Source: Dyella choica (lineage in GTDB: Bacteria; Pseudomonadota; Gammaproteobacteria; Xanthomonadales; Rhodanobacteraceae). Taken from it: 64,000 nt of DNA. Below, piece after piece: positions 1 to 64,000 of this stretch; position 1 is the first letter of the stretch, and every line of letters starts with the position of its first letter. The translations under genes and the position numbers were made by a program. The DNA lies in NCBI RefSeq assembly GCF_003977665.1, contig NZ_RYYV01000004.1, positions 124,001 through 188,000 on the forward strand, read 5' to 3'. The notes under the pieces were generated by a model that worked only from the letters and a program-made list of their open reading frames with translations, was not told the DNA's origin and made no database searches.

Positions 1-1
1 C

Positions 2-571
2 GCCGCCGCCGAACTGCTCGATGCGCCCTTGCCGAACGACCACCTGTCGTTCTGGACACCGCTGGTTGCGCAGGCGCCCACGTCGACGGAAGAAGCGGAA
101 GTTCTCTCACTGGTGATATTTCGTGCCGGCGGCGAACTGCTGGCCTTGCCAACGAGGACGTTCAAGGAAGTAGTCGGGCACCGGATGATCCATGCCATTC
201 CTCATCGACGCGATGGCGTCATTCTTGGAATCACCAATATCCGTGGTGAATTGGTGGTCTGCGCTTCGCTGCTGCATTTGCTCGGCCTGGAGGCGACCCC
301 GAAGAAAAAAGGCGACAAGCAGAACATGCTGAACGAACGAATGCTGGTGATCGAACACAAAGGAACGCACACCGCTTTTCCCGTGGATGAAATTCACGAA
401 GTGGGACGCTTCCGGGTGGCGGACTTCGGTGATGTGCCATCGACGCTGGCCAAAGCGGCATCCACTTATGTCAAGGCCATTGTTACGTGGCAGGGCCGAT
501 CCGCCGGCCTGCTTGACGATCAGCTGCTGCTCTTCACCATCAACCGGAGCCTGACATTAGCCACGACCTGA
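2..571 (+). CDS. wspD: CheW-like coupling protein WspD (5' end outside window)
   Basis: CheW-domain scaffold that would link a chemoreceptor to the kinase encoded just downstream. The frame is open to the left edge (it reads A-A-A-E-L-L-D-A-P before the first possible start, TTG at 29), so the gene begins before the window. The SH3-like CheW core is visible: a strand with LLALPTRTFKEV, then GVTNIRGE-like GITNIRGELVVCASL, and FPVDEIHEV. It ends 11 bases before the CheA-type gene, and the order CheW, CheA-REC, CheB, REC-GGDEF is that of the Pseudomonas wsp operon, where this position is WspD. The receptor (WspA), WspB and WspC genes would lie upstream, outside the window. Family assignment is firm; the Wsp name rests on gene order. 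Confidence 0.85.
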   Translation, partial: AAAELLDAPLPNDHLSFWTPLVAQAPTSTEEAEVLSLVIFRAGGELLALPTRTFKEVVGHRMIHAIPHRRDGVILGITNIRGELVVCASLLHLLGLEATPKKKGDKQNMLNERMLVIEHKGTHTAFPVDEIHEVGRFRVADFGDVPSTLAKAASTYVKAIVTWQGRSAGLLDDQLLLFTINRSLTLATT

Positions 572-582
572 GCCAGCTGTCG

Positions 583-2823
583 ATGATGGATCTGTTCCGC
601 CTGGAGACCGAAAGCCAGGTACAGGTTCTTACTTCCGGACTGCTTGCGTTGGAGCGCGACTCGAGCGCACCCGAGCAGTTGGAGGCCTGCATGCGTGCCG
701 CCCATTCCCTGAAGGGAGCGGCGCGCATTGTCGACATCGCCGCGGGCGTCAATGTAGCGCATGCGATGGAAGACATCTTCGTAGCCGCACAGCACGGCAC
801 GCTGCGCTTGAAGCAGCCGCACATTGACGTGCTGTTGCGGGGCCTGGATCTTTTCAATCGTATCGCCAATACCGCCGAGTCCCATCTCGTTCGCTGGACC
901 AGCGAGCTTCATGCGGAAGTCGATGCTCATTTGGCCGACTCGCGCGGCCTACTCACCTCATCCTTCATCGCCGACGAAGCGATCACGGCAGCGCCACAGG
1001 AACCTGCCGCTGAAAGCCAATCCAACGCGATCGCTCCGTCTGCCGTGGCAACCGCTGCCGGCGATGCACGGGATTCGCGTGAGCAAGCACTGCGCATTAC
1101 CGCCAATCACTTGAACCGGCTGCTCGGCCTAGCCGGCGAAGCGCTGGTGGATTCGCGCCAGCTAAGGCCCTTCGTCGATTCGCTGCTCAAGCTTAAGCGG
1201 CTTCACTATGGCGCGCGCAAGGCCATGGAAGAACTTCATCACTCCCTGCCTACGCAGATGCTGAACGAGCGTGACGCACAAGTCTTGGAGACCTTGCACG
1301 ATCATATCGCGCGTTCTCAAGAGTTGCTCGCCGATAACCTCGTCGGATTGGAGAACTTCGCCTACCGGTCCTCCGACCTGGCCAATCGTCTGTATCACGA
1401 AGCTGTGACCTGCCGAATGCTGCCCTTCGCCGATGGTGTGCGTGGCTTGCCACGCATGGCGCGCGATGTGGCGCGCGGGCTTGGCAAGCAGGTGCACTTG
1501 GAGATCGTCGGCGAATCGACCCAGGTGGATCGCGAAGTGCTGGAAAAACTGGAAGCACCCTTGGGACACCTCATCCGCAATGCGATCGATCACGGCATCT
1601 GCCTGCCGGACGAGCGCATTGCGCTTGGCAAAGCCGCCGAAGGCACCATCCGCCTGGAAGCGCGCCACAACAACGGCATGCTGATGATCAGTGTGTCAGA
1701 CGATGGCCGCGGCATCAGCCTGCCGGGACTGCGCGAGGCGATAGTACGGCGCAATTTGACCACAGCCGAAATGGCAGGGCGGCTCTCCGACGAAGAGTTG
1801 CTGGAATTCCTGTTCCTTCCCGGCTTCACCATGCGGGACAGCGTCACCGAGATATCCGGCCGTGGCGTCGGGCTGGATGTGGTGCAGGACATGGTGAAGC
1901 GCTTGCGGGGCAAGGTGCACATTTCCACCTCTTCCGGCGAAGGGGCGCGCTTCCAGCTGCAGTTGCCATTGAGCCTTTCCGTGGTGCGGGCATTGCTGGT
2001 CGACATTCATGGCGAACGCTACGCGTTTCCCTTGAGCGCCATCCATCGTACGCTGAAGTTGACGAGCGAGGCCATTCAACTGCTCGAAGGCCGCCAGTTT
2101 TTTATGCTCAACGCAGACGCCGTAGGCCTGATTAGCGCACGTCAAGTGCTGCATGGCGATGCAGCAACTAGCCGCGATGACGAGCTTTCCGTAGTGGTAG
2201 TTGGCCATACCGGACAAGCCTATGGACTCGTCGTAGATCACCTGCTCAGTGAACATGAGTTGGTCGTGCGCACCCTCGATCCACGGCTAGGCAAGATCAA
2301 GGACATTGCGGCCGGCGCGTTGACCGAAGACGGCTCGCCCGTGTTGATCGTCGACACGGATGAACTTGTCCAGTCCATCGACAAGCTTATTTCCGAACAA
2401 CGCTTGAGCCGGCTTCACCGTGAAGACAACTCGACCACTGCAAAGCGCCGTCGGGTGCTGGTAGTCGACGACTCGCTGACTGTCCGCGAACTCCAGCGCA
2501 GTCTATTGGATGGTGCCGGCTATGAGGTGGAAGTCGCCGTCGACGGCATGGATGGATGGAATGCGATCCGCACGGGCCGCTTCGACATGCTGGTCACGGA
2601 TATCGACATGCCTCGCATGGACGGCATGGAACTGGTGGCGAAGATAAAACGCGATCCTCACCTGAAAGACATTCCCGTGTTAATCGTTTCCTACAAGGAC
2701 CGTGAGGAAGATCGCCTGCGCGGCCTGGAAGCCGGTGCGGACTACTACCTCACCAAGGGCAGTTTCCATGACGACTCGCTCCTGCAAGCGGTGATCGACT
2801 TGATCGGCGAGGCAAACGCATGA
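583..2823 (+). CDS. wspE: Hybrid CheA-type histidine kinase with receiver domain, WspE
   Basis: Chemosensory histidine kinase of 746 residues, close to the size of Pseudomonas WspE. Domains in order: HPt with phospho-accepting His41 in AAHSLKGAAR; dimerisation region; HATPase (N box LIRNAIDHGI, G box DDGRGIS, then GRGVGLDVV); a CheW-like regulatory domain (SVVRALLVDIHGERYAFPL); and a C-terminal receiver with the DDS acidic pair and phospho-acceptor Asp near residue 672 in VTDIDMPRMDG. It would phosphorylate the WspR response regulator and the WspF methylesterase encoded next. A second ATG follows at 586, so the exact start is uncertain by one codon. It overlaps the next gene by 4 bases (ATGA), showing translational coupling. 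Confidence 0.9.
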   Translation: MMDLFRLETESQVQVLTSGLLALERDSSAPEQLEACMRAAHSLKGAARIVDIAAGVNVAHAMEDIFVAAQHGTLRLKQPHIDVLLRGLDLFNRIANTAESHLVRWTSELHAEVDAHLADSRGLLTSSFIADEAITAAPQEPAAESQSNAIAPSAVATAAGDARDSREQALRITANHLNRLLGLAGEALVDSRQLRPFVDSLLKLKRLHYGARKAMEELHHSLPTQMLNERDAQVLETLHDHIARSQELLADNLVGLENFAYRSSDLANRLYHEAVTCRMLPFADGVRGLPRMARDVARGLGKQVHLEIVGESTQVDREVLEKLEAPLGHLIRNAIDHGICLPDERIALGKAAEGTIRLEARHNNGMLMISVSDDGRGISLPGLREAIVRRNLTTAEMAGRLSDEELLEFLFLPGFTMRDSVTEISGRGVGLDVVQDMVKRLRGKVHISTSSGEGARFQLQLPLSLSVVRALLVDIHGERYAFPLSAIHRTLKLTSEAIQLLEGRQFFMLNADAVGLISARQVLHGDAATSRDDELSVVVVGHTGQAYGLVVDHLLSEHELVVRTLDPRLGKIKDIAAGALTEDGSPVLIVDTDELVQSIDKLISEQRLSRLHREDNSTTAKRRRVLVVDDSLTVRELQRSLLDGAGYEVEVAVDGMDGWNAIRTGRFDMLVTDIDMPRMDGMELVAKIKRDPHLKDIPVLIVSYKDREEDRLRGLEAGADYYLTKGSFHDDSLLQAVIDLIGEANA

Positions 2824-3857
2824 GGATCGGCATCGTCAACGATTCCACGCTTGCGGTAGAAGCACTGCGTCGAGCGGTAGCCACCCAACGGGAACACCAG
2901 ATCGCCTGGATCGCGTTCAACGGTGAAGATGCCGTCGTGCTATGTGCGAAAGACACGCCCGACCTGATCTTCATGGATCTGATTATGCCCGGGATGGACG
3001 GCGTGGAAACCACGCGCCGCATCATGGCCGCCACGCCTTGCGCCATCCTGATCGTTACCGGCAATGTCGGCGCCAATGCTTCACGCGTGTTCGACGCGAT
3101 GGGTTGGGGTGCACTGGATGCCGTGGATACCCCGACGTTCGAGTCCATGGAATCGGGCCGCGTCGCGCCACTCATGGCGAAAGTCGCGATCATCGGCAGG
3201 CTCATCGGAGAAAAACGCGCGGACCAAGCGCTGCGACGCCGAACATCGAACCATGCGCCCGCACGGCAATTGGTTGCCATCGGTGCTTCGGCGGGAGGTC
3301 CGGCAGCGCTATCGGCCGTCCTGGCAGCCCTGCCCGCCCACTTTCCGGCGGCCGTCGTGGTGATCCAGCACGTCGATCCGCAGTTTGCACCGGGCCTGGC
3401 CGACTGGTTGAACCAGCATTCGACCTTGCCGGTACGGCTAGCGATGGAAGGAGACCAACCCCTCGCCGGCACGGTGCTGCTGGCCTCGACCGGCGATCAT
3501 CTGCAACTGAAAGATACGCAGCTGGTCGGTTATACGCCCATACCGCGTGATTATCCCTACCGCCCATCCATCAACGTATTCTTCGAGAGCATTACCTATC
3601 ACTGGCCCGGCAAAGCCGTCGGCGTATTGCTGACCGGCATGGGGCGCGACGGCGCGCTTGGGCTCAAGTCCCTGCGGGACAAAGGTTGCCACACCATTGC
3701 GCAAGACCAGGCCACCAGCGCGGTGTACGGCATGCCAAAAGCGGCAGCGGCGCTGGATGCGGCGACCGAAGTACTGCCGCTGGATCGCATAGCGCCCCGC
3801 CTGATCGAATTGATCGGCACGGGCTTTCAAGACGTCCACCAGGGGATAGGAGCATGA
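2820..3857 (+). CDS. wspF: CheB-type receptor methylesterase WspF
   Basis: Protein-glutamate methylesterase of 345 residues that would remove methyl groups from the Wsp receptor and so adapt the signal. The N-terminal receiver domain has its phospho-acceptor at Asp53 (FMDLIMPGMDG). The usual DD pair reads ND (IGIVNDST), as is typical for WspF. The C-terminal CheB domain keeps the catalytic Ser in IGASAGGP, the His in IQHVDPQFAPGLA and the Asp in TGMGRDGALG. It overlaps wspE and wspR by ATGA junctions on both sides. In Pseudomonas, loss of wspF locks WspR on and gives wrinkly colonies; that is family knowledge, not seen here. Confidence 0.9.
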   Translation: MRIGIVNDSTLAVEALRRAVATQREHQIAWIAFNGEDAVVLCAKDTPDLIFMDLIMPGMDGVETTRRIMAATPCAILIVTGNVGANASRVFDAMGWGALDAVDTPTFESMESGRVAPLMAKVAIIGRLIGEKRADQALRRRTSNHAPARQLVAIGASAGGPAALSAVLAALPAHFPAAVVVIQHVDPQFAPGLADWLNQHSTLPVRLAMEGDQPLAGTVLLASTGDHLQLKDTQLVGYTPIPRDYPYRPSINVFFESITYHWPGKAVGVLLTGMGRDGALGLKSLRDKGCHTIAQDQATSAVYGMPKAAAALDAATEVLPLDRIAPRLIELIGTGFQDVHQGIGA

Positions 3858-4870
3858 CCGCACGTGAAGATGCTGTATCCCCGCCCACGATCGCACGGGA
3901 CGACTACAAGATCATGGTGCTGCTGGTCGACGACCAGCCCATCATCGGCGAAGCCATCCGCCGCGCTTTGATCGGCCAGCCGGATATCCATTTCCATTTC
4001 AACCCTGACCCGTTCGAGGCGCTGAGCGTGGCCGAACAGGTCAAGCCCACCGTCATCCTGCAGGACCTGGTCATGCCCGGCGTTACCGGCCTGGCGTTGT
4101 TGACGCAATACCGAAGCAGCCCGACGCTCAAGGGTGTTCCGGTCATCGTGCTTTCCACCACGGAAGAGCCCGCGGTGAAAAGCGAGGCTTTTTCGCTCGG
4201 TGCCAACGATTATCTGGTGAAGTTGCCGGACAGCATCGAGTTGGTGGCGCGCATCAGGCATCATTCGAGGGCCTACTTGAACCAGATCCAGCGCGACGAA
4301 GCGTATCGCGCCTTGCATGAAAGCCAGCGCCAATTGGTGGAAAAAAACCTGGAGCTGGAGCGCCTCACCCACGTGGACGGCCTTACCGGCCTCAGCAATC
4401 GCCGCTACCTGGACGAGTTCATGGAGATCCAATGGCGGCGTTCCAGGCGAAAAGGCGAACCGCTCTCGGTGCTGATGATCGATGTGGACGACTTCAAGCG
4501 CTACAACGACCACTACGGCCACCTGGCCGGTGATGAGGTGCTGAAGAAACTCGCCAACATCATCCAGGATTCCTGCCGCCGTCCCACGGATCTTGCAGCC
4601 CGCTTCGGTGGCGAGGAATTCGCCGTCGTGCTTTCACCCTCCTCTCCTGACGAAACACGGGTGATGGGAGAAAAAATACGCGCCGAAGTGGAGCGTGCCG
4701 CCCTACCCCATCGCGAATCCTCCGTAGCCACGATCGTGACCGTCAGCGTTGGTGGTGCGTCGCAGATACCCACCGCCGACAGCAGCTTTCCATCGGTCAT
4801 CCAGGCGGCGGATGAATCGCTTTACGATGCCAAACGGGGTGGCAGAAACCGCGTGATCGTGCGTGGCTGA
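3854..4870 (+). CDS. wspR: Response-regulator diguanylate cyclase WspR
   Basis: Output of the Wsp pathway: a 338-residue diguanylate cyclase making c-di-GMP from two GTP. A receiver domain with Asp71 (ILQDLVMPG) is joined by a helical stalk (HESQRQLVEKNLELERL) to a GGDEF domain whose active-site motif is GGEEF near residue 252. The inhibitory I-site is intact: RPTD lies five residues before GGEEF, as in Pseudomonas WspR. The open frame extends back to 3686 inside wspF, but the ATG at 3854 overlaps the wspF stop as ATGA and gives a protein of the family length, so I chose it. A short palindrome (4889-4908) follows the stop and could end the operon transcript. Confidence 0.92.
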   Translation: MTAREDAVSPPTIARDDYKIMVLLVDDQPIIGEAIRRALIGQPDIHFHFNPDPFEALSVAEQVKPTVILQDLVMPGVTGLALLTQYRSSPTLKGVPVIVLSTTEEPAVKSEAFSLGANDYLVKLPDSIELVARIRHHSRAYLNQIQRDEAYRALHESQRQLVEKNLELERLTHVDGLTGLSNRRYLDEFMEIQWRRSRRKGEPLSVLMIDVDDFKRYNDHYGHLAGDEVLKKLANIIQDSCRRPTDLAARFGGEEFAVVLSPSSPDETRVMGEKIRAEVERAALPHRESSVATIVTVSVGGASQIPTADSSFPSVIQAADESLYDAKRGGRNRVIVRG

Positions 4871-4888
4871 CATGCAGCGATGCGGGAA

Positions 4889-4914
4889 GCTGGGATTAAC
4901 ATCCCAGCCTACGC
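4889..4914. repeat. REP-like palindrome, single copy
   Basis: One hairpin of the GCTGGGAT...ATCCCAGC family followed by CTACGC, 18 bases after the wspR stop and just before the end of the convergent deaminase-like gene. It may serve as a bidirectional terminator or mRNA 3' stabiliser. Confidence 0.75.
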
Positions 4915-4958
4915 CATAGGTGGCGGACGCGCCGGCAAGCGCAAGCAGCGTAGCCCCC

Positions 4959-5504
4959 CTACTTCACCAAGGCACTCATTCCCGCCTGGTTTCTCGCGAC
5001 CCACGCCGACAGGTAATGAAAGTGCTGGTAGACCCAGCGCCGGCAGTTCTTGCAGGGTGGGTTGTAGAGGATTTGCGATTGGTTCTGGTTGAACGGTATC
5101 AGTACCCAGTTGCGAAGCGACTGGTTCAATTGATATCTCAGCAGGTAGTACATCTTGGGCTCTGCACAATTCATCGCGCCGCGCCCATGCGGGTCGTAAC
5201 CTTTGTGCTTGATCTGGTCATCGCTGAAGCCACCTCCCGCCTTGGAGCGGAGGAAGGCTTCAAGCCTTGACGTAATGGTCACTTTGGCCGCACCAGGGCT
5301 GCTGCCGTTGCTTACGATGCTGGTCAGCTCCTGAAATCCCGGGCCTCCCGAAAACAACGCGTAATGGTTGTTCAGATTGCTCAGATCCAGCGCGACGGCG
5401 CATACCTTGTCGGCATTGGGACTGCCACTGTTATTCTGAAACTTGAGATTGGCTATGCTTCTTGCATGCGCTACTAAGGAACTTGTCGTTTGTACGTGCG
5501 ACAT
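4959..5504 (-). CDS. Putative deaminase-superfamily protein (CAE/PCxxC)
   Basis: Unknown 181-residue protein whose C-terminal half carries the zinc-site signature of the cytidine-deaminase fold: Cys113-Ala-Glu115 in MNCAEPK and Cys151-x-x-Cys154 in PPCKNC. The preceding KVCAVALDLSNLNNHYALFSGG fits the first strand and helix of that fold. Families with CAE and PCxxC include toxin-associated deaminases, but no delivery domain or signal peptide is visible and the substrate is unknown. The frame stays open to 5783, but that part runs through a palindromic repeat. The ATG at 5504 has a good ribosome-binding site (CGGAG, 6-7 bases away), so I chose it. It is isolated, convergent with wspR. An inactive or moonlighting member cannot be excluded. 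Confidence 0.65.
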   Translation of the reverse strand: MSHVQTTSSLVAHARSIANLKFQNNSGSPNADKVCAVALDLSNLNNHYALFSGGPGFQELTSIVSNGSSPGAAKVTITSRLEAFLRSKAGGGFSDDQIKHKGYDPHGRGAMNCAEPKMYYLLRYQLNQSLRNWVLIPFNQNQSQILYNPPCKNCRRWVYQHFHYLSAWVARNQAGMSALVK

Positions 5505-5851
5505 AATGCACTCCGGCTTGGGTATTGACGCATCGATGGGGATACGTGTCCATTTCCAACCTGCACCAGGCCGCAAACATCGCCGGGGTAACTCGAATGA
5601 AGAAGTAGCCCGTACCCTCGATGTTCGGCAGCGCGCACACAAAGCCTGAGCAGACGTCGCCCGGAGTCTATCAGCTCTATGCCTGGGGAAGTTTTGATCC
5701 ATTCCACGTGCCCGGCATGACGACCAGTAGGCGGGGATGGCAATCCCAGCAACCGAATGCCGGGTGGAAGCTGGGATTATCATCCCAGCCTACTCAAAGG
5801 GCGGTAGTGAGCGCCATCAGCAGTGTTTGGGGCGCTGAATGGCCCTTCGCA
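5505..5851. other. Intergenic region with REP pair; no gene supported
   Basis: 347 bases between two minus-strand genes. It contains the paired REP element at 5727-5793 and the presumed promoter of the deaminase-like gene. Several short minus-strand frames cross it without a convincing start or family; they could be remnants of a decayed gene, but I cannot name one. Confidence 0.5.
5727..5793. repeat. REP pair (inverted GTAGGC...GCCTAC)
   Basis: Two hairpins in opposite orientation: GTAGGCGGGGATGGCAATCC at the left and GGGATTATCATCCCAGCCTAC at the right, separated by a short spacer. Same family as the elements near 10.6, 20.6, 21.3, 31.0 and 59.1 kb; the left hairpin has one changed base in its stem. 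Confidence 0.85.
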
Positions 5852-6400
5852 TCAAAAAAGGTCGTCAAGCCATGATTCGAGCCACGACGGGCGCCAACTT
5901 CCAAGCCATCCAAGCGAGCGATTGACGTAAAAGCAGACCACCATCAAGGCTATAAAGCCAATCATGGTTACGACATATTTAGCCATGGGCGCACTATCGG
6001 GTAAATGTACGCCGTAGTCGACAAGGATCGCCAGGGCAAGGGCATCCAGGATGGCGATTGCAACAAGGAACCATTTACGGCGGGACCATTTGAGGGGTGA
6101 CGTATCATCCGACGCTTCATCATGGGGCGTATCGTCGGATGACGGGACGAACGCGGTCGATCGCGGCGTTTTGCGCGCACTCTTCAAGCTTTCCACGCGA
6201 AGATGGATATTCTCCATCATCTCAGCGCGCAACTGGATGTATTTTGCCTGACGAATGGCTCTATTCGCTTCGGGCAGTTCGCCTTCCACCTTGGACCATA
6301 ACGCCTGATCAATGTGGCCCATGAGAGTCTCTCTCTCGGCCTCTTCATAAAAGCGCCTGTCAGTCAATGTCGTCCCCTGAAATCCGTGGCTGCACGTCAT
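5852..6400 (-). CDS. Two-pass membrane protein of unknown function
   Basis: Unrecognised protein of 182 residues. The N-terminal half is hydrophilic and charged with helical character (WSKVEGELPEANRAIRQAKY, then MENIHLRVESLKSARK) and a DDTPHDEASDD acidic linker. Two membrane segments follow (FLVAIAILDALALAILVDYGV and VVTMIGFIALMVVCFYVNRS), and the tail is Trp-rich (LGWLGSWRPSWLESWLDDLF). I placed the start at the ATG at 6400, which has GAGG about nine bases upstream; an in-frame ATG at 6415 is the alternative. It is divergent from the ParB-like gene with about 115 bases between. No family is recognised. Confidence 0.6.
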   Translation of the reverse strand: MTCSHGFQGTTLTDRRFYEEAERETLMGHIDQALWSKVEGELPEANRAIRQAKYIQLRAEMMENIHLRVESLKSARKTPRSTAFVPSSDDTPHDEASDDTSPLKWSRRKWFLVAIAILDALALAILVDYGVHLPDSAPMAKYVVTMIGFIALMVVCFYVNRSLGWLGSWRPSWLESWLDDLF

Positions 6401-6514
6401 TTTAATCAGCCTCATCCTTGGCGCCTAGGGAGCCTCTGATACGGTGTTCCTTCCCGGCCTGACGCACTACAATGCGCGCCCTTTTCTGCTGAAGCCGGAC
6501 CCAAGCGGACTTTG

Positions 6515-7339
6515 ATGGACATCGTCGTCAACCAAGAACTCAAGGCCTATATCGATCCCCTGACCGCGGAGGAACACGAGTCGCTGGAGCGCAGCCTGCT
6601 TACGGAGGGCTGCCGCGATGCCCTGGTGTTGTGGGGCAATGTCTTGGTGGATGGCCACAATCGCTACGGCATTTGCCAGCAGCACGGCTTGCCGTTCCAG
6701 ACCGTGCAAAACCCTCGGTTCCAGTCGATCGAAGACGTGCATCTGTGGATGATCGACCAGCACCTGGGGCGGCGCAGCGTGTCGGATTTTCAGCGCGGCG
6801 TGCTGGCGCTGCGCAAGCGCGAGATCCTGGCGCAACGATCCGCCGCCCAGGCTCCAACGGCCCCTGCGCCCACCACCGAGGACGAGCCCATTTCGGCCGA
6901 CGAGCCGGCCGCCTCCGCCACGGCCTCCACCGAGCGGCCACCCAGCCGTGAGGCGCTCGCGCGCGAGGCCAAGCTCAGCGGCAATCAAGTGGCGCTGATC
7001 GAAAAGATCCAGAAGCAAGCGGCGCCCGAGGTCGTGGCGGCCGTACGCTCAGGCGTGATCTCGATCAATGCCGCAGCTGCTGTGTCGAGCCTTCCGGAAG
7101 AGGAACAGCGCGAGGCCGCCTTGGCGGGAAGCAAGGAACTGAAGGAAGTGGCCAGGCGAGTGCGCGAATCCAAGCGCAAACCAACGGCCGCCAAGGAGCC
7201 GATCACGCCTTCACCCGAGGCAAGCGTCGATGACGGTGTCGACGAACTCACGCAACTTCGCCGGCAAGTGGCCGAATTGCAGGAAGAAAACGCAGCGCTG
7301 CGCAAGGAGCTAGCGGATTTGCGGACAGCGTCGGCGTGA
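6515..7339 (+). CDS. Orphan ParB-like nuclease-domain protein
   Basis: A 274-residue protein with an N-terminal ParB/Srx-type domain, marked by VDGHNRYGIC (DGHNR at residues 46-50) and preceding strands LVLWGNVLV. A low-complexity Pro/Ala/Glu linker (about residues 110-145) leads to a helical region with SREALAREAKLSGNQVALIEK, which looks like a helix-turn-helix. The C-terminus is a coiled coil (TQLRRQVAELQEENAALRKE). The start is ATG at 6515 rather than the TTG one codon earlier. No ParA partner is nearby, so a chromosome-segregation role is doubtful. Proteins of this sort also act as accessory DNA-binding or CTP-binding factors; that is inference. Confidence 0.75.
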   Translation: MDIVVNQELKAYIDPLTAEEHESLERSLLTEGCRDALVLWGNVLVDGHNRYGICQQHGLPFQTVQNPRFQSIEDVHLWMIDQHLGRRSVSDFQRGVLALRKREILAQRSAAQAPTAPAPTTEDEPISADEPAASATASTERPPSREALAREAKLSGNQVALIEKIQKQAAPEVVAAVRSGVISINAAAAVSSLPEEEQREAALAGSKELKEVARRVRESKRKPTAAKEPITPSPEASVDDGVDELTQLRRQVAELQEENAALRKELADLRTASA

Positions 7340-7400
7340 AGCAACTCCCTCCCCTACTAGACCTATCTGATCAGCGTCGAAGTTCAGCTGCGCGATAGGA

Positions 7401-7530
7401 AATTCCCTCCCCTGCTTGCAGGGGAGGGCCAAGGTGGGGTTGCACGAGCTTGCTGCAGTGTTTGAGTTCACCGCGAGATTGCTTCACCCCACCCCAACCC
7501 TCCCCTACTACACGTAGGGGAGGGAGCAAA
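7401..7530. repeat. Long inverted repeat with nested palindromes
   Basis: Two arms face each other: 7401-7446 (a CCCTCCCC..GGGGAGGG hairpin at 7405-7428, then CCAAGGTGGGGTTG) and 7484-7530 (CACCCCACCCCAACC, then a second CCCTCCCC..GGGGAGGG hairpin at 7498-7524). The whole block could fold as one cruciform. It lies between the end of the ParB-like gene and the end of the convergent secreted protein, so it may act as a two-way terminator. A shorter relative is at 37524-37545. Confidence 0.8.
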
Positions 7531-7560
7531 TACACGCTATTCAAGAAAGCGCGCGAAGGC

Positions 7561-9420
7561 TCAGGGACTGATGGCCGAGATACGTGTCCCCCAGTTGCCC
7601 AAAGAACCACGCGTACCACCGCACTGCCCAATGGGAGCGGTCAGATATTCGGTCAGGGTGCAAGTTTGCGCGATGAACTCGGATGCGATCCAGATCCTGG
7701 TGCCATCGACCACAGCGGCACCGTAGTCGCCCCAGCGCGGGCCGCTGCCGAAGAAGGGAATGCCGGTAAAGCCATCCCAAGGACCGACTCCCGCCGCGGC
7801 GATATGCACCGGGCCGGCGCCTACCTTTGCATCCAGGCCGGCGTAGCCGGCACTCGGATACTCGTTGGGGCCAACTACGGTGAACGCGATGACGCCGTTT
7901 CCTCTTTGCGTGACGGCCGCCGCGCCGTAGGTCAGGTTCGCATCCGGCAGGGACAGCGTGTCGTTGACGGAGACGACGCCGGAGTTCGGATTGATGGCGA
8001 AGTAATTGATGCCCGAACCATGGCTGCTGTCAGCCAGCAAGACGTCGGTGTCCAGCGTGCCCCAGAGCATGCCGTTGGCGAAGCTCACCTGCTCCATGCG
8101 CGAGTCATTTACCCCCAACGCCCGCGGTCCGGGATAGACATTGGTCGGATAGCCCAGAAAGGTCGGCGCGCAGCTGGTCGCAAAGCAGTCAAGCAAGGGC
8201 GTACTGCCGGCCTTCTGCTGGGCCATACTGGTCGGCACGGCATAGGGCTGCACGGTCACCAATGAGAAGTTCAGTCTCAAGTTCTGAGGCATGGTATCGA
8301 TAGCCCGCGTGTTCGACACCGACCACATCCAGATGTTGTTCGACGTGCCCTGGCTGCTGAACACGGCGTCCGAACTGAGCAGGTACTCGGTTCCACCATG
8401 CAAGCTGACGAAATGCCCACCCGACGAACGAGCCGGCATCACCGCAAATCCGACCACCGAGACGAGCGGACTGCCGGTGTTGAACAGCACCACATTCGCC
8501 GATGCTGCGCCCGACGCCAGCGCATGCTTGGAGACGACGTAGATCTGCGCTCCGATAAAGGCTGAGCCGAAGAAATCGAACTCGTTGGTGGTCAGGTAAA
8601 TCGCGTTGGCATCCGCGCCCATGTGGGGATAGTCGCCCAGACAGAACCCGGACGGACAACCGTGATTCGGGGTGCCTTGCGTGCCGTTGTTCTGTACCGG
8701 CAACTTGTAGATGATCCAGCCACCGGTAGGATCGGAGGTCTGGCTGACCGCGAGGTCCAGGTGATTGGTGCCAGCGAAAGACGACGTCGTGCCAATATTG
8801 TCGAGCGTCAATATGAGCTGGAACCAACGCTGCGTGCTCTCATCGAAGTAACAGGAAGGGTCGGTGAGCTCGGGCCCGTACTCAAGAGTGCTGCGATTGA
8901 TCGCCGCCGGGTAGCCGTAGAAAGTGTTGAGATCGACCGGCCCTACCAGTTTATTGCCGGCGCGGTCATAGATCGACAGCACGTCATTGACGCTTTCCAT
9001 GACGAAGCCGTTGCCAGCACACAAGCCTTGATCAGGCGGTTCCACCGAAAACTGGTTGCCGCCATTGGCGAAACGCGTGTCGTAGAAGTCGAGGCCGTTG
9101 AAACCGCCCAAAAGTTGGGGGTTCGACTTGGTGCGCGTGGCACTGCCCATCCTGTTGCTGCCCGCGTGGCCATGAGCGATGCTGCGATTGACCAGCGGCT
9201 GCGCTCCCAGGCCGAGACCCTGGCCCAATGGGGCATCATGGGTATCACCGCCGGTCATGGCCGGATCCAGTTCCAGGTTCGTCAGTGGCGCCCCCCCAAC
9301 AGCGGTAGTCGTGGGTACCGTGGTGCCCCCTCGTTGCAGCTTGAGGGTGGTTGGGGTCGCCCCCATGGCGCAGGTAGTAAACGCCATCACCGCCACTGCG
9401 ATAAGCAGTCGAGTCTTCAT
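7561..9420 (-). CDS. Large secreted protein of unknown function
   Basis: A 619-residue exported protein with a clear Sec signal peptide (MKTRLLIAVAVMAFTTCAMG, cleavage before ATP). The mature part is rich in Gly, Ser, Asn and aromatic residues, with few Cys and repeated motifs such as SYDRAGNKL-like strands, FFGSGPRWGDYGAAVVDG and GNWGTRISAISP, which suggests an extracellular beta-rich fold. I do not recognise the family. No lipobox or LPXTG-like anchor is seen. The gene stands alone between a repeat block and a long upstream region with a palindrome at 9507-9525. Long frames on the other strand (for example 8623-9630) are mirror frames of this high-GC gene. Confidence 0.8.
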   Translation of the reverse strand: MKTRLLIAVAVMAFTTCAMGATPTTLKLQRGGTTVPTTTAVGGAPLTNLELDPAMTGGDTHDAPLGQGLGLGAQPLVNRSIAHGHAGSNRMGSATRTKSNPQLLGGFNGLDFYDTRFANGGNQFSVEPPDQGLCAGNGFVMESVNDVLSIYDRAGNKLVGPVDLNTFYGYPAAINRSTLEYGPELTDPSCYFDESTQRWFQLILTLDNIGTTSSFAGTNHLDLAVSQTSDPTGGWIIYKLPVQNNGTQGTPNHGCPSGFCLGDYPHMGADANAIYLTTNEFDFFGSAFIGAQIYVVSKHALASGAASANVVLFNTGSPLVSVVGFAVMPARSSGGHFVSLHGGTEYLLSSDAVFSSQGTSNNIWMWSVSNTRAIDTMPQNLRLNFSLVTVQPYAVPTSMAQQKAGSTPLLDCFATSCAPTFLGYPTNVYPGPRALGVNDSRMEQVSFANGMLWGTLDTDVLLADSSHGSGINYFAINPNSGVVSVNDTLSLPDANLTYGAAAVTQRGNGVIAFTVVGPNEYPSAGYAGLDAKVGAGPVHIAAAGVGPWDGFTGIPFFGSGPRWGDYGAAVVDGTRIWIASEFIAQTCTLTEYLTAPIGQCGGTRGSLGNWGTRISAISP

Positions 9421-9836
9421 ATTGCCGGTCTCCTGTCTGTTACGTTAGGTGACCGCGCCCCCCTGCTGAACGCCGACTGGGCGGTGGATGAGCGTTCGCG
9501 CAAGTACGCATATTTGGCATATGCGCCAGCGTACGATACGCGCTTTCGCAAGAGCTGGCCATCGTGCGGCCAGGTTCAATTTTTTGTGAAATGGGGTAGC
9601 ACTGCTCGGCGCGTGCGAACCGAAGCGTGAAGCTACGTGCCCAGACTTGTCATCGGGTAACGTAAGCCAAGGGGCTCTGCGCCGGCCTGGACCTTGGGCA
9701 AGGCAAGTGTCGATTCAGCTGGAAGTGGTTCGTCGTACGAATGCAAGTGTGCGCGACCTGCGCGCATGGCACGCGGAACCGTAAGGGGCGCAAGCCGCGA
9801 AACGGGATACTTCAACTTGATACGGAATCAACCGTC
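9421..9836. other. Intergenic region between divergent secreted-protein genes
   Basis: 416 bases upstream of both the 619-residue secreted protein (minus) and the YceI-like gene (plus). It carries a perfect palindrome at 9507-9525 (CGCATAT, 5-base spacer, ATATGCG). No protein gene in it is supported. Confidence 0.5.
9507..9525. promoter_or_regulatory. Palindrome, possible operator
   Basis: Perfect 7-base arms CGCATAT and ATATGCG around TTGGC, in a long A/T-richer stretch of the divergent intergenic region. An operator for a dimeric regulator is possible; the cognate protein is unknown. Confidence 0.35.
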
Positions 9837-10541
9837 ATGAACTACAACATTGTCGCAAGAGCTTTGCAGCCGTTTGCCGTGGGCGCGGCTGCCATTCTGC
9901 TTGGTCTGCCTTGCACGACTTCCCACGCTTCAGATTCGTCCACGCCACCGGTCGTGACCGCACCACCCGCCGGGGGGTACCACATCGACAAGTCCCACGC
10001 GAGCCTGCAACTTCGTGTAAGCCACATGGGATTCTCCAATTACACCACGCGCTTCAGCCGTTTCGATGCCGTTTTAAGCTTTGATCCGGGCAACATCCCC
10101 GCGTCCAAGCTCGCGGTCACGGTCGACGCTGCATCGTTGGAAATGGATGCGGCGCCGAAGATGTGCACGGATATCGTGAAAGGACCTCAGTTCCTGGACA
10201 CGGTCAAGTATCCCAAGATCGTATTCCACTCGGAAACGATTCGAATGACCGGTGCCAAGACCTTTGAAATCACCGGCAGCTTGAAACTTCACGGTGTCGT
10301 TCGGCCATTGACGCTTACCGCCACCTACAACGGCGGCTATCCAGGCATGCCTGACATGGACCCGCACGCACGCGCTGGATTTTCCGCGCATGGGCAATTC
10401 AAGCGCTCGGATTTCGGAATGAGCAATGGCATACCTGCGCCGGGCACCACGATGGGTGTGGGCGACCTGGTCGACGTGACGATCGAAGCGGAGTTCATGG
10501 GGCCGCCACTGGCTGGCAGCAAGGCATCCTCGGCAAACTAG
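9837..10541 (+). CDS. YceI-family periplasmic protein
   Basis: A 234-residue exported protein of the YceI family, whose lipocalin-like barrel binds polyisoprenoid lipids. The signal peptide ends near SHASDS. The mature part starts with YHIDKSHASLQLRVSHMGFSNYTTRFSRFDAVLSFD, the standard YceI opening, followed by LAVTVDAASLEMD, FLDTVKYPKIVFHSE and GSLKLHGVVRPLTLTATY. I placed the start at ATG 9837, which gives a proper signal peptide; the upstream in-frame extension to 9741 would spoil it. No cytochrome b561 partner, often seen with YceI, is adjacent. A REP pair follows. Role in isoprenoid binding or stress is family knowledge only. Confidence 0.9.
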   Translation: MNYNIVARALQPFAVGAAAILLGLPCTTSHASDSSTPPVVTAPPAGGYHIDKSHASLQLRVSHMGFSNYTTRFSRFDAVLSFDPGNIPASKLAVTVDAASLEMDAAPKMCTDIVKGPQFLDTVKYPKIVFHSETIRMTGAKTFEITGSLKLHGVVRPLTLTATYNGGYPGMPDMDPHARAGFSAHGQFKRSDFGMSNGIPAPGTTMGVGDLVDVTIEAEFMGPPLAGSKASSAN

Positions 10542-10581
10542 CGATGCTCCGCCAACGCCCCGTATGCTCGTCTGGCGGAAT

Positions 10582-10653
10582 GTAGGCTGGGATGACAATC
10601 CCAGCATCGCGCGTGCTGCTGCATGGCAATGCTGGGTTTTCAACCCAGCCTAC
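10582..10653. repeat. REP pair
   Basis: GTAGGCTGGGATGACAATCC at the left and a variant hairpin GCTGGGTTTTCAACCCAGC followed by CTAC at the right, with compensating changes that keep the right stem paired. It lies between the convergent YceI-like and small membrane-protein genes. Confidence 0.88.
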
Positions 10654-10682
10654 ACATTGGAGAAGTACGAGATATCCGAGGG

Positions 10683-11051
10683 TCAGCGATGGGAAGTCAC
10701 GTCCATCCGGACTCTATGTGTACGCATTCGTCGCGGGTTGAGTTTGGGCTTCAGGCCGGGACGAGTCGACCAATGCCTGAGGCAAAACCAATAGGCCGCT
10801 GAAACGGCTATCGTCAACACAGCGAACAGGCCGCTATCACCGCCGTTCCTTAGGAACATGTCTACCATTCCAAGCGATGCGATGACGCCAAGCGACAGGC
10901 AGAAGTTGGCGGCCCATTTGATCTCGCGCCGATGCGGCAGGCCTTTTCGATAAATCATGGCTGGAATGAGGATCACCAGCGATGCGCCGATCAACAACAG
11001 GACAGCGACCAGGACAAGCTGTAAGAGCATGATGCCAAGAGAGTCGTGCAT
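10683..11051 (-). CDS. Small membrane protein, unknown function
   Basis: A 122-residue protein with three likely membrane segments: LGIMLLQLVLVAVLLLIGASLVILIPAMI, WAANFCLSLGVIASLGMVDMFL and SGLFAVLTIAVSAAYWFCL. The tail is short and basic (RPGLKPKLNPRRMRTHRVR). I chose the ATG at 11051 (MHDSLGIM), which has AAGGAATC a few bases upstream, over the longer frame reaching 11117. No family is recognised. It is the last gene before a REP pair and lies downstream of the TolB-like gene on the same strand, about 125 bases away. Confidence 0.6.
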   Translation of the reverse strand: MHDSLGIMLLQLVLVAVLLLIGASLVILIPAMIYRKGLPHRREIKWAANFCLSLGVIASLGMVDMFLRNGGDSGLFAVLTIAVSAAYWFCLRHWSTRPGLKPKLNPRRMRTHRVRMDVTSHR

Positions 11052-11177
11052 GGAGATTCCTTCGGAGCCGCCGGGGTCAATGTGGCTACCGATCAAAACG
11101 ACCCAAAACGGAAGCACCGGGGAATGAACATGCCCGCCACGCCGTTACTTGAACGTCATGATCACTTGAAGACGCCC

Positions 11178-12131
11178 TCAACGCAGCGGGATGTATGCGT
11201 GCAAAGGAACCTGAAAAATCCGGCCATAAGGCTTGCTTCCGGTAGCGTCATCCGCTTCGAAGTAAAGGGTCTTCAGATCGGGGCTAAGCCGGGCTTCGAT
11301 CCCCTCCAGATGAGGATCGAGCGCTTGCGGCTCGGTCCACTTGCCATTTCGCCTGAAGGCGACGAACAGCAATGACTGATCCTTCTCAGCCGGCACCCGA
11401 TTGGCTGAGAAGACGAGAAACGATTCGTCGGGAGCGACGGCCACATCGTAGCCTGGATGGCTCCCGTCGCTGATCGACAGCGCGACGGGTGTCTCGAAGC
11501 CATTCCTCTTGGCCTGCGCGCGATAGACGTGACTCTTCCTCGTCAGCGGGTCCGGCTGGTTGAAGTAGATGCTGCCGTCGCCGGCGACGGCGGGCGAATA
11601 GATCGCCGAATTGCTGTTGATGCTGTCGGGAAGTCGCACGGGTTCGCCCCAGCCGTCGCCCTTGCGGTCGACCCGCCAGATATTGCCGCCCGCGCCAGGT
11701 TGCGATCGCCCGCCAAAAAAACCGGTCAGTGGCGCATCACCCGCCTTCACCGGTCGGTTGGAAACGAAGACCAGGTAAGAGCCGTCAGGCGCCATGGCCG
11801 GTTCGATGTCACGCCATTGACCCGAGAATGGCGCTACCTGAGGTTGGGACCAACGACCGTTGTGCAGTGTGGCCATCATGATCGTGATGGCGCCGTCCCT
11901 ATGCGTAAAAAACACAGTCTTGCCGTCAGGCGAGAAGGCGGGCGCCGAATCATTGCCGCCCGGCCATGCCGCCTCGGGCTGGAAAAGACTTGGCGCTGCA
12001 GCGGGATTAGCGGCTGCTTCCGCTTTACTGAGCACTGCTGGCATCGCCACCAGGAAAAAGCCGAACGCCAGGGAGATCCTTGTAATGGAAAGCCTGCGTA
12101 GCAAGTGCGGGGCGAATAAGCGATTTGACAT
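11178..12131 (-). CDS. Secreted PD40/TolB-like beta-propeller protein
   Basis: A 317-residue exported protein with WD40-like PD40 repeats, as in TolB and related propellers. Repeats are visible as SAPAFSPDGKTVFFTHRDG, EPAMAPDGSYLVFVSNRP, YSPAVAGDGSIYFNQPD, DVAVAPDESFLVFSANR and EARLSPDLKTLYFEADD. The start at ATG 12131 gives a signal peptide (about 40 residues, ending AEAAAN). The longer frame to 12431 runs through a palindromic repeat and is unlikely to be translated. It is not the Tol-Pal TolB, because the N-terminal TolB domain and tol neighbours are missing. The role may be binding of a peptide or glycan; that is inference. Confidence 0.75.
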   Translation of the reverse strand: MSNRLFAPHLLRRLSITRISLAFGFFLVAMPAVLSKAEAAANPAAAPSLFQPEAAWPGGNDSAPAFSPDGKTVFFTHRDGAITIMMATLHNGRWSQPQVAPFSGQWRDIEPAMAPDGSYLVFVSNRPVKAGDAPLTGFFGGRSQPGAGGNIWRVDRKGDGWGEPVRLPDSINSNSAIYSPAVAGDGSIYFNQPDPLTRKSHVYRAQAKRNGFETPVALSISDGSHPGYDVAVAPDESFLVFSANRVPAEKDQSLLFVAFRRNGKWTEPQALDPHLEGIEARLSPDLKTLYFEADDATGSKPYGRIFQVPLHAYIPLR

Positions 12132-12308
12132 GCCTGTCTTGCCTTGGATCAGCGTTGAGAAGGCCGGCCGGCAATCAGGCCTGGCGTTGGAAGCTGAACT
12201 TCGCAGGGAGCGCCTGCAGCGGCAAGTACGAAGTGACCAAGAACATCCAGCGTGGGGTGAGCGGTATCCTGCGCACTGCAAGCGGCGTCGCGGGACGATT
12301 TTTTTGCT

Positions 12309-12336
12309 CGTCATTCCGGCGTAGGCCGGAATGACG
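12309..12336. repeat. Perfect palindrome CGTCATTCCGGC type
   Basis: Twelve-base perfect arms (CGTCATTCCGGC and GCCGGAATGACG) around GTAG, directly after a T-run (TTTTTTGCTCG). Relatives occur at 44665-44760 and 61812-62052. It sits 270 bases upstream of the TolB-like start and downstream of the glyoxalase-like gene. Confidence 0.85.
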
Positions 12337-12409
12337 TTTCGCGCTGAACCAACATCAATATAAATCCCGATCTTCGCGGGAATCCTTGGAAAAACCGGGG
12401 ATACCTCCG

Positions 12410-13402
12410 CTAGGGACTTGACGTTGCACATGGTGAGCCGCCCTGCTGCATTGCGTGGAATTCGATGGACAGGCCGAGCTCGTCCTGTGTGGGGGCGAGA
12501 AAGGATTCGCCGGACAAGCCGCGATAGGTCTCCAGTTTGCGCTCGTAACCACGCTCGACCCAGCGCTGCGCACGTTCGAGGTCGGCCACCGCGAAGCTCA
12601 CACCCAGAATGCGCGGACCGCCGCTCGCCATGGTCTGCCCTGCCAAACCCACACCATCGGGTTGAAGCACCAACAGCGCTGTCGGACCGACCGGCACGCA
12701 GTAGCCCTTCGCGCCGAGCGCGGGCAGTTTCGCTGGCACCGCATGGCCGAAGCCCATCTTCTCCAGCTGCCGGCGATCGGCATCGGCATCGGCCGACACC
12801 AGCCAGATCGACGAGAGCTTGCGCGCTCCGTTGGGATGTTCGCGCGTTACACGGTAATCGTCGGCATTGCTGGGGTCGTACTGATCGGGGGCGTAATCGG
12901 CCTTGTAATCGATGAAGAAAGTGTTGCTCGACAACGGCGCATGGTCGAACGCGAACAGGCGCCAGCCTGGCTTCGCGCTATCGGGGCCGGAGAAGAAAGG
13001 GGTGACTGCGTAGTGCAGCGCCTCAAGCGAGCGATGGATCGCATCGAGCGACGAGGTGCGAAAACCAAAGCTGCGCGAGCCCGGACCACCTTTCAGCACC
13101 TGCTGATCTTCCTGCATGCCCGGATCGAACTTCGGATCGGGCCGGGTGATGCCGAGCAGTTCGATGAAGCTGCTGTCCGAGAAGCGGATATAGCGGTTGG
13201 CCACGCCTGCGGGATCGTGCCCGGGCCGGACTTGGAAGCCCAGCTTGACCGCCATGACCGATGTGACCGGGTCGATCCCGTGCCCCCAAAGCAGGATGTG
13301 GTCAAGCCGCGTGGTGGCGGCTACCGGCGCAGGGGGCAATGCCGCGGCTAGTGCGCCACTCAGAGACAGAAACCAAGCTGCAACGAACAGGACCAGACGC
13401 AT
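12410..13402 (-). CDS. Secreted glyoxalase-like (VOC) protein
   Basis: A 330-residue exported protein with a glyoxalase-like fold of the Glyoxalase_3 kind. The signal peptide is MRLVLFVAAWFLSLSGALAA. The mature part opens with TRLDHILLWGHGIDPVTSVMAVKLGFQVRPGH, then YIRFSDSSFIELLGI, RSFGFRTSSLDAIHRSLEAL, and a second module with GFGHAVPAKLPALGAKGY and ILGVSFAVADLERAQRWVERG. The paired modules fit two VOC repeats. The ATG at 13402 is chosen because it begins a proper signal peptide; the frame is open upstream to 13618. Substrate is unknown, and cytosolic glyoxalase activity is unlikely for an exported protein. Confidence 0.72.
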   Translation of the reverse strand: MRLVLFVAAWFLSLSGALAAALPPAPVAATTRLDHILLWGHGIDPVTSVMAVKLGFQVRPGHDPAGVANRYIRFSDSSFIELLGITRPDPKFDPGMQEDQQVLKGGPGSRSFGFRTSSLDAIHRSLEALHYAVTPFFSGPDSAKPGWRLFAFDHAPLSSNTFFIDYKADYAPDQYDPSNADDYRVTREHPNGARKLSSIWLVSADADADRRQLEKMGFGHAVPAKLPALGAKGYCVPVGPTALLVLQPDGVGLAGQTMASGGPRILGVSFAVADLERAQRWVERGYERKLETYRGLSGESFLAPTQDELGLSIEFHAMQQGGSPCATSSP

Positions 13403-13614
13403 GCGAAATCCTTGCTGGGAAGGAGGTTTATCTTGAGCGAGCAGTGGATGGCATGGCGCTCGGGGGTGTTGCGAGGCGCTCATTTTTGGGTGGTTCGATC
13501 GGCACCCACAAGGACAATTTCCGAGCAAAAACGGCCAGCGCGAAAGGGGGGGCTCCGCGCATGATGCTTTGCGCTGCGCCCCCCCCCTCTTACAACGACA
13601 AATTGCCAGGCCAG

Positions 13615-14703
13615 TCAAGCTAACGCAGCCTCTGCTGCGTCTTCAACCGCGGATTCCAAACTCTTGAAGAGCGATTTGAGCAAATCTTTCCATATACCGC
13701 CCGATTTGCTGCTTAGCTCCTTAAAGACGTCACTGGAAACGTTACCGGCATCGATCTGGGTCATCAGCATTTGCGGGAATAACCCAAAACTTAAGTTTGC
13801 CGCCACCTGATAATCGTAGTTTCCTTTCTTGTTACTGGAATTGTAATTTCCTAGGAAAGTGCAGTCGATGGTTGGCACGGAGTTTAGGCCTGGCTCCCAG
13901 TTTGGATTGGATTTGTCATAAAATCCAGCAGCCATGATGAAATAGACTCCACTGTTATTGGCATCACTACCGTAAAGCCCGATTTTTATCTGCCAGCCTG
14001 TTTCGTTGCCACTTTGGTCCAACCCGGCCAAAATCAGCGCTGGATAAGGCCAGTTCACAAACAGGCTCTGCTTGGCAGAGGCATTGTTACCAATACTAGT
14101 TGGGTCCTCATAGCCGGGTGCGTAGGAAATGGGCCATATCTCAGAGGGATAATCAGGTGCCTGCCAGCATTGTCCGTTCGCCATCAATGTCGGCCCATTA
14201 AAGAAACCGGGGCTTTGCGTATCATAAACATACACATTGACATTGGCGTTATACCCGATGGGGTATTCACAGCTCAGAACGACATCTTCATCCTTGCCGT
14301 TAGGGCTGGGATATGCACTGATACGATTTTCATTGTAGGTGGCCAGATTGTTTTGCCAAAAACCCTGCGTCATGAGGACAAGGGCGAAATTGGTCCCACA
14401 GCGATTGCCCAGTAACGACCAGCTTCCATCTGCTCCAATTGCCTGGGAGTGGGTAGCGGCGTTCCCTGTCCAGTCCATCATGAACCAGTCGGTTCCCGTG
14501 TAAACCCAAAGACCCAAGACATAGTTATCCGGGTTCGCGATCCCGGAAATGCTGCCTGATATCGGAATGCTGTACTGCGGATCAGCGTAGGAGTCGTAAT
14601 AAGGCAACCCACTGGTTTGGATGCAGGGGTTCTGCTTCGAGCAGGGAAAACCCAGAAAAATCGACTGGCACCAGAAAATCGGATAAATCTGTGGCGTGCT
14701 CAT
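13615..14703 (-). CDS. Unknown protein in an A/T-richer patch
   Basis: A 362-residue protein that I do not recognise. It is rich in Asn, Tyr, Trp and Gly and poor in charge (YYDSYADPQYSIPISGSISGIA, GLWVYTGTDWFMMDWTGNAATHSQ, YNANVNVYVYDTQSPGFFNG), ending in an acidic helical tail (LKSLFKSLESAVEDAAEAALA). No signal peptide is visible. Codon use is visibly more A/T-ending than in neighbours, which hints at recent acquisition. The ATG at 14703 has GGAG seven bases upstream, so I preferred it over the open frame to 15102. An extracellular or effector-type beta protein is one possibility; a lectin-like fold is another. Both are guesses. Confidence 0.65.
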   Translation of the reverse strand: MSTPQIYPIFWCQSIFLGFPCSKQNPCIQTSGLPYYDSYADPQYSIPISGSISGIANPDNYVLGLWVYTGTDWFMMDWTGNAATHSQAIGADGSWSLLGNRCGTNFALVLMTQGFWQNNLATYNENRISAYPSPNGKDEDVVLSCEYPIGYNANVNVYVYDTQSPGFFNGPTLMANGQCWQAPDYPSEIWPISYAPGYEDPTSIGNNASAKQSLFVNWPYPALILAGLDQSGNETGWQIKIGLYGSDANNSGVYFIMAAGFYDKSNPNWEPGLNSVPTIDCTFLGNYNSSNKKGNYDYQVAANLSFGLFPQMLMTQIDAGNVSSDVFKELSSKSGGIWKDLLKSLFKSLESAVEDAAEAALA

Positions 14704-14911
14704 GACGGGACTCCATTGTGAGTTATGCGTCGGCGTCTGGAACGGCTGAAGGCAAACGGACAGACCTTTGCTGACGGCCCTGTGATGCATGGGTGCCTGC
14801 GCACGGGTCAAAGCAATTTGCCAATCGAATGGGAGCTTAGTAGCCCCTGAGATGGGGATTCTTCTGAAATCCTTCCCCTGTCCAAGCAGTTGATTTGACT
14901 TCAATCTGCCA

Positions 14912-15847
14912 TCACACGCCCGCGCTGCGGCGCAGCGATTGGGGCGACATACCAAAGGCCCGGATGAAGGCGCGGCGCATCCGGCTCGAATCGCCGAAGC
15001 CCGTCGCTGCGGCAATATGGTCCAGATGGACATGACTGGTCTCGACCGCGATGCGCGCGGCCTCCAGCCGCAGGCCTTCCACGACCTTCGCCGGCGTTGC
15101 ACCGATCTCCGCCATGAAGGCGCGGGAAAAATTCCGGGGACTCATGGCGGCGCGTTCGGCCAGTCGCTCCACGGTCATCGGCTCGGCAAGACGCGCACGC
15201 ATCCAGCCGATCAGGTCGCCGAAGCGCCCGGTCTTGCCGCCCTGCTCCACCAGGACGGAGTATTGCGACTGTCCACCGTGCCGTCGCTGGTGCACGACAA
15301 GCTGCTGTGCCGTGCGTCGCGCGATACCGGGACCAAGATCGTCTTCGACGAGCGCCAGCGCAAGGTCGATCCCAGCGGAAATGCCGGCCGAGGTCCACAC
15401 GTTGCCATCCCTGACGAACATCCGGTCGGCATCCAGTCGCACCTGCGGATAAAGCTGCCGGAAGCGCTCCGCCGCGGCCCAATGGGTGGTGGCGCGCCGA
15501 CCGTCGAGCAGCCCGGCCTGGGCGAGGAAGAATGCTCCTGAGCAGACACCCGCCGCACGCCGCCACGCATCGTCACCGAGCCAGGCCACGATGTCGATCT
15601 GGCCCGCCTCGACCTGCGCCATATTGCCGCCCGATACGATCACCGTGTCGAAACATCGCTGTTCAATCGGCTCCGCCGCCAGGCACACACCCGACGAACT
15701 GCGCACTATGCCGCCGCCCGGGGCCAGCACCTTGATCGCGTAGCTGTCAGGCCGGAATCGTTCCGCCATTTCGAACACGGCAACCGGGCCGGCGGCGTCC
15801 AGCAGTTGAAATCCCGGAAAAATGACGATGGCGATCTCACGTCGCAT
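14912..15847 (-). CDS. GlxA-type transcriptional regulator (DJ-1/PfpI plus AraC)
   Basis: A 311-residue regulator with an N-terminal DJ-1/PfpI-like domain (IAIVIFPGFQLLDAAGPVAVFEMA; nucleophile elbow in AAGVCSGAFFLAQAGLLDG) and a C-terminal AraC-type double helix-turn-helix (LAEPMTVERLAERAAMSPRNFSRAFMAEIGATPAKVVEGLRLEAARI, then HIAAATGFGDSSRMRRAFIRAFGMSPQSLRR). Such proteins sense metabolites and activate catabolic or detoxification genes. The gene has no obvious partner on its own strand; a second member of the family is at 29964-30926. The target is not evident. Confidence 0.9.
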   Translation of the reverse strand: MRREIAIVIFPGFQLLDAAGPVAVFEMAERFRPDSYAIKVLAPGGGIVRSSSGVCLAAEPIEQRCFDTVIVSGGNMAQVEAGQIDIVAWLGDDAWRRAAGVCSGAFFLAQAGLLDGRRATTHWAAAERFRQLYPQVRLDADRMFVRDGNVWTSAGISAGIDLALALVEDDLGPGIARRTAQQLVVHQRRHGGQSQYSVLVEQGGKTGRFGDLIGWMRARLAEPMTVERLAERAAMSPRNFSRAFMAEIGATPAKVVEGLRLEAARIAVETSHVHLDHIAAATGFGDSSRMRRAFIRAFGMSPQSLRRSAGV

Positions 15848-15939
15848 GGGGGGCCGCGTGATTGGATCCAGGCCCGGGAAAGTGACGTAACGGCCAGGCA
15901 GGCGTCAAGCTGGCCGATGGCAATCAGCATTCATGACAC

Positions 15940-15970
15940 GGGCTATGCGCTTGGATCAAACGCATAGCCC
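15940..15970. terminator. Stem-loop, possible terminator
   Basis: Ten-base stem GGGCTATGCG / CGCATAGCCC with an 11-base loop, 40 bases downstream of the minus-strand DUF1579-like gene. There is no clear T-run, so a Rho-independent role is uncertain. Confidence 0.45.
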
Positions 15971-16011
15971 GCATCGGCGATTCAGCGTCCGGATGGCCGG
16001 CGTGTTGGGGT

Positions 16012-16653
16012 TTAGCGCCGGGGCCGCCCTTCATCGCACAGCTTGGCGCGGTCGCCGCGCACGAAATCCCCGATCCAGTTCGTTTCCCAGGTGCGATTGT
16101 CGTACGAGAACGCCTGCTCCCAGCGAGCATGGTCGTGATCGCGCAAGGTCCAGAGGAAGCGCACCTTGACCGGGCGGCCTTGCGCGTCATGATCCTCGTT
16201 ATAGAACTCCCCCTGCTTGCCGTGGAATCCACCCAGCATGGCCGGCAGTTCCAACAAGCCATCCCGACTGCTGATCCAGTAAACGGACCACTGCTGCTTG
16301 GCTGGATCAAAGCTGCGAAGGGTCAGGCCCGCAGTGCCTTTGCTGGGCATGTACATTTCATCCACGGTAGCCATGCCACCAAGGTAAGGCGTTTCGCACA
16401 GCGTAGCGGAAAACGTGTCCCACTCTTTGCTGCCGACACCCGTGGCCTTGAGGCGGTGCTGCGTGGTAAGCCAGCCGCTGCCCATGAAATAGTCGAAATC
16501 GTGCGTGGTCCCGGTGACCGTGGTCGAGTAACCCGGAGGCAGCTCGCCAGGGGCCGCTTGCGGCGAATCGGTCGCTGCTGCGGCGGCGACCGCCGCAACG
16601 GCGAACGACAGTGCCAGTAGAAAGGTATACGGTTTGCAACTAAACAGCGTCAT
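16012..16653 (-). CDS. Secreted DUF1579-like protein
   Basis: A 213-residue exported protein with a signal peptide ending near AAAAATDS. The body resembles calycin-like DUF1579 proteins: HDFDYFMGSGWLTTQHRLKATGVGSKEWDTFSAT, YLGGMATVDEMYM, GLTLRSFDPAKQQWSVYWISSRDG and FYNEDHDAQGRPVKVRFLW. The start at ATG 16653 begins the signal peptide. The gene is divergent from a LysR regulator with only 57 bases between, which is the classic arrangement of a LysR gene and its target, so control by that regulator is likely. Function is unknown. Confidence 0.7.
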   Translation of the reverse strand: MTLFSCKPYTFLLALSFAVAAVAAAAATDSPQAAPGELPPGYSTTVTGTTHDFDYFMGSGWLTTQHRLKATGVGSKEWDTFSATLCETPYLGGMATVDEMYMPSKGTAGLTLRSFDPAKQQWSVYWISSRDGLLELPAMLGGFHGKQGEFYNEDHDAQGRPVKVRFLWTLRDHDHARWEQAFSYDNRTWETNWIGDFVRGDRAKLCDEGRPRR

Positions 16654-16710
16654 TGTGGACCTCCAGTGTCGGCGATGAGAGGATGCAGCCAGACCATTCT
16701 GGCCAGCCCC

Positions 16711-17712
16711 ATGAGCCCTCCACCACTCAAGAATCGGCGTCGAGGCCAAACTGCACTTGGGGTCGAGGACTACCGGCTGCCGTCGCTTACGGCGATCCGC
16801 GCATTCGAGGCCGCGGCACGGCTGGGCAGCTTCGCCAAGGCGGCCACTGAACTGGACACTACGTCCGCATCGGTCAGTTACCACGTGCGTCGCCTGGAAC
16901 AGCAGATCGGCGTACAGCTGTTTTCACGCCATGCACAGAAGGTCGAATTGACCGTGCCCGGCCAGTTGGTGGCGACCGAGGCCACCCAGGCCTTCGCCGC
17001 CTTGCGCGCCAGCTTCATCAAGGCCTTCGATACCGACGAATCGCACCTGAGCTTGACCACCCTGCCGACCTTCGGTACGACCTGGCTCACGCCAAGGTTG
17101 GGAAAGTTTCGCGCAAGGCATCCGCAGATCACGATTGAGCTCGATGTCTCCGTGTCCGCACACGACCTTACCGAAGGCCGCTTCGATGCGGCCATTCGCA
17201 ACGGTCACGGCCGCTGGCCGGGGATGCGTGCGGTACCGCTGTTTCCGAGCATCTTCATGCCGCTTTGCGCACCCGCGCTGAAGGATGCGGCGCAAAACAT
17301 CGCCAATCCGCATGCGCGGCTGGATGTTCCGCTGCTTGGGCGGCCGGATTGGTGGGCCGCGTGGTACCGCGCGCAGGGCTGCCGCGACGACACGCTTCCG
17401 GGCGAGTTCGGCACTAGCCTTCCCACCGAATACCTGGATATTGCCGCAGCGGTGGCGGGGCACGGTATCGCGATCGGCTCGCCGATTCTGTTCCGCGCCG
17501 AAATCGATGCAGGAAGGCTGGTGCCTGCGCACGATTTCGTCGCCACCGACGGCCGCGCGTTCTGGATGGTCTTTCCCAGTGCAAAGGAGCGCCGCCCGAA
17601 GATCGCCCGCTTTCGCGAATGGCTGTGCGGCGAAGTCGAAGACGATCTGCGCGCCGCCCGCGATTACCTTCGCAGAGCCAAGCCTGGCGGCTTGCACCAG
17701 GAAGCCACCTAG
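16711..17712 (+). CDS. LysR-family regulator (GcvA-like)
   Basis: A 333-residue LysR regulator. The N-terminal winged helix reads PSLTAIRAFEAAARLGSFAKAATELDTTSASVSYHVRRLEQQIGVQLFSRH, a GcvA/AmpR-like sequence. The effector domain follows with LTTLPTFGTTWLTPRLGKFRARHPQITIELD and FDAAIRNGHGRWPG. I placed the start at ATG 16711; a GTG at 16666 is an in-frame alternative that would add 15 residues and overlap the short divergent promoter. The divergent DUF1579-like gene is the probable target. Inducer is unknown. Confidence 0.88.
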   Translation: MSPPPLKNRRRGQTALGVEDYRLPSLTAIRAFEAAARLGSFAKAATELDTTSASVSYHVRRLEQQIGVQLFSRHAQKVELTVPGQLVATEATQAFAALRASFIKAFDTDESHLSLTTLPTFGTTWLTPRLGKFRARHPQITIELDVSVSAHDLTEGRFDAAIRNGHGRWPGMRAVPLFPSIFMPLCAPALKDAAQNIANPHARLDVPLLGRPDWWAAWYRAQGCRDDTLPGEFGTSLPTEYLDIAAAVAGHGIAIGSPILFRAEIDAGRLVPAHDFVATDGRAFWMVFPSAKERRPKIARFREWLCGEVEDDLRAARDYLRRAKPGGLHQEAT

Positions 17713-17797
17713 TGAGATCAGAGGCTCCCTAGGCTTAAAACGCGAATCATTCACTCAAAAAGCTGTATAGACGGCTATAAAACCATCAGGAGGAAGC

Positions 17798-18712
17798 ATG
17801 CAGTCAGCGTTTTACAGCCATCGGCGCCCATGGCTTTTTATCGCCTTGGCGCCAGGCGTGCTGGGCACTGTATTGATACTTGTTCCCTTCGCGTTTATGG
17901 GGCTAGTGCTCATCGCCCCCGGCCTGTGCGGCTTTCTCGGCCTGGTCGGCCTGACGATGGCATGGTTTGGCCTGATGTGGCCTCGCATAGTATCGCGGCG
18001 TGGCGGCCTCGTACTTGCCCTGCTTGCCTGCTCCTTGCCGGCCCCCTTGTCGGGCCTGTCCCTGCTTCGCGCAAATACGGCTTATCAGCAACACGCCATC
18101 GACTGGATGCGGGGCGCCGGCTATGCATCCGCGAACTTTCTGCTGCTGGCGCTGTTCTTGGGCGTAATGCTGCTGGTGCCCCGTCATCCGACACAGGACG
18201 CGTCTTGGAGATACAACTCTCTGGCCCGGATTGCTGGCATGGTTGTCGCCGTCGCGGCCCTGATAGTTCCCGCCGGCTACGTGCTCGCCTTCGCCGGCTA
18301 CGGCAAATACATTCGAGTGCAGCAGGGGGAAGAGGCGCGCAGCCTGGCGTCCGTCGCGCTTCGCGCGGTTCGCCACTATCAAGATCTGCACCAGGGCGAG
18401 CTGCCTGTGGACAATCGCAGCGCGGGACTCCCGCCGCCGGAAGGCCTGCAAAGCCGGTACGTGCAATCAGTGCGTATAGCTCAGGGAAAGGTGACATTGA
18501 CGTATCGCAACGACCCCGTGGTGGTGCTCTTTGGCGCCTCGACCTATGGGGTCGTGCTCAGCTTCACCCGGGCCGAAGAACCCGGCAACTACGTGCTTGA
18601 AGAAGCAGGCGGCTTTTGGTCGTGCAGAGCAACCGGCTATCAGCTAGAGGGCGATACTCCGCTCTTTCTCGACTCCCTTTGTGACACTCGTGATCTGCCA
18701 ACTGGCTTGTGA
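17798..18712 (+). CDS. Multi-pass membrane protein, unknown
   Basis: A 304-residue membrane protein with a strong ribosome-binding site (AGGAGG) ahead of ATG 17798. Five hydrophobic segments are visible: LFIALAPGVLGTVLILVPFAF, GLVLIAPGLCGFLGLVGLTMAWFGL, GLVLALLACSLPAPLSGLSLL, FLLLALFLGVMLLVP and IAGMVVAVAALIVPAGYVLAFAGY. A soluble C-terminal domain of about 120 residues follows (RVQQGEEARSLASVALRAVRHYQDLHQGELP, ending LDSLCDTRDLPTGL). No family is recognised. The soluble part contains two Cys that could pair in the periplasm. Confidence 0.65.
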   Translation: MQSAFYSHRRPWLFIALAPGVLGTVLILVPFAFMGLVLIAPGLCGFLGLVGLTMAWFGLMWPRIVSRRGGLVLALLACSLPAPLSGLSLLRANTAYQQHAIDWMRGAGYASANFLLLALFLGVMLLVPRHPTQDASWRYNSLARIAGMVVAVAALIVPAGYVLAFAGYGKYIRVQQGEEARSLASVALRAVRHYQDLHQGELPVDNRSAGLPPPEGLQSRYVQSVRIAQGKVTLTYRNDPVVVLFGASTYGVVLSFTRAEEPGNYVLEEAGGFWSCRATGYQLEGDTPLFLDSLCDTRDLPTGL

Positions 18713-18873
18713 AACCCTCGGTGCCCGCACTTTGCCCAAGCTCGCGATCAGTCCTATGATCAAGATCCTCAGAATCGCCGCCTTGGGTCTGCGCAGCGAT
18801 ACTTGGGAATACCAATGATCTCCTCAGCGATGAGGCGATACCTGCGTCTCGATCCTCTTGCACGGGAGCAACC

Positions 18874-19260
18874 ATGAAACGAGTCACTGGCATCGGTGGG
18901 ATCTTCTTCAAATCCAAGGACCCGAAGGCCCTTGGCGCGTGGTACCGGACACATCTCGGAGTCGAAGTCCAGGATTGGGGCGGCGCTGCGTTTCAATGGA
19001 AAGGCCCTGACAACCCCGAGGGGATTGGCACCACGGTCTGGAGCCCGTTCGCTGCAGACACCAGCCACTTCGCTCCGAGTCCCGCGGCCTTCATGATCAA
19101 TTACCGGGTCGAGGATCTGCATGCCTTGCTGACGACGCTACGCGCCGAAGGCGTGCAGGTTGATGAGAAAGTGGAAGAGTCCGAGTTCGGCAAGTTCGGC
19201 TGGGTCGTCGACCCCGATGGGAACAAGGTCGAACTCTGGCAGCCGCCCGTTGGTCAGTAA
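18874..19260 (+). CDS. VOC-family (glyoxalase/bleomycin-resistance-type) protein
   Basis: A 128-residue single-module VOC protein: MKRVTGIGGIFFKSKDPKALGAWYRTHLGVEVQDWGG, MINYRVEDLHALLTTLRAEGVQVDEKVEESEFGKFGWVVDPDGNKVELWQPP. The last stretch, with PDGNKVELW, is the standard VOC ending and supplies the metal-binding Glu. Many such proteins are detoxifying lyases or dioxygenases, but the substrate cannot be told. The gene stands alone on the plus strand, with 160 bases upstream. Confidence 0.88.
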   Translation: MKRVTGIGGIFFKSKDPKALGAWYRTHLGVEVQDWGGAAFQWKGPDNPEGIGTTVWSPFAADTSHFAPSPAAFMINYRVEDLHALLTTLRAEGVQVDEKVEESEFGKFGWVVDPDGNKVELWQPPVGQ

Positions 19261-19605
19261 GCGGCAACGGGGCGACAGAGCAAGCACAGTCTGAGAACGC
19301 ACGGCGAAGCACTCGCTTCGCCGTGTTTGCCATGATGAAACTCGATCTGACGGCTATTGAGTCGCGGCAACTGCGGCAATCCCGCATGCCGCGTCCCTGC
19401 CGCTCATCACCGAGCCCTCCAGAAAACGTCATCTTTCTTCAATCCGACGCAAATTTCTGCAATCCCCCGCAGGGTATCGCCGATACCTTGCGGCCATGGA
19501 GTCCACCACTCCTCCGGTCCAGCTTTCCCGTCATCTGCCGCGAGGCAGCACCAACGGTCGCGAGTTGGCTGTATGGCCGCATTTGTTCGGAGGGAGTAAC
19601 CCCCA
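19261..19605. other. Intergenic region, no gene supported
   Basis: 345 bases between the VOC gene and a small leader frame. Short plus-strand frames cross it without a recognisable family. It probably holds the promoter of the propeller gene downstream. Confidence 0.4.
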
Positions 19606-19659
19606 ATGCAAAAGATTGACCAAGCCAAAGACTTGCGTGAAGGCGGTGCCGTGGCATGA
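19606..19659 (+). CDS. Candidate 17-residue leader peptide, coupled to next gene
   Basis: A short frame, MQKIDQAKDLREGGAVA, begins at ATG 19606 about ten bases after a strong GGAGGG. Its stop overlaps the ATG of the propeller gene as ATGA (19656-19659). The propeller gene has no better ribosome-binding site of its own than the one inside this frame, so coupled translation is plausible. It might also be chance. No family can be assigned at this length. Confidence 0.35.
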   Translation: MQKIDQAKDLREGGAVA

Positions 19660-20573
19660 GCAACGCAAGACTCAACCGCCTCTACATCCTGCAGGCTAAT
19701 CCTGCTGCCATCCTCGTCCTCGATCCCGACAGCGGTGAAGCAAAAACCCTTCTCGCCCTCCCCCACGGCGCGCCGGATGGCGTGCAGGTGGATGGGCCGG
19801 GCAACACGATCTACTGGACCAGCATGGGCGCCTTCCCCGCAAGCGGGGAAGTCTTTGCCGATCCCGACGGCGCCATTGAGTGCTGCGACCTCGATGGGCG
19901 CAACCACCAGATACTGATCGATGGCGGCGCCACCGTTACACCTAAGCAAATGCAGCTGGATACCGCCAATGGCCTGATCTACTGGTGCGATCGTGAAGGC
20001 ATGGCCGTCTTCCGCTGTCGTACCGATGGCAGCGAGTTGACCCTGCTGTTGCGTACCGGCCGATGGCCCGAGGATATGGGTGATGTCTTGCGCCATTGCG
20101 TCGGTATCGCGCTCGATGTGCCCAACGGCTATCTCTACTGGACCCAAAAGGGGCCTCCCGACGGAGGACTCGGCCGCATTTTTCGCATGCGGCTGGACAT
20201 GCCGCCGGGCGCCACAGCCGAAACCCGCACCGACGTGGCCTTGCTGCTCGACAAACTGCCCGAGCCCATCGACCTGGAAATCGATCACGCGCGACAGCAA
20301 CTGTATTGGACCGATCGCGGCGATCCCGCCGTGGGTGGCAATAGTTTGAACCGTGCCGATATCACGCCTGCGGGACTCACACAGCCGCAGGTGTTGGCAA
20401 CGGGATTGAAGGAAGGCATCGGGCTGACGCTAGATCTGCAGCAACGGCGGGCGTTCGTCAGTGACCTCAGCGGAGCGATCCGTGCCGTGCCGATGAATGG
20501 CGGCACGTTTACGACGGTCTACCAATGTTCCGGCCTTACCACCGGACTGATTTTCCTGCCTGGCGCCAACTAG
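19656..20573 (+). CDS. YWTD-type beta-propeller protein (LDL-receptor-repeat-like)
   Basis: A 305-residue protein with repeats of the low-density-lipoprotein-receptor YWTD kind: NTIYWTSMGAF, GLIYWCDREGMAVFRCRTDG, GYLYWTQKGPPDGGLGRIFRM and QQLYWTDRGDPAVGGNSLNRADI, each preceded by an LD or QVD strand. This predicts a six-bladed propeller. No signal peptide is seen, so it is probably cytosolic. Related bacterial proteins are often called 3-hydroxyacyl-CoA dehydrogenase by mistake; enzymatic activity is unproven. The last 590 bases are repeated in a truncated copy just downstream, 688 bases away. Confidence 0.8.
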   Translation: MSNARLNRLYILQANPAAILVLDPDSGEAKTLLALPHGAPDGVQVDGPGNTIYWTSMGAFPASGEVFADPDGAIECCDLDGRNHQILIDGGATVTPKQMQLDTANGLIYWCDREGMAVFRCRTDGSELTLLLRTGRWPEDMGDVLRHCVGIALDVPNGYLYWTQKGPPDGGLGRIFRMRLDMPPGATAETRTDVALLLDKLPEPIDLEIDHARQQLYWTDRGDPAVGGNSLNRADITPAGLTQPQVLATGLKEGIGLTLDLQQRRAFVSDLSGAIRAVPMNGGTFTTVYQCSGLTTGLIFLPGAN

Positions 20574-20598
20574 GTCTGCATTGCGCGCATCGCGCAGC

Positions 20599-20666
20599 GT
20601 AGGCTGGGATGACAATCCCAGCATCGGGATGCCACGTGCAAAGCTGGGATTATCATCCCAGCCTAC
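20599..20666. repeat. REP pair inside a tandem duplication
   Basis: GTAGGCTGGGATGACAATCC at the left and GGGATTATCATCCCAGCCTAC at the right. It separates the full propeller gene from its truncated copy and ends five bases before the copied coding sequence begins. Confidence 0.9.
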
Positions 20667-20670
20667 GCGC

Positions 20671-21261
20671 TGGTGCGATCGCGAAGGTATGGCCATCTTT
20701 CGCTGTCGTACCGATGGCAGCGAGTTGACTGCGCTGCTACGCACCGGCCGATGGCCCGAGGATATGGGTGATGTCTTGCGCCATTGCGTCGGTATCGCAC
20801 TCGATGTACCCAATGGCTATCTCTACTGGACCCAGAAGGGGCCTCCCGACGGAGGACTCGGCCGCATTTTTCGCATGCGGCTGGACATGCCGCCGGGCGC
20901 CACAGCCGAAACCCGCACCGACGTGGCCTTGCTGCTCGACAAACTGCCCGAGCCCATCGACCTGGAAATCGATCACGCGCGACAGCAACTGTATTGGACC
21001 GATCGCGGCGATCCCGCCGTGGGTGGCAATAGTTTGAACCGTGCCGATATCACGCCTGCGGGACTCACACAGCAGCAGGTGTTGGCAACGGGATTGAAGG
21101 AAGGCATCGGGCTGACGTTAGATCTGCAGCAACGGCGGGCGTTCGTCAGTGACCTCAGCGGAGCGATCCGCGCCGTGCCGATGGATGGCGGCACGTTTAC
21201 GACGGTCCACCAATGCTCCGGCCTCACCACCGGCCTGATTTTCCTGCCTGGCAGCGGCTAG
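20671..21261 (+). pseudogene. Truncated tandem copy of the propeller gene
   Basis: The C-terminal two thirds of the propeller gene (from WCDREG onward, residue about 110) is repeated here, 688 bases downstream. The 5' part is missing: the copied sequence joins directly to the right end of the REP pair. The frame is open, and translation could begin at a TTG inside the REP (20581) or at ATG 20689, but the propeller would lack two blades. Differences from the first copy cluster at the two ends, and about 245 bases in the middle show none. I regard it as a non-functional remnant, although the intact frame means expression cannot be excluded. Confidence 0.75.
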
Positions 21262-21288
21262 GGATCGGCATTGCGCGTCCAGTGCAAT

Positions 21289-21356
21289 GTAGGCTGGGAT
21301 GGCAATCCCAGCATCACGATGCCATGTGCAAAGCTGGGTTTGTCATCCCAGCCTAC
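21289..21356. repeat. REP pair, second copy of the duplication
   Basis: Same arrangement as 20599-20666, with a closely similar spacer (ATCACGATGCCATGTGCAAA against ATCGGGATGCCACGTGCAAA), so it was duplicated with the gene segment. Confidence 0.9.
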
Positions 21357-21372
21357 GCATTGACGTCGCTTG

Positions 21373-22794
21373 CTAAATGATCGGCCTCGCAGCCAGCTCT
21401 GGGTCTTCGCCACGCATCAGGATGCCGGCCAGCTTGCGCAGTGCCTGGGCAAGCCGGGCGTGCTCGGTGACGCCACCGAACGACAAGCGGATCGCGCGCA
21501 CATCTTCGTCGCCAGGCGAAAATGCGCTGGAAGCGCTGACCGCCAGTCCTTCGGCGCGGGCAGCGCGGGCGAAGGTTTGTCCGGTCCAGGGTTCCGGCAA
21601 GGTGTACCAGACATGGATGCCGGCGGCCGGCCATGCCTGTTCGCGCAATGCCAGCAAACTTTCGGCCAGCTGCAATCGCGCCCGTGCTTCGGCTCTCACG
21701 CCTTGCAGCAATTGCATGGCGGTGCCGTCGTGCATCCATTGCGTGCTCAATGCCATCGTCAGTGGCGATGGCATCAAGGCCGTGGCGTTCATCGCGGCGA
21801 GAAAACGCAGCTGGGCGCTTTCATCGGGTGACGCTACATAAGCCATGCGCAAGCCGGGCGAAAGGCTTTTGGACAGCGTCGACAGGTAATGCACGCACTC
21901 GGGCGCCCAATGCGCAATCGGCGGTGGCGCATGGTCGGCCAGGCGCCAATACGGATCGTCTTCGATCAGTGGCACGCCGCATTCGCGAACGGCCAGGGCC
22001 AGATCGCGGCGCCGCTGCTCGGGCATGGTTTGCGCGGTGGGATTGCGCAAGGTGGGATTCAGATACACCGCCCGTACACCCTGCTCCCGGCACGCGCGCA
22101 TCAATGCGTCGGGCCGCATGCCGTCTTCATCGCATTCCACGCTAACGATGCGGCGGCCGAGTTGCCGCGCGGCGCCAAGAATGCCGGGATACACCAAGGG
22201 CTCGACCGCGATGCCGTCGTTGGCCTGCGTTAGCGCAACGATCAAGCCCGCCAATGCCGCCTGTGCGCCAGGACAAACGGCAATGCGTGAGGGATCGACC
22301 TGGCCAAGCATCGGTGCGAGCCATAACGCGCCGGCGGCGCGGTCCGCCTTGCCGCCGCCGCTTGCGTGATAGGCCATCAGCAAATTGGCGTCGACGCGGG
22401 TAAGCACCTGCTCGATCCCGCGCTTGATCAGGTCACCCAGGTCCAGGCCCGCCGGAGGCGGCGGCATGTTCATGCCTAAGTCGACCAGCGGCGCCAATTC
22501 CACCTTGGGCGCGGCGATGAAGGTGCCATAGGCCCCACGCGCATGGACAAGCTGGCGCGCCTTCGCCTCCGAATACGCGCGGGTAACGGTGGTGAGATCC
22601 AGCTTGAGCAAGTCGGCCAGTTGCCGCTGCGGCGGCAAACGGTCGCCGGGAACCAGCCGTCCATCCGCGATGGCGCGCTCGATGAATCCCACGATGCGCA
22701 AATAGCGCGGCCCCTGCCCGGCTGCAGCCGCCCGCCATCGTTTAAGCGGGGCGTCCTTTTGTATGGATTTTGTCCGCGTCAACTTGCCACCCAT
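21373..22794 (-). CDS. MocR-type regulator (GntR plus aminotransferase domain)
   Basis: A 473-residue MocR/PdxR-like protein: N-terminal GntR winged helix (YLRIVGFIERAIADGRLVPGDRLPPQRQLADLLKLDLTTVTRAYSEAKARQLVHARGAYGTFI), then a fold-type I aminotransferase domain with VYLNPTLRNPTAQTMPEQRRR, LIEDDPYWRLAD and the PLP lysine in LSTLSKSLSPGLRMAYV. Such regulators use PLP as effector or cofactor. I chose ATG 22794; the frame is open for 17 more residues. Two copies of a 13-base sequence lie at its start (22761-22773 and 22795-22807). It is divergent from the cyo operon, 65 bases away. No pyridoxine or amino-acid gene is adjacent. Confidence 0.88.
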   Translation of the reverse strand: MGGKLTRTKSIQKDAPLKRWRAAAAGQGPRYLRIVGFIERAIADGRLVPGDRLPPQRQLADLLKLDLTTVTRAYSEAKARQLVHARGAYGTFIAAPKVELAPLVDLGMNMPPPPAGLDLGDLIKRGIEQVLTRVDANLLMAYHASGGGKADRAAGALWLAPMLGQVDPSRIAVCPGAQAALAGLIVALTQANDGIAVEPLVYPGILGAARQLGRRIVSVECDEDGMRPDALMRACREQGVRAVYLNPTLRNPTAQTMPEQRRRDLALAVRECGVPLIEDDPYWRLADHAPPPIAHWAPECVHYLSTLSKSLSPGLRMAYVASPDESAQLRFLAAMNATALMPSPLTMALSTQWMHDGTAMQLLQGVRAEARARLQLAESLLALREQAWPAAGIHVWYTLPEPWTGQTFARAARAEGLAVSASSAFSPGDEDVRAIRLSFGGVTEHARLAQALRKLAGILMRGEDPELAARPII

Positions 22795-22807
22795 GTATGG
22801 ATTTTGT
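22761..22807. promoter_or_regulatory. 13-base direct repeats at the MocR start, possible operator
   Basis: GTATGGATTTTGT occurs twice, at 22761-22773 and 22795-22807, 34 bases apart (about three helical turns). One copy overlaps the first codons of the MocR-type gene, the other is just upstream of its ATG and inside the divergent region with cyoA. MocR regulators commonly bind direct repeats at their own promoters, so this is a candidate autoregulatory operator. Confidence 0.45.
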
Positions 22808-22859
22808 TGCTGATTAGTATGCGCGCAAAGCTCCCATCCCTCCATAAGCCGCTGGACTT

Positions 22860-23792
22860 ATGCGCCATTACCCTCCGAACTTTGCACGGATCAGCCGATA
22901 CCGATCCTATTCGTCCCTGTCCCCGCTGCGCTGGGCCACCGTGGGCGTCACCACCTTGCTGGCCGGCTGCCACCTGGCGCTGTTTGCCCCGGGCGGCGAC
23001 ATCGGCGTACAGGAGCGCCACCTGATCATCGTGTCGCTGGCACTGATGCTGTCCGTGGTGATCCCGGTCATCGCGTTGACGTTCTTGTTCTGCTGGCGCT
23101 ACCGAGCCACCAACAAGCGAGCCACCTATGCCCCGACCTGGGCGCATTCCACCACCATCGAATGGGTGGTGTGGGGCATTCCCTGCGTGATCGTGCTGTT
23201 CCTCGCGGTGCTGATCTGGGGTACGACACACTCGCTCGATCCTTATCGCCCCTTGGCTTCGAAGACTCCACCCGTACGAGTGCAGGTGGTCGCGCTGAAC
23301 TGGAAATGGTTGTTCATCTATCCCGACTACCGCATTGCCACGGTCAACCAGCTGGTAGTGCCCGCGAAGACGCCGATCGATTTTGAATTGACGGCCGATT
23401 CGATCATGAACTCGTTCTTCATCCCGCGCCTGGGCAGCCAGGTCTACGCGATGGCAGGCATGCAGACGCAGTTGCATCTGATTGCCGACCAGGCGGGCAC
23501 GTATCGCGGCATGTCCTCGGCCTTCAGCGGACCCGGCTTCTCGGACATGCACTTCGAGGTCAAGGCGACCTCGGAGGCGGATTTCCGCGCCTGGGTGGCC
23601 AGCGCCCGCAACGGCTCGAACAAGCTCACGCACGACGGCTATCTCGCGCTCGCCAAGCCCAGCGTAAACAGCAGCCCCATGTTTTATGCGAGCGTCGAAG
23701 ACGGCCTGTTCGAGCAGGTGGTGAATCAATACATGCCCGGCATGAAAGGCATGCCCGGCATGCACAACGCCATGACCCAGGCCAAGGAGTAA
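22860..23792 (+). CDS. cyoA: Quinol oxidase subunit II (CyoA-type lipoprotein)
   Basis: Subunit II of a heme-copper quinol oxidase, 310 residues. The N-terminus carries a lipobox (TTLLAGC, Cys37). Two membrane helices follow ([25 protein letters not shown] and [22 protein letters not shown]), then a cupredoxin domain with [17 protein letters not shown] and [18 protein letters not shown]. The CuA-ligand cysteines are absent (the loop reads [16 protein letters not shown]), which marks a quinol and not a cytochrome c oxidase. Six bases separate it from cyoB. The C-terminus ends in [14 protein letters not shown], a Met-rich tail. Confidence 0.95.
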
Positions 23793-23797
23793 CCGTC

Positions 23798-25813
23798 ATG
23801 CTTGGAAGACTAGGCCTCGATGCCATCCCTTATAACGAGCCCATCATCATGGGCACGCTGCTGGTGGTAGCCGTGCTCGGCGCTGCCCTGCTCGGCGTCG
23901 TCACCTATTACCGCAAGTGGGCTTACCTCTGGCGCGAGTGGCTGACGTCCGTCGATCACAAGCGCATCGGAGCGATGTACATCATTCTCGCGCTGGTCAT
24001 GCTGTTGCGCGGCTTTGCCGACGCGATCATGATGCGCGCGCAACAAGCCATTGCCGACAGCGGCCATGCTGGCTACCTGCCGCCGCACCACTACGACCAG
24101 ATCTTCACCGCGCACGGGGTGATCATGATCTTCTTCGTGGCCACGCCGCTGATCCTTGGCTTGATGAACGTGGTCGTGCCCCTGCAGATCGGCGCACGTG
24201 ACGTCGCCTTTCCCTTCCTCAACCAGCTCAGCTTCTGGCTTTCGGTGGCCGGTGCAGTGCTGGTGATGATGTCGATGTTCGTGGGCGATTTCGCCGCCAC
24301 CGGCTGGGTGGCCTATCCACCGCTGTCCGAGCTTGGCTACAGCCCCACCGTAGGGGTCGACTACTACATATGGTCATTACAGGTATCCGGCCTGGGCACG
24401 CTGCTCACCGGCATCAACCTGCTGGTGACCATCCTGCGCATGCGCGCGCCGGGCATGAACCTGATGAAGATGCCGGTGTTCACGTGGACCGCACTGATCA
24501 CCAACATCCTGATCATTGCCGTGTTTCCCGTGCTCACCGCCACGTTGGCCCTGCTCAGCGCCGACCGCTACCTCGGCATGCATTTCTTCACCAACGAGGG
24601 TGGCGGCAACGCCATGATGTACATCAACCTGATCTGGGTATGGGGCCATCCGGAGGTCTACATCCTGATCCTGCCCTGCTTCGGCGCGTTCTCGGAAATC
24701 ATCGCCACCTTCTCCGGCAAGCCGCTGTTCGGCTACAAATCGATGGTGTACGCCACCTCGGCCATCGGCGTGCTGTCGTTCTTCGTGTGGCTGCATCACT
24801 TCTTCACCATGGGCTCCGGCGCGAACGTCAATGCCTTCTTCGGCATCATGACCTCGATCATTTCGATCCCCACCGGGGTAAAGCTGTTCAACTGGCTGTT
24901 CACCATGTTCCGCGGTCGCGTGCGCTATCACTCGGCTACGCTATGGACGATCGGCTTCATGGGCTGCTTCGCGATCGGCGGAATGACCGGCGTGCTGCTG
25001 GCCGTACCCGGCGCCGACTTCGTGCTGCACAACAGCCTGTTCCTGGTGGCGCACTTCCACAACGTCATCATCGGCGGCGTGGTGTTCGGCAGCCTGGCTG
25101 GCATCAGCTTCTGGTTCCCGAAGGTGTTCGGTTTCACGCTGGACGAGCGCTGGGGCAAGATCGCGTGCTGGTGTTGGCAGATCGGCTTCTACCTGGCCTT
25201 CATGCCCCTGTACGTGCTCGGCTTCGACGGCATGACACGGCGCATGAACCACTACGACAACCCCGATTGGCATCCGTGGCTGGTGGTGGCGCTATGCGGT
25301 GCCGTGGTGATCGGCCTGGGCATTCTTGCCATGGGCGTCCAGCTCATCGTCAGCATTCGCCATCGCGGCGAAAACCGCGACCTCAGCGGCGATCCGTGGG
25401 ACGCACGCAGCCTGGAATGGTCCACCTCCTCGCCGGCGCCGTTCTACAACTTCGCGGTCATCCCGACGATCACTTCGCTGGAACAGCATTGGGAGAACAA
25501 GCTCACCGGCCGTGCCTACCTCAAGCCGGAGCACTACGAGCCCATTCACATGCCGCGCAATACCGGCGACGGTGTCCTGATCGCCACCTGGTCGTTCGTG
25601 CTTTGCTTTGCGCTGGTCTGGCACATCTGGCCGCTGGCCATGCTGATGCTGGCCGCCGTCATCGTGCACTTCATCGCACGGACGTATAACCGCAACACGG
25701 ATTACTACGTGCCGGCCAGCGAAGTGGCGCGCATCGAGAACGAACGCTACGCGCGTCTCGTTCGCGTGACGCAAGTGCAGCGTCCCTCTTCCAGCCGCCC
25801 GAAGGCAGCCTGA
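23798..25813 (+). CDS. cyoB: Quinol oxidase subunit I (CyoB)
   Basis: Catalytic subunit of the bo3-type oxidase, 671 residues with about 15 membrane helices. It binds the low-spin heme and the heme-CuB centre, reduces O2 to water and pumps protons. Key motifs: [12 protein letters not shown] near the start, the quinol-site pattern [17 protein letters not shown] (Arg and Asp as in E. coli CyoB), low-spin heme His in [10 protein letters not shown], CuB His-Tyr in WGHPEVYIL (about residue 283), [13 protein letters not shown], and [11 protein letters not shown] for the heme ligands. The gene is 2 bases from cyoC. The heme o synthase gene (cyoE) is not in this cluster. Confidence 0.97.
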
Positions 25814-25815
25814 TC

Positions 25816-26418
25816 ATGAGCAACCCCTCTCTCTCCGCCACGCACGATTCAGCACATCACGACGCTTCATCCCAGACCACGGCAGGGTTCTGGGTCTACC
25901 TGATGAGCGACTGCCTGATTTTTGCCGTGTTGTTCGCCACGTTTGGCGTCCTGGTAGGCAATACAGCCGATGGCCCGGCGGGCCGCGACATCTTCAGCCT
26001 GCCCTATGTGGCTGGCGAAACGGCGCTGTTGCTGCTGAGCAGTTTTACCTTCGGTGCCGGCATGCTGAGCGCTCGCGCGGGCCGTCGCGGGCCACTGCTG
26101 GCATGGCTGGTCACCACAGCGCTGCTCGGCGCCGCGTTCGTCGGCATGGAACTGCATGAATTCGCCGCGCTCGTTCACGACGGTGCCGGCCCGGGCGTCA
26201 GCGCTTTCCTGTCGGCGTATTTCACCCTGGTCGGCACGCACGGCCTGCATGTCACGCTCGGCATATTGTGGCTCGGCGTCATGCTGCACCAGGCGTGGCA
26301 CTACGGCCTGGATGAGGTGGTGCTGCGCCGGCTCGCCTGCCTCAGCATGTTCTGGCACTTCCTCGACCTGATCTGGATCTGCGTCTTCACCTTCGTCTAC
26401 CTGCGGGCGTTTCTATGA
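25816..26418 (+). CDS. cyoC: Quinol oxidase subunit III (CyoC)
   Basis: Subunit III, 200 residues with five membrane helices: FWVYLMSDCLIFAVLFATFGVL, LPYVAGETALLLLSSFTFGAGML, LLAWLVTTALLGAAFVGMELHEF, YFTLVGTHGLHVTLGILWLGVM and WHFLDLIWICVFTFVYLRAFL. The motif MELHEFAALVHDGAGP and GTHGLHV are conserved in the family. It overlaps cyoD by an ATGA junction, so the four genes form one operon. Confidence 0.95.
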   Translation: MSNPSLSATHDSAHHDASSQTTAGFWVYLMSDCLIFAVLFATFGVLVGNTADGPAGRDIFSLPYVAGETALLLLSSFTFGAGMLSARAGRRGPLLAWLVTTALLGAAFVGMELHEFAALVHDGAGPGVSAFLSAYFTLVGTHGLHVTLGILWLGVMLHQAWHYGLDEVVLRRLACLSMFWHFLDLIWICVFTFVYLRAFL

Positions 26419-26783
26419 ACAGTTCTTCTACTCATTCTGTTGCAGGTCAGCCCCAAGCCGACGGGCATGGCGACATGAAATCCTATTTTGTCGGCTTTGC
26501 GCTTTCGCTGGCGCTGACCGCGGCTTCCTTCGCCACCATCATGTCCGATATCGTGCCCCACTCGTGGCGGCTCGGCTCAATGGTCGCCCTGTGCGTGATC
26601 CAGTTGCTGGTGCAATTGGCGTATTTCCTCCATCTGGGCACCGGCAAGAGCCAGGCGCAGAATACGGCCATTTTCGCCTGCACCGGCTTGCTGATCGTGA
26701 TCGTGGTGGCGGGTTCCTTGTGGGTGATGCACAACGCCAACATCAACATGATGCCGACTCAGGCCATCAGCCAGAATGAGTGA
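26415..26783 (+). CDS. cyoD: Quinol oxidase subunit IV (CyoD)
   Basis: Subunit IV, 122 residues, three membrane helices: KSYFVGFALSLALTAASFATIM, WRLGSMVALCVIQLLVQLAYFLHL and TAIFACTGLLIVIVVAGSLWVMHNANINMM. The HLG motif and LVQLAYFLHLG fit CyoD. It assists assembly of the copper site. It ends the cyo operon; a hairpin follows at 26789-26808 before the convergent DipZ-like gene. Confidence 0.93.
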   Translation: MNSSSTHSVAGQPQADGHGDMKSYFVGFALSLALTAASFATIMSDIVPHSWRLGSMVALCVIQLLVQLAYFLHLGTGKSQAQNTAIFACTGLLIVIVVAGSLWVMHNANINMMPTQAISQNE

Positions 26784-26788
26784 TGCGC

Positions 26789-26808
26789 TGCGGGCATCCC
26801 TGCCCGCA
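26789..26808. terminator. Hairpin between convergent cyoD and DipZ-like genes
   Basis: Perfect 8-base stem TGCGGGCA / TGCCCGCA with a 4-base loop (TCCC), placed in the 37 bases between the two convergent stops. Probable two-way terminator, with only a short T-run (TT). Confidence 0.6.
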
Positions 26809-26820
26809 TTGAACCGGGAC

Positions 26821-28542
26821 TCAACCGAAGGTGAAGGCGTAAGCTTGCACGCCGGCATCGAGGAAGAGGATTTCGAAGCTGCGCTCGCCGCTACCGCCGG
26901 CTTGCCGCACAAGCTGGTAGAGGCGCTGCGCACTGACCGTACCGTTGCCATCTGCATCGACATCCACACCATGATCGGCGCCGGGCGCCTTGCCATCGAT
27001 CAGTACACGAAAACGCACCGGCTTGCCGTCACGGCCCAGGCCCATCACCAAGTGCAAGTCGCGGCCACGGAAGCGATAGACGATGCGGCCAGGGGCGCTG
27101 TCGAGCCGTGCATTTTCATCGCTTACCGTCCAGCTTCCGTCGAGCGCCCACTGGTTGGCCTTCAGCGACTGAGGTGTGTGGTACGCGAAGCTCTTGTCTT
27201 GCGCTGCCGGGCCACCGGCAAAGTTTTCGGTGCGCGCATAGCCCAGGTAGGTTTCCGGTGAGAGACCGGCGCCGCCGGAGCCGGTGGCCTGCGCACCTTG
27301 CGCGTTCGGCTGCACATAGCCGGCGGGCAGGTTCTTCTGGCCAGCTTCAGCGAGCAGCTCGCGGATGACATCCTCGCTCTGCTCATAGCCGCCTTCGCCA
27401 AAATGATGATGGCGGATGCGCCCCTGCGCGTCGACGAAGTAATGCGCAGGCCAATACTCGTTGTCGAAGCCTTTCCAGATGATATAGCTGTTGTCGAGCG
27501 CGACCGGATAGTCGACGCCCAGGTTCTTCACGGCGTTGCTAACGTTGCGCGGGTCCTTTTCGAAGGCGAACTCGGGCGCGTGTACGCCGATCACCACCAG
27601 GCCGTGATCCTTGTATTTGTCGGCCCAGCCGCGCACGTAAGGCAGCGCGCGGATGCAGTTGATGCAGGAATAGGTCCAGAAATCGACGAGGACCACCTTG
27701 CCGCGCAACGACTGTGTTGTGAGCACCGGGCCGTTGAGCCATTGGGTGGCGCCTTCGAGCGAAGGCATCTCTCCTTCCACCGGCAAGGGTTCGCCGGCTT
27801 TGACGACGGATTGCACCGCAGGCGCAGCTCGTACGGCAGCGACCAGCATCTGTTCTATGCCGCCGGTGCTGGCGAGTGACACGCGAGTCAGCCATCCGGT
27901 GTCCAAGCCCAATGCAATGGCGGCAACGCCGGCCAGCACCAGTGCACCCAGGACGCGACGCACCCATTCACCGGCGCCAAGTGAACGCTTCATCAGGGCG
28001 AACACGCGCCCGCCGACGACAAGCGCCAATGCAAGCGATGTAGCGGCGCCGGTTGCATAGACGAGTAGCAATAAAGTGGTCTGGACACTGGCGCCATTGA
28101 GCGCCGCCCCGGTGAGCAGGAGGCCCAGGACGGGACCTGCGCACGGCGCCCATAGCAGTCCGGTGGCCACGCCCAGGCCCGCCGCCGAGAGCACCGAATC
28201 GTTCTCGCTGCCGTCACGCTGGGAAAGCTGGTTGCCGAGCGCCACGAAGGGCCGGCCAATCCACTCGGCCACGTGACTGGAAAGCAAAGTAAGGCCAAGT
28301 ACTGCAAGCACAGCCAAGGCAATGATGCGGCCATATTGGTTGGCGTGAACAGCCCAGCCTCCGCCTACTGCGGCCAGCGTGGCGACCACGGCAAAGGTGA
28401 GCGCCATGCCCGCCAGCATGGGCAGTCCATTGCGCACAAACGGACGGTCTGCCCGTGCGAAGACGAACGGCAGCACCGGCAGGATGCACGGACTAAGGAT
28501 GGTCAGAACGCCACCCAGATAAGCAAGGATCAATAAAAGCAT
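26821..28542 (-). CDS. DipZ-like CcdA-thioredoxin fusion
   Basis: A 573-residue thiol-disulfide protein. Residues about 1-240 form a CcdA/DsbD-type membrane domain with two conserved Cys sites (ILSPCILPVLPF, Cys19; LWAPCAGPVLG, about residue 133), which pass electrons across the membrane. A periplasmic TlpA-like thioredoxin domain follows (VVLVDFWTYSCINCIRALPYVRGW, CxxC near residues 291-294). The C-terminal 150 residues form a carbohydrate-binding-like module typical of DipZ (TENFAGGPAAQDKSFAYHTPQSLKANQWALDGSW). It is convergent with the cyo operon. A separate TlpA-like protein with the same CINC site is at 56276-56827. Confidence 0.9.
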   Translation of the reverse strand: MLLLILAYLGGVLTILSPCILPVLPFVFARADRPFVRNGLPMLAGMALTFAVVATLAAVGGGWAVHANQYGRIIALAVLAVLGLTLLSSHVAEWIGRPFVALGNQLSQRDGSENDSVLSAAGLGVATGLLWAPCAGPVLGLLLTGAALNGASVQTTLLLLVYATGAATSLALALVVGGRVFALMKRSLGAGEWVRRVLGALVLAGVAAIALGLDTGWLTRVSLASTGGIEQMLVAAVRAAPAVQSVVKAGEPLPVEGEMPSLEGATQWLNGPVLTTQSLRGKVVLVDFWTYSCINCIRALPYVRGWADKYKDHGLVVIGVHAPEFAFEKDPRNVSNAVKNLGVDYPVALDNSYIIWKGFDNEYWPAHYFVDAQGRIRHHHFGEGGYEQSEDVIRELLAEAGQKNLPAGYVQPNAQGAQATGSGGAGLSPETYLGYARTENFAGGPAAQDKSFAYHTPQSLKANQWALDGSWTVSDENARLDSAPGRIVYRFRGRDLHLVMGLGRDGKPVRFRVLIDGKAPGADHGVDVDADGNGTVSAQRLYQLVRQAGGSGERSFEILFLDAGVQAYAFTFG

Positions 28543-28648
28543 ACGGGCGATATCCGTGGTGGATGCATGGAGCGATGCAGGCTGCCGACTTGCGGCGAAG
28601 CCGGCTTCCAGCGGAAGCCGACATGCCTCCCTTGCGGCAGACCAGCTA

Positions 28649-29407
28649 TCAGTCTGTCTGTTTTGCGGCGGCCTCGATCACTCGAGCGACCGCAGCCGGC
28701 TGGGAAATGAACGAAGCATGGCTTCCGGCGACTTCGGTGATTTTCGAACCCGCACGTTGGTACATCCAACGCTGCAGCTCGGGGCTCACGACACGATCCT
28801 CGGTAGTGAGGATGGCGTAGCTGGGCTTGGTTCGCCATGCCGCCACGCTGATCGGCGTGCCCATGGCTTTCTGGGCGAGCGGCTGTTGCGAATCGGCCAG
28901 GAACTGGGCTTCCGCTGCCGGAAGATCCGCCGCATAGGTCGCGCGGAATTTCGCCGCCGGTATGTAGAAATACTTGTCCGGGGTTGCGCGCATCGCGTCG
29001 TTGGGCGCAACGAACTTCGACAGCAGTTGGCCGCCGGCTTCGCCGACATCGGGCTGCAGCGCCGATACATAGACGAGCGCCTTGACCTTCGCGTCGACAC
29101 CGGCCTGCGTGATGACCGAGCCGCCATAGCTATGGCCGACCAGGACGACCGAACCGTTCTGCTGGTCCAGAACGCGCCGGGTGGCGTCGACGTCGTCGGC
29201 AAGGCTGGTGAGCGGCTCCTGCACGATGGTCACGTGAAAACCATCCTTGGCAAGAATGTCGTGAACGGCACGCCAGCCCGAACCATCCACCAGGGCGCCA
29301 TGCACGATGACGATGTCTTTCGCGGCCGGCTGCGGCGCGGCCTGCGCAGTCGCGCCGCCCAGCGCAAGCAGCAACGCCAACGCAGTCTTCTTTCGTAGTG
29401 TAAGCAT
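28649..29407 (-). CDS. Secreted alpha/beta hydrolase
   Basis: A 252-residue exported hydrolase with a signal peptide (MLTLRKKTALALLLALGGATAQAA). The HGALVDGSGW oxyanion region and nucleophile Ser93 in GHSYGGSV are clear, and His is near the end in GSHASFISQPAAV. It is of the methylesterase/EstC-like type related to plant salicylate-binding esterase. Substrate is unknown. It lies 140 bases downstream of a monooxygenase gene on the same strand and is divergent from the GlxA-type regulator beyond it, so the three may form a regulated detoxification unit. Confidence 0.87.
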   Translation of the reverse strand: MLTLRKKTALALLLALGGATAQAAPQPAAKDIVIVHGALVDGSGWRAVHDILAKDGFHVTIVQEPLTSLADDVDATRRVLDQQNGSVVLVGHSYGGSVITQAGVDAKVKALVYVSALQPDVGEAGGQLLSKFVAPNDAMRATPDKYFYIPAAKFRATYAADLPAAEAQFLADSQQPLAQKAMGTPISVAAWRTKPSYAILTTEDRVVSPELQRWMYQRAGSKITEVAGSHASFISQPAAVARVIEAAAKQTD

Positions 29408-29547
29408 TTCTTTTCTCCAAGAGGGTTTGCATACCCGGCATTTGCTCGGGCCATCTGCGGCCGGGCAAACGCTGGGCGTTTAGGGTTGTGTGTAAAGGGC
29501 GTCCAGCCCCCGCGCATTTGCACGCAGGCGAACTGGACGCAGAGACG

Positions 29548-29853
29548 TCAGGGCAGTTCGTTCTTCATTGCCAGCACATCGATCGGCTCCACCGACGGCG
29601 TCGTGGCCAGCAAGTCGCTGGCACGTGCCATCAGGGCATTGGCCATATCGCCGTTCAGATGCGCCTGGCGGCCAGCTTCGTTCGCAAAGGCGTCGAACAC
29701 GCCAAATGTCGTAGGTGACAACTTGATCGCGAACCAGATCGGCGTTCCCGCCTCCCGGTTCGTCATTTCCAGGCCGGCGGCCAGAAAGTCCGCTACCGCC
29801 TGTTCCTTGCCCGGCTTGGCTTCGAGCCGGACCAACAATCCGCATTTGACCAT
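29548..29853 (-). CDS. ABM-domain quinol monooxygenase-like protein
   Basis: A 101-residue antibiotic-biosynthesis-monooxygenase (YgiN-like) protein. Features: VKCGLLVRLEAKPGKEQAVADFLAAGLEM, TPIWFAIKLSPTTFGVFDAFANEAGRQAHLNGDMANALMARA, the usual ferredoxin-like layout with an HLNG motif. These small dimeric proteins oxidise quinols or degrade reactive aldehydes without cofactor. The gene starts at 29853 and is divergent from the GlxA-type regulator (110 bases between), and it precedes the esterase. Confidence 0.88.
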   Translation of the reverse strand: MVKCGLLVRLEAKPGKEQAVADFLAAGLEMTNREAGTPIWFAIKLSPTTFGVFDAFANEAGRQAHLNGDMANALMARASDLLATTPSVEPIDVLAMKNELP

Positions 29854-29963
29854 CGTCTTCTCTCCCGTTTGGGTTTAGGTGGGCTGCGCAGTGGGAGGAA
29901 CTTTACAAACGGGTCGCCCGGGCCAATACTGTCCCGATTGACATATTTGATATCGATCGCGCC

Positions 29964-30926
29964 ATGAAAATTGCCATCCTTGCCCTGGAAGGGATGTTCG
30001 ATACCGGGCTGACGACGGTGCTCGATGCGCTGGCGACGGCCAATACGCTCGCGCAGTGGACCGGCATACCCACGCCGGGTTTTGACTTCACGTTGATGGG
30101 TGTGCGCCCGCAAGTGCGCACTGCGCTCGGGCTGCAGGTGCCGGTATGCGAAGTGGCGGACACGCCGACTCCCGATTGGGTGATCGTGCCGGCGCTCGCC
30201 AACATCGTGCCGGAGCGGCTGTTACCCACGCTTGCGCGCAGCGACGTGGTGGATGCGCTTGGCGTATTGCGTCGTTGGCATGACGCCGGCGCCCGCCTTG
30301 CGGCAGCTTGTACCGGCACGTTCATCCTGGCCGAAAGCGGCCTGCTCGACGGCTGCGAAGCCACCACCACCTGGTGGCTCTCACCGGTGTTCCACCAACG
30401 CTATCCGGATGTGCGCCTGGATGCGCATCGCCTGGTCGTTCCCAGCGGCGTCATGGTGACGGCAGGCGCAGCGCTCAGTCACCTGGACCTTGCCCTGTGG
30501 CTGATCCGCAACAACAGCCCCGAACTGGCCGCCCTCGTCGCCAAATACCTGGTTTTCGACTCGCGCCTGTCCCAGTCGGGCTATGTGATTTCCGATCACC
30601 TCGCCCACTCCGATCCCTTGATCGAGCGTTTCGACCGTTGGGTGCGTGAACGGCTTGATTCGTCGCTCGCGCTCGATTCGATCGCCGAAGCGCTAGGAAC
30701 GAGCAAGCGCACTTTGTCGCGGCGTCTCGCCGACGTATTGGGCAAAACGCCCTTGGAATACATCCAGGATCTACGCATCGAGCGCGCGGTTCATTTGCTG
30801 AAAACCAGCAAGCACAGCGTCGATCAGATCGCCGAACAGGTCGGGTATGCGGACGGCGTAACCCTGCGCACCCTGCTGCGCCGGCGGCTTGGCAAGGGTA
30901 TCCGCGAGTTGCGTCCCAGGGACTGA
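29964..30926 (+). CDS. GlxA-type transcriptional regulator, second copy
   Basis: A 320-residue regulator with a DJ-1/PfpI-like sensor domain (IAILALEGMFDTGLTTVLDALATANTLAQ; Cys in AAACTGTFILAESGLLDG) and an AraC-type helix-turn-helix pair (DSIAEALGTSKRTLSRRLADVLGKTPLEYIQDLRIERAVHLL, then DQIAEQVGYADGVTLRTLLRRRLGKGIRELR). The divergent monooxygenase and esterase genes are its most likely targets. It is not a recent duplicate of the 14912-15847 regulator; the two are clearly different in sequence. Confidence 0.9.
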   Translation: MKIAILALEGMFDTGLTTVLDALATANTLAQWTGIPTPGFDFTLMGVRPQVRTALGLQVPVCEVADTPTPDWVIVPALANIVPERLLPTLARSDVVDALGVLRRWHDAGARLAAACTGTFILAESGLLDGCEATTTWWLSPVFHQRYPDVRLDAHRLVVPSGVMVTAGAALSHLDLALWLIRNNSPELAALVAKYLVFDSRLSQSGYVISDHLAHSDPLIERFDRWVRERLDSSLALDSIAEALGTSKRTLSRRLADVLGKTPLEYIQDLRIERAVHLLKTSKHSVDQIAEQVGYADGVTLRTLLRRRLGKGIRELRPRD

Positions 30927-30998
30927 GCATTTGCGTCCTGGCGCGGCCCACCCGTACGGCTTCATTGAGACCCGCAAAGCAGCGACCTTCAATGCGGC

Positions 30999-31063
30999 GT
31001 AGGCTGGGATGGAATCCCAGCACTCATTGCACCTTTTGTGCTGGGATTGTCATCCCAGCCTAC
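30999..31063. repeat. REP pair
   Basis: GTAGGCTGGGATGGAATCCC and GCTGGGATTGTCATCCCAGC + CTAC, with a spacer of about 20 bases. It lies after the GlxA-type regulator. Confidence 0.88.
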
Positions 31064-31149
31064 GCTTGACGAGAATCAATACCCTGCTGCTGCGTGCCTC
31101 ATCAATGCCGTCGTAGGCGGACAATGTTGTGGCGAGTCCAGTTATTCCT

Positions 31150-31716
31150 TCACTCGTCCTTCCGAATCCCTTTGTCGAGATCTGCTCGCAAGCCTGTCCA
31201 CGTCGCCGCCATTACGTCGCCGAGCACACGGATGACGGCGAGAGCTTCACCCTTCGATAGATTGTGCCGGCTAGTCGAGGAGACCGTTCTGCCCCATGGG
31301 AACTTGCCGTCGGCATTCCAGTGGACGTCATTGGGTAGTTCGCCGCTACCGGTCTTCGGAATGGGAATTTCCGGATTGTTGACGTTAGGCGGCGTCCAGC
31401 TTGCCTCTGTGATGCTGCCGCTAGTGCTGATGCCAACTCCGCCAGGAGCGGGCGGCGCGGTCTTGGTGGAACCAGGAATTGGTTTGCCATCCTTGTCGGT
31501 CCACCACCAGCGGGTTATCCCGGTAACCCGATCGTGGCGTCCGGACTGGCAATCGAAGTCGAAACCTATGTCATGTGCGCCATCCGGCGACTCGCCACCC
31601 TCGCCAGGGATGGCGGCACCTTTGTCGTCGATGCATCGGCTTGGCGGGTGCGCGCATGAGGTATCCCTGGTCTCACGCCTTCTGCAGCGTATAGGACGAG
31701 CACCAGCCCTTCGCAT
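31150..31716 (-). CDS. Uncertain ORF downstream of HiPIP
   Basis: An open frame of up to 188 codons whose first 15 codons overlap the end of the HiPIP gene, so its true start is probably further in; no ATG with a clear ribosome-binding site was found. The sequence has a Pro/Gly/Ser-rich middle (STKTAPPAPGGVGISTSGS, WTPPNVNNPEIPIP) and WWWTDKDGKPIPG. It may be the remnant of an exported protein whose 5' end was lost, since SCAHPPSRC near residue 20 resembles the start of a mature lipoprotein. No family is recognised. Confidence 0.4.
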   Translation of the reverse strand: MRRAGARPIRCRRRETRDTSCAHPPSRCIDDKGAAIPGEGGESPDGAHDIGFDFDCQSGRHDRVTGITRWWWTDKDGKPIPGSTKTAPPAPGGVGISTSGSITEASWTPPNVNNPEIPIPKTGSGELPNDVHWNADGKFPWGRTVSSTSRHNLSKGEALAVIRVLGDVMAATWTGLRADLDKGIRKDE

Positions 31717-32005
31717 TCACGGCCTTGCCCGGGAATAGCTGGCAGATGCCGTAACCCGCGTCGGGACCACGATAGAACTGGCAGTTGGCACATAGACTCC
31801 CGACCCGGTACAGCGCGTTCTTGGATGCGGTGGCGTCTTCGATGTAATTCATCGCCTTTGCGGTGGGGTCCGCATCGGTAAGGTGCGGCAGTTCTCCGGC
31901 ACGCACGAACAGGGGTATGCCACCCATGCAGACGCCACCCGCGGTGATGGCCAACAGCTGCAGGAAGCGGCGGCGGGATTCGATGCTTCGGTTGGGCAGT
32001 GACAT
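31673..32005 (-). CDS. High-potential iron-sulfur protein (HiPIP), Tat-exported
   Basis: A 110-residue periplasmic HiPIP that carries one electron on a 4Fe-4S cluster. A twin-arginine signal is present (SRRRFLQLLAITAGG). The cluster ligands are Cys72, Cys75, Cys88 and Cys102, in SLCANCQFY, YGICQLF and GWCSSY, exactly the HiPIP spacing. HiPIPs link quinol-oxidising complexes to terminal oxidases or, in Acidithiobacillus, join iron oxidation (Iro). The gene is divergent from the cytochrome-porin gene with 151 bases between, sharing a palindromic control region. Confidence 0.93.
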   Translation of the reverse strand: MSLPNRSIESRRRFLQLLAITAGGVCMGGIPLFVRAGELPHLTDADPTAKAMNYIEDATASKNALYRVGSLCANCQFYRGPDAGYGICQLFPGKAVNAKGWCSSYTLQKA

Positions 32006-32060
32006 GGCCGTTCCCCACGTGATTGACTGGATGGTGCCAATCTAGCCATCGCCCGCATCG

Positions 32061-32084
32061 TTCGTTTGACGTAGATCAAACGAA
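32061..32084. promoter_or_regulatory. FNR/Anr-like box in divergent promoter
   Basis: A perfect 9-base inverted repeat with a 6-base spacer; its core CGTTTGACGTAGATCAAACG contains TTGAC-GTAG-ATCAA (32066-32079), one change from the FNR/Anr consensus TTGAT-N4-ATCAA. It lies between the divergent HiPIP and cytochrome-porin genes, 55 bases from the HiPIP start and 72 from the other. Confidence 0.6.
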
Positions 32085-32156
32085 GCCCGCGCAAGACGCG
32101 CAAGCTTTCCCCAGCTCCTTGCGGAGCGTAGACGCCCATCACGTAGGGGAAAAAAC

Positions 32157-33542
32157 ATGGCCGGCAAAACCACGTGCGTGCGCACCCTGAGCCGATACCT
32201 CTCCTGCAGCACTCTGGCTTTTGCCCTGGGCTTGCTGGTGCTGCTGCTCGCCCCTTCCACCAGCCATGCCGTACCGTCTTTTGCGCGCCAGACGCACCAG
32301 CCCTGCACCGCCTGCCACATCGGCGGCTTCGGACCGCAGCTCACCCCTTTCGGCCGGCAGTTCAAATTGATGGGCTACACGCTTAGCGTAGGTAACGACA
32401 CCAAGGTACCGCTGTCGCTCATGCTGGTCGAAACGTATACGCATACCGCCAAAGCGCAGACCTCGCCGCCGGCCAACAACTTCAGCACCAACGACAACGT
32501 CGAGCTGCAACAGGCGTCCATCTTCGTGGTCGGCCGCCTTGCCGATAACCTTGGCATCCTCGCGCAAGGTACTTATTCGCAGAACGGCGGTTTGCTTGGC
32601 TGGGACAACAGCGACCTGCGCTATGCCCGGTCCATCACGGTCGCGGGCCATCCGGCGATCTGGGGCCTGTCGCTCAACAACAATCCCAGCCTGACGGATG
32701 TGTTCAATACCGCGCCGGCCTGGCAGTACCCCTACATGTCATCCAATCTCGCCTTTGGATCGCCGGCCACTCCCATTCTGATTGGCGCTCTCGCGCAGCA
32801 AGTCATCGGCTTGAATGCCTATACGCAATGGAACAATGCGCTGTATCTGGAAACCGGCATCTACCGTTCGCTTTCGCCCGCGTTCCTGCGCGACGTCAAT
32901 GCCCATTTCACCGGACGATTGGAGGGCGTCTCGCCTTATGCACGCATGGCGTATACGTGGAATCTTCCCAACGGCAACGTCGAGCTGGGCGGATTTGTTT
33001 TCGAGACGGCGCGGGGGCAGGTCGGCGCCAATGCGCAAGGCAAACCCGCTGCCATGGCCGGCCCCACCGACAAGTTCCATGATTATGGCGTGGATGCCAG
33101 CTACCAGCTCTTGAACGGCAGTCACCACATCGTCACTGTCAACGCCCTGTACCTGACCGAGCAGCAAAGGCTGGATGCCACGTATTTGTCAGGCGGCTCA
33201 TCGAACCTTCACAACAACCTGCATGCCCTCAACGCCAACGCCAGCTATTGGTACAAGAACACCTGGGGCGTGACGCTGGGCGCGTTCGCCAACGACGGCA
33301 GCAAGGACCTGATCCTGTACGGCAACAACGGCAGCCCCAACACCAACGGCGGCATCATGGAGTTGAACTGGAATCCTTTCGGCCAGGCCGATTCCTGGGC
33401 TCAGCCGTATGCAAACGTGCGTCTGGGCTTGCAGTACACCTGGTACACGCGCTTCAGTGGCCTCGTCTACAACGTGGATGGCGCAGGACGGCGTGCGTCG
33501 GACAACAACACGCTCTATTTCTACGTGTGGCTGGCGTTCTGA
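32157..33542 (+). CDS. Cyc2-like fused cytochrome-porin
   Basis: A 461-residue outer-membrane protein. After a signal peptide (ending SHAVPS) comes a single c-type heme site, Cys50-x-x-Cys53-His54 in RQTHQPCTACH, within the pattern VPSFARQT...CTACH...LTPFGRQFKLMGY. That is the signature of Cyc2-type cytochrome-porins of iron oxidisers and their relatives. The remaining 400 residues alternate as amphipathic beta strands rich in Tyr, Asn and Gly (NVELQQASIFVVGRLADNLGILAQGTYSQNG, ALYLETGIYRS, GVSPYARMAYTWNL) and end in Phe (FYVWLAF), the usual last residue of a barrel. It would move electrons across the outer membrane; the donor is unknown. Iron oxidation is inference from the family. Confidence 0.8.
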   Translation: MAGKTTCVRTLSRYLSCSTLAFALGLLVLLLAPSTSHAVPSFARQTHQPCTACHIGGFGPQLTPFGRQFKLMGYTLSVGNDTKVPLSLMLVETYTHTAKAQTSPPANNFSTNDNVELQQASIFVVGRLADNLGILAQGTYSQNGGLLGWDNSDLRYARSITVAGHPAIWGLSLNNNPSLTDVFNTAPAWQYPYMSSNLAFGSPATPILIGALAQQVIGLNAYTQWNNALYLETGIYRSLSPAFLRDVNAHFTGRLEGVSPYARMAYTWNLPNGNVELGGFVFETARGQVGANAQGKPAAMAGPTDKFHDYGVDASYQLLNGSHHIVTVNALYLTEQQRLDATYLSGGSSNLHNNLHALNANASYWYKNTWGVTLGAFANDGSKDLILYGNNGSPNTNGGIMELNWNPFGQADSWAQPYANVRLGLQYTWYTRFSGLVYNVDGAGRRASDNNTLYFYVWLAF

Positions 33543-33576
33543 TCCGCTGGACAGTGGCGGGAGCAAGTCCAGTCGA

Positions 33577-34446
33577 TTACGCCTGATCCGGTCCGCGCAT
33601 GGCGGCATGGTATTTCTTGCGAATGTCCGCCAGGTCGACCCGCGGCGGCGGCGTCTTCAAATCCATCTCGCTCATCGTCTCGGCGACGATTTGCGAGATG
33701 GCCAGGTCGCGAAACCACTTGTGGTTGGCAGGGATCACGAACCACGGCGCAAGCCTGGTGCTGGTGCGCTCGATCGCTTCCTCGTAGGCCTGCATGTATT
33801 CGCCCCATAGCGCGCGCTCAGCGTAGTCGCTCTCGCTGATCTTCCACTGCCGCGCCGGATCTTCGAGTCTGCGCTTGAAGCGCTCAAGCTGCTCTTCGGG
33901 GCTGATATGCAAATAGAACTTCAGGATACGCGTGCCGTTTTGTGCCAGCATCTTCTCGAAGTCGTTGATCAGTTCGTAGCGCCTGGACCACACCTCGCGC
34001 GGCACCAGCTCGTGGACGCGCACCACCAGCACGTCTTCGTAGTGGGAGCGGTTAAAGATGACCACTTCGCCACGGCCGGGCGCGCGCTGGTGGATTCGCC
34101 AAAGAAAGTCATGCGCGAGATCTTCCGCGCTGGGTTGCTTGAAGCCAAAGACCCGCGTCCCCTGCGGATCCATTCCGGTGAAGATGTGCCGGATGACGCC
34201 ATCCTTGCCTGCCGCATCCAACCCCTGCAGCACGATGAGCAGCGATTGGCTCGCATCGGCGTGCAGCAGATATTGCCATTGGCCGATCTGCGCCAACGAT
34301 TCGGCAATCACCAGGGCGGCCTTTTCGTGCGACTTGTGCTTACCCTTGTAGGCAGGATCGATATCGCCAAGCTGCGGTTTCGCGCCCGGCTTCACCAAGA
34401 ATTCCTCGCGGTAACCCATATCCACGCTCCCGGCGGTCATCGGCAT
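33577..34446 (-). CDS. ppk2: PPK2-family polyphosphate:nucleotide phosphotransferase
   Basis: A 289-residue PPK2 enzyme that moves phosphate between polyphosphate and nucleotides. The Walker A motif is GLDAAGKDG (residues 75-83), followed by IRHIFTGMDPQGTRVFGFKQPSAEDLAHDFLWRIHQRAPGRGEVVIFNRSHYEDVLV, with the FNRSHYED Walker B-like site near residue 130, and WKISESDYAERALWGEYMQAYEEAIERT. The spacing matches one-domain PPK2. Class (AMP or ADP preference) cannot be settled by eye. It is convergent with the cytochrome-porin gene and upstream of it on the map sits a small gene on the same strand. Confidence 0.92.
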   Translation of the reverse strand: MPMTAGSVDMGYREEFLVKPGAKPQLGDIDPAYKGKHKSHEKAALVIAESLAQIGQWQYLLHADASQSLLIVLQGLDAAGKDGVIRHIFTGMDPQGTRVFGFKQPSAEDLAHDFLWRIHQRAPGRGEVVIFNRSHYEDVLVVRVHELVPREVWSRRYELINDFEKMLAQNGTRILKFYLHISPEEQLERFKRRLEDPARQWKISESDYAERALWGEYMQAYEEAIERTSTRLAPWFVIPANHKWFRDLAISQIVAETMSEMDLKTPPPRVDLADIRKKYHAAMRGPDQA

Positions 34447-34530
34447 GGGAATGGTTAATGTATCGGAGCTGTCCCCGGAAATCTAAGGAGGTCTGAAAAA
34501 ATCAGAGCTTCCCTAATCCGTGGACCGTGA

Positions 34531-34800
34531 CTACGGGTGTTTCGGCTCAGTACCCGCCGAGCACCAGATGGTTTTCCAGAAGCGGTCGCCCTCGTCCCGC
34601 ACATGGATCTGCGCCGCCCTGCCGGCACTGACGCGATAGTCCGCCATGCGGCGGGCGTGGGCGATGGCGGAGGCCTGGTCTTCATGCACGGCAAGGCAAT
34701 GGGAAGCCGGCCCGGCGCAGATCAGCCATGACCCGCGTTCGATGGCCGCGTAGTGCAGCAACACGATGTAGAAATCGATCACGTCATCGGCCGGGGACAC
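34531..34800 (-). CDS. Small protein of unknown function, FNR-type promoter
   Basis: An 89-residue protein, with the start placed at GTG 34800 (VSPADDVIDFYIVLLHYAAIERG). The frame is open to 34905, but the perfect FNR-type box at 34858-34871 lies inside that extension and would put transcription near 34823-34820. GAAGG lies nine bases before the GTG, and a CAGTAT sequence at 34832-34827 fits a -10 site. Its middle (SHCLAVHEDQASAIAHARRMADYRVSAGRAAQIHVRDEGDRFWKTIW) resembles short DUF2188-like proteins; that is weak. No enzyme motif is seen. It lies between PPK2 and phosphoketolase. Confidence 0.6.
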   Translation of the reverse strand: MSPADDVIDFYIVLLHYAAIERGSWLICAGPASHCLAVHEDQASAIAHARRMADYRVSAGRAAQIHVRDEGDRFWKTIWCSAGTEPKHP

Positions 34801-34857
34801 AGCGTGAAACCTTCGCAACCATGACAATACTGTGTCATGCCTGGGCCCAGAGGGGCG

Positions 34858-34871
34858 TTGATCCAAATCAA
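34858..34871 (-). promoter_or_regulatory. Perfect FNR/Anr box
   Basis: TTGATCCAAATCAA matches the FNR/Anr consensus TTGAT-N4-ATCAA at every fixed position. The centre is about 41.5 bases from a plausible start of transcription for the 89-residue protein (minus strand), the standard class II activator spacing. On the other side it is about 150 bases from the phosphoketolase ATG. Confidence 0.7.
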
Positions 34872-34952
34872 GTCCGCCCTTCCAGGAAACCGCATTGCCA
34901 TGCATGCGTGCGAAACACTTGACGCCGCGATTGTCATCCAGCCCACCGTGCC

Positions 34953-34966
34953 TTGATGTATGTCAA
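34953..34966 (+). promoter_or_regulatory. FNR/Anr-like box ahead of phosphoketolase
   Basis: TTGATGTATGTCAA, one change from the consensus TTGAT-N4-ATCAA. Its centre is 63 bases before ATG 35023, so transcription would start near 35001. The ATG at 34960 lies inside the box, which argues against it as a start codon. Confidence 0.6.
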
Positions 34967-35022
34967 ACGACGTTTCCGCGCACGGCGTAAACCTGTCCCA
35001 GAGTCAGCCGCGGAAATTTCCC

Positions 35023-37410
35023 ATGCAAAACCCCTTGTCGCCACACCAATTGCAGCGGATGGATGCGTATTGGCGCGCGTCCAATTACCTCTCGGTCGGC
35101 CAGATCTATCTGCGCGACAACCCCTTGCTGGAAAAACCACTGGAACGCGCGCATATCAAGCCGCGCCTGCTCGGGCACTGGGGCACCACGCCGGGCCTGA
35201 ACCTGCTGTATGTGCATCTGAACCGGCTGATCAAGCAGCATGATCTCAACATGCTGTTCATGACCGGCCCCGGCCATGGCGGTCCTGCGCTGCTCGCACA
35301 AACGTATCTGGAAGGCTCCTACACCGAACGCTATCCAGCGGTCGAACGCAACCGTCATGGGATGGCGCGCCTGTTCCGCCAATTCTCCTGGCCATACGGC
35401 GTACCCAGCCATGTGGCGCCGGAAACACCCGGCTCAATTCACGAGGGAGGCGAACTCGGCTACTCGCTGGCGCATGCGTTCGGCGCGGCATTCGACAACC
35501 CGGACCTGATCGTGGCTTGCGTGGTCGGCGATGGTGAAGCGGAAACCGGCGCGCTGGCAGCGAGCTGGCATTCCAACAAGTTCCTCAACCCGGCGCATGA
35601 TGGCGCGGTGCTGCCGATCCTGCATCTGAACGGTTTCAAGATCGCCAACCCTACTCTTCTTTCGCGCATCACCCGTGAAGAGTTGATCGACCTGTTCCAT
35701 GGCTACGGCTATGAGCCATGGTTCGTCGAAGGCAACGATCCGTTGGTTGTTCATCAAGATCTGGCTGGTGCATTCGACCGCATCCTGGCCAGCATCCGGG
35801 CCATTCAGGAGGCCGCACGCTCCGGCCAGAGCGATGCGCGTCCGCGCTGGCCGATGCTGGTTTTGCGCACCCCCAAGGGCTGGACCGGACCTGATTTCGT
35901 CGACGGGGTGCAAGTGGAAGGCACATGGCGTGCGCACCAGGTACCGCTGGCGCAGTTCGATAAGCCTGCCCACTTGGCGCAGTTGGAAGCCTGGATGAGG
36001 AGCTACAAGCCCGAAGAGCTGTTCGATGACGATGGTCGCTTGCGCGAGGAATACGCTGCACTGGCACCGACCGGGCACCGCCGCATGGGTTCGAACCCGC
36101 ACGCAAACGGTGGCGAACTGCTCAAGCCGCTCGTCATGCCGCATTTTCGCGAGCATGCCGTCGACGTGCCGCAACCGGGCGCCGTCGAGGCGGAAGCCAC
36201 GCGTGTGCTGGGCACATTCCTGCGCGAAGTGATGCGGCTCAACCTCTCGCAGCGCAATTTCCGCCTGTTCGGCCCGGACGAGACGGCGTCCAACCGGCTG
36301 GATGCGGTGTATGAGGTGTCCGGCAAGGCCTGGCAAGCCGGCTTCGAAGCCCATGACAATCATTTGAGTGCCGACGGCCGGGTCATGGAGGTACTCAGCG
36401 AACATCTGTGCGAAGGCTGGCTGGAGGGCTATCTGCTCAGTGGCCGCCACGGGGTTTTTTCATGCTACGAGGCCTTCATCCACATCGTCGACTCGATGTT
36501 CAACCAGCATGCCAAGTGGCTGAAAGTGAGTCGCCACATTCCCTGGCGCGCGCCGGTCGCGTCGCTCAATTACCTGCTTACCTCGCATGTGTGGCGGCAG
36601 GATCACAACGGCTTCTCGCACCAGGACCCGGGCTTCATCGATATCGTGGCGAACAAGAAGGCGGAGGTGGTCCGCATTTATTTGCCACCGGATGCCAATT
36701 GCCTGCTCTCGGTGGCGGATCACTGCCTGCGCAGCCGTGATTACGTCAATTTGATCGTGGCCGGCAAGCAGCCCGAGTGGCAGTGGCTGGATATCGATGC
36801 CGCGGTCATGCATTGCGCCGCCGGTGCCAGCATCTGGGAGTGGGCCAGCAACGACGACGGCGATCCGGACGTGGTGATGGTCTGCGCCGGTGATGTGCCC
36901 ACGCTCGAATGCCTGGCTGCCGTGACACTGCTACGCGGCTATTTGCCCGATATCCGCATTCGGGTGGTGAACGTGGTGGACTTGATGGTGTTGCAGCCGC
37001 AGTCCGAGCATCCGCACGGCTTGTCCGATCGCGACTTCGACGCGCTGTTCACCTCGGGCAAACCGGTCGTCTTCGCCTTCCACGGCTACCCTTCCTTGAT
37101 CCACAAACTTACCTACCGCCGCAGCTGCTCGGATCGCATCCATGTACGCGGCTACAAGGACGAAGGTACGACCACCACGCCGTTCGACATGGTGGTACTC
37201 AACAACCTGGACCGTTATCAACTGGCACTGGACGCCATCATGCGCATTCCGCGTTTCAACAAGTACGTCGGTCACGCGATCGAGCGTTACTGGTCGATCA
37301 TGGAAAGGCACAAGCTGTACATCAGCGAACACGGCGAGGACATGCCGGAGGTACGGTCCTGGCGCTGGCCTGCGCATGGATTGGCGGGCAAACAGGCCGT
37401 CGAGGTGTAG
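35023..37410 (+). CDS. xfp: Xylulose-5-phosphate/fructose-6-phosphate phosphoketolase
   Basis: A 795-residue thiamine-diphosphate enzyme that splits xylulose 5-phosphate (or fructose 6-phosphate) into acetyl phosphate and a shorter sugar phosphate. Key regions: [14 protein letters not shown] (about residue 82-), [41 protein letters not shown] with the ThDP site, and [35 protein letters not shown]; the C-terminus has the XFP C-terminal domain. I placed the start at ATG 35023 (MQNPLSPHQ) because an FNR-type box overlaps the upstream ATG 34960 and 795 residues is the family length. Acetyl phosphate made here could feed ATP formation when oxygen is low. No acetate kinase gene is adjacent. Confidence 0.95.
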
Positions 37411-37429
37411 GCAGGGATCATCGCCCTGC
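37411..37429. terminator. Hairpin directly after phosphoketolase stop
   Basis: Stem GCAGGG / CCCTGC with a 7-base loop, starting one base after the stop codon. Terminator or 3' stabiliser; no long T-run follows. Confidence 0.45.
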
Positions 37430-37523
37430 TCTACAGGCTATTTCAACACGTCTCGTCAATCCGGCCACGCCCACTGCCGTCCTGGGAAAATCGCACAGCT
37501 CAAGCCGTGCCCGAAGCAAGCTC

Positions 37524-37545
37524 CTCCCCCTGCTTGCAGGGGGAG
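37524..37545. repeat. Palindrome CTCCCCC..GGGGGAG
   Basis: Hairpin CTCCCCC-TGCTTGCA-GGGGGAG in the gap between the convergent phosphoketolase and thiolase genes, close relative of the nested palindromes at 7405-7428. CACGTACGGGAGG follows it at 37568. Confidence 0.7.
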
Positions 37546-37591
37546 AAAGATAGCGCGGCCCCTAATACACGTACGGGAGGAAGCTGATGCA

Positions 37592-38773
37592 TCAAAGCGC
37601 TTCAAGAGCCAGCGCAATACCCTGCCCGCCACCAATGCACAGCGTCACCACGCCACGGCGCAATCCTTCGCGCTGCATGGCATGCAGCAGGCGAGTGGTG
37701 AGAATCGCGCCAGTTGCGCCGATCGGATGCCCGTGCGCCACCGCACCGCCTTCCACATTGACGCGTGCATGGTCCAGGCCCAGCTCATTGGCCACGATGA
37801 TCGCGATGGCGGCGTAGGCTTCGTTGATCTCGAAGCGCTCGACCTCGCCGAGTTGCCAGCCGGCGCGCTGCACCGCCAGCCGCACCGCCGAAACCGGCGC
37901 GATGCCGAACATGCCCGGCTCCACCGCCGTTATGGCAAAACCGGCCAGCCGCGCCACCGGCGCCAGCCCGCGCGCCTCGGCCACACCGCGCTCGGCCACC
38001 AACATCGCCGCCGCACCGCTGTTCAAACCAGGCGCATTGCCGGCGGTGATGCTGCCGTCTTCGCGAAAGGCGGGCTTCAGGCGCGCCAGCGCTTCGAACG
38101 TGGTATCCGGCCGCGGCGCCTCGTCGCGGTCGAAGCGTTCGACGCCTTTGCGCGTGGGAACTTCCACCGGCACGATCTCGGCCTCGAAATGCCCGGCATC
38201 GCGCGCTGCGACGAAGCGTTGCTGCGAGCGCAACGCCCAGCGGTCCTGCGTTTCGCGATCCACCTTATGTTTCGCGACCAGGTCCTCGGTATGCCAGCCC
38301 GAATGCTTCTGCGAGAACGCATCATGCAGGCCATCGAGCAACATGCTGTCGTAGATCTGCGCGTGGCCCATCCGATAACCCCAGCGGCCGTTGCTCACCA
38401 GGTACGGGGCGCGATCCATGTTCTCCATGCCGCCGGCCAGCATCAGCTGGCCCTGCCCGCTCAGGATGTCCTGCGCGGCGGAGACGATCGCCTGCGCGCC
38501 CGAACCGCACACGCGGTTCACCGTCATCGCCGGCACCGACACGTTCAATCCTCCGTGGATCGCAGCCTGGCGCGCCGGATTCATGCCGCTACCTGCCTGC
38601 ACCACTTGCCCCATCACGACGCCGTCGACGGCATCGGCGGCAAGGCCGGCGCGCTCCAGCACCGCGCGGATAACCGTCGCGCCGAGGGTGGTGGCGGGCA
38701 CGTCGCGCAAGGCGCCGTTGAAGCCGCCGATCGCGGTGCGAAGAGGATGGCAAAGCACGATATCGCGTTGCAT
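37592..38773 (-). CDS. Acetyl-CoA acetyltransferase (thiolase)
   Basis: A 393-residue thiolase. The acyl-binding Cys is in NRVCGSGAQAI (about residue 90), the His in AHGHPIGATGA and the second Cys in TLCIGGGQG, the full thiolase set. The start at ATG 38773 gives MQRDIVLCHPLRTAIGGFNG; the open frame to 38941 overlaps other features. It is 28 bases after the outer-membrane efflux gene on the same strand, so it may be co-transcribed, although its function (condensing two acetyl-CoA or splitting acetoacetyl-CoA) has no clear link to efflux. Confidence 0.93.
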   Translation of the reverse strand: MQRDIVLCHPLRTAIGGFNGALRDVPATTLGATVIRAVLERAGLAADAVDGVVMGQVVQAGSGMNPARQAAIHGGLNVSVPAMTVNRVCGSGAQAIVSAAQDILSGQGQLMLAGGMENMDRAPYLVSNGRWGYRMGHAQIYDSMLLDGLHDAFSQKHSGWHTEDLVAKHKVDRETQDRWALRSQQRFVAARDAGHFEAEIVPVEVPTRKGVERFDRDEAPRPDTTFEALARLKPAFREDGSITAGNAPGLNSGAAAMLVAERGVAEARGLAPVARLAGFAITAVEPGMFGIAPVSAVRLAVQRAGWQLGEVERFEINEAYAAIAIIVANELGLDHARVNVEGGAVAHGHPIGATGAILTTRLLHAMQREGLRRGVVTLCIGGGQGIALALEAL

Positions 38774-38801
38774 GGGGAAACTCCGTTGGGGGAAAGAGAG
38801 G

Positions 38802-40298
38802 TCAGCGGCTTGCTGTGCGCGTATCGGCAACAGCTGCCCAGCCGCCGCCAAGCGCACGGAAAGTAGCAACCGCAGCGCGCGCATCATCGGCATGTACGCG
38901 CGCCAGCTGGTCGCGCGAGGCGAGCAATTGGCGATCTTCATCCAGCACTTCTAGCAGGCTGACGGCACCGCCTTTGTAGGCATCCTCGGCCGCCGCACGC
39001 GCACGCTCGTGCGCGTCGACTTCCTTGGCCAGCACGTCGTGCTCATGTTCGAGTTCGCTCAAGGCGACGATCGCGTTTTCGACATCTTCGGTGGCGCGCA
39101 GCATCGATTGGCGATACGTAGCCAGTGCTTCCGCGTTCGCGCCCTTGGCCTGCGCCACTTCGGCATCCACGCGACCGAAGTCGAACAGGCGCCAATGCAG
39201 GCCGAGCGCGGCTTGCGGCTGGAACGCTGCGGAGGTGAACAAGCTGCCGGTATGCAGGCTCTCCAATCCCAGCAACGCACTCAGCGATACCTTGGGGTAG
39301 TACTCGGCCGTCGCTTCGCCGATGCGCGCATTCGATGCGGCCAGCCGGCGCTCCGCTGCGATCACGTCCGGGCGTCGCTGCAACAGCATCGCCGGGCCAC
39401 CCCCGGTTTTGATGGAAGGCACGACGAAGTTCTGCGCGCTGGCGAGCACTTCGTTGCGATACGCGCCGGGCGCAGCCCCCATCAGCACATCGAGTCGATT
39501 GAGCTGCTGTTCGAGTTCGATTTGCAGGGGCGGCAGGATGGCGCGTGCCTGCATCACCAGCGCTTCGGCCTGCGCCTGTTCGCGCGCTGTGGCCAGGCCG
39601 CCGGCAAGGCGCAGTTGCACCAGATCCAGCAAACGCTGTTCCGTATCCACCTGCTGTTGCGCCAGCGCGATACGCGCCTGCGCACCGCGCACGCGGAAAT
39701 ACGCATCAGCCGCTTCCGCCGCGAGCGAAACGCGTACGCCTACGCCGGAGGCCTCCGCCGCCTGCGCTTCCGCCTGCGCTGCTTCAACGCCGCGGTGCAG
39801 GCCGCCGGCCAGGTCCAGTTCCCAGCTCGCACCCGCACTGATGGTTTCCAGCGTCTGATTGCGACGGTAGCCCGGGTGGGCGCTGCCGATTTCGCCGAGC
39901 GGTCCTTCAACTGACTGATACTGACGCGCCACCTGCGCATCCAGGCTGCCTTGCGGCAGCAGAGCAGCGCCCGCTTCCCGTGCGGCCGCGCGCGCCTGAT
40001 CGACACGCGCCATCGCGGCCGCCAGGTCAAGGTTCTGCGCGGTCACGCGACCGATGATGCGCGCAAGTTCCGCATCGTCGAAGCCCGTCCACCAGGTGTC
40101 GAGCGCTGGCGCGGCCGACGCAGCCGTGCGCTGAGCCAGTGGCTGCTGCCCGACGTAGTGCTCATTCACCGACACCGCCGGCCTGGTGTAGTCGGGGCCG
40201 ACCATGCAGCCGGCCAATCCCGTGGCGGCCATGGCCAGCCATACGGTGGGTGCGAGCGCGCGGCGCACGGCGGGAACAAGCAGGGATAACGAACGCAT
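38802..40298 (-). CDS. NodT-type outer-membrane efflux lipoprotein
   Basis: A 498-residue TolC/NodT-family outer-membrane channel. It begins with a signal and lipobox (ATGLAGCMVGPDYTRPAV), typical of OprM/NodT. Repeated helical segments with LAAAMARVDQARAAAREAGAALLPQ and TVVAEAADAYFRVRGAQARIALAQQQVDTEQRLLDLVQLRLAGGLAT are clear. It completes a tripartite pump with the EmrA and EmrB-type proteins encoded upstream on the same strand; 10 bases separate it from EmrB. Confidence 0.92.
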   Translation of the reverse strand: MRSLSLLVPAVRRALAPTVWLAMAATGLAGCMVGPDYTRPAVSVNEHYVGQQPLAQRTAASAAPALDTWWTGFDDAELARIIGRVTAQNLDLAAAMARVDQARAAAREAGAALLPQGSLDAQVARQYQSVEGPLGEIGSAHPGYRRNQTLETISAGASWELDLAGGLHRGVEAAQAEAQAAEASGVGVRVSLAAEAADAYFRVRGAQARIALAQQQVDTEQRLLDLVQLRLAGGLATAREQAQAEALVMQARAILPPLQIELEQQLNRLDVLMGAAPGAYRNEVLASAQNFVVPSIKTGGGPAMLLQRRPDVIAAERRLAASNARIGEATAEYYPKVSLSALLGLESLHTGSLFTSAAFQPQAALGLHWRLFDFGRVDAEVAQAKGANAEALATYRQSMLRATEDVENAIVALSELEHEHDVLAKEVDAHERARAAAEDAYKGGAVSLLEVLDEDRQLLASRDQLARVHADDARAAVATFRALGGGWAAVADTRTASR

Positions 40299-40308
40299 AA
40301 GACAGTCC

Positions 40309-41886
40309 TCAGTGCGCGTCGGCCGAAGGCGCGGGAGGTGGCACCACCTTGCGCATCAACGGAACCAGGACGGTGGCAAGCACAAAACAGATGGTGATGG
40401 CGAGGAACGCATCCGCGTAGGAGAGCGTCTGCGCCTCGCGGAAGGTGAGCTGCCACAAGGCGCGAAACTCCCCGTTGGGATCACCCACGGCCGCGAATTG
40501 TCCGGCGCTTTGCGCGAGCCACTGGTTCATCGACTCGTTGGTCGTATTCAGATGCTCGGCCAACCGGTAGAAATGCAGGTTGGTGCGATCGTTGAGGATC
40601 GTCGCGCAGACCGCGATGCCGATGGCGCCGCCGAGGTTGCGCATCAGATTGAACAGCCCGGATGCCAGCCGCAGGCGCGCGGGCGGCAATCCGCCAAGCG
40701 TCAGCGTTACCACCGGCGGCACCGCCAGCTGCTGCGCCGCACCGCGCAAAGCCTGCGGCAGCAGCAGCTGGTGCGCGCCCCAGTCGTGCGTGATCGGCGT
40801 GAAATCCCACATCGACAGCGCGAACACGGCCAGCCCGGCCATCAGGATCCAGCGCAGGTCGTAGCGCTGCGCAAGGTAGGCATACAGCGGAATGGTGAGG
40901 ATCTGGAACACGCCGGTGGAAAACACCGCCTCGCCGATCTGCAGGGCGCTATAGCCTTCCACCCGGCCAAGGAAGATCGGCGTGAGGTAGATGGTGGCGA
41001 AAATGCCGATGCCGGTGATGAAGGAGAACAGGCAGCCCAGCGCGAAGTTGAGATCGCGCAGCGCGCGCAGGTCCACCACCGGATGATCGTAGGTAAGGCT
41101 GCGCATCACGAACGCCACCCCGCAAATTCCGGAAAGCCAGGCCGTGGCGGTAATCGTGCTGTCGCTCAGCCAGTTCCAGCGCGGCCCTTCTTCCAGCGTG
41201 TATTCCAGGCAGCCCAGGAACACCGCCAGCAGCAGCATGCCCAGGTAGTCGGCGCGACGCAGCAGCGAAAGGTCCGGCGAGTCGATGTTCACCAGCATCG
41301 GCACCGCTAGGGTGACGAACAGGCCAGGAACCAAGTTGATGTAGAACAGCCAGTGCCACGACCAATGATCGGTGATCCAGCCGCCTAGCGTCGGGCCTAG
41401 CGTCGGCGCGATCGAGGCAATGGCGCCGATGGTCGCCGCGGCGATCACACGCTGCTTGCCGCCGAAGAACACAAAAGCGCTCGTGAACACCATCGGGATC
41501 ATCGAGCCGCCGAGAAAACCCTGCAGCGCGCGAAACACGATCATGCTCTGGATGTTCCAGGCGACGCCGCACAACAGACTGGCGAGCGTGAAACCCACGG
41601 CCGACGCAGCGAACAGCCAACGCGTGGAGAACACGCGCGACAACCAGCCGGACAACGGAATCACCACGATCTCGGCGATCAGGTAGCTGGTTTGCACCCA
41701 CGCCGTTTCATCCACGCCGGCCGAGAGCCCGCCGCCGATATCGCGCAGCGAGGCCGATACGATCTGGATGTCCAACAGCGCGATGAACATGCCCACGCAC
41801 ATGCTGGCGAAGGCGAAGATCTTCTGCGCGTTGCCCAGCCTGGACGGATCGATCGGCGCGGCAGTAAGGATGGCGCGGAGGTTCAC
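40309..41886 (-). CDS. EmrB-type MFS drug transporter (DHA2, 14 TM)
   Basis: A 525-residue proton-driven multidrug exporter of the DHA2/EmrB family. The first helix reads IFAFASMCVGMFIALLDIQIVSASLRDIG with the family's LDxQI motif, then SGWLSRVFSTRWLFAASAVGFTLASLLCG and the ALQGFLGGSMIPMVFTSAFVFF motif C region. I chose GTG 41886, which overlaps the EmrA stop as GTGA (41886-41883); the longer frame to 42417 is not supported. The order EmrA, EmrB, NodT forms an operon with the HxlR regulator first. Confidence 0.9.
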   Translation of the reverse strand: MNLRAILTAAPIDPSRLGNAQKIFAFASMCVGMFIALLDIQIVSASLRDIGGGLSAGVDETAWVQTSYLIAEIVVIPLSGWLSRVFSTRWLFAASAVGFTLASLLCGVAWNIQSMIVFRALQGFLGGSMIPMVFTSAFVFFGGKQRVIAAATIGAIASIAPTLGPTLGGWITDHWSWHWLFYINLVPGLFVTLAVPMLVNIDSPDLSLLRRADYLGMLLLAVFLGCLEYTLEEGPRWNWLSDSTITATAWLSGICGVAFVMRSLTYDHPVVDLRALRDLNFALGCLFSFITGIGIFATIYLTPIFLGRVEGYSALQIGEAVFSTGVFQILTIPLYAYLAQRYDLRWILMAGLAVFALSMWDFTPITHDWGAHQLLLPQALRGAAQQLAVPPVVTLTLGGLPPARLRLASGLFNLMRNLGGAIGIAVCATILNDRTNLHFYRLAEHLNTTNESMNQWLAQSAGQFAAVGDPNGEFRALWQLTFREAQTLSYADAFLAITICFVLATVLVPLMRKVVPPPAPSADAH

Positions 41887-42989
41887 GGCACGCCGCCACC
41901 CGATACGCGCGTATCGACATCGGCAATCACGGACAGTCCGGGGCGCAGCAGTCCAAGCGCGTCGTCCTGCTTGTCCAGCACGACGCGCACCGGCACGCGC
42001 TGCACGATCTTGGTGAAATTGCCGGTGGCGTTTTCCGGCGGCAATACGCTGAACTCGGCGCCGGTGGCCGGCGCGAGACTGCTCACACGGCCATGGAAGA
42101 CGCGGCCCGGCAGCACATCGGCGCGAATCCGCACCAACTGGCCTGGCTGCATGCGCGCCAACTGGTCTTCCTTGAAATTCGCATCCACCCACAAGCCGTG
42201 CGCGGGCACCACGGACAACAGTTGGGTACCAGCGGCGGCATACGCGCCTACCCGCGCACGGCGATTGCCGATCACGCCATCCACCGGCGCGCGCAATTCG
42301 GTGTAGCCCACGTTCAGGGCGGCAATATCTCGCTCCGCTTTCGCTTGCGCCAGGGCCGCGCGCGCCTGCTGTTTCTGCGAGGCGATCACGTTGAGCTGGC
42401 GCTGCGCGGCGACCCACGCCGCCTCGGCCTTTTCGGTATTGGCGCGGGCAGTCTTGTCTTCCGCATCCGCACGCTGCGCGCTTTCCACGGACACTGCTGC
42501 GCGTCCGGCCAGGTCGCGGTAACGCACCTCGTCGTCATGCGCGCGGGTGGCTTCGGCGCCGGCAGCGGCAATACTGGCCTTGGCTTCGTTGATGACGGCC
42601 TGTTGCAATTGCTCGGTGGCGTCAAGATTGGACAGCAAGGCTTCCTGCGCGGCGACGGCGCCCTCGGCCTTGGCCAGCGCGGCGCGGTAGTCGCGATCGT
42701 CGATCTTCACCAGCAGCTCGCCGGCATGCACCCGTTGGTTGTCGGTGACATTCAGGACGGTGACGTAGCCCGACACCTTGGGCCCGATCACGGTGATGTC
42801 GCCGCCGACATAGGCATCGTCGGTGTCCTGGATGAATCGGCCGGCGGTCCACCAGTGAACGCCGTAGACCACGCCCGCCAGCAATGCAGCGCCCAAGGCG
42901 ATACGCAGCGCGAGCTTGCGCTTGCTGCGTGGAGGCGCCTCGGTCACGTCGGGAAGATCGAGCCGCTTGTCGGCTACCACGGTGTTCAT
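41883..42989 (-). CDS. EmrA/HlyD-family membrane-fusion protein
   Basis: A 368-residue membrane-fusion (adaptor) protein of the efflux pump. A single N-terminal membrane helix (LALRIALGAALLAGVVYGVHWW) precedes a lipoyl/barrel-hybrid domain, DAYVGGDITVIGPKVSGYVTVLNVTDNQRVHAGELLVKIDDRDY, and a long coiled-coil hairpin (ALAKAEGAVAAQEALLSNLDATEQLQQ to AQRQLNVIASQKQQARAALAQAKAERDIAALNVGY). It connects EmrB to the NodT channel. It lies 15 bases after the HxlR gene. Confidence 0.92.
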   Translation of the reverse strand: MNTVVADKRLDLPDVTEAPPRSKRKLALRIALGAALLAGVVYGVHWWTAGRFIQDTDDAYVGGDITVIGPKVSGYVTVLNVTDNQRVHAGELLVKIDDRDYRAALAKAEGAVAAQEALLSNLDATEQLQQAVINEAKASIAAAGAEATRAHDDEVRYRDLAGRAAVSVESAQRADAEDKTARANTEKAEAAWVAAQRQLNVIASQKQQARAALAQAKAERDIAALNVGYTELRAPVDGVIGNRRARVGAYAAAGTQLLSVVPAHGLWVDANFKEDQLARMQPGQLVRIRADVLPGRVFHGRVSSLAPATGAEFSVLPPENATGNFTKIVQRVPVRVVLDKQDDALGLLRPGLSVIADVDTRVSGGGVP

Positions 42990-43003
42990 GACTTGCTCCG
43001 CAA

Positions 43004-43531
43004 TTACTGCGCTGAAGGAGTTGACGCCGCACGCTGTTGTGCGCGCTGATGTAAATAGGTTTCGACGCGTGCGCGGATGCGTTCGTCGGCGGCAGGCCCT
43101 GCCTGCATCCTGTGACGTGCACGGTCGATCAGCTCGCCCGTCTTCGCGTCGACCATCACCGGCTCGACCGCTTCACCGGTGACTTCGTCGATCAGCTGCA
43201 TGGCTGGCCCTTCGACCGCGAAGTGGCGGTTGCCCCATGCCAGCAAGGCCACCATTACCGGGCGGAAGTCGCGCCCGCGCGGCGTCAGCACGTACTCGTA
43301 GCGCGGCGGCTTGTCGTTGTAGCGCCGCCGCTCCAGCAGGCCGGATTCGGTCAGCGCGCGTAGGCGCCGCGTCAGCATGTTCGGCGCGATGCCGAGACTG
43401 GCCTGGAAATCGTCGAAACGCGTAATGCCCAGCGAAGCATCGCGCAGAATCAGGATGCTCCACCACTCCCCGACGCGCTCGAGGCTGCGCGCGATCGGGC
43501 ATCGCGCGTCACTGAAACTGGTTCGTTGCAT
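43004..43531 (-). CDS. HxlR-family transcriptional regulator
   Basis: A 175-residue winged-helix regulator of the HxlR type: CPIARSLERVGEWWSILILRDASLGITRFDDFQASLGIAPNMLTRRLRALTESGLLERRRYNDKPPRYEYVLTPRGRDFRPVM. The N-terminal Cys (DARCPIA) is typical and often redox- or ligand-sensitive. As the first gene of the efflux operon it probably regulates it. The C-terminal extension of 60 residues has no clear domain. Confidence 0.9.
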   Translation of the reverse strand: MQRTSFSDARCPIARSLERVGEWWSILILRDASLGITRFDDFQASLGIAPNMLTRRLRALTESGLLERRRYNDKPPRYEYVLTPRGRDFRPVMVALLAWGNRHFAVEGPAMQLIDEVTGEAVEPVMVDAKTGELIDRARHRMQAGPAADERIRARVETYLHQRAQQRAASTPSAQ

Positions 43532-43592
43532 GGCGGTTCACCACCCAGGCAGGGATTGCATGGGTACGTATCATGCCCTAGTAACTATCATT

Positions 43593-43825
43593 ATGCAAGT
43601 TACTTCGTCCAACGGCTCCACGATGCCGGGCACGGGCGCCTACGCCACTTCGAAGCAAGGCCTCCTCGCCGCGGCGATGGCCTTGGCCCGGGAGATTCCG
43701 CGCCTGCGTCTCAACGACGTCGATTCGGGGTTCATTCCCCCACCGCCCTGGGGCGGGATGCCAGCCTCTTCCTGCGCTTCGCGCGGATGCTCGTCACGCT
43801 GAACCTTGATTTCGGCCAGCGCTGA
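43593..43825 (+). pseudogene. Decayed short-chain dehydrogenase fragment
   Basis: A remnant of an SDR: from 43593, MQVTSSNGSTMPGTGAYATSKQGLLAAAMALAREIPRLRLNDVDSGFIP holds the catalytic YxxxK (Tyr-Ala-Thr-Ser-Lys) and the VNPG-like loop. The reading then shifts near 43735, and another frame continues with PTALGRDASLFLRFARM. The N-terminal Rossmann half is missing. It sits beside the HxlR promoter, so it may be left from a rearrangement. Confidence 0.7.
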
Positions 43826-43972
43826 ACGCCCTGCTGGTGCTGACCAGGGTCGAATGGCCTGCTGCTGTCTGGCCCCCGGGCTATATTCTGTAAAGGGTCC
43901 CGCTTTCAACCCGGAGCGGCCCTTTCCTTCGTAACGGACCGGGCCAAAAATTGCGCCGTCGATTAGAAATCC

Positions 43973-44551
43973 ATGACACGACTCATGATCCCGCTGGGCT
44001 ATCTCTATAAGCAGGTCGCCAGCCGTCCTGAGTGGCTGAAGGCCGCGCAGGTAACCGACATCTACTCTCTCAGTAACTGTGTATCAAAGGACTTCACGGA
44101 TTACGTCCGCTACTGGAAGCACAACGGCTACTGGCTGTTCGATTCGCCTGACATCATCGCTGAAATCGTCAACGATGCCTCGCTGTCCATGGAGCAACAA
44201 AAGCTTTTCTACTACGAAGCCTACGAGCTTCAATACGACGAAGATGCGCAGACTTGGTCAAAATTCACACCCGAGTTGTCCTTTACCACCGAGATTGCCA
44301 CCCCAAAAAACCGGAGATTGGAGGGATTCGACATCACATCGTTTTCGCTTGGAAATGCACCCGAATGCTCCCCTTTGTCATGCAACGCACGGGCTGATGA
44401 ATTACTTACTAACGAGCATTGCCTGCTTGGGAGCTTTGAGGAAGCGAAGGCTGTCATCGAGCAAGGCAGCTTTCACCGCTGTGAACCGGGACCTTATCGC
44501 ATCATCGCCGTCTACTCCGTCGGTGACGTAGGTGATTCTGGCCTCGGTTGA
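43973..44551 (+). CDS. Unknown 192-residue protein
   Basis: A 192-residue protein that I do not recognise. It is acidic, rich in aromatic residues and without membrane segments (KDFTDYVRYWKHNGYWLFDSPDIIAEIV, LFYYEAYELQYDEDAQTWSKFTPELSF). The end reads GSFHRCEPGPYRIIAVYSVGDVGDSG. Codon use is less G/C-ending than in neighbours. Such small acidic proteins are often immunity proteins of polymorphic toxins, but no toxin is adjacent, so that is only a guess. It is followed by a repeat-rich gap and the MazG-like gene. Confidence 0.6.
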   Translation: MTRLMIPLGYLYKQVASRPEWLKAAQVTDIYSLSNCVSKDFTDYVRYWKHNGYWLFDSPDIIAEIVNDASLSMEQQKLFYYEAYELQYDEDAQTWSKFTPELSFTTEIATPKNRRLEGFDITSFSLGNAPECSPLSCNARADELLTNEHCLLGSFEEAKAVIEQGSFHRCEPGPYRIIAVYSVGDVGDSGLG

Positions 44552-44859
44552 CGCAGTAAGGTCCGCTTGCAGGAACGAGGGTCAGAGTCTGAGGCATCCC
44601 CGCGTTTTTCCGGCAATCATTCCCGCAAAAATCTACGTTACGTTGATGCCGTTTCAAAGCGGGTCGTCATTCCGGCGAAGGCCGAGGCGCTTTACAACAG
44701 CGAAGCTGGTCAATCCATGCTTCGTACTTGCCATGGATTCCGGCCTTCGCCGGAATGACGAGAAAAAGAATAGGCGCTGCTACAATCATCTCTTTGAAAT
44801 GATGGCGATGGGGGCACCATCATCATCGCGTCGTATAACCTGTGTTAGGTGCAATCAAT
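44552..44859. other. Intergenic region with CGTCATTCCGGC palindromes
   Basis: 308 bases holding the inverted repeat at 44665-44760; no gene is supported. Short frames that cross it run through the repeat. Confidence 0.5.
44665..44760. repeat. Inverted CGTCATTCCGGCGAAGGCC repeat pair
   Basis: CGTCATTCCGGCGAAGGCC at the left and GGCCTTCGCCGGAATGACG at the right face each other, 50-60 bases apart. Same family as 12309-12336 and 61812-62052. Confidence 0.85.
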
Positions 44860-45186
44860 ATGGAATTCAGTGATCTTGAGAAGTCGGCACTACAGCTAAA
44901 CGAGCTCTACGAACAGCTTGAGATCAAGAGGTGGGGGCGCATCTGGACCACAGCAGAACTTGCGCTTGGTTTCGTGGGGGACGTAGGCGATCTGGCAAAA
45001 CTGATCCAGGCAAACGCTGGTATTCGAGATATTGATAACTGCAAAGCTAAACTTGGTCATGAATTGTCGGACTGTTTGTGGTCGATTATTGTTCTTGCAA
45101 ATAAGTGTGGCATTGATTTAGAGGCTGAGTTTGTCAGAAACACCAGAGAGCTAGCCGAACATGTATCTAGCGAGCTTGTCACATAA
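44860..45186 (+). CDS. MazG-like nucleotide pyrophosphohydrolase family protein
   Basis: A 108-residue all-helical MazG-like protein: MEFSDLEKSALQLNELYEQLEIKRWGRIWTTAELALGFVGDVGDLAKLIQAN, then KLGHELSDCLWSIIVLANKCGIDLEAEFVRNT. The paired acidic motifs (GDVGDL with Asp for Glu, and ELSDCLW) fit the metal site of the family, with one half shifted from the usual ExxE. Such enzymes hydrolyse abnormal nucleoside triphosphates; the exact substrate is unknown. I chose ATG 44860 over an in-frame upstream start at 44842. Base use is A/T-richer than average here. Confidence 0.72.
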   Translation: MEFSDLEKSALQLNELYEQLEIKRWGRIWTTAELALGFVGDVGDLAKLIQANAGIRDIDNCKAKLGHELSDCLWSIIVLANKCGIDLEAEFVRNTRELAEHVSSELVT

Positions 45187-45621
45187 CAAGAGGTCACACG
45201 GCGACGAATTCGGTGCCGCTTTGCGTCACCAAACTCGCGCGTGAACACGGACGTTACGTGCCATGATCAGAGGACGACCGTGGATTTTTGAGTGTCCGCA
45301 TTCGACTGCGGATTCAGCCGGTCGATGCAACGGATTGATAAAATCGTTCTGCAGGCGACCCGAAGTTTCCGGACCGCGTCGCGACCGGCCACACGCCGCT
45401 CGCTATCGACCATGCCGCATGGATTCGAAGCTAAGCGCGCGCTGAATCGTTTGGCCTGCTCCCGGATGGCAGGTCAACGCGCCATTGGCGCGCTCGTTTA
45501 GCGTATCTGCGGGGAGAGGCGTCGTCCCGAATTTCGTAGTCGCTCACAAGCAGAGGCAAGTTCACTGCTGTGACGAGGAAGTGCGCTGGCTGGTCGTCAT
45601 TAGGGATAGATAAGGAGCTGT
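45187..45621. other. Intergenic region, no gene supported
   Basis: 435 bases after the MazG-like gene. I see no recognisable family, repeat or palindrome of note except the ribosome-binding site AAGGAG at 45612-45617 for the next gene. Confidence 0.4.
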
Positions 45622-45627
45622 GTGAAC

Positions 45628-46881
45628 ATGCGCAAACCATCTGTGTATGTCTTTGGAGTTGTAAGCTTTTTCTGCTTGAGCGCGGCCTTGGCCGCGGGTG
45701 CTCGAACGATGACCACCTCCGTCGCAGCGGATGGAACGGCAGCCATGTCTTTTCCCGCTGCGCCCCAGCTCCAATCGCATATCGATGGAAGTTCTGGATA
45801 CCCGAGAGTGGTTCGCGTCGTTGACGCTACAGGTCGCGTCACAGGCGATCTTGTGGCGAGCTCCAAGGACAAGATTTTCGAGAGTTACGATCATGGCCAT
45901 ACCTGGCAGGTGATCGCCACGATTGATCCGGCGGCAGATGGCCTGACGTGGCGCTGCTGCTCTACCTTGTTCCAGCTCCCGCGACCAGTGGGCAAGCTCC
46001 GGGAAGGAACTCTGATCTACGCCGCGTCCTACCTGAAAGGCGACACGCCGGCGATTGGGTATTACCTGAGCAATGACCACGGCCGGACCTGGGCCTTTCA
46101 GGGCACCCCCGTGGTCAGGGGCAATGCCGATCATCATGGGCTATGGGAGCCGCAGTTCGAGGTCGCCAAGGATGGTGCGCTGGTGATGTTCTGGTCCGAT
46201 GAAACCGATCCCGCACATAGTCAGAAGCTCGCCCAGATGCGCAACTACTTCCAGGGTCATGGCTGGCAGGACGAGAAGGATACGGTCGCAAGCCGTGTAC
46301 CTGGCGATCGTCCCGGCATGGCGGTGGTGAACCAGTTGTCCGCTGGCGACTTCTTCATGACCTATGAAGTGCAGGGTTCCGCCCACCAAGGGGCCGTGTA
46401 CGCGCGCATTTCGAAAGATGGCTGGGATTTTGGCGATCCGGCCAAGCTGGGGTTTCGCCCCACCGACGAGCAAGGCGAGTACTTCGAGGTCGCGCCTTCG
46501 AATGTGTGGATCGCTACGCCTTCGCATCCGGCCGGCAGCCTCTTTGTCGTCGGCAGAAATCTCGTCCAGGCGAACGGACAACCTGCACCGCTGGACGGGC
46601 AAGTGCTGTTCATGAATGACGACCCGGACGGGCGTGGCGTGTGGAAGCGTATTCCTGCACCCGTGCCGATTTCCGGCATACCGACAGCCACGCACATCAA
46701 TTGCGAGAACTACTCTTCGGCACTGCTCGGCTATCCGGATGGAAGAGGCATCGTCGAGCTGGCCACCAAGGCCGATCGTGCGGACGCGAAGTTCGGGCCG
46801 GGCTGCTCGGTCTATGTGGGACACCTGCCTTTCGCAGGCGGCCTCGGGCGCGTCATTCCACCGGATAGCGTCATCCCCTGA
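45628..46881 (+). CDS. Exported sialidase-like (Asp-box) protein
   Basis: A 417-residue exported protein with sialidase-type Asp-box repeats: SYDHGHTW and SNDHGRTW match S-x-D-x-G-x-T-W. It starts with a signal peptide (MRKPSVYVFGVVSFFCLSAALAAG). Further features are VASRVPGDRPGMAVVNQLSAGDFFMTYEVQG and the repeated FxWSDET strand. The catalytic Arg triad and Tyr of true sialidases cannot be confirmed by eye, so it may be a glycan-binding or other glycosidase. AAGGAG at 45612 fits either GTG 45622 or ATG 45628; I used the ATG. It is convergent with chrA, 13 bases apart. Confidence 0.7.
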   Translation: MRKPSVYVFGVVSFFCLSAALAAGARTMTTSVAADGTAAMSFPAAPQLQSHIDGSSGYPRVVRVVDATGRVTGDLVASSKDKIFESYDHGHTWQVIATIDPAADGLTWRCCSTLFQLPRPVGKLREGTLIYAASYLKGDTPAIGYYLSNDHGRTWAFQGTPVVRGNADHHGLWEPQFEVAKDGALVMFWSDETDPAHSQKLAQMRNYFQGHGWQDEKDTVASRVPGDRPGMAVVNQLSAGDFFMTYEVQGSAHQGAVYARISKDGWDFGDPAKLGFRPTDEQGEYFEVAPSNVWIATPSHPAGSLFVVGRNLVQANGQPAPLDGQVLFMNDDPDGRGVWKRIPAPVPISGIPTATHINCENYSSALLGYPDGRGIVELATKADRADAKFGPGCSVYVGHLPFAGGLGRVIPPDSVIP

Positions 46882-46894
46882 ACCGGAAACGGCC

Positions 46895-48283
46895 TTACAA
46901 CCCGCCTGCCAAGCTGATGTACACCACGCTAACCAGGCCGCTGCCACCCAGAACCCAGCCCATCCCTACTTTCCATCGCAGCATGGCCACTAGCGCCAGC
47001 ACCGCCAGGAGCAGTGCCAAAAGGTTTACGGAACGCCATTGCGGTACCTCCATGGACCAAGCTCCCCAGCGATGGACTTCCCGGAAAAGCGCATGAAGCG
47101 AGAACCAGACGGAGAGATTCAGCACAACACCGACGATGGCTGCGGTGACGGCCGATAGCGCCGCGTTGATCGTGCGGTTGCCGCGCAGGGCTTCCACATA
47201 AGGCGCGCCGAGGAAGATCCACAGGAAACAGGGCGCGAAGGTTACCCACGTGGTGAGGATCGAACCCACCACGCCAGCAGCCATTGGCGACAAGGCCGCT
47301 TCGTGATGAAAAGCACCCATGAACCCCACGAACTGCAACACCATGATCAAAGGGCCGGGCGTCGTCTCGGCAAGCGCCAATCCATCGAGCATCTGGCCTG
47401 GCGTAATCCAGTGGAAGTGCTCGACCGCGCGTTGGGCGACATAAGCCAATACGGCATAAGCTCCGCCAAACGTCACCACCGCGGTCTGGGAAAAGAAAAT
47501 GCCTTCCTGGGCCAGCACACTGCGAAAGCCAAAGGCGCCGATAACGGCCATGACGGGCAAGAGCCAGATAGCCATCCAGATCAGCGTAACGCGAATCGAG
47601 CGTCTCGCAGACGGCTTCGTATGCCGAAGTTGCCCCTGCCCGATCAGGCGATCGATGAGGTATTCCGACGATGCATCCATGGCGGTCGATGCCGGCGGCG
47701 AAAACCCTCGGGGCAACCACCATCTGCCCAGCGCACCGAGCGTACCCGCCGCCACAACGATCAGTGGGAACGGCATCCTGAAGACGTAGATGCCGATAAA
47801 GGCCAGCGCGGCGATGCCCACCATGATCCGATTCTTAAGCGCCTTCCGGCCGATGCGAAGCACGGCTTCGACCACGACTGCCAGCACGGCGGCTTTCAAC
47901 CCAAAGAACACGGCCGCAATGACCGGAACCTGCCCATAAAGCGCATAGACGATGCTCAAGCCCAGAATGGTGACGAAGCCGGGCAGCACGAACAGCAAAC
48001 CCGCAATAAGCCCGCCTCGCGTTCGATGCAGCATCCAGCCGATGTAAATGGCAAGCTGGGCGGCCTCCGGACCGGGTAACAGCATGCAGTAGCTCAACGC
48101 ATGCAGAAAGCGCTGATCGCTGATCCACTTGTGCCGCTCCACCAGTTCACGGTGCATGAGGGCAATTTGACCGGCCGGCCCGCCAAAACTCAGCAGCCCC
48201 ACTTTCATCCAGACACGGGTGGCTTCACGCAAAGACGGCACTTCGGCTGCACGCGGATCGATGTGGTCTGTCGTCGTTGCCAT
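46895..48283 (-). CDS. chrA: Chromate efflux transporter ChrA
   Basis: A 462-residue long-chain chromate ion transporter. Two CHR domains are seen: VWMKVGLLSFGGPAGQIALMHRELVERHKWISDQRFLHALSYCMLLPGPEAAQLAIYIGW in the first half, and FFSQTAVVTFGGAYAVLAYVAQRAV with ALAETTPGPLIMVLQFVGFMGAF in the second. The family exports chromate and confers resistance. No chrB regulator or superoxide dismutase gene is adjacent. The gene starts at ATG 48283. Confidence 0.93.
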   Translation of the reverse strand: MATTTDHIDPRAAEVPSLREATRVWMKVGLLSFGGPAGQIALMHRELVERHKWISDQRFLHALSYCMLLPGPEAAQLAIYIGWMLHRTRGGLIAGLLFVLPGFVTILGLSIVYALYGQVPVIAAVFFGLKAAVLAVVVEAVLRIGRKALKNRIMVGIAALAFIGIYVFRMPFPLIVVAAGTLGALGRWWLPRGFSPPASTAMDASSEYLIDRLIGQGQLRHTKPSARRSIRVTLIWMAIWLLPVMAVIGAFGFRSVLAQEGIFFSQTAVVTFGGAYAVLAYVAQRAVEHFHWITPGQMLDGLALAETTPGPLIMVLQFVGFMGAFHHEAALSPMAAGVVGSILTTWVTFAPCFLWIFLGAPYVEALRGNRTINAALSAVTAAIVGVVLNLSVWFSLHALFREVHRWGAWSMEVPQWRSVNLLALLLAVLALVAMLRWKVGMGWVLGGSGLVSVVYISLAGGL

Positions 48284-48499
48284 GCGGTCAAACGCTCAAC
48301 GGGTGGAATCGCCGTCATGATCGTTCTCATGATGAGCAAGGATCAATGGCTCAGACAGCCCTTTGCGAACGGCTGTGTCCAATGGTGCGGCGGCGGGCGC
48401 GGGCACCGGCCGCTGCGGGCTGCGGAAGGTCAGGATTAGCAGATATCCTCTGACGTAAAGCTGGCTTGCGAGAACAACCACCGCATCAAGGAGCTTCCG

Positions 48500-48850
48500 A
48501 TGCCGGATATCACTTTCAGGCAGGCGTTGTCCGACGCCCTTCGATACTGGGAGCCGCGGCGCATCCTGTATAACCTTGCGCTGGGCCTGGTCGTAGTGGC
48601 GGTATTCCTCGTCAACCTGCCCATCATGCGCAGCCAACTGAGTTTCGATCTGTTTGCCGCCTTGTTCGTATTGGCTGTGTCGGCAAATGTCGCCTATTGC
48701 GCCGCTTACGTGGTGGACGTCGTGTTGCAACTTTCGACTTACCGGACGACTTGGCTGCGGGCTCGCTGGCTATTGCTTGCCGTAGGCGTTGCGTTCGCAG
48801 CCGTGCTGGCTTATTTCTTTGCTCGCGGCTTGTTGGAGAAGGGTGACTGA
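48500..48850 (+). CDS. Small membrane protein, unknown
   Basis: A 116-residue protein with three hydrophobic segments: ILYNLALGLVVVAVFLVNLPI, LFAALFVLAVSANVAYCAAYVVDVV and WLLLAVGVAFAAVLAYFFARGLL. A short N-terminal soluble helix (DALRYWEPRR) precedes them. No family is recognised. A single REP-type hairpin at 48864-48887 follows the stop. It lies between the divergent chrA gene and the large hybrid kinase. Confidence 0.6.
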   Translation: MPDITFRQALSDALRYWEPRRILYNLALGLVVVAVFLVNLPIMRSQLSFDLFAALFVLAVSANVAYCAAYVVDVVLQLSTYRTTWLRARWLLLAVGVAFAAVLAYFFARGLLEKGD

Positions 48851-48863
48851 ACGGCGTCCCGGT

Positions 48864-48887
48864 GCTGGGATTGCCATCCCAGCCTAC
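48864..48887. repeat. REP-like palindrome, single copy
   Basis: GCTGGGATTGCCATCCCAGC followed by CTAC, 13 bases after the small membrane-protein gene. A likely terminator or 3' stabiliser. Confidence 0.8.
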
Positions 48888-49050
48888 GCGGTGACGGATA
48901 CGCGCAATAGCTCAGAGCATCTCTACGTGACCGGGTACGTTTCCAACAGGTCCCGCACACGGCATCATGCTCCGCTGATTGGACAGGACCGAGCGAAGTG
49001 ACCGCCACCGAACACGCGCCGTGCCAGGCCACGCGGCCATCGGAGCGCCC

Positions 49051-52000
49051 ATGCTGACCCTCATGCTTGCCGCCCTGCTGCTCGGCGGCGCGCAGCCGGC
49101 TGCCGCTAGCACGGCAACAACGGCGACCATGATGCCGGCGCCCACCCCGCAATTCCGTCGCTTCGGCAGCGCCGACGGACTGCCTGATCCGACCATCAGC
49201 GCCCTGCTGCAGGATCGCGACGGTTATGTGTGGGTAGCTACCGGCTCGGCATTGACGCGTTACGACGGCGAGGAGTTCAAGACCTGGCCGCACCACGCCG
49301 GCGATGCCTTCGCGGCCCCATCCGATCGCGTACGTGCGCTGCTGGCGGATGCGCGGGGACAGCTGTGGAGCGGTGGCGAGGACGGCCTGGCGCGCTATGA
49401 CTCCACACGCGACGGCTTCCTGCATTGGCGCCATGGCGACAAGGCGCCCGCCAGCCTGGGGGAAAACCAGATCGAAGCCCTGGCGCAAGATCCCGACGGC
49501 ACGCTTTGGGTGGGGCTAAGCGACGGCGGCCTGGATCATTGGCTGGGTGAAGATCACTTCGCGCATGCACGGCATGATCCGGCCAATCCTAATAGCCTCG
49601 CCAGCGATGAGATCCACGCCCTGCTTTCCGAACCCGACGGCCGCCTGTGGATCGGCACGGGTACAGGCGTAGACCTGCGCGAGCGAGACGGCAGTTACCG
49701 CCATGTGCCTTTCCAAAGCGAGGAAGGTCACGCACTGGACCCGGCCCAGGTCTTTACGTTGGTTCGCGACGGCGATGCGTTGATGATCGGTACCGTGCGC
49801 GGCCTGTTCCGCCTGGACCATGACGGCGGTGTTGCCCGACACGTACCAGGCGTTCCGCCTAGTCCGGTCCTCTCGATCGCGCCCGATGGCGCCGGTGGCC
49901 TATGGCTAGGCACCATCAACGGCCTGGTGCTGCGCGAGCGCAATGGGCGTGTGCATCGTTTCGGCGCAGATCCATTGCTGCCCCACGCCCTGCCCGGCCA
50001 GATCGTGCTGCGCCTGCTGCGCGATCGTGAAGGCGGCCTGTGGCTGGGCACCAATAATGGGTTGGCCTATCTGTCGCCGGACTGGCGTGACTTCACGCGC
50101 AGCGTCCATCGCCCCGACGATCCGGCCAGCCTCAGCCCGGGCGCCTTTGCCGCAGTGACCGCCGCGACGGACGGCAAACTGTGGGTCGGTCATGAGGATG
50201 GCGTCATCGACCGGCTCAACCCCGCCACGCAGGCGGTAGAACCCGCCGTGATACAGCTGCCCGGCGCGCATCACGATATTTATGGCATGGCCGCGGACGC
50301 AAACGGCCGGCTCTGGATCAACGCCTCCAACGGCAGCTTCCGCTATAGCCAAGGTCACCTCGAGCCCATTGTAGTGCCTGCGCAACCATACAATGTGGAA
50401 CTGGGTGAAAACGGTAGTGCCTACCTGGGTCTGGTGCCTGCCGGCCTATGTGTTGCTCCCGCCGACGGCACGCACTGCGAACCGGCAACCTTTGCCGACT
50501 CTGGACTGGCGGCGGCTTCGAGCAACGATATGCGCTGGCACGGGCATGCCTTATGGATAGCCACGGAGAAAGGCATGGCTCGCTGGGAACCGGGCCAGCC
50601 CGTGCGCTACGTGCAGGGCGTCGAGCGGCGCTTCGTTCGCGCGTTGGATTTTCATGGGGATGAGCTATGGGTAGCGGACGCCGACAGCCTTTCCGTGTAT
50701 CGCTGCGAGGGTAATAACGCGACACGCGTGGCCCGCTATCCACTCAACGACCAGCGCACGATCAACAGCGTGATGAGCCTGCGTGTGGACGGCGCCGGCC
50801 GCGCCTGGCTGTTCACCCGCAGCGGGCTGTGGCTGTACGACCCGGCCGGCGGCAGCCTACGCGGCTTCGGCGTGCAAAACGGTCTGGTCGACACCTATTT
50901 CGGTAGCAATGCGATTGCACGTTTGGCGGATGGATGGCTATACGCCCCCTCCAAGGACGGCATCGTCGGCTTCCAGCCACAAGCGATCCAGCCTCGCCAC
51001 CGTGAGCCGGAAGTGCGCCTGAGTGCGCTGAGTGTGCACGGCCGCAAGGGCGTGCGCGAATGGATGCCAGGGAGCAGCTCCATTGCACTGGCCTGGAACG
51101 ATCGCGACCTCACCGTGATGGCGCGCGCCATGTCCTTCATGGCGCCGGAACGCAACGTGTACCGCTTCCATCTCGATGGTCTCGACAACGGCTGGGTCGA
51201 TACCGGACCTCGCGGCGATCGCACTTTCAGCCCCCTGCCAGCCGGCGATTTCAGCTTGCACGTGCAAGCTGCAGGCCCTGACGGCAGCTGGGGCGAGCTG
51301 GCCGCGCCGCTGCGCGTGCATGTAGATCGCGCGCCGTGGTTGCGCTGGTGGGCCTGGCTTGCCTATACCCTGCTGCTGGCCGTGCTGTTCGCGGCGCTGC
51401 TGCATGCCATGCGCCGCCGCCAGGTGCAGCGCCACCGCCTGGAATTGATCACCCAGGAGCACCAGCTGGCGCGTACCGCCAACCAGGCCAAGACCGAATT
51501 CCTGGCGCAGCTCGGCCACGAGATCCGCACCCCGATGACCGGCGTGCTGGGCATGGCCGAACTGCTGCTGAGCCGCCCGCTGGACGAAACCGAGCGACGC
51601 TACGCGCAGACCATCCGCAATTCCGGCGAAGTCCTGCTCACGCTGGTGAACGACGCGCTCGACCTTGCCCGCATCGAATCGGGCCGCCTGCAGCTGGTCC
51701 ACGCGCCCTTTGATCCGCGCGCCTTGCTGCAGGACGTGGCTGAGCTGCAGCGGGTCAAGGCTTTGGCGAAAGGTCTGGCCCTGCGTGCGGATATCGCCGA
51801 TGACGTGCCCGCGCAGGTACTGGGCGATGCCGTACGCATCCGCCAGATCCTGCTCAATCTCAGCGGCAACGCCGTGAAGTTCACCGAACGCGGACAAGTG
51901 CGCCTGGAGCTCACCTGTGACGCCGAGAGGCTGCAATTCACCATCAGCGACACCGGCCCGGGCATCGCGCCGGCCGACCAGGCCAAGCTGTTCCAGCGCT

Positions 52001-52587
52001 ACCAGCAACTGGACAGCCCGCAGCGCGACTCGGGCAGCGGCCTGGGCCTGGCCATTTGCCGCGAGCTGGCAACCCTTATGGGCGGCGCCATCACGCTCGA
52101 ATCGGCGCCGCGCTCCGGCAGCCAATTTCAGGTGTTGCTGCCCCTGCAAGCAATGGCCGCGCCAACCCACCCCGCACCGACGATCGCCCGCAACGAAAAC
52201 CCACGTTGGCATGTGCTGCTGCTGGAGGACGACCCGGTGGTGGCGGCGGTCGTCGAAGGCTTGTTGGCCGTGCAAGGGCACACCGTCGAGCATGTAACCA
52301 CCGCGCTGCGCGCGCTGGAGGCGCTCGAACGAGTGCGCTTTGATGCGGCGTTGGTGGATCTGGACCTGCCTGGCCTGGACGGGCTGCAATGGGCCGCGCT
52401 GGTCCGCTCGCGCCAAGCTGACGATGCGCTGCCGATGGTCGCCATTACGGCCCGTGCCGGTGGCGATGAAGAAAGCCGCGCCTACGCCGCCGGCATGGAT
52501 GGCTTCCTGCGCAAGCCGCTGCATGGCGAACAGCTGGCGCAGGCCCTGGCGGCGGTCCTGCTGCGCGCTCCAGCAGCAGTCGATTGA
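49051..52587 (+). CDS. Propeller-sensor hybrid histidine kinase
   Basis: A 1178-residue hybrid sensor kinase. After a signal peptide ([19 protein letters not shown]) come many regulator-propeller repeats ([67 protein letters not shown]), two seven-bladed propellers, then a Y_Y_Y-type domain. One membrane helix lies near residue 770 ([21 protein letters not shown]). The HisKA His is near residue 822 ([12 protein letters not shown]), the HATPase has [16 protein letters not shown] and DTGPGIAP, and the C-terminal receiver (Asp near 1098 in [11 protein letters not shown]; Lys in FLRKPL) ends the protein. No DNA-binding domain or HPt follows, so a separate phosphorelay partner is needed. The start at 49051 is chosen for the signal peptide and GGAG before it. 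Confidence 0.88.
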
Positions 52588-52661
52588 GCCTTACACGCCA
52601 CTTGGCTGCCGCAAACCACAAGCACGTTGGTTGGCACGGTCGATGCATGGCAAAGGCCATG

Positions 52662-53207
52662 ATGACCTCCAATTTCCTGCTCGAAGCGGAGCGCAACGCT
52701 CCCAGCAACGTGATCCCGCTCTGGCCTGCCGGGGGCAGCCAGCGGGAGCCGGGCGCCATGGCACGCCGAGCACGGGGCGCCCAGGTGCACGCCATCGACG
52801 CGAACTTGCTGGAACCGGAACCGCCGGAGCAGCGCTTGGCACGCCGCGTGGAACGCGTGCTGTGTGCCTTGCTCTATCACACGCTGCTGGAACCAGCGAA
52901 AGCTGGTGACGCGAACCCCCTTTCCATCGAAAAACGCGGGGGGCAGCTGGTGTCACGCGATCGATTGACGGCGATTGCGCGAGCAGCGATCAGCCTTGGC
53001 TTGACTGCCGACCTCACCCGTCTGGCGGCCGCCGCGATCACTTTCGAACTGCAAACCCAGGCGCGCTGGCGGAACCGTTTGCTGCGCCTGTTTTCGGCCC
53101 GTCGCCGTCAGATCAATGCCGACACGCTGGCCGTCTCAAGCCTGCTCGCGTGGGACCTGGACGAATTGAAGGTTCGCCCGATCGACCAGTTCGCCAAGTT
53201 TCTTTGA
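52662..53207 (+). CDS. Unknown protein, first of a two-copy family
   Basis: A 181-residue protein of unknown function with a paralogue at 62207-62755. Shared blocks are NV[IV]P near the start, then EPxEQRLARRVERVLxALLYHxLLEP, SRDRLTAIARAAISxxLTxDLxRLAAAxIxFELxTQxRWxNR, RRRQINxDxLAxxxLLAWDxxxLxVRxIDQFAxFL. It is helical and has no signal peptide or membrane segment. The start at ATG 52662 is fixed by alignment with the paralogue (MTSNFLLEAERNAPSNVIPL against MTTTKLLAEAGDDIPTNVVPF); in-frame ATG codons at 52647 and 52659 are less likely. It follows the hybrid kinase by 74 bases. No family is recognised. Confidence 0.7.
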   Translation: MTSNFLLEAERNAPSNVIPLWPAGGSQREPGAMARRARGAQVHAIDANLLEPEPPEQRLARRVERVLCALLYHTLLEPAKAGDANPLSIEKRGGQLVSRDRLTAIARAAISLGLTADLTRLAAAAITFELQTQARWRNRLLRLFSARRRQINADTLAVSSLLAWDLDELKVRPIDQFAKFL

Positions 53208-53292
53208 GCGCAGCGGCCGCCATGGCGTTTGCCGCACAAATCAAGGCAAATAGCCTATTGCTCGTAGCAGCGCATTCTTGAAGATGCGATCC

Positions 53293-54135
53293 TCACAGAC
53301 TGCCAACGACCAGGGTAAAGGTCTGCAGAAAATGAAAATCGGGCCGGCTGAGCGCATAGCTCGCGCTGTCTGGATTGCATAACAAAGCCAGTTGCGCATG
53401 GTCCGCATCCGACAGGTACGGCTGCAACCTCGCTGCCCACTTGTCGCGGAAAAGGGTATCGAAGAGATAATCCCTATCCTCCGATGCGAGCGGCGAAACG
53501 CGCTCGATCGCAAAAGTGCGCGCGTAAACGTCTTTGAAGCCATTTCTTCGCAGCATGCCGACCAGCGCTCGCGCCGCCGTCAGATCACTTTCGGTCAAGC
53601 CGTACTTGTCCCGGTAATACTGCCGAACAGCCGCTGTCGTCATCCGCTCAAGCCGGGCGTCCCAAGCAAAATACATATCCGCAAGCAAGGCGCTCTGCCC
53701 CCAGGCGATCCGGCCACCCGGCCGCAAAAGGTTTCGCAGCGCGGCCAAACCCGAGTGCAGGTCGCACACGTGGTTGATCGTATTGACCGACCAGATCAGA
53801 TCGAAGCTTCCTGGTTGTATCGGAGGCTTCGTCAGGTCCGCTTGGATCAAGGCCACATCCGCCGGGATTTGCGCGCGCGCTACTGACAGATGCGCCGTGG
53901 ACAAGTCCATACCGATGACCGTGCCGTTGGCACCCGCGGCATCACGCAGCCACGGCAGTGCTTCGCCCGTGCCGCAACCTGCGTCCAGGCACCTGGCACC
54001 AGGCTCAAGGTCCAGACTCGCTATCGCCCGGCGAAGCTCCGGTGCAGCGAAGCGGTTGAAGAGCGACAGCTGGCGCGCATAGTCCCGATCTTTCGTATCA
54101 CCAAGAAGGCCGGAACCAGACTCTCTTCCATTCAT
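53293..54135 (-). CDS. Class I SAM-dependent methyltransferase
   Basis: A 280-residue methyltransferase: motif I GARCLDAGCGTGEALPWL, then GTVIGMDLSTAHLSVARAQIPADVALIQADLTKPP and FDLIWSVNTINHVCDLHSGLAALRNLLRPGGRIAWGQSA. The substrate is unknown. It lies 51 bases downstream of the sensor kinase gene on the same strand, so it may be in that operon, but it is not a usual partner of an EnvZ-type pair. Confidence 0.88.
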   Translation of the reverse strand: MNGRESGSGLLGDTKDRDYARQLSLFNRFAAPELRRAIASLDLEPGARCLDAGCGTGEALPWLRDAAGANGTVIGMDLSTAHLSVARAQIPADVALIQADLTKPPIQPGSFDLIWSVNTINHVCDLHSGLAALRNLLRPGGRIAWGQSALLADMYFAWDARLERMTTAAVRQYYRDKYGLTESDLTAARALVGMLRRNGFKDVYARTFAIERVSPLASEDRDYLFDTLFRDKWAARLQPYLSDADHAQLALLCNPDSASYALSRPDFHFLQTFTLVVGSL

Positions 54136-54186
54136 GGGTAGGACTCCACAAAGTGATCGGTCGGCCCGATGCTGAGGCCAGCCTTT

Positions 54187-55509
54187 TCAAGGCAAAGTAA
54201 TCATCGCCGCAAGACCGCCACCCGGTCGATTGGAAAGCTCAAGGCCGCCGCCGATGGCGCGCGTCAATTGCATCGCAATGGCCAGGCCCAGTCCGGCCCC
54301 ACCGGTGCCACGGTTGCGCGAACCTTCCAGGCGGTAGAACGGTTGCAGCACCTGCTCCAGTTGGTCTTCGGGTATGCCTGGTCCGCGGTCGCACACCGCC
54401 ATGCACAGCGCACCTTCATCGTTTCGCCAGGCACTGACTTCGGCTGCACCGCCATATTTGATGGCGTTGTCGATCAAATTGCCCAGCACGCGCCGCAGCG
54501 CCTGTTGGCGGACCATGGATGCGCCGCTGACGGATTGCGTCAAGGTGACGGGCTTGCCGATGTCCTGGTAGTCGAAGACGAGGCTTTCCAGGAACGCCTT
54601 CACATCCATCCGCACGGGCGCCTCCGCACCGCCATGCGCGCTGCGTGCGTAGGCGACTCCTTCGCGTACCAGATGCTCCATCTCATGCAGGTCGCCGAGT
54701 ATCTTCTGGCGCTCCTCGCCCTCTTCCAGCGATTCCGCACGCAAGCGCATGCGCGTGATGGGGGTCTGCAAGTCATGCGAGATCGAAGCGAGGATGTGCA
54801 AGCGTTCCTTGAGGTGGCGGGCGATGCGTTCCTGCATCGTGTTGAAGGCGATCGCCGCCTGGGCCACTTCAGTCGGACCTGCTTCGTTCATGCGCGGACC
54901 CTCCGCGGTCGGCAGCATGGCTTCCGCGGCCTGCGCAAGTTGCGCCAGCGGACGCGCCGCCAATCGCACCGCCAGCCAGGTGCATACGAGCAACAGGGCC
55001 AACTGCAAGGCCAGCACGACCGGCAGCCATTGCGCGATCGGTGGCACGCCTCGCGGCGTGATTTCCAGGGTAAGCGGTGCGCCATCGTGCAGGCGGAAGT
55101 GCAGCTGATAGAGCTCCGGATGCATCGAGATCGTGTCAGCCTGCACCTGATAATCGGGACCGACCTCGTTCTCGATTCGCCGCGCGACTTCTCGCGAGCG
55201 CCCGCTAATCAGTGGCGTACCCCGCTGACCGTGCCCGAGCAGGAAGCGGTAATTGTCGCGCTGCAGGCGGCCCAGCCAGTCGGCTCGTTCGGCCGCGGGC
55301 AGGCGATCCAGCACGGCCACCGAAGTTGCCACTTCGTGCTCGACCGTGTTGAGCATGACCGTGGTGGCGCTTTCGTAGCGCTCATGGAACATCACCGCGA
55401 AGGACAATCCCTGCGCCAGCATCAGGCCAGCGAAGATGATCAGGTAGATGCGGGTGGCCATGCTGCGCGGCAGCCAGCGCCCCGGCTTGAGCAGTGCCGT
55501 TCGGCTCAC
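54187..55509 (-). CDS. EnvZ/RstB-type sensor histidine kinase
   Basis: A 440-residue membrane sensor kinase. Two membrane helices flank a periplasmic domain of about 130 residues (IYLIIFAGLMLAQGLSFAVMF and WLPVVLALQLALLLVCTWLAVRLA), then HAMP, HisKA with His near residue 247 (SISHDLQTPITRMRLRAESL), and HATPase (LGNLIDNAIKYGG; CDRGPGIPED; GGAGLGLAIAMQL). It overlaps the regulator gene by ATGA and probably phosphorylates it. Confidence 0.92.
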   Translation of the reverse strand: MSRTALLKPGRWLPRSMATRIYLIIFAGLMLAQGLSFAVMFHERYESATTVMLNTVEHEVATSVAVLDRLPAAERADWLGRLQRDNYRFLLGHGQRGTPLISGRSREVARRIENEVGPDYQVQADTISMHPELYQLHFRLHDGAPLTLEITPRGVPPIAQWLPVVLALQLALLLVCTWLAVRLAARPLAQLAQAAEAMLPTAEGPRMNEAGPTEVAQAAIAFNTMQERIARHLKERLHILASISHDLQTPITRMRLRAESLEEGEERQKILGDLHEMEHLVREGVAYARSAHGGAEAPVRMDVKAFLESLVFDYQDIGKPVTLTQSVSGASMVRQQALRRVLGNLIDNAIKYGGAAEVSAWRNDEGALCMAVCDRGPGIPEDQLEQVLQPFYRLEGSRNRGTGGAGLGLAIAMQLTRAIGGGLELSNRPGGGLAAMITLP

Positions 55510-56252
55510 GCGTTGTCCCCGGATACGCTGATCGGCATGCTGAACACATAGCCCTCGCTACGCACGGTCTTGATGTAGGACTGCTCCTTGGCGTTGTCTT
55601 CAAGACGGGTTCTGAGCCGGCTCACCAGCAGATCGATGGAGCGATCGAACAGCTCCGCATCCCTGCCCTGCGTGAGGTTGAGCAACTGGTCACGCGAAAG
55701 CACGCGCTGCGGATGATCCAGGAAGACGCGCAGCAATCGAAACTCCGCGCCGCTCAACGGCACGATGGTGCCGTTCTCGTCCAGCAGATGGCGTGCCGTG
55801 GTATCCAGGCGCCAGCGCCCGAACGACAACACCTCGGTGGTTTCGGTGATGCGCAGATTCGGTGGCAGCATACGCGTGCGGCGAATCACCGCCTTGATCC
55901 GCGCGAGCAGTTCGCGCGGCGAGAACGGCTTCACCAGGTAGTCGTCCGCCCCCATCTCCAGGCCGATGATGCGATCGGTTTCGTCGTCGCGCGCGGTCAG
56001 CAGCAGGATCGGCAGTGCGCGATGCTTGCCGCCGCGCAAGGTACGGCATAGCACCAGGCCGTCGTCGCCGGGCATCATGATGTCCAGCACGACGAGGTCG
56101 AACGCCGAGCTGTCCAACTGCGCGAACATGTCGCGGCCATCGACGGCGGCGCTGGCGCGCAGGCCGTTCTTGCGAAGATAATCCACGACACCGGTGCGGA
56201 TGTCGCGGTCGTCATCGACGACGAGGATGTGGTCGATGTGGTCCATGTGCAT
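55506..56252 (-). CDS. OmpR-family response regulator
   Basis: A 248-residue response regulator. The receiver has the DDD triad (VVDDDRDIRTG), phospho-acceptor Asp57 (LVVLDIMMPGDDG) and Lys in LVKPFSPREL. The C-terminal winged helix reads VPLSGAEFRLLRVFLDHPQRVLSRDQLLNLTQGRDAELFDRSIDLLVSRLRTRLEDNAKEQSYIKTVRSEGYVF, of OmpR/PhoB type. It pairs with the kinase above; a TlpA-like gene lies 23 bases upstream on the same strand and shares the operon. Confidence 0.94.
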   Translation of the reverse strand: MHMDHIDHILVVDDDRDIRTGVVDYLRKNGLRASAAVDGRDMFAQLDSSAFDLVVLDIMMPGDDGLVLCRTLRGGKHRALPILLLTARDDETDRIIGLEMGADDYLVKPFSPRELLARIKAVIRRTRMLPPNLRITETTEVLSFGRWRLDTTARHLLDENGTIVPLSGAEFRLLRVFLDHPQRVLSRDQLLNLTQGRDAELFDRSIDLLVSRLRTRLEDNAKEQSYIKTVRSEGYVFSMPISVSGDNA

Positions 56253-56275
56253 GCGCCTCCCAAGCTGCGTTGCGG

Positions 56276-56827
56276 TTACGTACCCTGCGGATTGCCCAGC
56301 AACTGCCGGATGCGTTGCTCGGTCTCGTCGTAACTTCCCTCGCCGACGTGGCGGTAAATCATATGGCCGTGCTGGTCGATGAGGTAGAGGGCCGGCCAGT
56401 ACTGATTGCCGTAGGCGTTCCAGATGCGGTAGCTGTTGTCCATCGCCACCGGCCAGGTGATCTGATATTGGCTCAGTGCTGCCTGCAGCAGGGCCGGATC
56501 GCGCTCTTCATCGTATTCGGGCGTGTGCACGCCGACGATCACCAGTCCCTTGCCGGCGTATTTGTCGTAAAGCGCCTTGGTGTGCGGCAGCACATGGATG
56601 CAGTTGATGCATTCGCGCGTCCAGAACTCCACCAGCACCACCTTGCCGCGCAGGCGGTCGATGCTGAGCGGGGCGGAGTTGAACCAGCGGTCGGCGCCGG
56701 TGAAATCGGGCGCTGGGGTGTCGGCAACCGGCCCGCCGCTGCTGGCTGTAGTCCAGGCATTGGGCCAAAAGGCGAGCAGGGCCGCCCCGAGGGCGGTCAG
56801 GAGGGTGGCCATTCGCAGTGTAGTCAT
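56276..56827 (-). CDS. TlpA-like thioredoxin with CINC site
   Basis: A 183-residue membrane-anchored or exported thiol-disulfide protein. An N-terminal hydrophobic stretch (MATLLTALGAALLAFWP) is followed by a thioredoxin-fold domain with VVLVEFWTRECINCIHVLPHTKALYD (Cys73, Cys76). It is closely similar to the thioredoxin domain of the DipZ-like protein at 26821-28542 (CINC, GLVIVGVHTPE, DNSYRIWNAYGNQYWPALYLID). The start at ATG 56827 is chosen for the anchor. It begins the operon that also holds the two-component pair, suggesting a redox signal for that system; this is inference. Confidence 0.85.
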   Translation of the reverse strand: MTTLRMATLLTALGAALLAFWPNAWTTASSGGPVADTPAPDFTGADRWFNSAPLSIDRLRGKVVLVEFWTRECINCIHVLPHTKALYDKYAGKGLVIVGVHTPEYDEERDPALLQAALSQYQITWPVAMDNSYRIWNAYGNQYWPALYLIDQHGHMIYRHVGEGSYDETEQRIRQLLGNPQGT

Positions 56828-57145
56828 GGGTGGTCTGCCAAAGATGAGGACAAATGGCTGCGCCAACACGCCGCCATGACAGGTATTGGACTTCCCTGGT
56901 TTATCCCGAACATGTCCGCTTCGACGGCTTTTTGTATCCGTTTGTAGCAACAGGGCTCGAAGCCAGCCAGCCACCGGGGACGCGGTTTGTATCGAAACGT
57001 ATCAGGGCTAGCCCCCTATACATTGCGATGCCTTTTGGCCCCTGCCCCGACACAAGCCGGATACGTCACCGCGGTTTCCTATGCACACCGGCCAAGACCT
57101 CGCTACCCAGCCGAGGCGGTCATTCAAACCCACAGGAAACCGATC
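56828..57145. other. Divergent intergenic region, no gene supported
   Basis: 318 bases between the TlpA-like operon (minus) and the Ohr gene (plus). I saw no repeat, palindrome or OhrR-type box of note. It should hold both promoters. Confidence 0.4.
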
Positions 57146-57553
57146 ATGTCCATCCTCTATACCGGCAAGACCACCACCACCGGCGGCCGCAACGGCCAGT
57201 CGCGCAGCGACGACAGCCGCCTCGACATCAAGCTGTCGCTGCCTGGCTCCCCCGGCGTCGGCACCAATCCGGAACAGCTGTTCGCCGCGGGCTGGTCCGC
57301 CTGCTTCCTTGGCGCCATGGGACGCGCTGCCGAGGAGATCGGCGTCAAGCTGCCGGCGGATGCCTCGGTCGCCGCCGAAGTCGACCTGGGCGCCGACGCC
57401 GAGCAAGGCTTTTTCCTCCAGGCACGTCTCAACGTAAGCCTGCCGGGACTTGAACACGCACTCGCCCAATCCCTGGTCGATCGCGCCCACCAGATCTGCC
57501 CGTATTCGAAGGCGACGCGCGGAAACATCCAGGCGGTCGTTACAGCGCTATAA
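57146..57553 (+). CDS. ohr: Organic hydroperoxide resistance protein Ohr
   Basis: A 135-residue Ohr/OsmC-type thiol peroxidase that reduces organic hydroperoxides. The two reactive Cys are Cys53 in NPEQLFAAGWSACFLGAM and Cys118 in HQICPYSKATRGN, the arrangement of Ohr. The start at ATG 57146 (MSILYTGKTTTTGGRNG) fits the family length; the longer frame to 56987 is not used. It opens a short plus-strand run with an epoxide-hydrolase-like protein and a cupin, perhaps a peroxide or xenobiotic response unit. No OhrR regulator is adjacent. Confidence 0.94.
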   Translation: MSILYTGKTTTTGGRNGQSRSDDSRLDIKLSLPGSPGVGTNPEQLFAAGWSACFLGAMGRAAEEIGVKLPADASVAAEVDLGADAEQGFFLQARLNVSLPGLEHALAQSLVDRAHQICPYSKATRGNIQAVVTAL

Positions 57554-57594
57554 GCCCCGCCCACGCCGCCACGCACGTATTCCAGGAGATCACC

Positions 57595-58614
57595 ATGAAG
57601 CGCACTTACGCAGCACTCGCGAGCGCCTTTGCCTTGAGCCTCGCCGGGCTATCCTTGTTCGCACACGCCGAAGACACCTCGGCCCAAGCGCCCGTAACAC
57701 CGGCTGCATCCCAGGACCCTTGGGGGCCGTTGAAGCATGTCCACGCTGGCGTACTGGATGTCGCTTATGCCGAGATCGGGCCGGCGAATGGTCCGGTAGT
57801 GATTCTTCTGCACGGCTGGCCCTATGACATCCACAGCTATGCCGAGGTCGCACCTGCTCTGGCCGCGAAAGGCTACCGGGTGCTGATCCCCTATGCGCGT
57901 GGCTACGGCCAGACCCGCTTCCTGTCCGACAGCAGCCTGCGCAACGCGGAACCGGCCGCCCTGGCCGAGGATGTGATCGACTTCATGGATGCATTGCATA
58001 TCCAGCATGCGGTGCTGGGTGGTTTCGACTGGGGTGCGCGTTCGGCGGACATCGTCGCGGCGCTGTGGCCGGAACGGGTGAAAGCGCTGGTGAGCGTAAG
58101 CGGCTACCTCATCGGCAGCCAGGAGTCCGGACAAACGCCGCTGCCGCCCAAAGCCGAGCTGCAATGGTGGTATCAGTACTACTTCGCCACCGAGCGTGGC
58201 CGCATCGGGTACGACAAGTACCGTCATGATTTCGCCAAGCAGATCTGGCAGCTGGCCTCGCCGAAATGGAAGTTCGACGACACCACGTTCGAAAGCAGTG
58301 CGCAAGCGCTGGACAACCCAGATCAGGTTGCCATCACGATCCACAACTATCGCTGGCGCCTGGACCTGGCCAAGGGCGAAACGAAATACGCCGCGTTGGA
58401 GCAGCGGCTGGCCCAATTCCCGGCGATCACGGTGCCAACGATCACGCTGGAAGGCGATGCCAATGGCGCCCCGCACCCGCTGCCGGAGGCGTATGCAAAG
58501 AAATTCACCGGCAAGTACCAATTCCGGCTGATCAGCGGCGGCATCGGCCACGACCTGCCGGAGGAAGCGCCGCAGGCATTCACCCAGGCCGTGGTCGATG
58601 CCGACCACCTTTGA
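57595..58614 (+). CDS. Exported epoxide-hydrolase-like alpha/beta hydrolase
   Basis: A 339-residue exported hydrolase with a signal peptide (MKRTYAALASAFALSLAGLSLFAHA). The oxyanion motif HGWPYDIHSY and the nucleophile Asp in GGFDWGARSADIVAALWPE place it in the epoxide hydrolase/haloalkane dehalogenase group, where the nucleophile is Asp and not Ser. The catalytic His is near the end in SGGIGHDLPEEAP. Substrate is unknown. It lies 41 bases after ohr and 24 before the cupin gene. Confidence 0.88.
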   Translation: MKRTYAALASAFALSLAGLSLFAHAEDTSAQAPVTPAASQDPWGPLKHVHAGVLDVAYAEIGPANGPVVILLHGWPYDIHSYAEVAPALAAKGYRVLIPYARGYGQTRFLSDSSLRNAEPAALAEDVIDFMDALHIQHAVLGGFDWGARSADIVAALWPERVKALVSVSGYLIGSQESGQTPLPPKAELQWWYQYYFATERGRIGYDKYRHDFAKQIWQLASPKWKFDDTTFESSAQALDNPDQVAITIHNYRWRLDLAKGETKYAALEQRLAQFPAITVPTITLEGDANGAPHPLPEAYAKKFTGKYQFRLISGGIGHDLPEEAPQAFTQAVVDADHL

Positions 58615-58638
58615 CGTGAACCAAACGAGGACCATCCC

Positions 58639-59037
58639 ATGAAAGCATTCATCGTTGGCGTTGCAACCCTACTCTCCATCGCAAGCCTCACGGCAGCAGG
58701 ACAGACAAATCCGTTGCAAGGAGTGCATCGCAAGGAATTGTCGCGCCACCACCTCAGCATTCCAGGCTACGAGGAAGTCCAGATGCGTGTCGATATCGAT
58801 CCTGGCAAGACCGCCCCCAATCACAAACATCCCGGCGCGGAAATCATCTACGTCATCGAAGGCACGATGGAGTATCGCCTCGAAGGCGAAACGCCGGTGA
58901 CGCTAAAGGCTGGCGATGTCCTGTTTGTCCCAGCGGGAGTCGTCCATAGTGCGGCGAACGTCGGGAACACCAACGCAGCCGAGCTTGGAACCTATGTGGT
59001 TCCGATCGGGAAGCCGCTGGCCGAATTGGTGAAGTGA
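58639..59037 (+). CDS. Exported cupin-domain protein
   Basis: A 132-residue cupin with a signal peptide (MKAFIVGVATLLSIASLTAAG). The two cupin motifs are visible: GKTAPNHKHPGAEIIYVIEGTMEYRLEGE and GDVLFVPAGVVHSAANVGNT, supplying the metal-binding His and Glu. Role unknown; many small exported cupins are isomerases or dioxygenases. It ends the ohr run; a REP pair follows at 59061-59133. Confidence 0.88.
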   Translation: MKAFIVGVATLLSIASLTAAGQTNPLQGVHRKELSRHHLSIPGYEEVQMRVDIDPGKTAPNHKHPGAEIIYVIEGTMEYRLEGETPVTLKAGDVLFVPAGVVHSAANVGNTNAAELGTYVVPIGKPLAELVK

Positions 59038-59060
59038 GCCACCCCGGACGGGCTTACAAC

Positions 59061-59133
59061 GTAGGCTGGGATGACAATCCCAGCATTGCGTGCGCTGCAG
59101 CATGGCAATGCTGGGATTGTCATCCCAGCCTAC
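59061..59133. repeat. REP pair
   Basis: GTAGGCTGGGATGACAATCC and GGGATTGTCATCCCAGCCTAC with a 30-base spacer, after the cupin gene and before the GH2 gene. The spacer (CATTGCGTGCGCTGCAGCAT) resembles that of the 10.6 kb copy. Confidence 0.9.
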
Positions 59134-59201
59134 GCGCTGGCGTGTACCGTGGACAAGTCATACTATGATATGACGAAATTGGTAACCAGCCACTGGAGAG
59201 G

Positions 59202-61754
59202 GTGATACTCGTGATCGACATCACACGCCGTAGCTTCGTCTTCTCCAGTGTTGGATTGTTCGGCGCCGGCCTGCTGCCGCGCTTCGTGTGGGCCGGCAAC
59301 AGCACGCAGATCGCAGCAAAACAGTTCGGAGCGCTGTCGCAAAGCGGAACGGCCATCGCGCCCCGCGAACAGTTGCTGTTCGATTTCGGTTGGCAGTTCG
59401 CGTTCGGCCACGGCGATGATCCGGCCAAGGATTTCGGCTTCGGTTTCGGCCAGAGCGATTTTTCCAAGACCGGCAGCTTCAAGATCGCCACCTCTGACTT
59501 CGATGCTGCCGGCTGGCGCCAGCTCAACCTGCCGCATGACTGGGCGGTTGAGCTCCCCTTCGTGCACGATGACCAGGGTGATGAAGACAATCGAATGCTC
59601 TCGCATGGCTACAAGCCGCTGGGGCGACGCTATCCCGCCACCAGCGTGGGCTGGTACCGGCGCACGTTCGAGATTCCCGCGAGCGATCGCGGACGCCGCA
59701 TCTGGATCGAGTTCGACGGCGCGATGCGTGACGTCATGGTGTTCGTCAACGGCTGCTTCATCGGTCGCCACGACGACGGCTATACCTCGTTCCGCTTCGA
59801 TCTGAGCGACTTCCTCAACTACGGCGGCAAGAACCATGTCGCCATACGGGTCGACGCCAGTTTCGGCGACGGCTGGTTTTACGAAGGCGCCGGCATCTAT
59901 CGGCATGTCTGGCTGACCAAGCTCGATCCGGTGCACCTGGGCCGATGGGAAAGCGTGGTGCGCCCGACCGTCAAGGGCGATGCAGCCACGCTCGAACTTG
60001 CGACCGTCATCGAGAATGAGCACGGGCATCCGGTCGACGCCGCGCTCGAATGGACCGTTGTCGACGCCTCCGGCCGCACGGTTGCCCAGACAACATCAGC
60101 GGCACAGGCCATTGCACCGAATACGTCGATGGCTTATCGGGCCAGTGCGAGCGTCAGCCATCCCGTACTCTGGTCGCCTAACGAGCCTCATCTGTACACC
60201 GCCCTCGTCAAAGTCCTGGTGGATGGCAGCTTGCGCGATGCCGAACAGATCCCCTTCGGCATCCGCACTGCCGTGTTCGACCCCGACCATGGCTTTTTCT
60301 TGAACGGCAAACCGCTCAAGCTGCAAGGCACCTGCAATCACCAGGACCATGCTGGCGTGGGCGCCGCCCTGCCCGACCGGCTGCAAGCGTTCCGGATCGC
60401 CGTGCTGCAAGGAATGGGCTGCAACGCGGTGCGCACTTCGCACAACATGCCGACGCCCGAATGGGTCGAGGCGTGCGACCGTATGGGCATGCTGATGATG
60501 TGCGAAACGCGCCAGATGAGCTCCAGCTCTGGCGGCCTCGAACAGCTCGAAACCATGCTGAAGCGGTATCGCAACTCGCCTTCGATCATCATCTGGTCGA
60601 TCGGCAACGAAGAGTGGAAGCTGCAAAAAGGCGACATGGCGCAACAGGGCGCACGCATCGCCGCGAGCATGGTCGAGCGCTGCCACGAACTGGATCCCAC
60701 CCGTGTCGTTTCCGCGGCCGTCAACGGGGATAACGAGCAAGGCGTATCCGATGCGCTGGACATCATCGGTTTCAATTATCACACCGACTTTCCCGACGCC
60801 TACCACCTGAAACATCCGAAGCGCCCCTTGTTCGGATCGGAAACCTCCAGCGCCATTGCCACCCGCGGCGAATATGCCTCCGACAAAGCAAAGAACACCG
60901 TCAATAGCTATGACGGCGTCGTGGAATGGGGACAGACGCCGGAGCAATGGTGGAGCTATTACGGCAGCCGCGAATGGATGGCCGGCGGCTTCGCCTGGAC
61001 CGGCTTCGACTATCGTGGCGAACCGACGCCTTATGGCTGGCCTTCGGTCAGTTCGCAATTCGGCATCGTCGATCTATGCGGCTTTCCGAAGGACTATTAC
61101 TACTACTACAAAGCCTGGTGGCGAAAAGAACCCAGCCTGCATGTCTTTCCGCATTGGAATTGGCCGGGCAAGGAAGGCCAGGACATGGCGGTGTGGGTCT
61201 ACAGCAACCTCGATGAGGTCGAACTGCTGCTCAACGGCAACAGTCTTGGCAGCAAAAAAGTGCCGCACCTGGGACACGTTCAGTGGACGGTCGCTTATAC
61301 GCCCGGAGTGATCGAGGCGCGTGGCCGCCGCAACGGCCAGACGGTGCTGACCGAGCGGCGCGAAACCACCGGCCCCGCGCAAAGAATCCGCTTGAGCGCG
61401 GATCGCTCCGAGATAAGCGCAGACGGGCAGGACGTAGCCCTGGTCACGGTCGAGGCGCTGGATGAACACGGCCGGCTGGTGCCCACGGCCAACCACAAGC
61501 TCGCGTTCCGCATCTCCGGCAAGGGCCGACTGATCGGCGTCGGCAACGGCAATCCCAATTGCCTGGAGAGTGACAAGGAACCCAGGCGATCGCTGTTCCA
61601 TGGGCTGGCCCAGATCATCATCCAATCGACGGACGAAGCCGGCCCCGTGCTGATTGAAGCGGTTGAGGAAGCAGCCACCGGACACCCGTTGCGCTCCGCC
61701 TCTTTGGTGATCAGAACAACCAAGCCCACATTGAAAGCCCCGCGCGCTGACTGA
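59202..61754 (+). CDS. Tat-exported GH2 family glycosidase (beta-galactosidase-like)
   Basis: An 850-residue glycoside hydrolase of family 2. A twin-arginine signal (ITRRSFVFSSVGLFGAGLL) is followed by a sugar-binding jelly-roll (WQLNLPHDWAVELPF-like; GWYRRTFEIPASDRGRRIWIEFDGAMRDVMVFVNGCFIGRHDDGY), an Ig-like domain and a TIM barrel. The acid/base Glu is in SIGNEEW (about residue 468) and the nucleophile Glu in FGSETSSA (about 545). A C-terminal Ig-like domain follows (LSADRSEISADGQDVALVTVEALDEHGRLVP). Two GTG starts (59202, 59211) are possible; GGAGAG at 59194 fits the second slightly better. Beta-galactosidase, mannosidase or glucuronidase activity cannot be told apart by eye. Confidence 0.88.
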   Translation: MILVIDITRRSFVFSSVGLFGAGLLPRFVWAGNSTQIAAKQFGALSQSGTAIAPREQLLFDFGWQFAFGHGDDPAKDFGFGFGQSDFSKTGSFKIATSDFDAAGWRQLNLPHDWAVELPFVHDDQGDEDNRMLSHGYKPLGRRYPATSVGWYRRTFEIPASDRGRRIWIEFDGAMRDVMVFVNGCFIGRHDDGYTSFRFDLSDFLNYGGKNHVAIRVDASFGDGWFYEGAGIYRHVWLTKLDPVHLGRWESVVRPTVKGDAATLELATVIENEHGHPVDAALEWTVVDASGRTVAQTTSAAQAIAPNTSMAYRASASVSHPVLWSPNEPHLYTALVKVLVDGSLRDAEQIPFGIRTAVFDPDHGFFLNGKPLKLQGTCNHQDHAGVGAALPDRLQAFRIAVLQGMGCNAVRTSHNMPTPEWVEACDRMGMLMMCETRQMSSSSGGLEQLETMLKRYRNSPSIIIWSIGNEEWKLQKGDMAQQGARIAASMVERCHELDPTRVVSAAVNGDNEQGVSDALDIIGFNYHTDFPDAYHLKHPKRPLFGSETSSAIATRGEYASDKAKNTVNSYDGVVEWGQTPEQWWSYYGSREWMAGGFAWTGFDYRGEPTPYGWPSVSSQFGIVDLCGFPKDYYYYYKAWWRKEPSLHVFPHWNWPGKEGQDMAVWVYSNLDEVELLLNGNSLGSKKVPHLGHVQWTVAYTPGVIEARGRRNGQTVLTERRETTGPAQRIRLSADRSEISADGQDVALVTVEALDEHGRLVPTANHKLAFRISGKGRLIGVGNGNPNCLESDKEPRRSLFHGLAQIIIQSTDEAGPVLIEAVEEAATGHPLRSASLVIRTTKPTLKAPRAD

Positions 61755-62206
61755 TCGGCCTCTTGACGGTTGTCATGACGAACTCGCCTTTCCAGGCATA
61801 CCTAATTCGCCCGTCATTCCGGCAAAGTCAGCATTCACGTTGAAGCTGGTTCGGAGCGAACCGTCATTTCGGCGCAGGCCCACTTCTGTCCGCGGAAAAT
61901 TCGACGCTTGGTCGCAGGACCTTGTAGTACCTCACCGTCATTCCGGCGCAGGCCGGAATCCAGTTTAAATACGCGTCCGAAGGACACAAAACCGGGCTTT
62001 GAGTGCTACGCACACCCTATTGAAGCGGGATTCCGGCCTGCGCCGGAATGACCAACAAAAACGTGGGGACACCTCAATACCCAACGGGTTTTTCGCGGCC
62101 ACTGACGCCATTCGCTTGGCCAAGCCCCGCATTCAAGCGACCCGCTCGGTGGCCGATAGCCTTTCAAGGGGCGCTGACCGGCACGCCCGACTGACTGGAA
62201 AGCGCT
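61755..62206. other. Intergenic region with CGTCATTCCGGC-type repeats
   Basis: 452 bases with at least four copies of the CGTCATTCCGGCGCAGGCC motif in both orientations between 61812 and 62052; no gene is supported. The promoter of the second family paralogue should lie at its right end. Confidence 0.55.
61812..62052. repeat. Cluster of inverted CGTCATTCCGGC motifs
   Basis: Partial or full copies at about 61812, 61862, 61936 (CCGTCATTCCGGCGCAGG) and 62028 (inverted, GGCCTGCGCCGGAATGAC). Same family as the elements at 12309 and 44665. Confidence 0.8.
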
Positions 62207-62755
62207 ATGACGACTACCAAGCTCCTGGCTGAAGCGGGAGACGACATCCCGACCAACGTGGTGCCGTTTCGACGTACCAGGAGCAACCTGCGCGGCTTGG
62301 GCGCCCGCTCCTTTCGATCGCGGGGAGTTCAGGTGCGTCCCAGCGGCCCGAACGCGGTGGAACTCGAGCCGGCTGAGCAGCGTTTGGCACGACGTGTGGA
62401 GCGGGTACTGGCAGCGCTGCTCTATCACGCGTTGCTCGAACCTGGCGATCTGCTAGGCGCCAAGCCCGTGTCCGTGGAAAAGCGCATAAGCCGGCTGGTA
62501 TCGCACGACCGACTGATCGCGATTGCACGCGCGGCGATCAGCCATGACCTGACCGACGACCTCGCCCGCCTGGCCGCGGCAGTGATCGTGTTCGAACTCA
62601 AGACCCAGTCCCGCTGGTGGAACCGCATGCTGCGACTGGTCTCTGTCCGTCGCCGGCAAATCAACGATGACAGCCTGGCCATCGCGCGTCTGCTCGCCTG
62701 GGATATGGCGGCCTTGCAGGTTCGCCTGATCGACCAGTTCGCCGCGTTTCTTTGA
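62207..62755 (+). CDS. Unknown protein, second of a two-copy family
   Basis: A 182-residue paralogue of the protein at 52662-53207, with the same helical blocks: EPAEQRLARRVERVLAALLYHALLEPGD, SHDRLIAIARAAISHDLTDDLARLAAAVIVFELKTQSRWWNRMLRL, RRRQINDDSLAIARLLAWDMAALQVRLIDQFAAFL. The N-terminal 40 residues are basic and differ, apart from NVVPF. The gene ends 5 bases before the convergent hydrolase-OsmC gene. Nothing in the sequence points to an enzyme; the family is unrecognised. Confidence 0.72.
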   Translation: MTTTKLLAEAGDDIPTNVVPFRRTRSNLRGLGARSFRSRGVQVRPSGPNAVELEPAEQRLARRVERVLAALLYHALLEPGDLLGAKPVSVEKRISRLVSHDRLIAIARAAISHDLTDDLARLAAAVIVFELKTQSRWWNRMLRLVSVRRRQINDDSLAIARLLAWDMAALQVRLIDQFAAFL

Positions 62756-62760
62756 AGGCG

Positions 62761-63975
62761 CTACCAGTCGACAGACTCGCCGTCCTCCAGCATTTTGGTG
62801 GGCACGCTGGAACCACGCGTAAGGGTCAGGTCGACAGGACACTTGTTGGCAATGGCCAACAATTTGGCGCGCTGCTCCGCATCGAGCGGCCCTTCCAGGA
62901 CAATGCTGCGTGCGAACTGATCCTGGGGCGTCTGCTCAGGCAGCTTCGTGTGTTCGACTCGCACCCTGATGCGCTGCAAAGGCATCCCTTTACGTTGGGC
63001 ATACATTCGTACCGTGATCGCTGTGCAGGCAGCAAGCCCGGAAGCGACAAATTCATACGGCGAGAGGCCGCTGCCCAATCCGCCAAGCGCCGTCGGCTCG
63101 TCCGCGAAATAGCGATGCGGCCCGCTGCGCATGGCCAATTGGTAACCGCCCTTGCCCGTTTCTTCGGCGACGATGCCCACCGGCTCGCTGTTTGCTGCCG
63201 CCAGGGGCTCGGCATGCGGGAGATAACGCGAGGCCCATGCGGCAATCACATCGGCCACGTAATCGGCATCCTCCCGTTTGGTCAGCAAGTGATCGGCGTG
63301 GTCCAGCGAGACAAAACTCCTTGGGTGCTTGGCGGCCAGAAAAATCCGCGTGGCATGATCGATTCCTACCGTGTCGTCAGTGGGCGAATGCATGACCAAC
63401 AAGGGTCGATGCAATGCCGCGATCCTAGCCTCCAGATCCTCGGCGCGCGCGTTTTCCACGAAGCCCTTGCGAACCACAAAAGGACGGCCGGCGAGACTGA
63501 CCTCGGCCTCGCCCTCCGCCGCGATCTTGGCCAGGCTCTCGGGCGCGAACTGCGTCAGGATATGCGCCACGTCAGCCGGGGCGCCGATCGTGGCCACGGC
63601 CTTGATCGATGGCATGCTTGCGGCTGCCGCGAGTGCCGCGGCACCGCCGAGGCTGTGCCCGATCAGAAGGCTGGGCGTGCGGCCTGCAGCCGTCATGTGC
63701 TGACCGGCAGCGATGAGGTCGTTCACGTCGGCGGCGAATGAGCCGTCTGCAAAGGCCCCGCCACTGGCCCCCAGCCCCGCAAAATCGAACCGCAATACGC
63801 CGATCCCGGCGCGCGCAAGCGCTCCCGCAATACGTGCTGAGGCCAAGCTGTCCTTGCCGCAGGTAAAGCAATGGGCGAGGATCGCCCAGGCACGCGGCTG
63901 CCCCTCCGGCATGTCCATGCGACCGGACAGTTGATAACCCCTGCTGCCTTCAAAACGGATAGTTTCACTTGCCAT
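62761..63975 (-). CDS. Bifunctional alpha/beta hydrolase-OsmC fusion protein
   Basis: A 404-residue fusion. Residues about 1-260 are an alpha/beta hydrolase with nucleophile Ser in GHSLGGAAAL and MVMHSPTDDTVGIDHATRIF near the Asp/His sites. Residues about 260-404 are an OsmC-like domain: SGPHRYFADEPTALGGLGSGLSPYEFVASGLAACTAITVRMYAQRKGMPLQRIRVRVEH and the second Cys in CPVDLTLTRGS. The pair is a known architecture of bacterial hydrolase-OsmC proteins. It starts at ATG 63975 near the right edge, preceded by no other gene in the window. Peroxide or ester substrates are unknown. Confidence 0.92.
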   Translation of the reverse strand: MASETIRFEGSRGYQLSGRMDMPEGQPRAWAILAHCFTCGKDSLASARIAGALARAGIGVLRFDFAGLGASGGAFADGSFAADVNDLIAAGQHMTAAGRTPSLLIGHSLGGAAALAAAASMPSIKAVATIGAPADVAHILTQFAPESLAKIAAEGEAEVSLAGRPFVVRKGFVENARAEDLEARIAALHRPLLVMHSPTDDTVGIDHATRIFLAAKHPRSFVSLDHADHLLTKREDADYVADVIAAWASRYLPHAEPLAAANSEPVGIVAEETGKGGYQLAMRSGPHRYFADEPTALGGLGSGLSPYEFVASGLAACTAITVRMYAQRKGMPLQRIRVRVEHTKLPEQTPQDQFARSIVLEGPLDAEQRAKLLAIANKCPVDLTLTRGSSVPTKMLEDGESVDW

Positions 63976-64000
63976 GCTGCATGCTCGGTTGGCCGGTATC

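Follow-up and report, generated by a model that had tools for sequence, protein, structure and literature searches.

It has been proposed that Cyc2 can serve as a marker gene for iron oxidation by microbes, and homologs are also found outside the known iron oxidisers (PMC7029218). Cluster 1 Cyc2 proteins of Mariprofundus and Gallionellaceae are described as carrying an AXPXFAR signature, a CxxCH heme site and a barrel of 16 strands, and the function of the Cluster 3 homologs is called most uncertain and in need of verification (both PMC8406198). Cluster 2 comprises the Cyc2 of the Acidithiobacillus rus operon and its relatives. Cyc2-like genes have been reported in two Fe(II)-oxidising Thiomonas strains (PMC5566968), and a gene cluster of Bradyrhizobium combines Cyc2 with a HiPIP and three cytochromes c (Percak-Dennett 2017, cited in PMC5566968). 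In the PioABC system of Rhodopseudomonas palustris, an outer-membrane conduit passes electrons to a HiPIP (PMC10654088). The lxa locus of Burkholderia cenocepacia, finally, is a low-oxygen locus encoding universal stress proteins and a putative cytochrome c (PMC6127331).

We analysed a 64,000-nt stretch of DNA from the soil bacterium Dyella choica (Rhodanobacteraceae; NZ_RYYV01000004.1, positions 124,001-188,000), hereafter the window, in which a preliminary description had placed a HiPIP gene and a Cyc2-like gene as a divergent pair at 31673-33542; both open reading frames are found there, with 151 bp between them. The Dyella protein has the signature, the CxxCH site and the modelled 16-strand barrel in common with cluster 1, and shares the signature, the single heme site and the porin barrel with cluster 2, to which full-length homology with the Cyc2 of a cox/rusticyanin-like operon adds a further likeness. 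In contrast to the Acidithiobacillus rus operon, however, the Dyella genome yields no match to the rusticyanin model at E≤1e-10 and no detected RuBisCO, and it is a HiPIP that adjoins Cyc2. As in Bradyrhizobium, the Cyc2 and HiPIP genes lie together, but here the HiPIP stands alone in divergent orientation, and none of the called genes nearby encodes a cytochrome c. The layout that we propose resembles that of PioABC; PioA, however, is a decaheme protein and PioB a larger barrel, whereas the Dyella protein is a single heme site fused to a 16-strand barrel, and no other CxxCH protein that might supply a decaheme beside a separate porin was found among genes of at least 80 aa at 26821-40298 of the window. 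Likeness to the lxa locus is by gene content only. Earlier work had already reported Cyc2 from Dyella as well as the Bradyrhizobium cluster of Cyc2 and HiPIP. Beyond the preliminary description go the recurrence of the divergent pair, the exchange of its carrier in other lineages and the FNR-type boxes upstream of Cyc2; neither the box between the two genes nor the neighbourhood with phosphoketolase and acetate kinase figured in that description.

The predicted cytochrome-porin

The Cyc2-type gene (32157..33542, plus strand; called from reading frame, motif, alignment, structure model and tree) encodes 461 aa. Direct reading gives the N-terminal pattern AVPSFARQT-x3-CTACH-x5-PQLTPFGRQFKL, in which AVPSFARQT (residues 38-46; 32268..32294, plus strand) agrees with the published consensus AXPXFAR[Q/K][T/Y] (PMC8406198) and stands three residues ahead of CTACH (residues 50-54; 32304..32318, plus strand), the only CxxCH of the protein and close to its N terminus. 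The PXL element, placed four residues past CXXCH, was counted as present in the form of PQL, but the spacer here has five residues. When 57 sequences are aligned, ten positions show no variation: T46, C50, C53, H54, P60, L62, T63, G66, F69 and K70. The structure model (mean pLDDT 86) has 16 strands, the barrel domain corresponding to 32412..33539 (plus strand) and the C-terminal residue being Phe; its Foldseek and VIA matches, among those listed, are outer-membrane barrels and porins. Length and fold accord with the at least 365 residues and the fused porin of about 16 strands that characterise Cyc2, and the low-confidence N terminus of the model contains a helix at residues 17-31 that may be part of a signal peptide. 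Since searches of Pfam, NCBIfam and PDB sequences up to E=1 returned no match, it is the motif, the modelled fold and the relatives that carry the assignment to Cyc2. The ten invariant residues and the modelled strands indicate that the pattern did not arise by chance, and the invariant residues of the heme plug rule out an unrelated heme-less porin. Motif and model support placing the protein with the Cyc2 cytochrome-porins: the single CxxCH in a Cyc2-type pattern and the barrel ending in Phe, both noticed in the preliminary description, are borne out, and the structure prediction it had called for gives a barrel of 16 strands with the heme-bearing plug in front of it.

Full-length homology extends to the Cyc2 of the cox/rusticyanin-like operon (locus L216; 30% identity over 478 columns) and to that of Thiomonas sp. 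FB-6 (44% identity). In a quick tree, to be read with a warning of long branches, the Dyella protein groups with these two against nine homologs that match in the N-terminal part only; such homologs exist in some genomes of the class, form a separate branch, and are possibly of the cluster 1/3 kind. A second Cyc2-like paralog is present in the Dyella genome. In the class, the rusticyanin model has matches at E≤1e-10 in 5 of 369 genomes, of which only one exceeds the model cut-off, and of these five only G409 also matches Cyc2 profile A1 at E≤0.01, with rusticyanin-like proteins scoring 137 and 113 bits, below the cut-off of 146.7.

The paired HiPIP

The divergent gene (31673..32005, minus strand) encodes a HiPIP of 110 aa, which matches the Pfam family HIPIP (PF01355) with E=5.7e-22 and 78.2 bits (cut-off 22) and 12 distinct PDB sequences at E≤0.01 (best 1.3e-13). 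The four cluster cysteines C72, C75, C88 and C102 (31700..31792, minus strand), spaced C-x2-C-x12-C-x13-C, were read directly and align to those of solved HiPIPs. A Tat motif, SRRRFLQ (31958..31978, minus strand), lies in the signal peptide, and the match to TIGR01409 (NCBIfam; 18.5 bits, cut-off 16.7) predicts export to the periplasm via Tat; PF01355, TIGR01409 and the four cysteines thus agree with the preliminary description of the neighbour as a Tat-exported four-Cys HiPIP.

Divergent Cyc2-HiPIP pairs occur at 10 loci of Dyella and two Rhodanobacter (the window, L065-L072 and L130). In the other Cyc2 loci, scanned over the fetched stretches, many of which ended at contig ends, no HiPIP was found save a weak match about 5 kb off in L074; L073 and L074 belong to the same Cyc2 fork as the pair loci, yet are devoid of a paired HiPIP. 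Two genomes hold several pairs (three in G104, two in G066), and pairs of the same genome fall in different subgroups of both the Cyc2 and the HiPIP tree. The latter held Rhodanobacteraceae HiPIPs only, among which the paired HiPIPs sit, set off from 49 others by one branch with support 87/78, which is moderate and below the starred level; the 49 comprise the best-scoring loci and 20 chosen among the matches listed, the divergent HiPIP of L074 being excluded. Distances among paired HiPIPs correlate with those among their Cyc2 proteins (r=0.88; 0 of 20000 permutations as high), a correlation that vertical inheritance alone would also lead one to expect. HiPIPs were found in 140 of the 147 genomes of the family and, being near-universal, have a general role there.

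Carrier exchange beside Cyc2

From 139 Cyc2 loci, 15 duplicates and L098, the best reading frame of which lacks CxxCH, were removed to give 123. A periplasmic carrier is encoded within 300 bp of Cyc2 in 54 of these, namely a monoheme c550-like cytochrome in 37, a diheme cytochrome c in 8 and a HiPIP in 9, and two kinds never occur together within that distance; in one locus (L185) a c550-like and a diheme cytochrome both lie within 6 kb. Among genes more than 2.5 kb from Cyc2, 1 of 569 is a cytochrome of monoheme or diheme type. In other lineages, a monoheme or diheme cytochrome c thus occupies the place of the HiPIP beside Cyc2. The pairing at 10 loci, the HiPIP branch, the linked distances and these carrier counts rule out that HiPIP and Cyc2 are chance neighbours and support the HiPIP as an evolutionarily linked partner of the Cyc2-like protein. 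The interpretation in the preliminary description is partly supported, by the kinship with Cyc2 and the linked HiPIP; electron flow, its direction and the donor are proposals.

FNR/ANR-type boxes and gene neighbourhood

A motif scan located an FNR/ANR-type box, TTGACGTAGATCAA (32066..32079), with one mismatch to TTGAT-N4-ATCAA between the HiPIP and Cyc2 genes. Centring at -41.5 is the expected geometry for an FNR-type box, and TAGATT (32039..32044, minus strand; computed position), a possible -10 element of the HiPIP promoter, would lie within one base of the place expected for such a centring. Downstream, a phosphoketolase gene (34960..37410, plus strand; Pfam, NCBIfam and reading-frame list) is preceded by a perfect box (34858..34871), one of 10 perfect sites genome-wide, and by a second one with one mismatch (34953..34966), upstream of the likely start at about 35023, a choice suggested by relatives. 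Perfect intergenic boxes are found in five relatives (L065, L066, L067, L071 and L072); L130 has just a site with two mismatches, and in L068 and L069 the match falls inside the HiPIP start codons.

Boxes of this type are strongly over-represented upstream of Cyc2. Among 124 upstream regions, 26 contain a perfect box and 51 one with at most one mismatch, as compared with maxima of 0 and 1 for 19 scrambled palindromes; with the nine pair loci removed, the counts are 20 and 42 of 114, and control genes, taken from the same loci, have 13 and 47 of 1037. Fisher values for the enrichment are 9e-18 and 2e-27, the relatedness of loci being ignored; after thinning at random, repeated 20 times, to no more than 60% identity, 34-39 loci remained, of which 2-7 have a perfect box and 8-14 one with a single mismatch or none. 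A second, independent set of 37 from across the class (proteins at most 68% identical to the first set; one locus with a short upstream stretch dropped) gave 2 and 10, against scramble maxima of 0 and 2. The rusticyanin-operon Cyc2 (L216) has no FNR-type box, and none with up to two mismatches lies within 300 bases upstream of the second Dyella paralog. In the open-licence papers searched, we found no report of FNR-type control of cyc2; PMC7236192 mentions Cyc2, and FNR through the title of an E. coli study that it cites.

Phosphoketolase is encoded near the pair in 5 of the 10 pair loci (the window, L065, L066, L071 and L072), and genes for phosphoketolase, acetate kinase and phosphotransacetylase are linked to the pair in some of them. 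Only 12 of 123 loci have low-oxygen markers (phosphoketolase, AckA, Pta, two USP queries, two Fnr queries, HemN and PPK2) within 6 kb of Cyc2, which makes the neighbourhood link a local one and the box the wider signal. Polyphosphate kinase 2, encoded here between Cyc2 and phosphoketolase, was excluded as a module member, since none of 123 other loci has it within 6 kb of Cyc2.

A search with one query returned one Crp/Fnr-type regulator in the Dyella genome, with the FNR-like recognition helix HETVSRAL; a further Fnr-type regulator may have been missed. Its match to the Fnr model (131 bits, cut-off 228) does not start before profile position 53, and the protein is devoid of the N-terminal part where the cluster cysteines of Fnr sit; its signal may therefore not be oxygen. 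A low-oxygen-type regulator may switch the pair; the claim that oxygen is its signal was rejected as unproven.

Proposed function

With the computed parts, motif, fold model, conserved pairing, linked divergence, carrier exchange and box enrichment in hand, the heme insertion, donor, direction, acceptor, regulator, signal and oxygen response that we infer would combine as follows. We assign a probability of roughly 60% to the reading that the pair is a Cyc2 conduit of low-oxygen type, probably directed inward, that its periplasmic carrier has been exchanged, and that its host is a heterotroph in which no RuBisCO was detected. A c-type heme would be seated in the N-terminal plug of the 16-strand outer-membrane barrel and would probably be reduced at the cell surface by a soluble electron donor, most likely Fe(II); the Cyc2 signature by itself does not show Fe(II) oxidation. 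In the periplasm, a dedicated HiPIP, apparently a divergent copy of the housekeeping HiPIP of the family, would take over the electrons and convey them to the inner-membrane respiratory chain. The single box between the divergent genes probably turns both on jointly upon oxygen limitation or a related cue, and phosphoketolase and acetate kinase with them. Because no RuBisCO was detected in the genome, the electrons would serve to supplement or sustain a heterotrophic life, not autotrophy.

At low oxygen, electrons might instead leave the cell, passing from quinol via HiPIP and the cytochrome-porin to an external acceptor of high potential, alongside an acetate-forming phosphoketolase metabolism, and the linkage of phosphoketolase, acetate kinase and phosphotransacetylase genes to some pairs fits such redox balancing. 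HiPIPs, however, are high-potential proteins. Considering also the potential of 208 mV given for the M. ferrooxydans Cyc2 (PMC8406198), transfer to common acceptors, for example to Fe(III) oxides at neutral pH, would therefore be unfavourable, and iron oxidation is the activity of the characterised Cyc2 proteins; we regard outward flow as unlikely. Comparably improbable is a heme plug serving as a redox gate, or as a site for the detoxification of metals, peroxide or NO, on a porin for which the HiPIP supplies or drains single electrons: the respiratory kind of soluble carrier encoded next to Cyc2, HiPIP or small cytochromes c, speaks against it, even if RuBisCO was not found in Dyella and Cyc2 homologs reside also in organisms not known as iron oxidisers (PMC7029218).

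The two genes might, lastly, share only a promoter region, the HiPIP serving low-oxygen transfer from bc1 to an oxidase and the cytochrome-porin using another carrier. A divergent promoter could coordinate unrelated functions, and HiPIP is near-universal in the family; yet the linked divergence of HiPIP and Cyc2, the several pairs per genome and the other carriers at the same place elsewhere make this the least probable of the alternatives.

Implications

It is tempting, if tentative, to generalise the inward conduit: across heterotrophic Pseudomonadota, Cyc2 might be a low-oxygen, FNR-type-regulated inlet with an exchangeable carrier (c550, diheme cytochrome or HiPIP), of which the HiPIP version in Dyella and Rhodanobacter would be a self-contained two-gene cassette copied as a unit. 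If this is true, Cyc2 would chiefly be a survival or mixotrophy device of oxygen-limited bacteria and no marker of lithoautotrophic iron oxidation. The three types of carrier constitute a natural experiment on how electrons are handed from an outer-membrane heme to the periplasm. For such Cyc2 copies, the recurrent FNR-type box and the exchangeable carrier lead to a testable hypothesis, electron uptake at low oxygen, and in Dyella a minimal version of just two genes is available in culturable bacteria.

Cyc2-like proteins in the family and the class

Cyc2-like matches at E≤1e-5 were found in 81 of the 147 family genomes, and a profile search at the level of the class yielded such matches at E≤1e-10 in 54 of 369 genomes. 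In one class genome, G409, a full-length Cyc2 sharing 30% identity with the window protein (478 columns) lies in one run with coxB, coxA, coxC, coxD, ctaA and ctaB (all identified by eye) and with a rusticyanin-like protein scoring 137 bits, below the model cut-off of 146.7. Identity to the window protein is higher, at 44%, for the homolog from Thiomonas sp. FB-6; in excerpts of PMC5566968, two Fe(II)-oxidising Thiomonas strains have Cyc2-like genes, and FB-6 and FB-Cd are named in another place than these two. Another kind of homolog, with a match confined to the N-terminal end, was taken for the cluster 1/3 kind; a quick 66-row tree, flagged for long branches, placed it outside. At G008:C2:578234-579564, a Cyc2-like gene of one genome gives two distinct matches, each in a frame of its own.

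As far as excerpts of these papers go, a network places Rhodanobacteraceae Cyc2 homologs with Acidithiobacillus Cyc2 (PMC10654088), and a weathering-rock genome close to Dyella japonica has a Cyc2 homolog (PMC7767972). The Cyc2-HiPIP neighbourhood as such is already known and is not new; the open-licence literature searched gave no earlier account of the divergent pair being present more than once, or of FNR-type boxes in front of cyc2. The parts, their pairing, the exchange of carriers and the box are established by computation. Characterised Cyc2 proteins, as described in excerpts of PMC8406198, together with the type of regulon, suggest that heme would be inserted into the Cyc2-like protein, that Fe(II) may be the electron donor and that electrons would flow inward.

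The divergent HiPIP-Cyc2 pair and its host genome

According to the HiPIP profile, a HiPIP gene adjoins Cyc2, divergently in every case, in the window (HiPIP at 31673-32005 on the reverse strand, Cyc2 at 32157-33542 on the forward strand) and at nine other distinct loci, L065-L072 and L130; L125-L129 and L131 are duplicates of these, reached by another route. Across the 139 Cyc2 loci scanned, and within the stretches covered, HiPIP occurs only at the pair loci, their duplicates and L074, where a weak match lies ∼5 kb from Cyc2. Three pairs are present in one genome and two in another.

In the HiPIP tree, a single branch separates the paired HiPIPs from 49 others of the Rhodanobacteraceae (unstarred support of 87/78; 94/82 with a smaller HiPIP set); it was recovered in 84% of bootstrap trees. 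The window's paired HiPIP has 45 of about 75 core residues in common with the other HiPIP of its genome. Pairwise distances of paired HiPIPs and Cyc2 proteins are correlated with r=0.88, a value reached in 0 of 20000 label permutations. Such a correlation would also be expected from shared descent alone; that pairs of the same genome split into different subgroups, alike in the HiPIP and Cyc2 trees, is not as easily explained in this manner. The corresponding fork of the Cyc2 tree comprises 12 rows, that is, the ten pair rows along with L073 and L074, and since the latter two are without a paired HiPIP, either loss of HiPIP or its later gain is possible.

Among the best 80 loci, out of 561 relatives in GTDB genomes and possibly without records of the window's own genome, identity is highest for Dyella flagellata and D. 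nitratireducens (89%) and D. acidisoli (84%), followed by two species of Rhodanobacter (70%) and by D. jiangningensis (69%); G104, G125 and G066 are genomes of the window's genus. The window's genome encodes a second Cyc2-like protein (33% identity), two HiPIPs above cut-off and five subunits I of heme-copper oxidases, and RuBisCO gave no match there at E≤0.01. The second Cyc2-like gene, which has no FNR-type box with up to two mismatches in the 300 bases upstream, is part of a compact run on contig C14 (L104:7287-9712), preceded by cytochrome b561 and followed by a monoheme cytochrome c; genes for a subtilase and for a sigma factor of the ECF type come further on. Several family genomes repeat a similar gene order. 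Within the window, a quinol-oxidase-like operon at 22860-26783 (COX2 with an aromatic-rich motif and COX1 from Pfam, two small subsequent subunits identified by eye) ends ∼5 kb from HiPIP, and the G+C content dips to 0.538 at 44001-46000, compared with 0.650 and 0.612 in the flanking 2-kb blocks; a gene for a chromate transporter is nearby (46895-48283).

FNR/ANR-type boxes upstream of Cyc2

Between the HiPIP and Cyc2 genes lies an FNR/ANR-type box, TTGACGTAGATCAA (32066-32079), with one mismatch to TTGAT-N4-ATCAA, and a perfect box at 34858 is located upstream of phosphoketolase. With up to one mismatch allowed, six sites occur in the window, where shuffles average 1.0; perfect sites number 10 in the whole genome, against none for a control pattern. 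Another of these perfect boxes is found between the acetate kinase gene (identified by eye) and a two-component system. One more precedes a cytochrome c gene (L287/L296, contig C34 of the same genome, ∼281-286 kb), with an atypical COX1, well below the CtaD and SoxB model cut-offs, ∼3 kb beyond. Of the other pair loci, L065, L066, L067, L071 and L072 have perfect intergenic boxes with constant half-sites and varying spacers, L070 has one with one mismatch, L068 and L069 have a match inside the HiPIP start codons, and L130 has a two-mismatch site only.

When the 300 bases upstream of Cyc2 were scanned in 124 cases, 26 contained a perfect box and 51 a box with no more than one mismatch; 19 scrambled palindromes gave at most 0 and 1 in the same regions. 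With nine pair loci omitted, the counts are 20 and 42 of 114, and for other genes of the same loci, serving as control, 13 and 47 of 1037. A second, class-wide set, which played no part in finding the signal and shares no more than 68% identity with the first, yielded 2 and 10 of 37, where scrambles reached 0 and 2 at most. Thinning of the loci to ≤60% identity, in 20 draws, left 34-39 loci, of which 2-7 had a perfect box and 8-14 one with at most one mismatch. A -41.5 geometry is known for FNR-type activators. Counted from the box centre, it predicts a -10 position for the HiPIP promoter from which TAGATT deviates by no more than one base; on the Cyc2 side the fit is less clear.

A single query found one Fnr-like protein in the genome, encoded ∼3 kb from the acetate-kinase box, and its helix HETVSRAL is of the FNR kind. 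The protein matches the Fnr model from profile position 53 only, below cut-off and with the cluster-cysteine part missing. Hence, it may sense a signal other than oxygen, and further Fnr-like regulators may have been overlooked by the single query. The regulon type and the characterised Cyc2 proteins suggest low oxygen as a candidate signal. In 4 of 123 loci, every one a pair locus, phosphoketolase and acetate kinase are both found no further than 6 kb from Cyc2, and the window also has phosphoketolase within this distance; universal stress proteins, Fnr and HemN adjoin Cyc2 in a few other loci.

Exchange of the electron carrier beside Cyc2

Carriers were counted within 300 bases of Cyc2 in 123 nonredundant loci. 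A c550-like monoheme cytochrome (the query scores 74 bits against the NCBIfam c-550 model, below its cut-off) is encoded there in 37 loci, a diheme cytochrome in 8 and HiPIP in 9, so that 54 loci have a carrier of one kind and none has two kinds together. Within 6 kb, L185 alone has both cytochromes, and at more than 2.5 kb in the same loci such a cytochrome accounts for 1 of 569 genes. In the family locus L121 (2741-7012), a Cyc2-like gene is grouped with hemN, with an fnr-like gene whose product has N-terminal cysteines, and with the gene of a diheme cytochrome that weakly resembles the periplasmic diheme shuttle PdsA, all side by side. The proximity of these carrier genes, interchangeable in kind, supports the view that Cyc2-like proteins exchange electrons with a soluble periplasmic shuttle, and that HiPIP is the Dyella/Rhodanobacter version of it.
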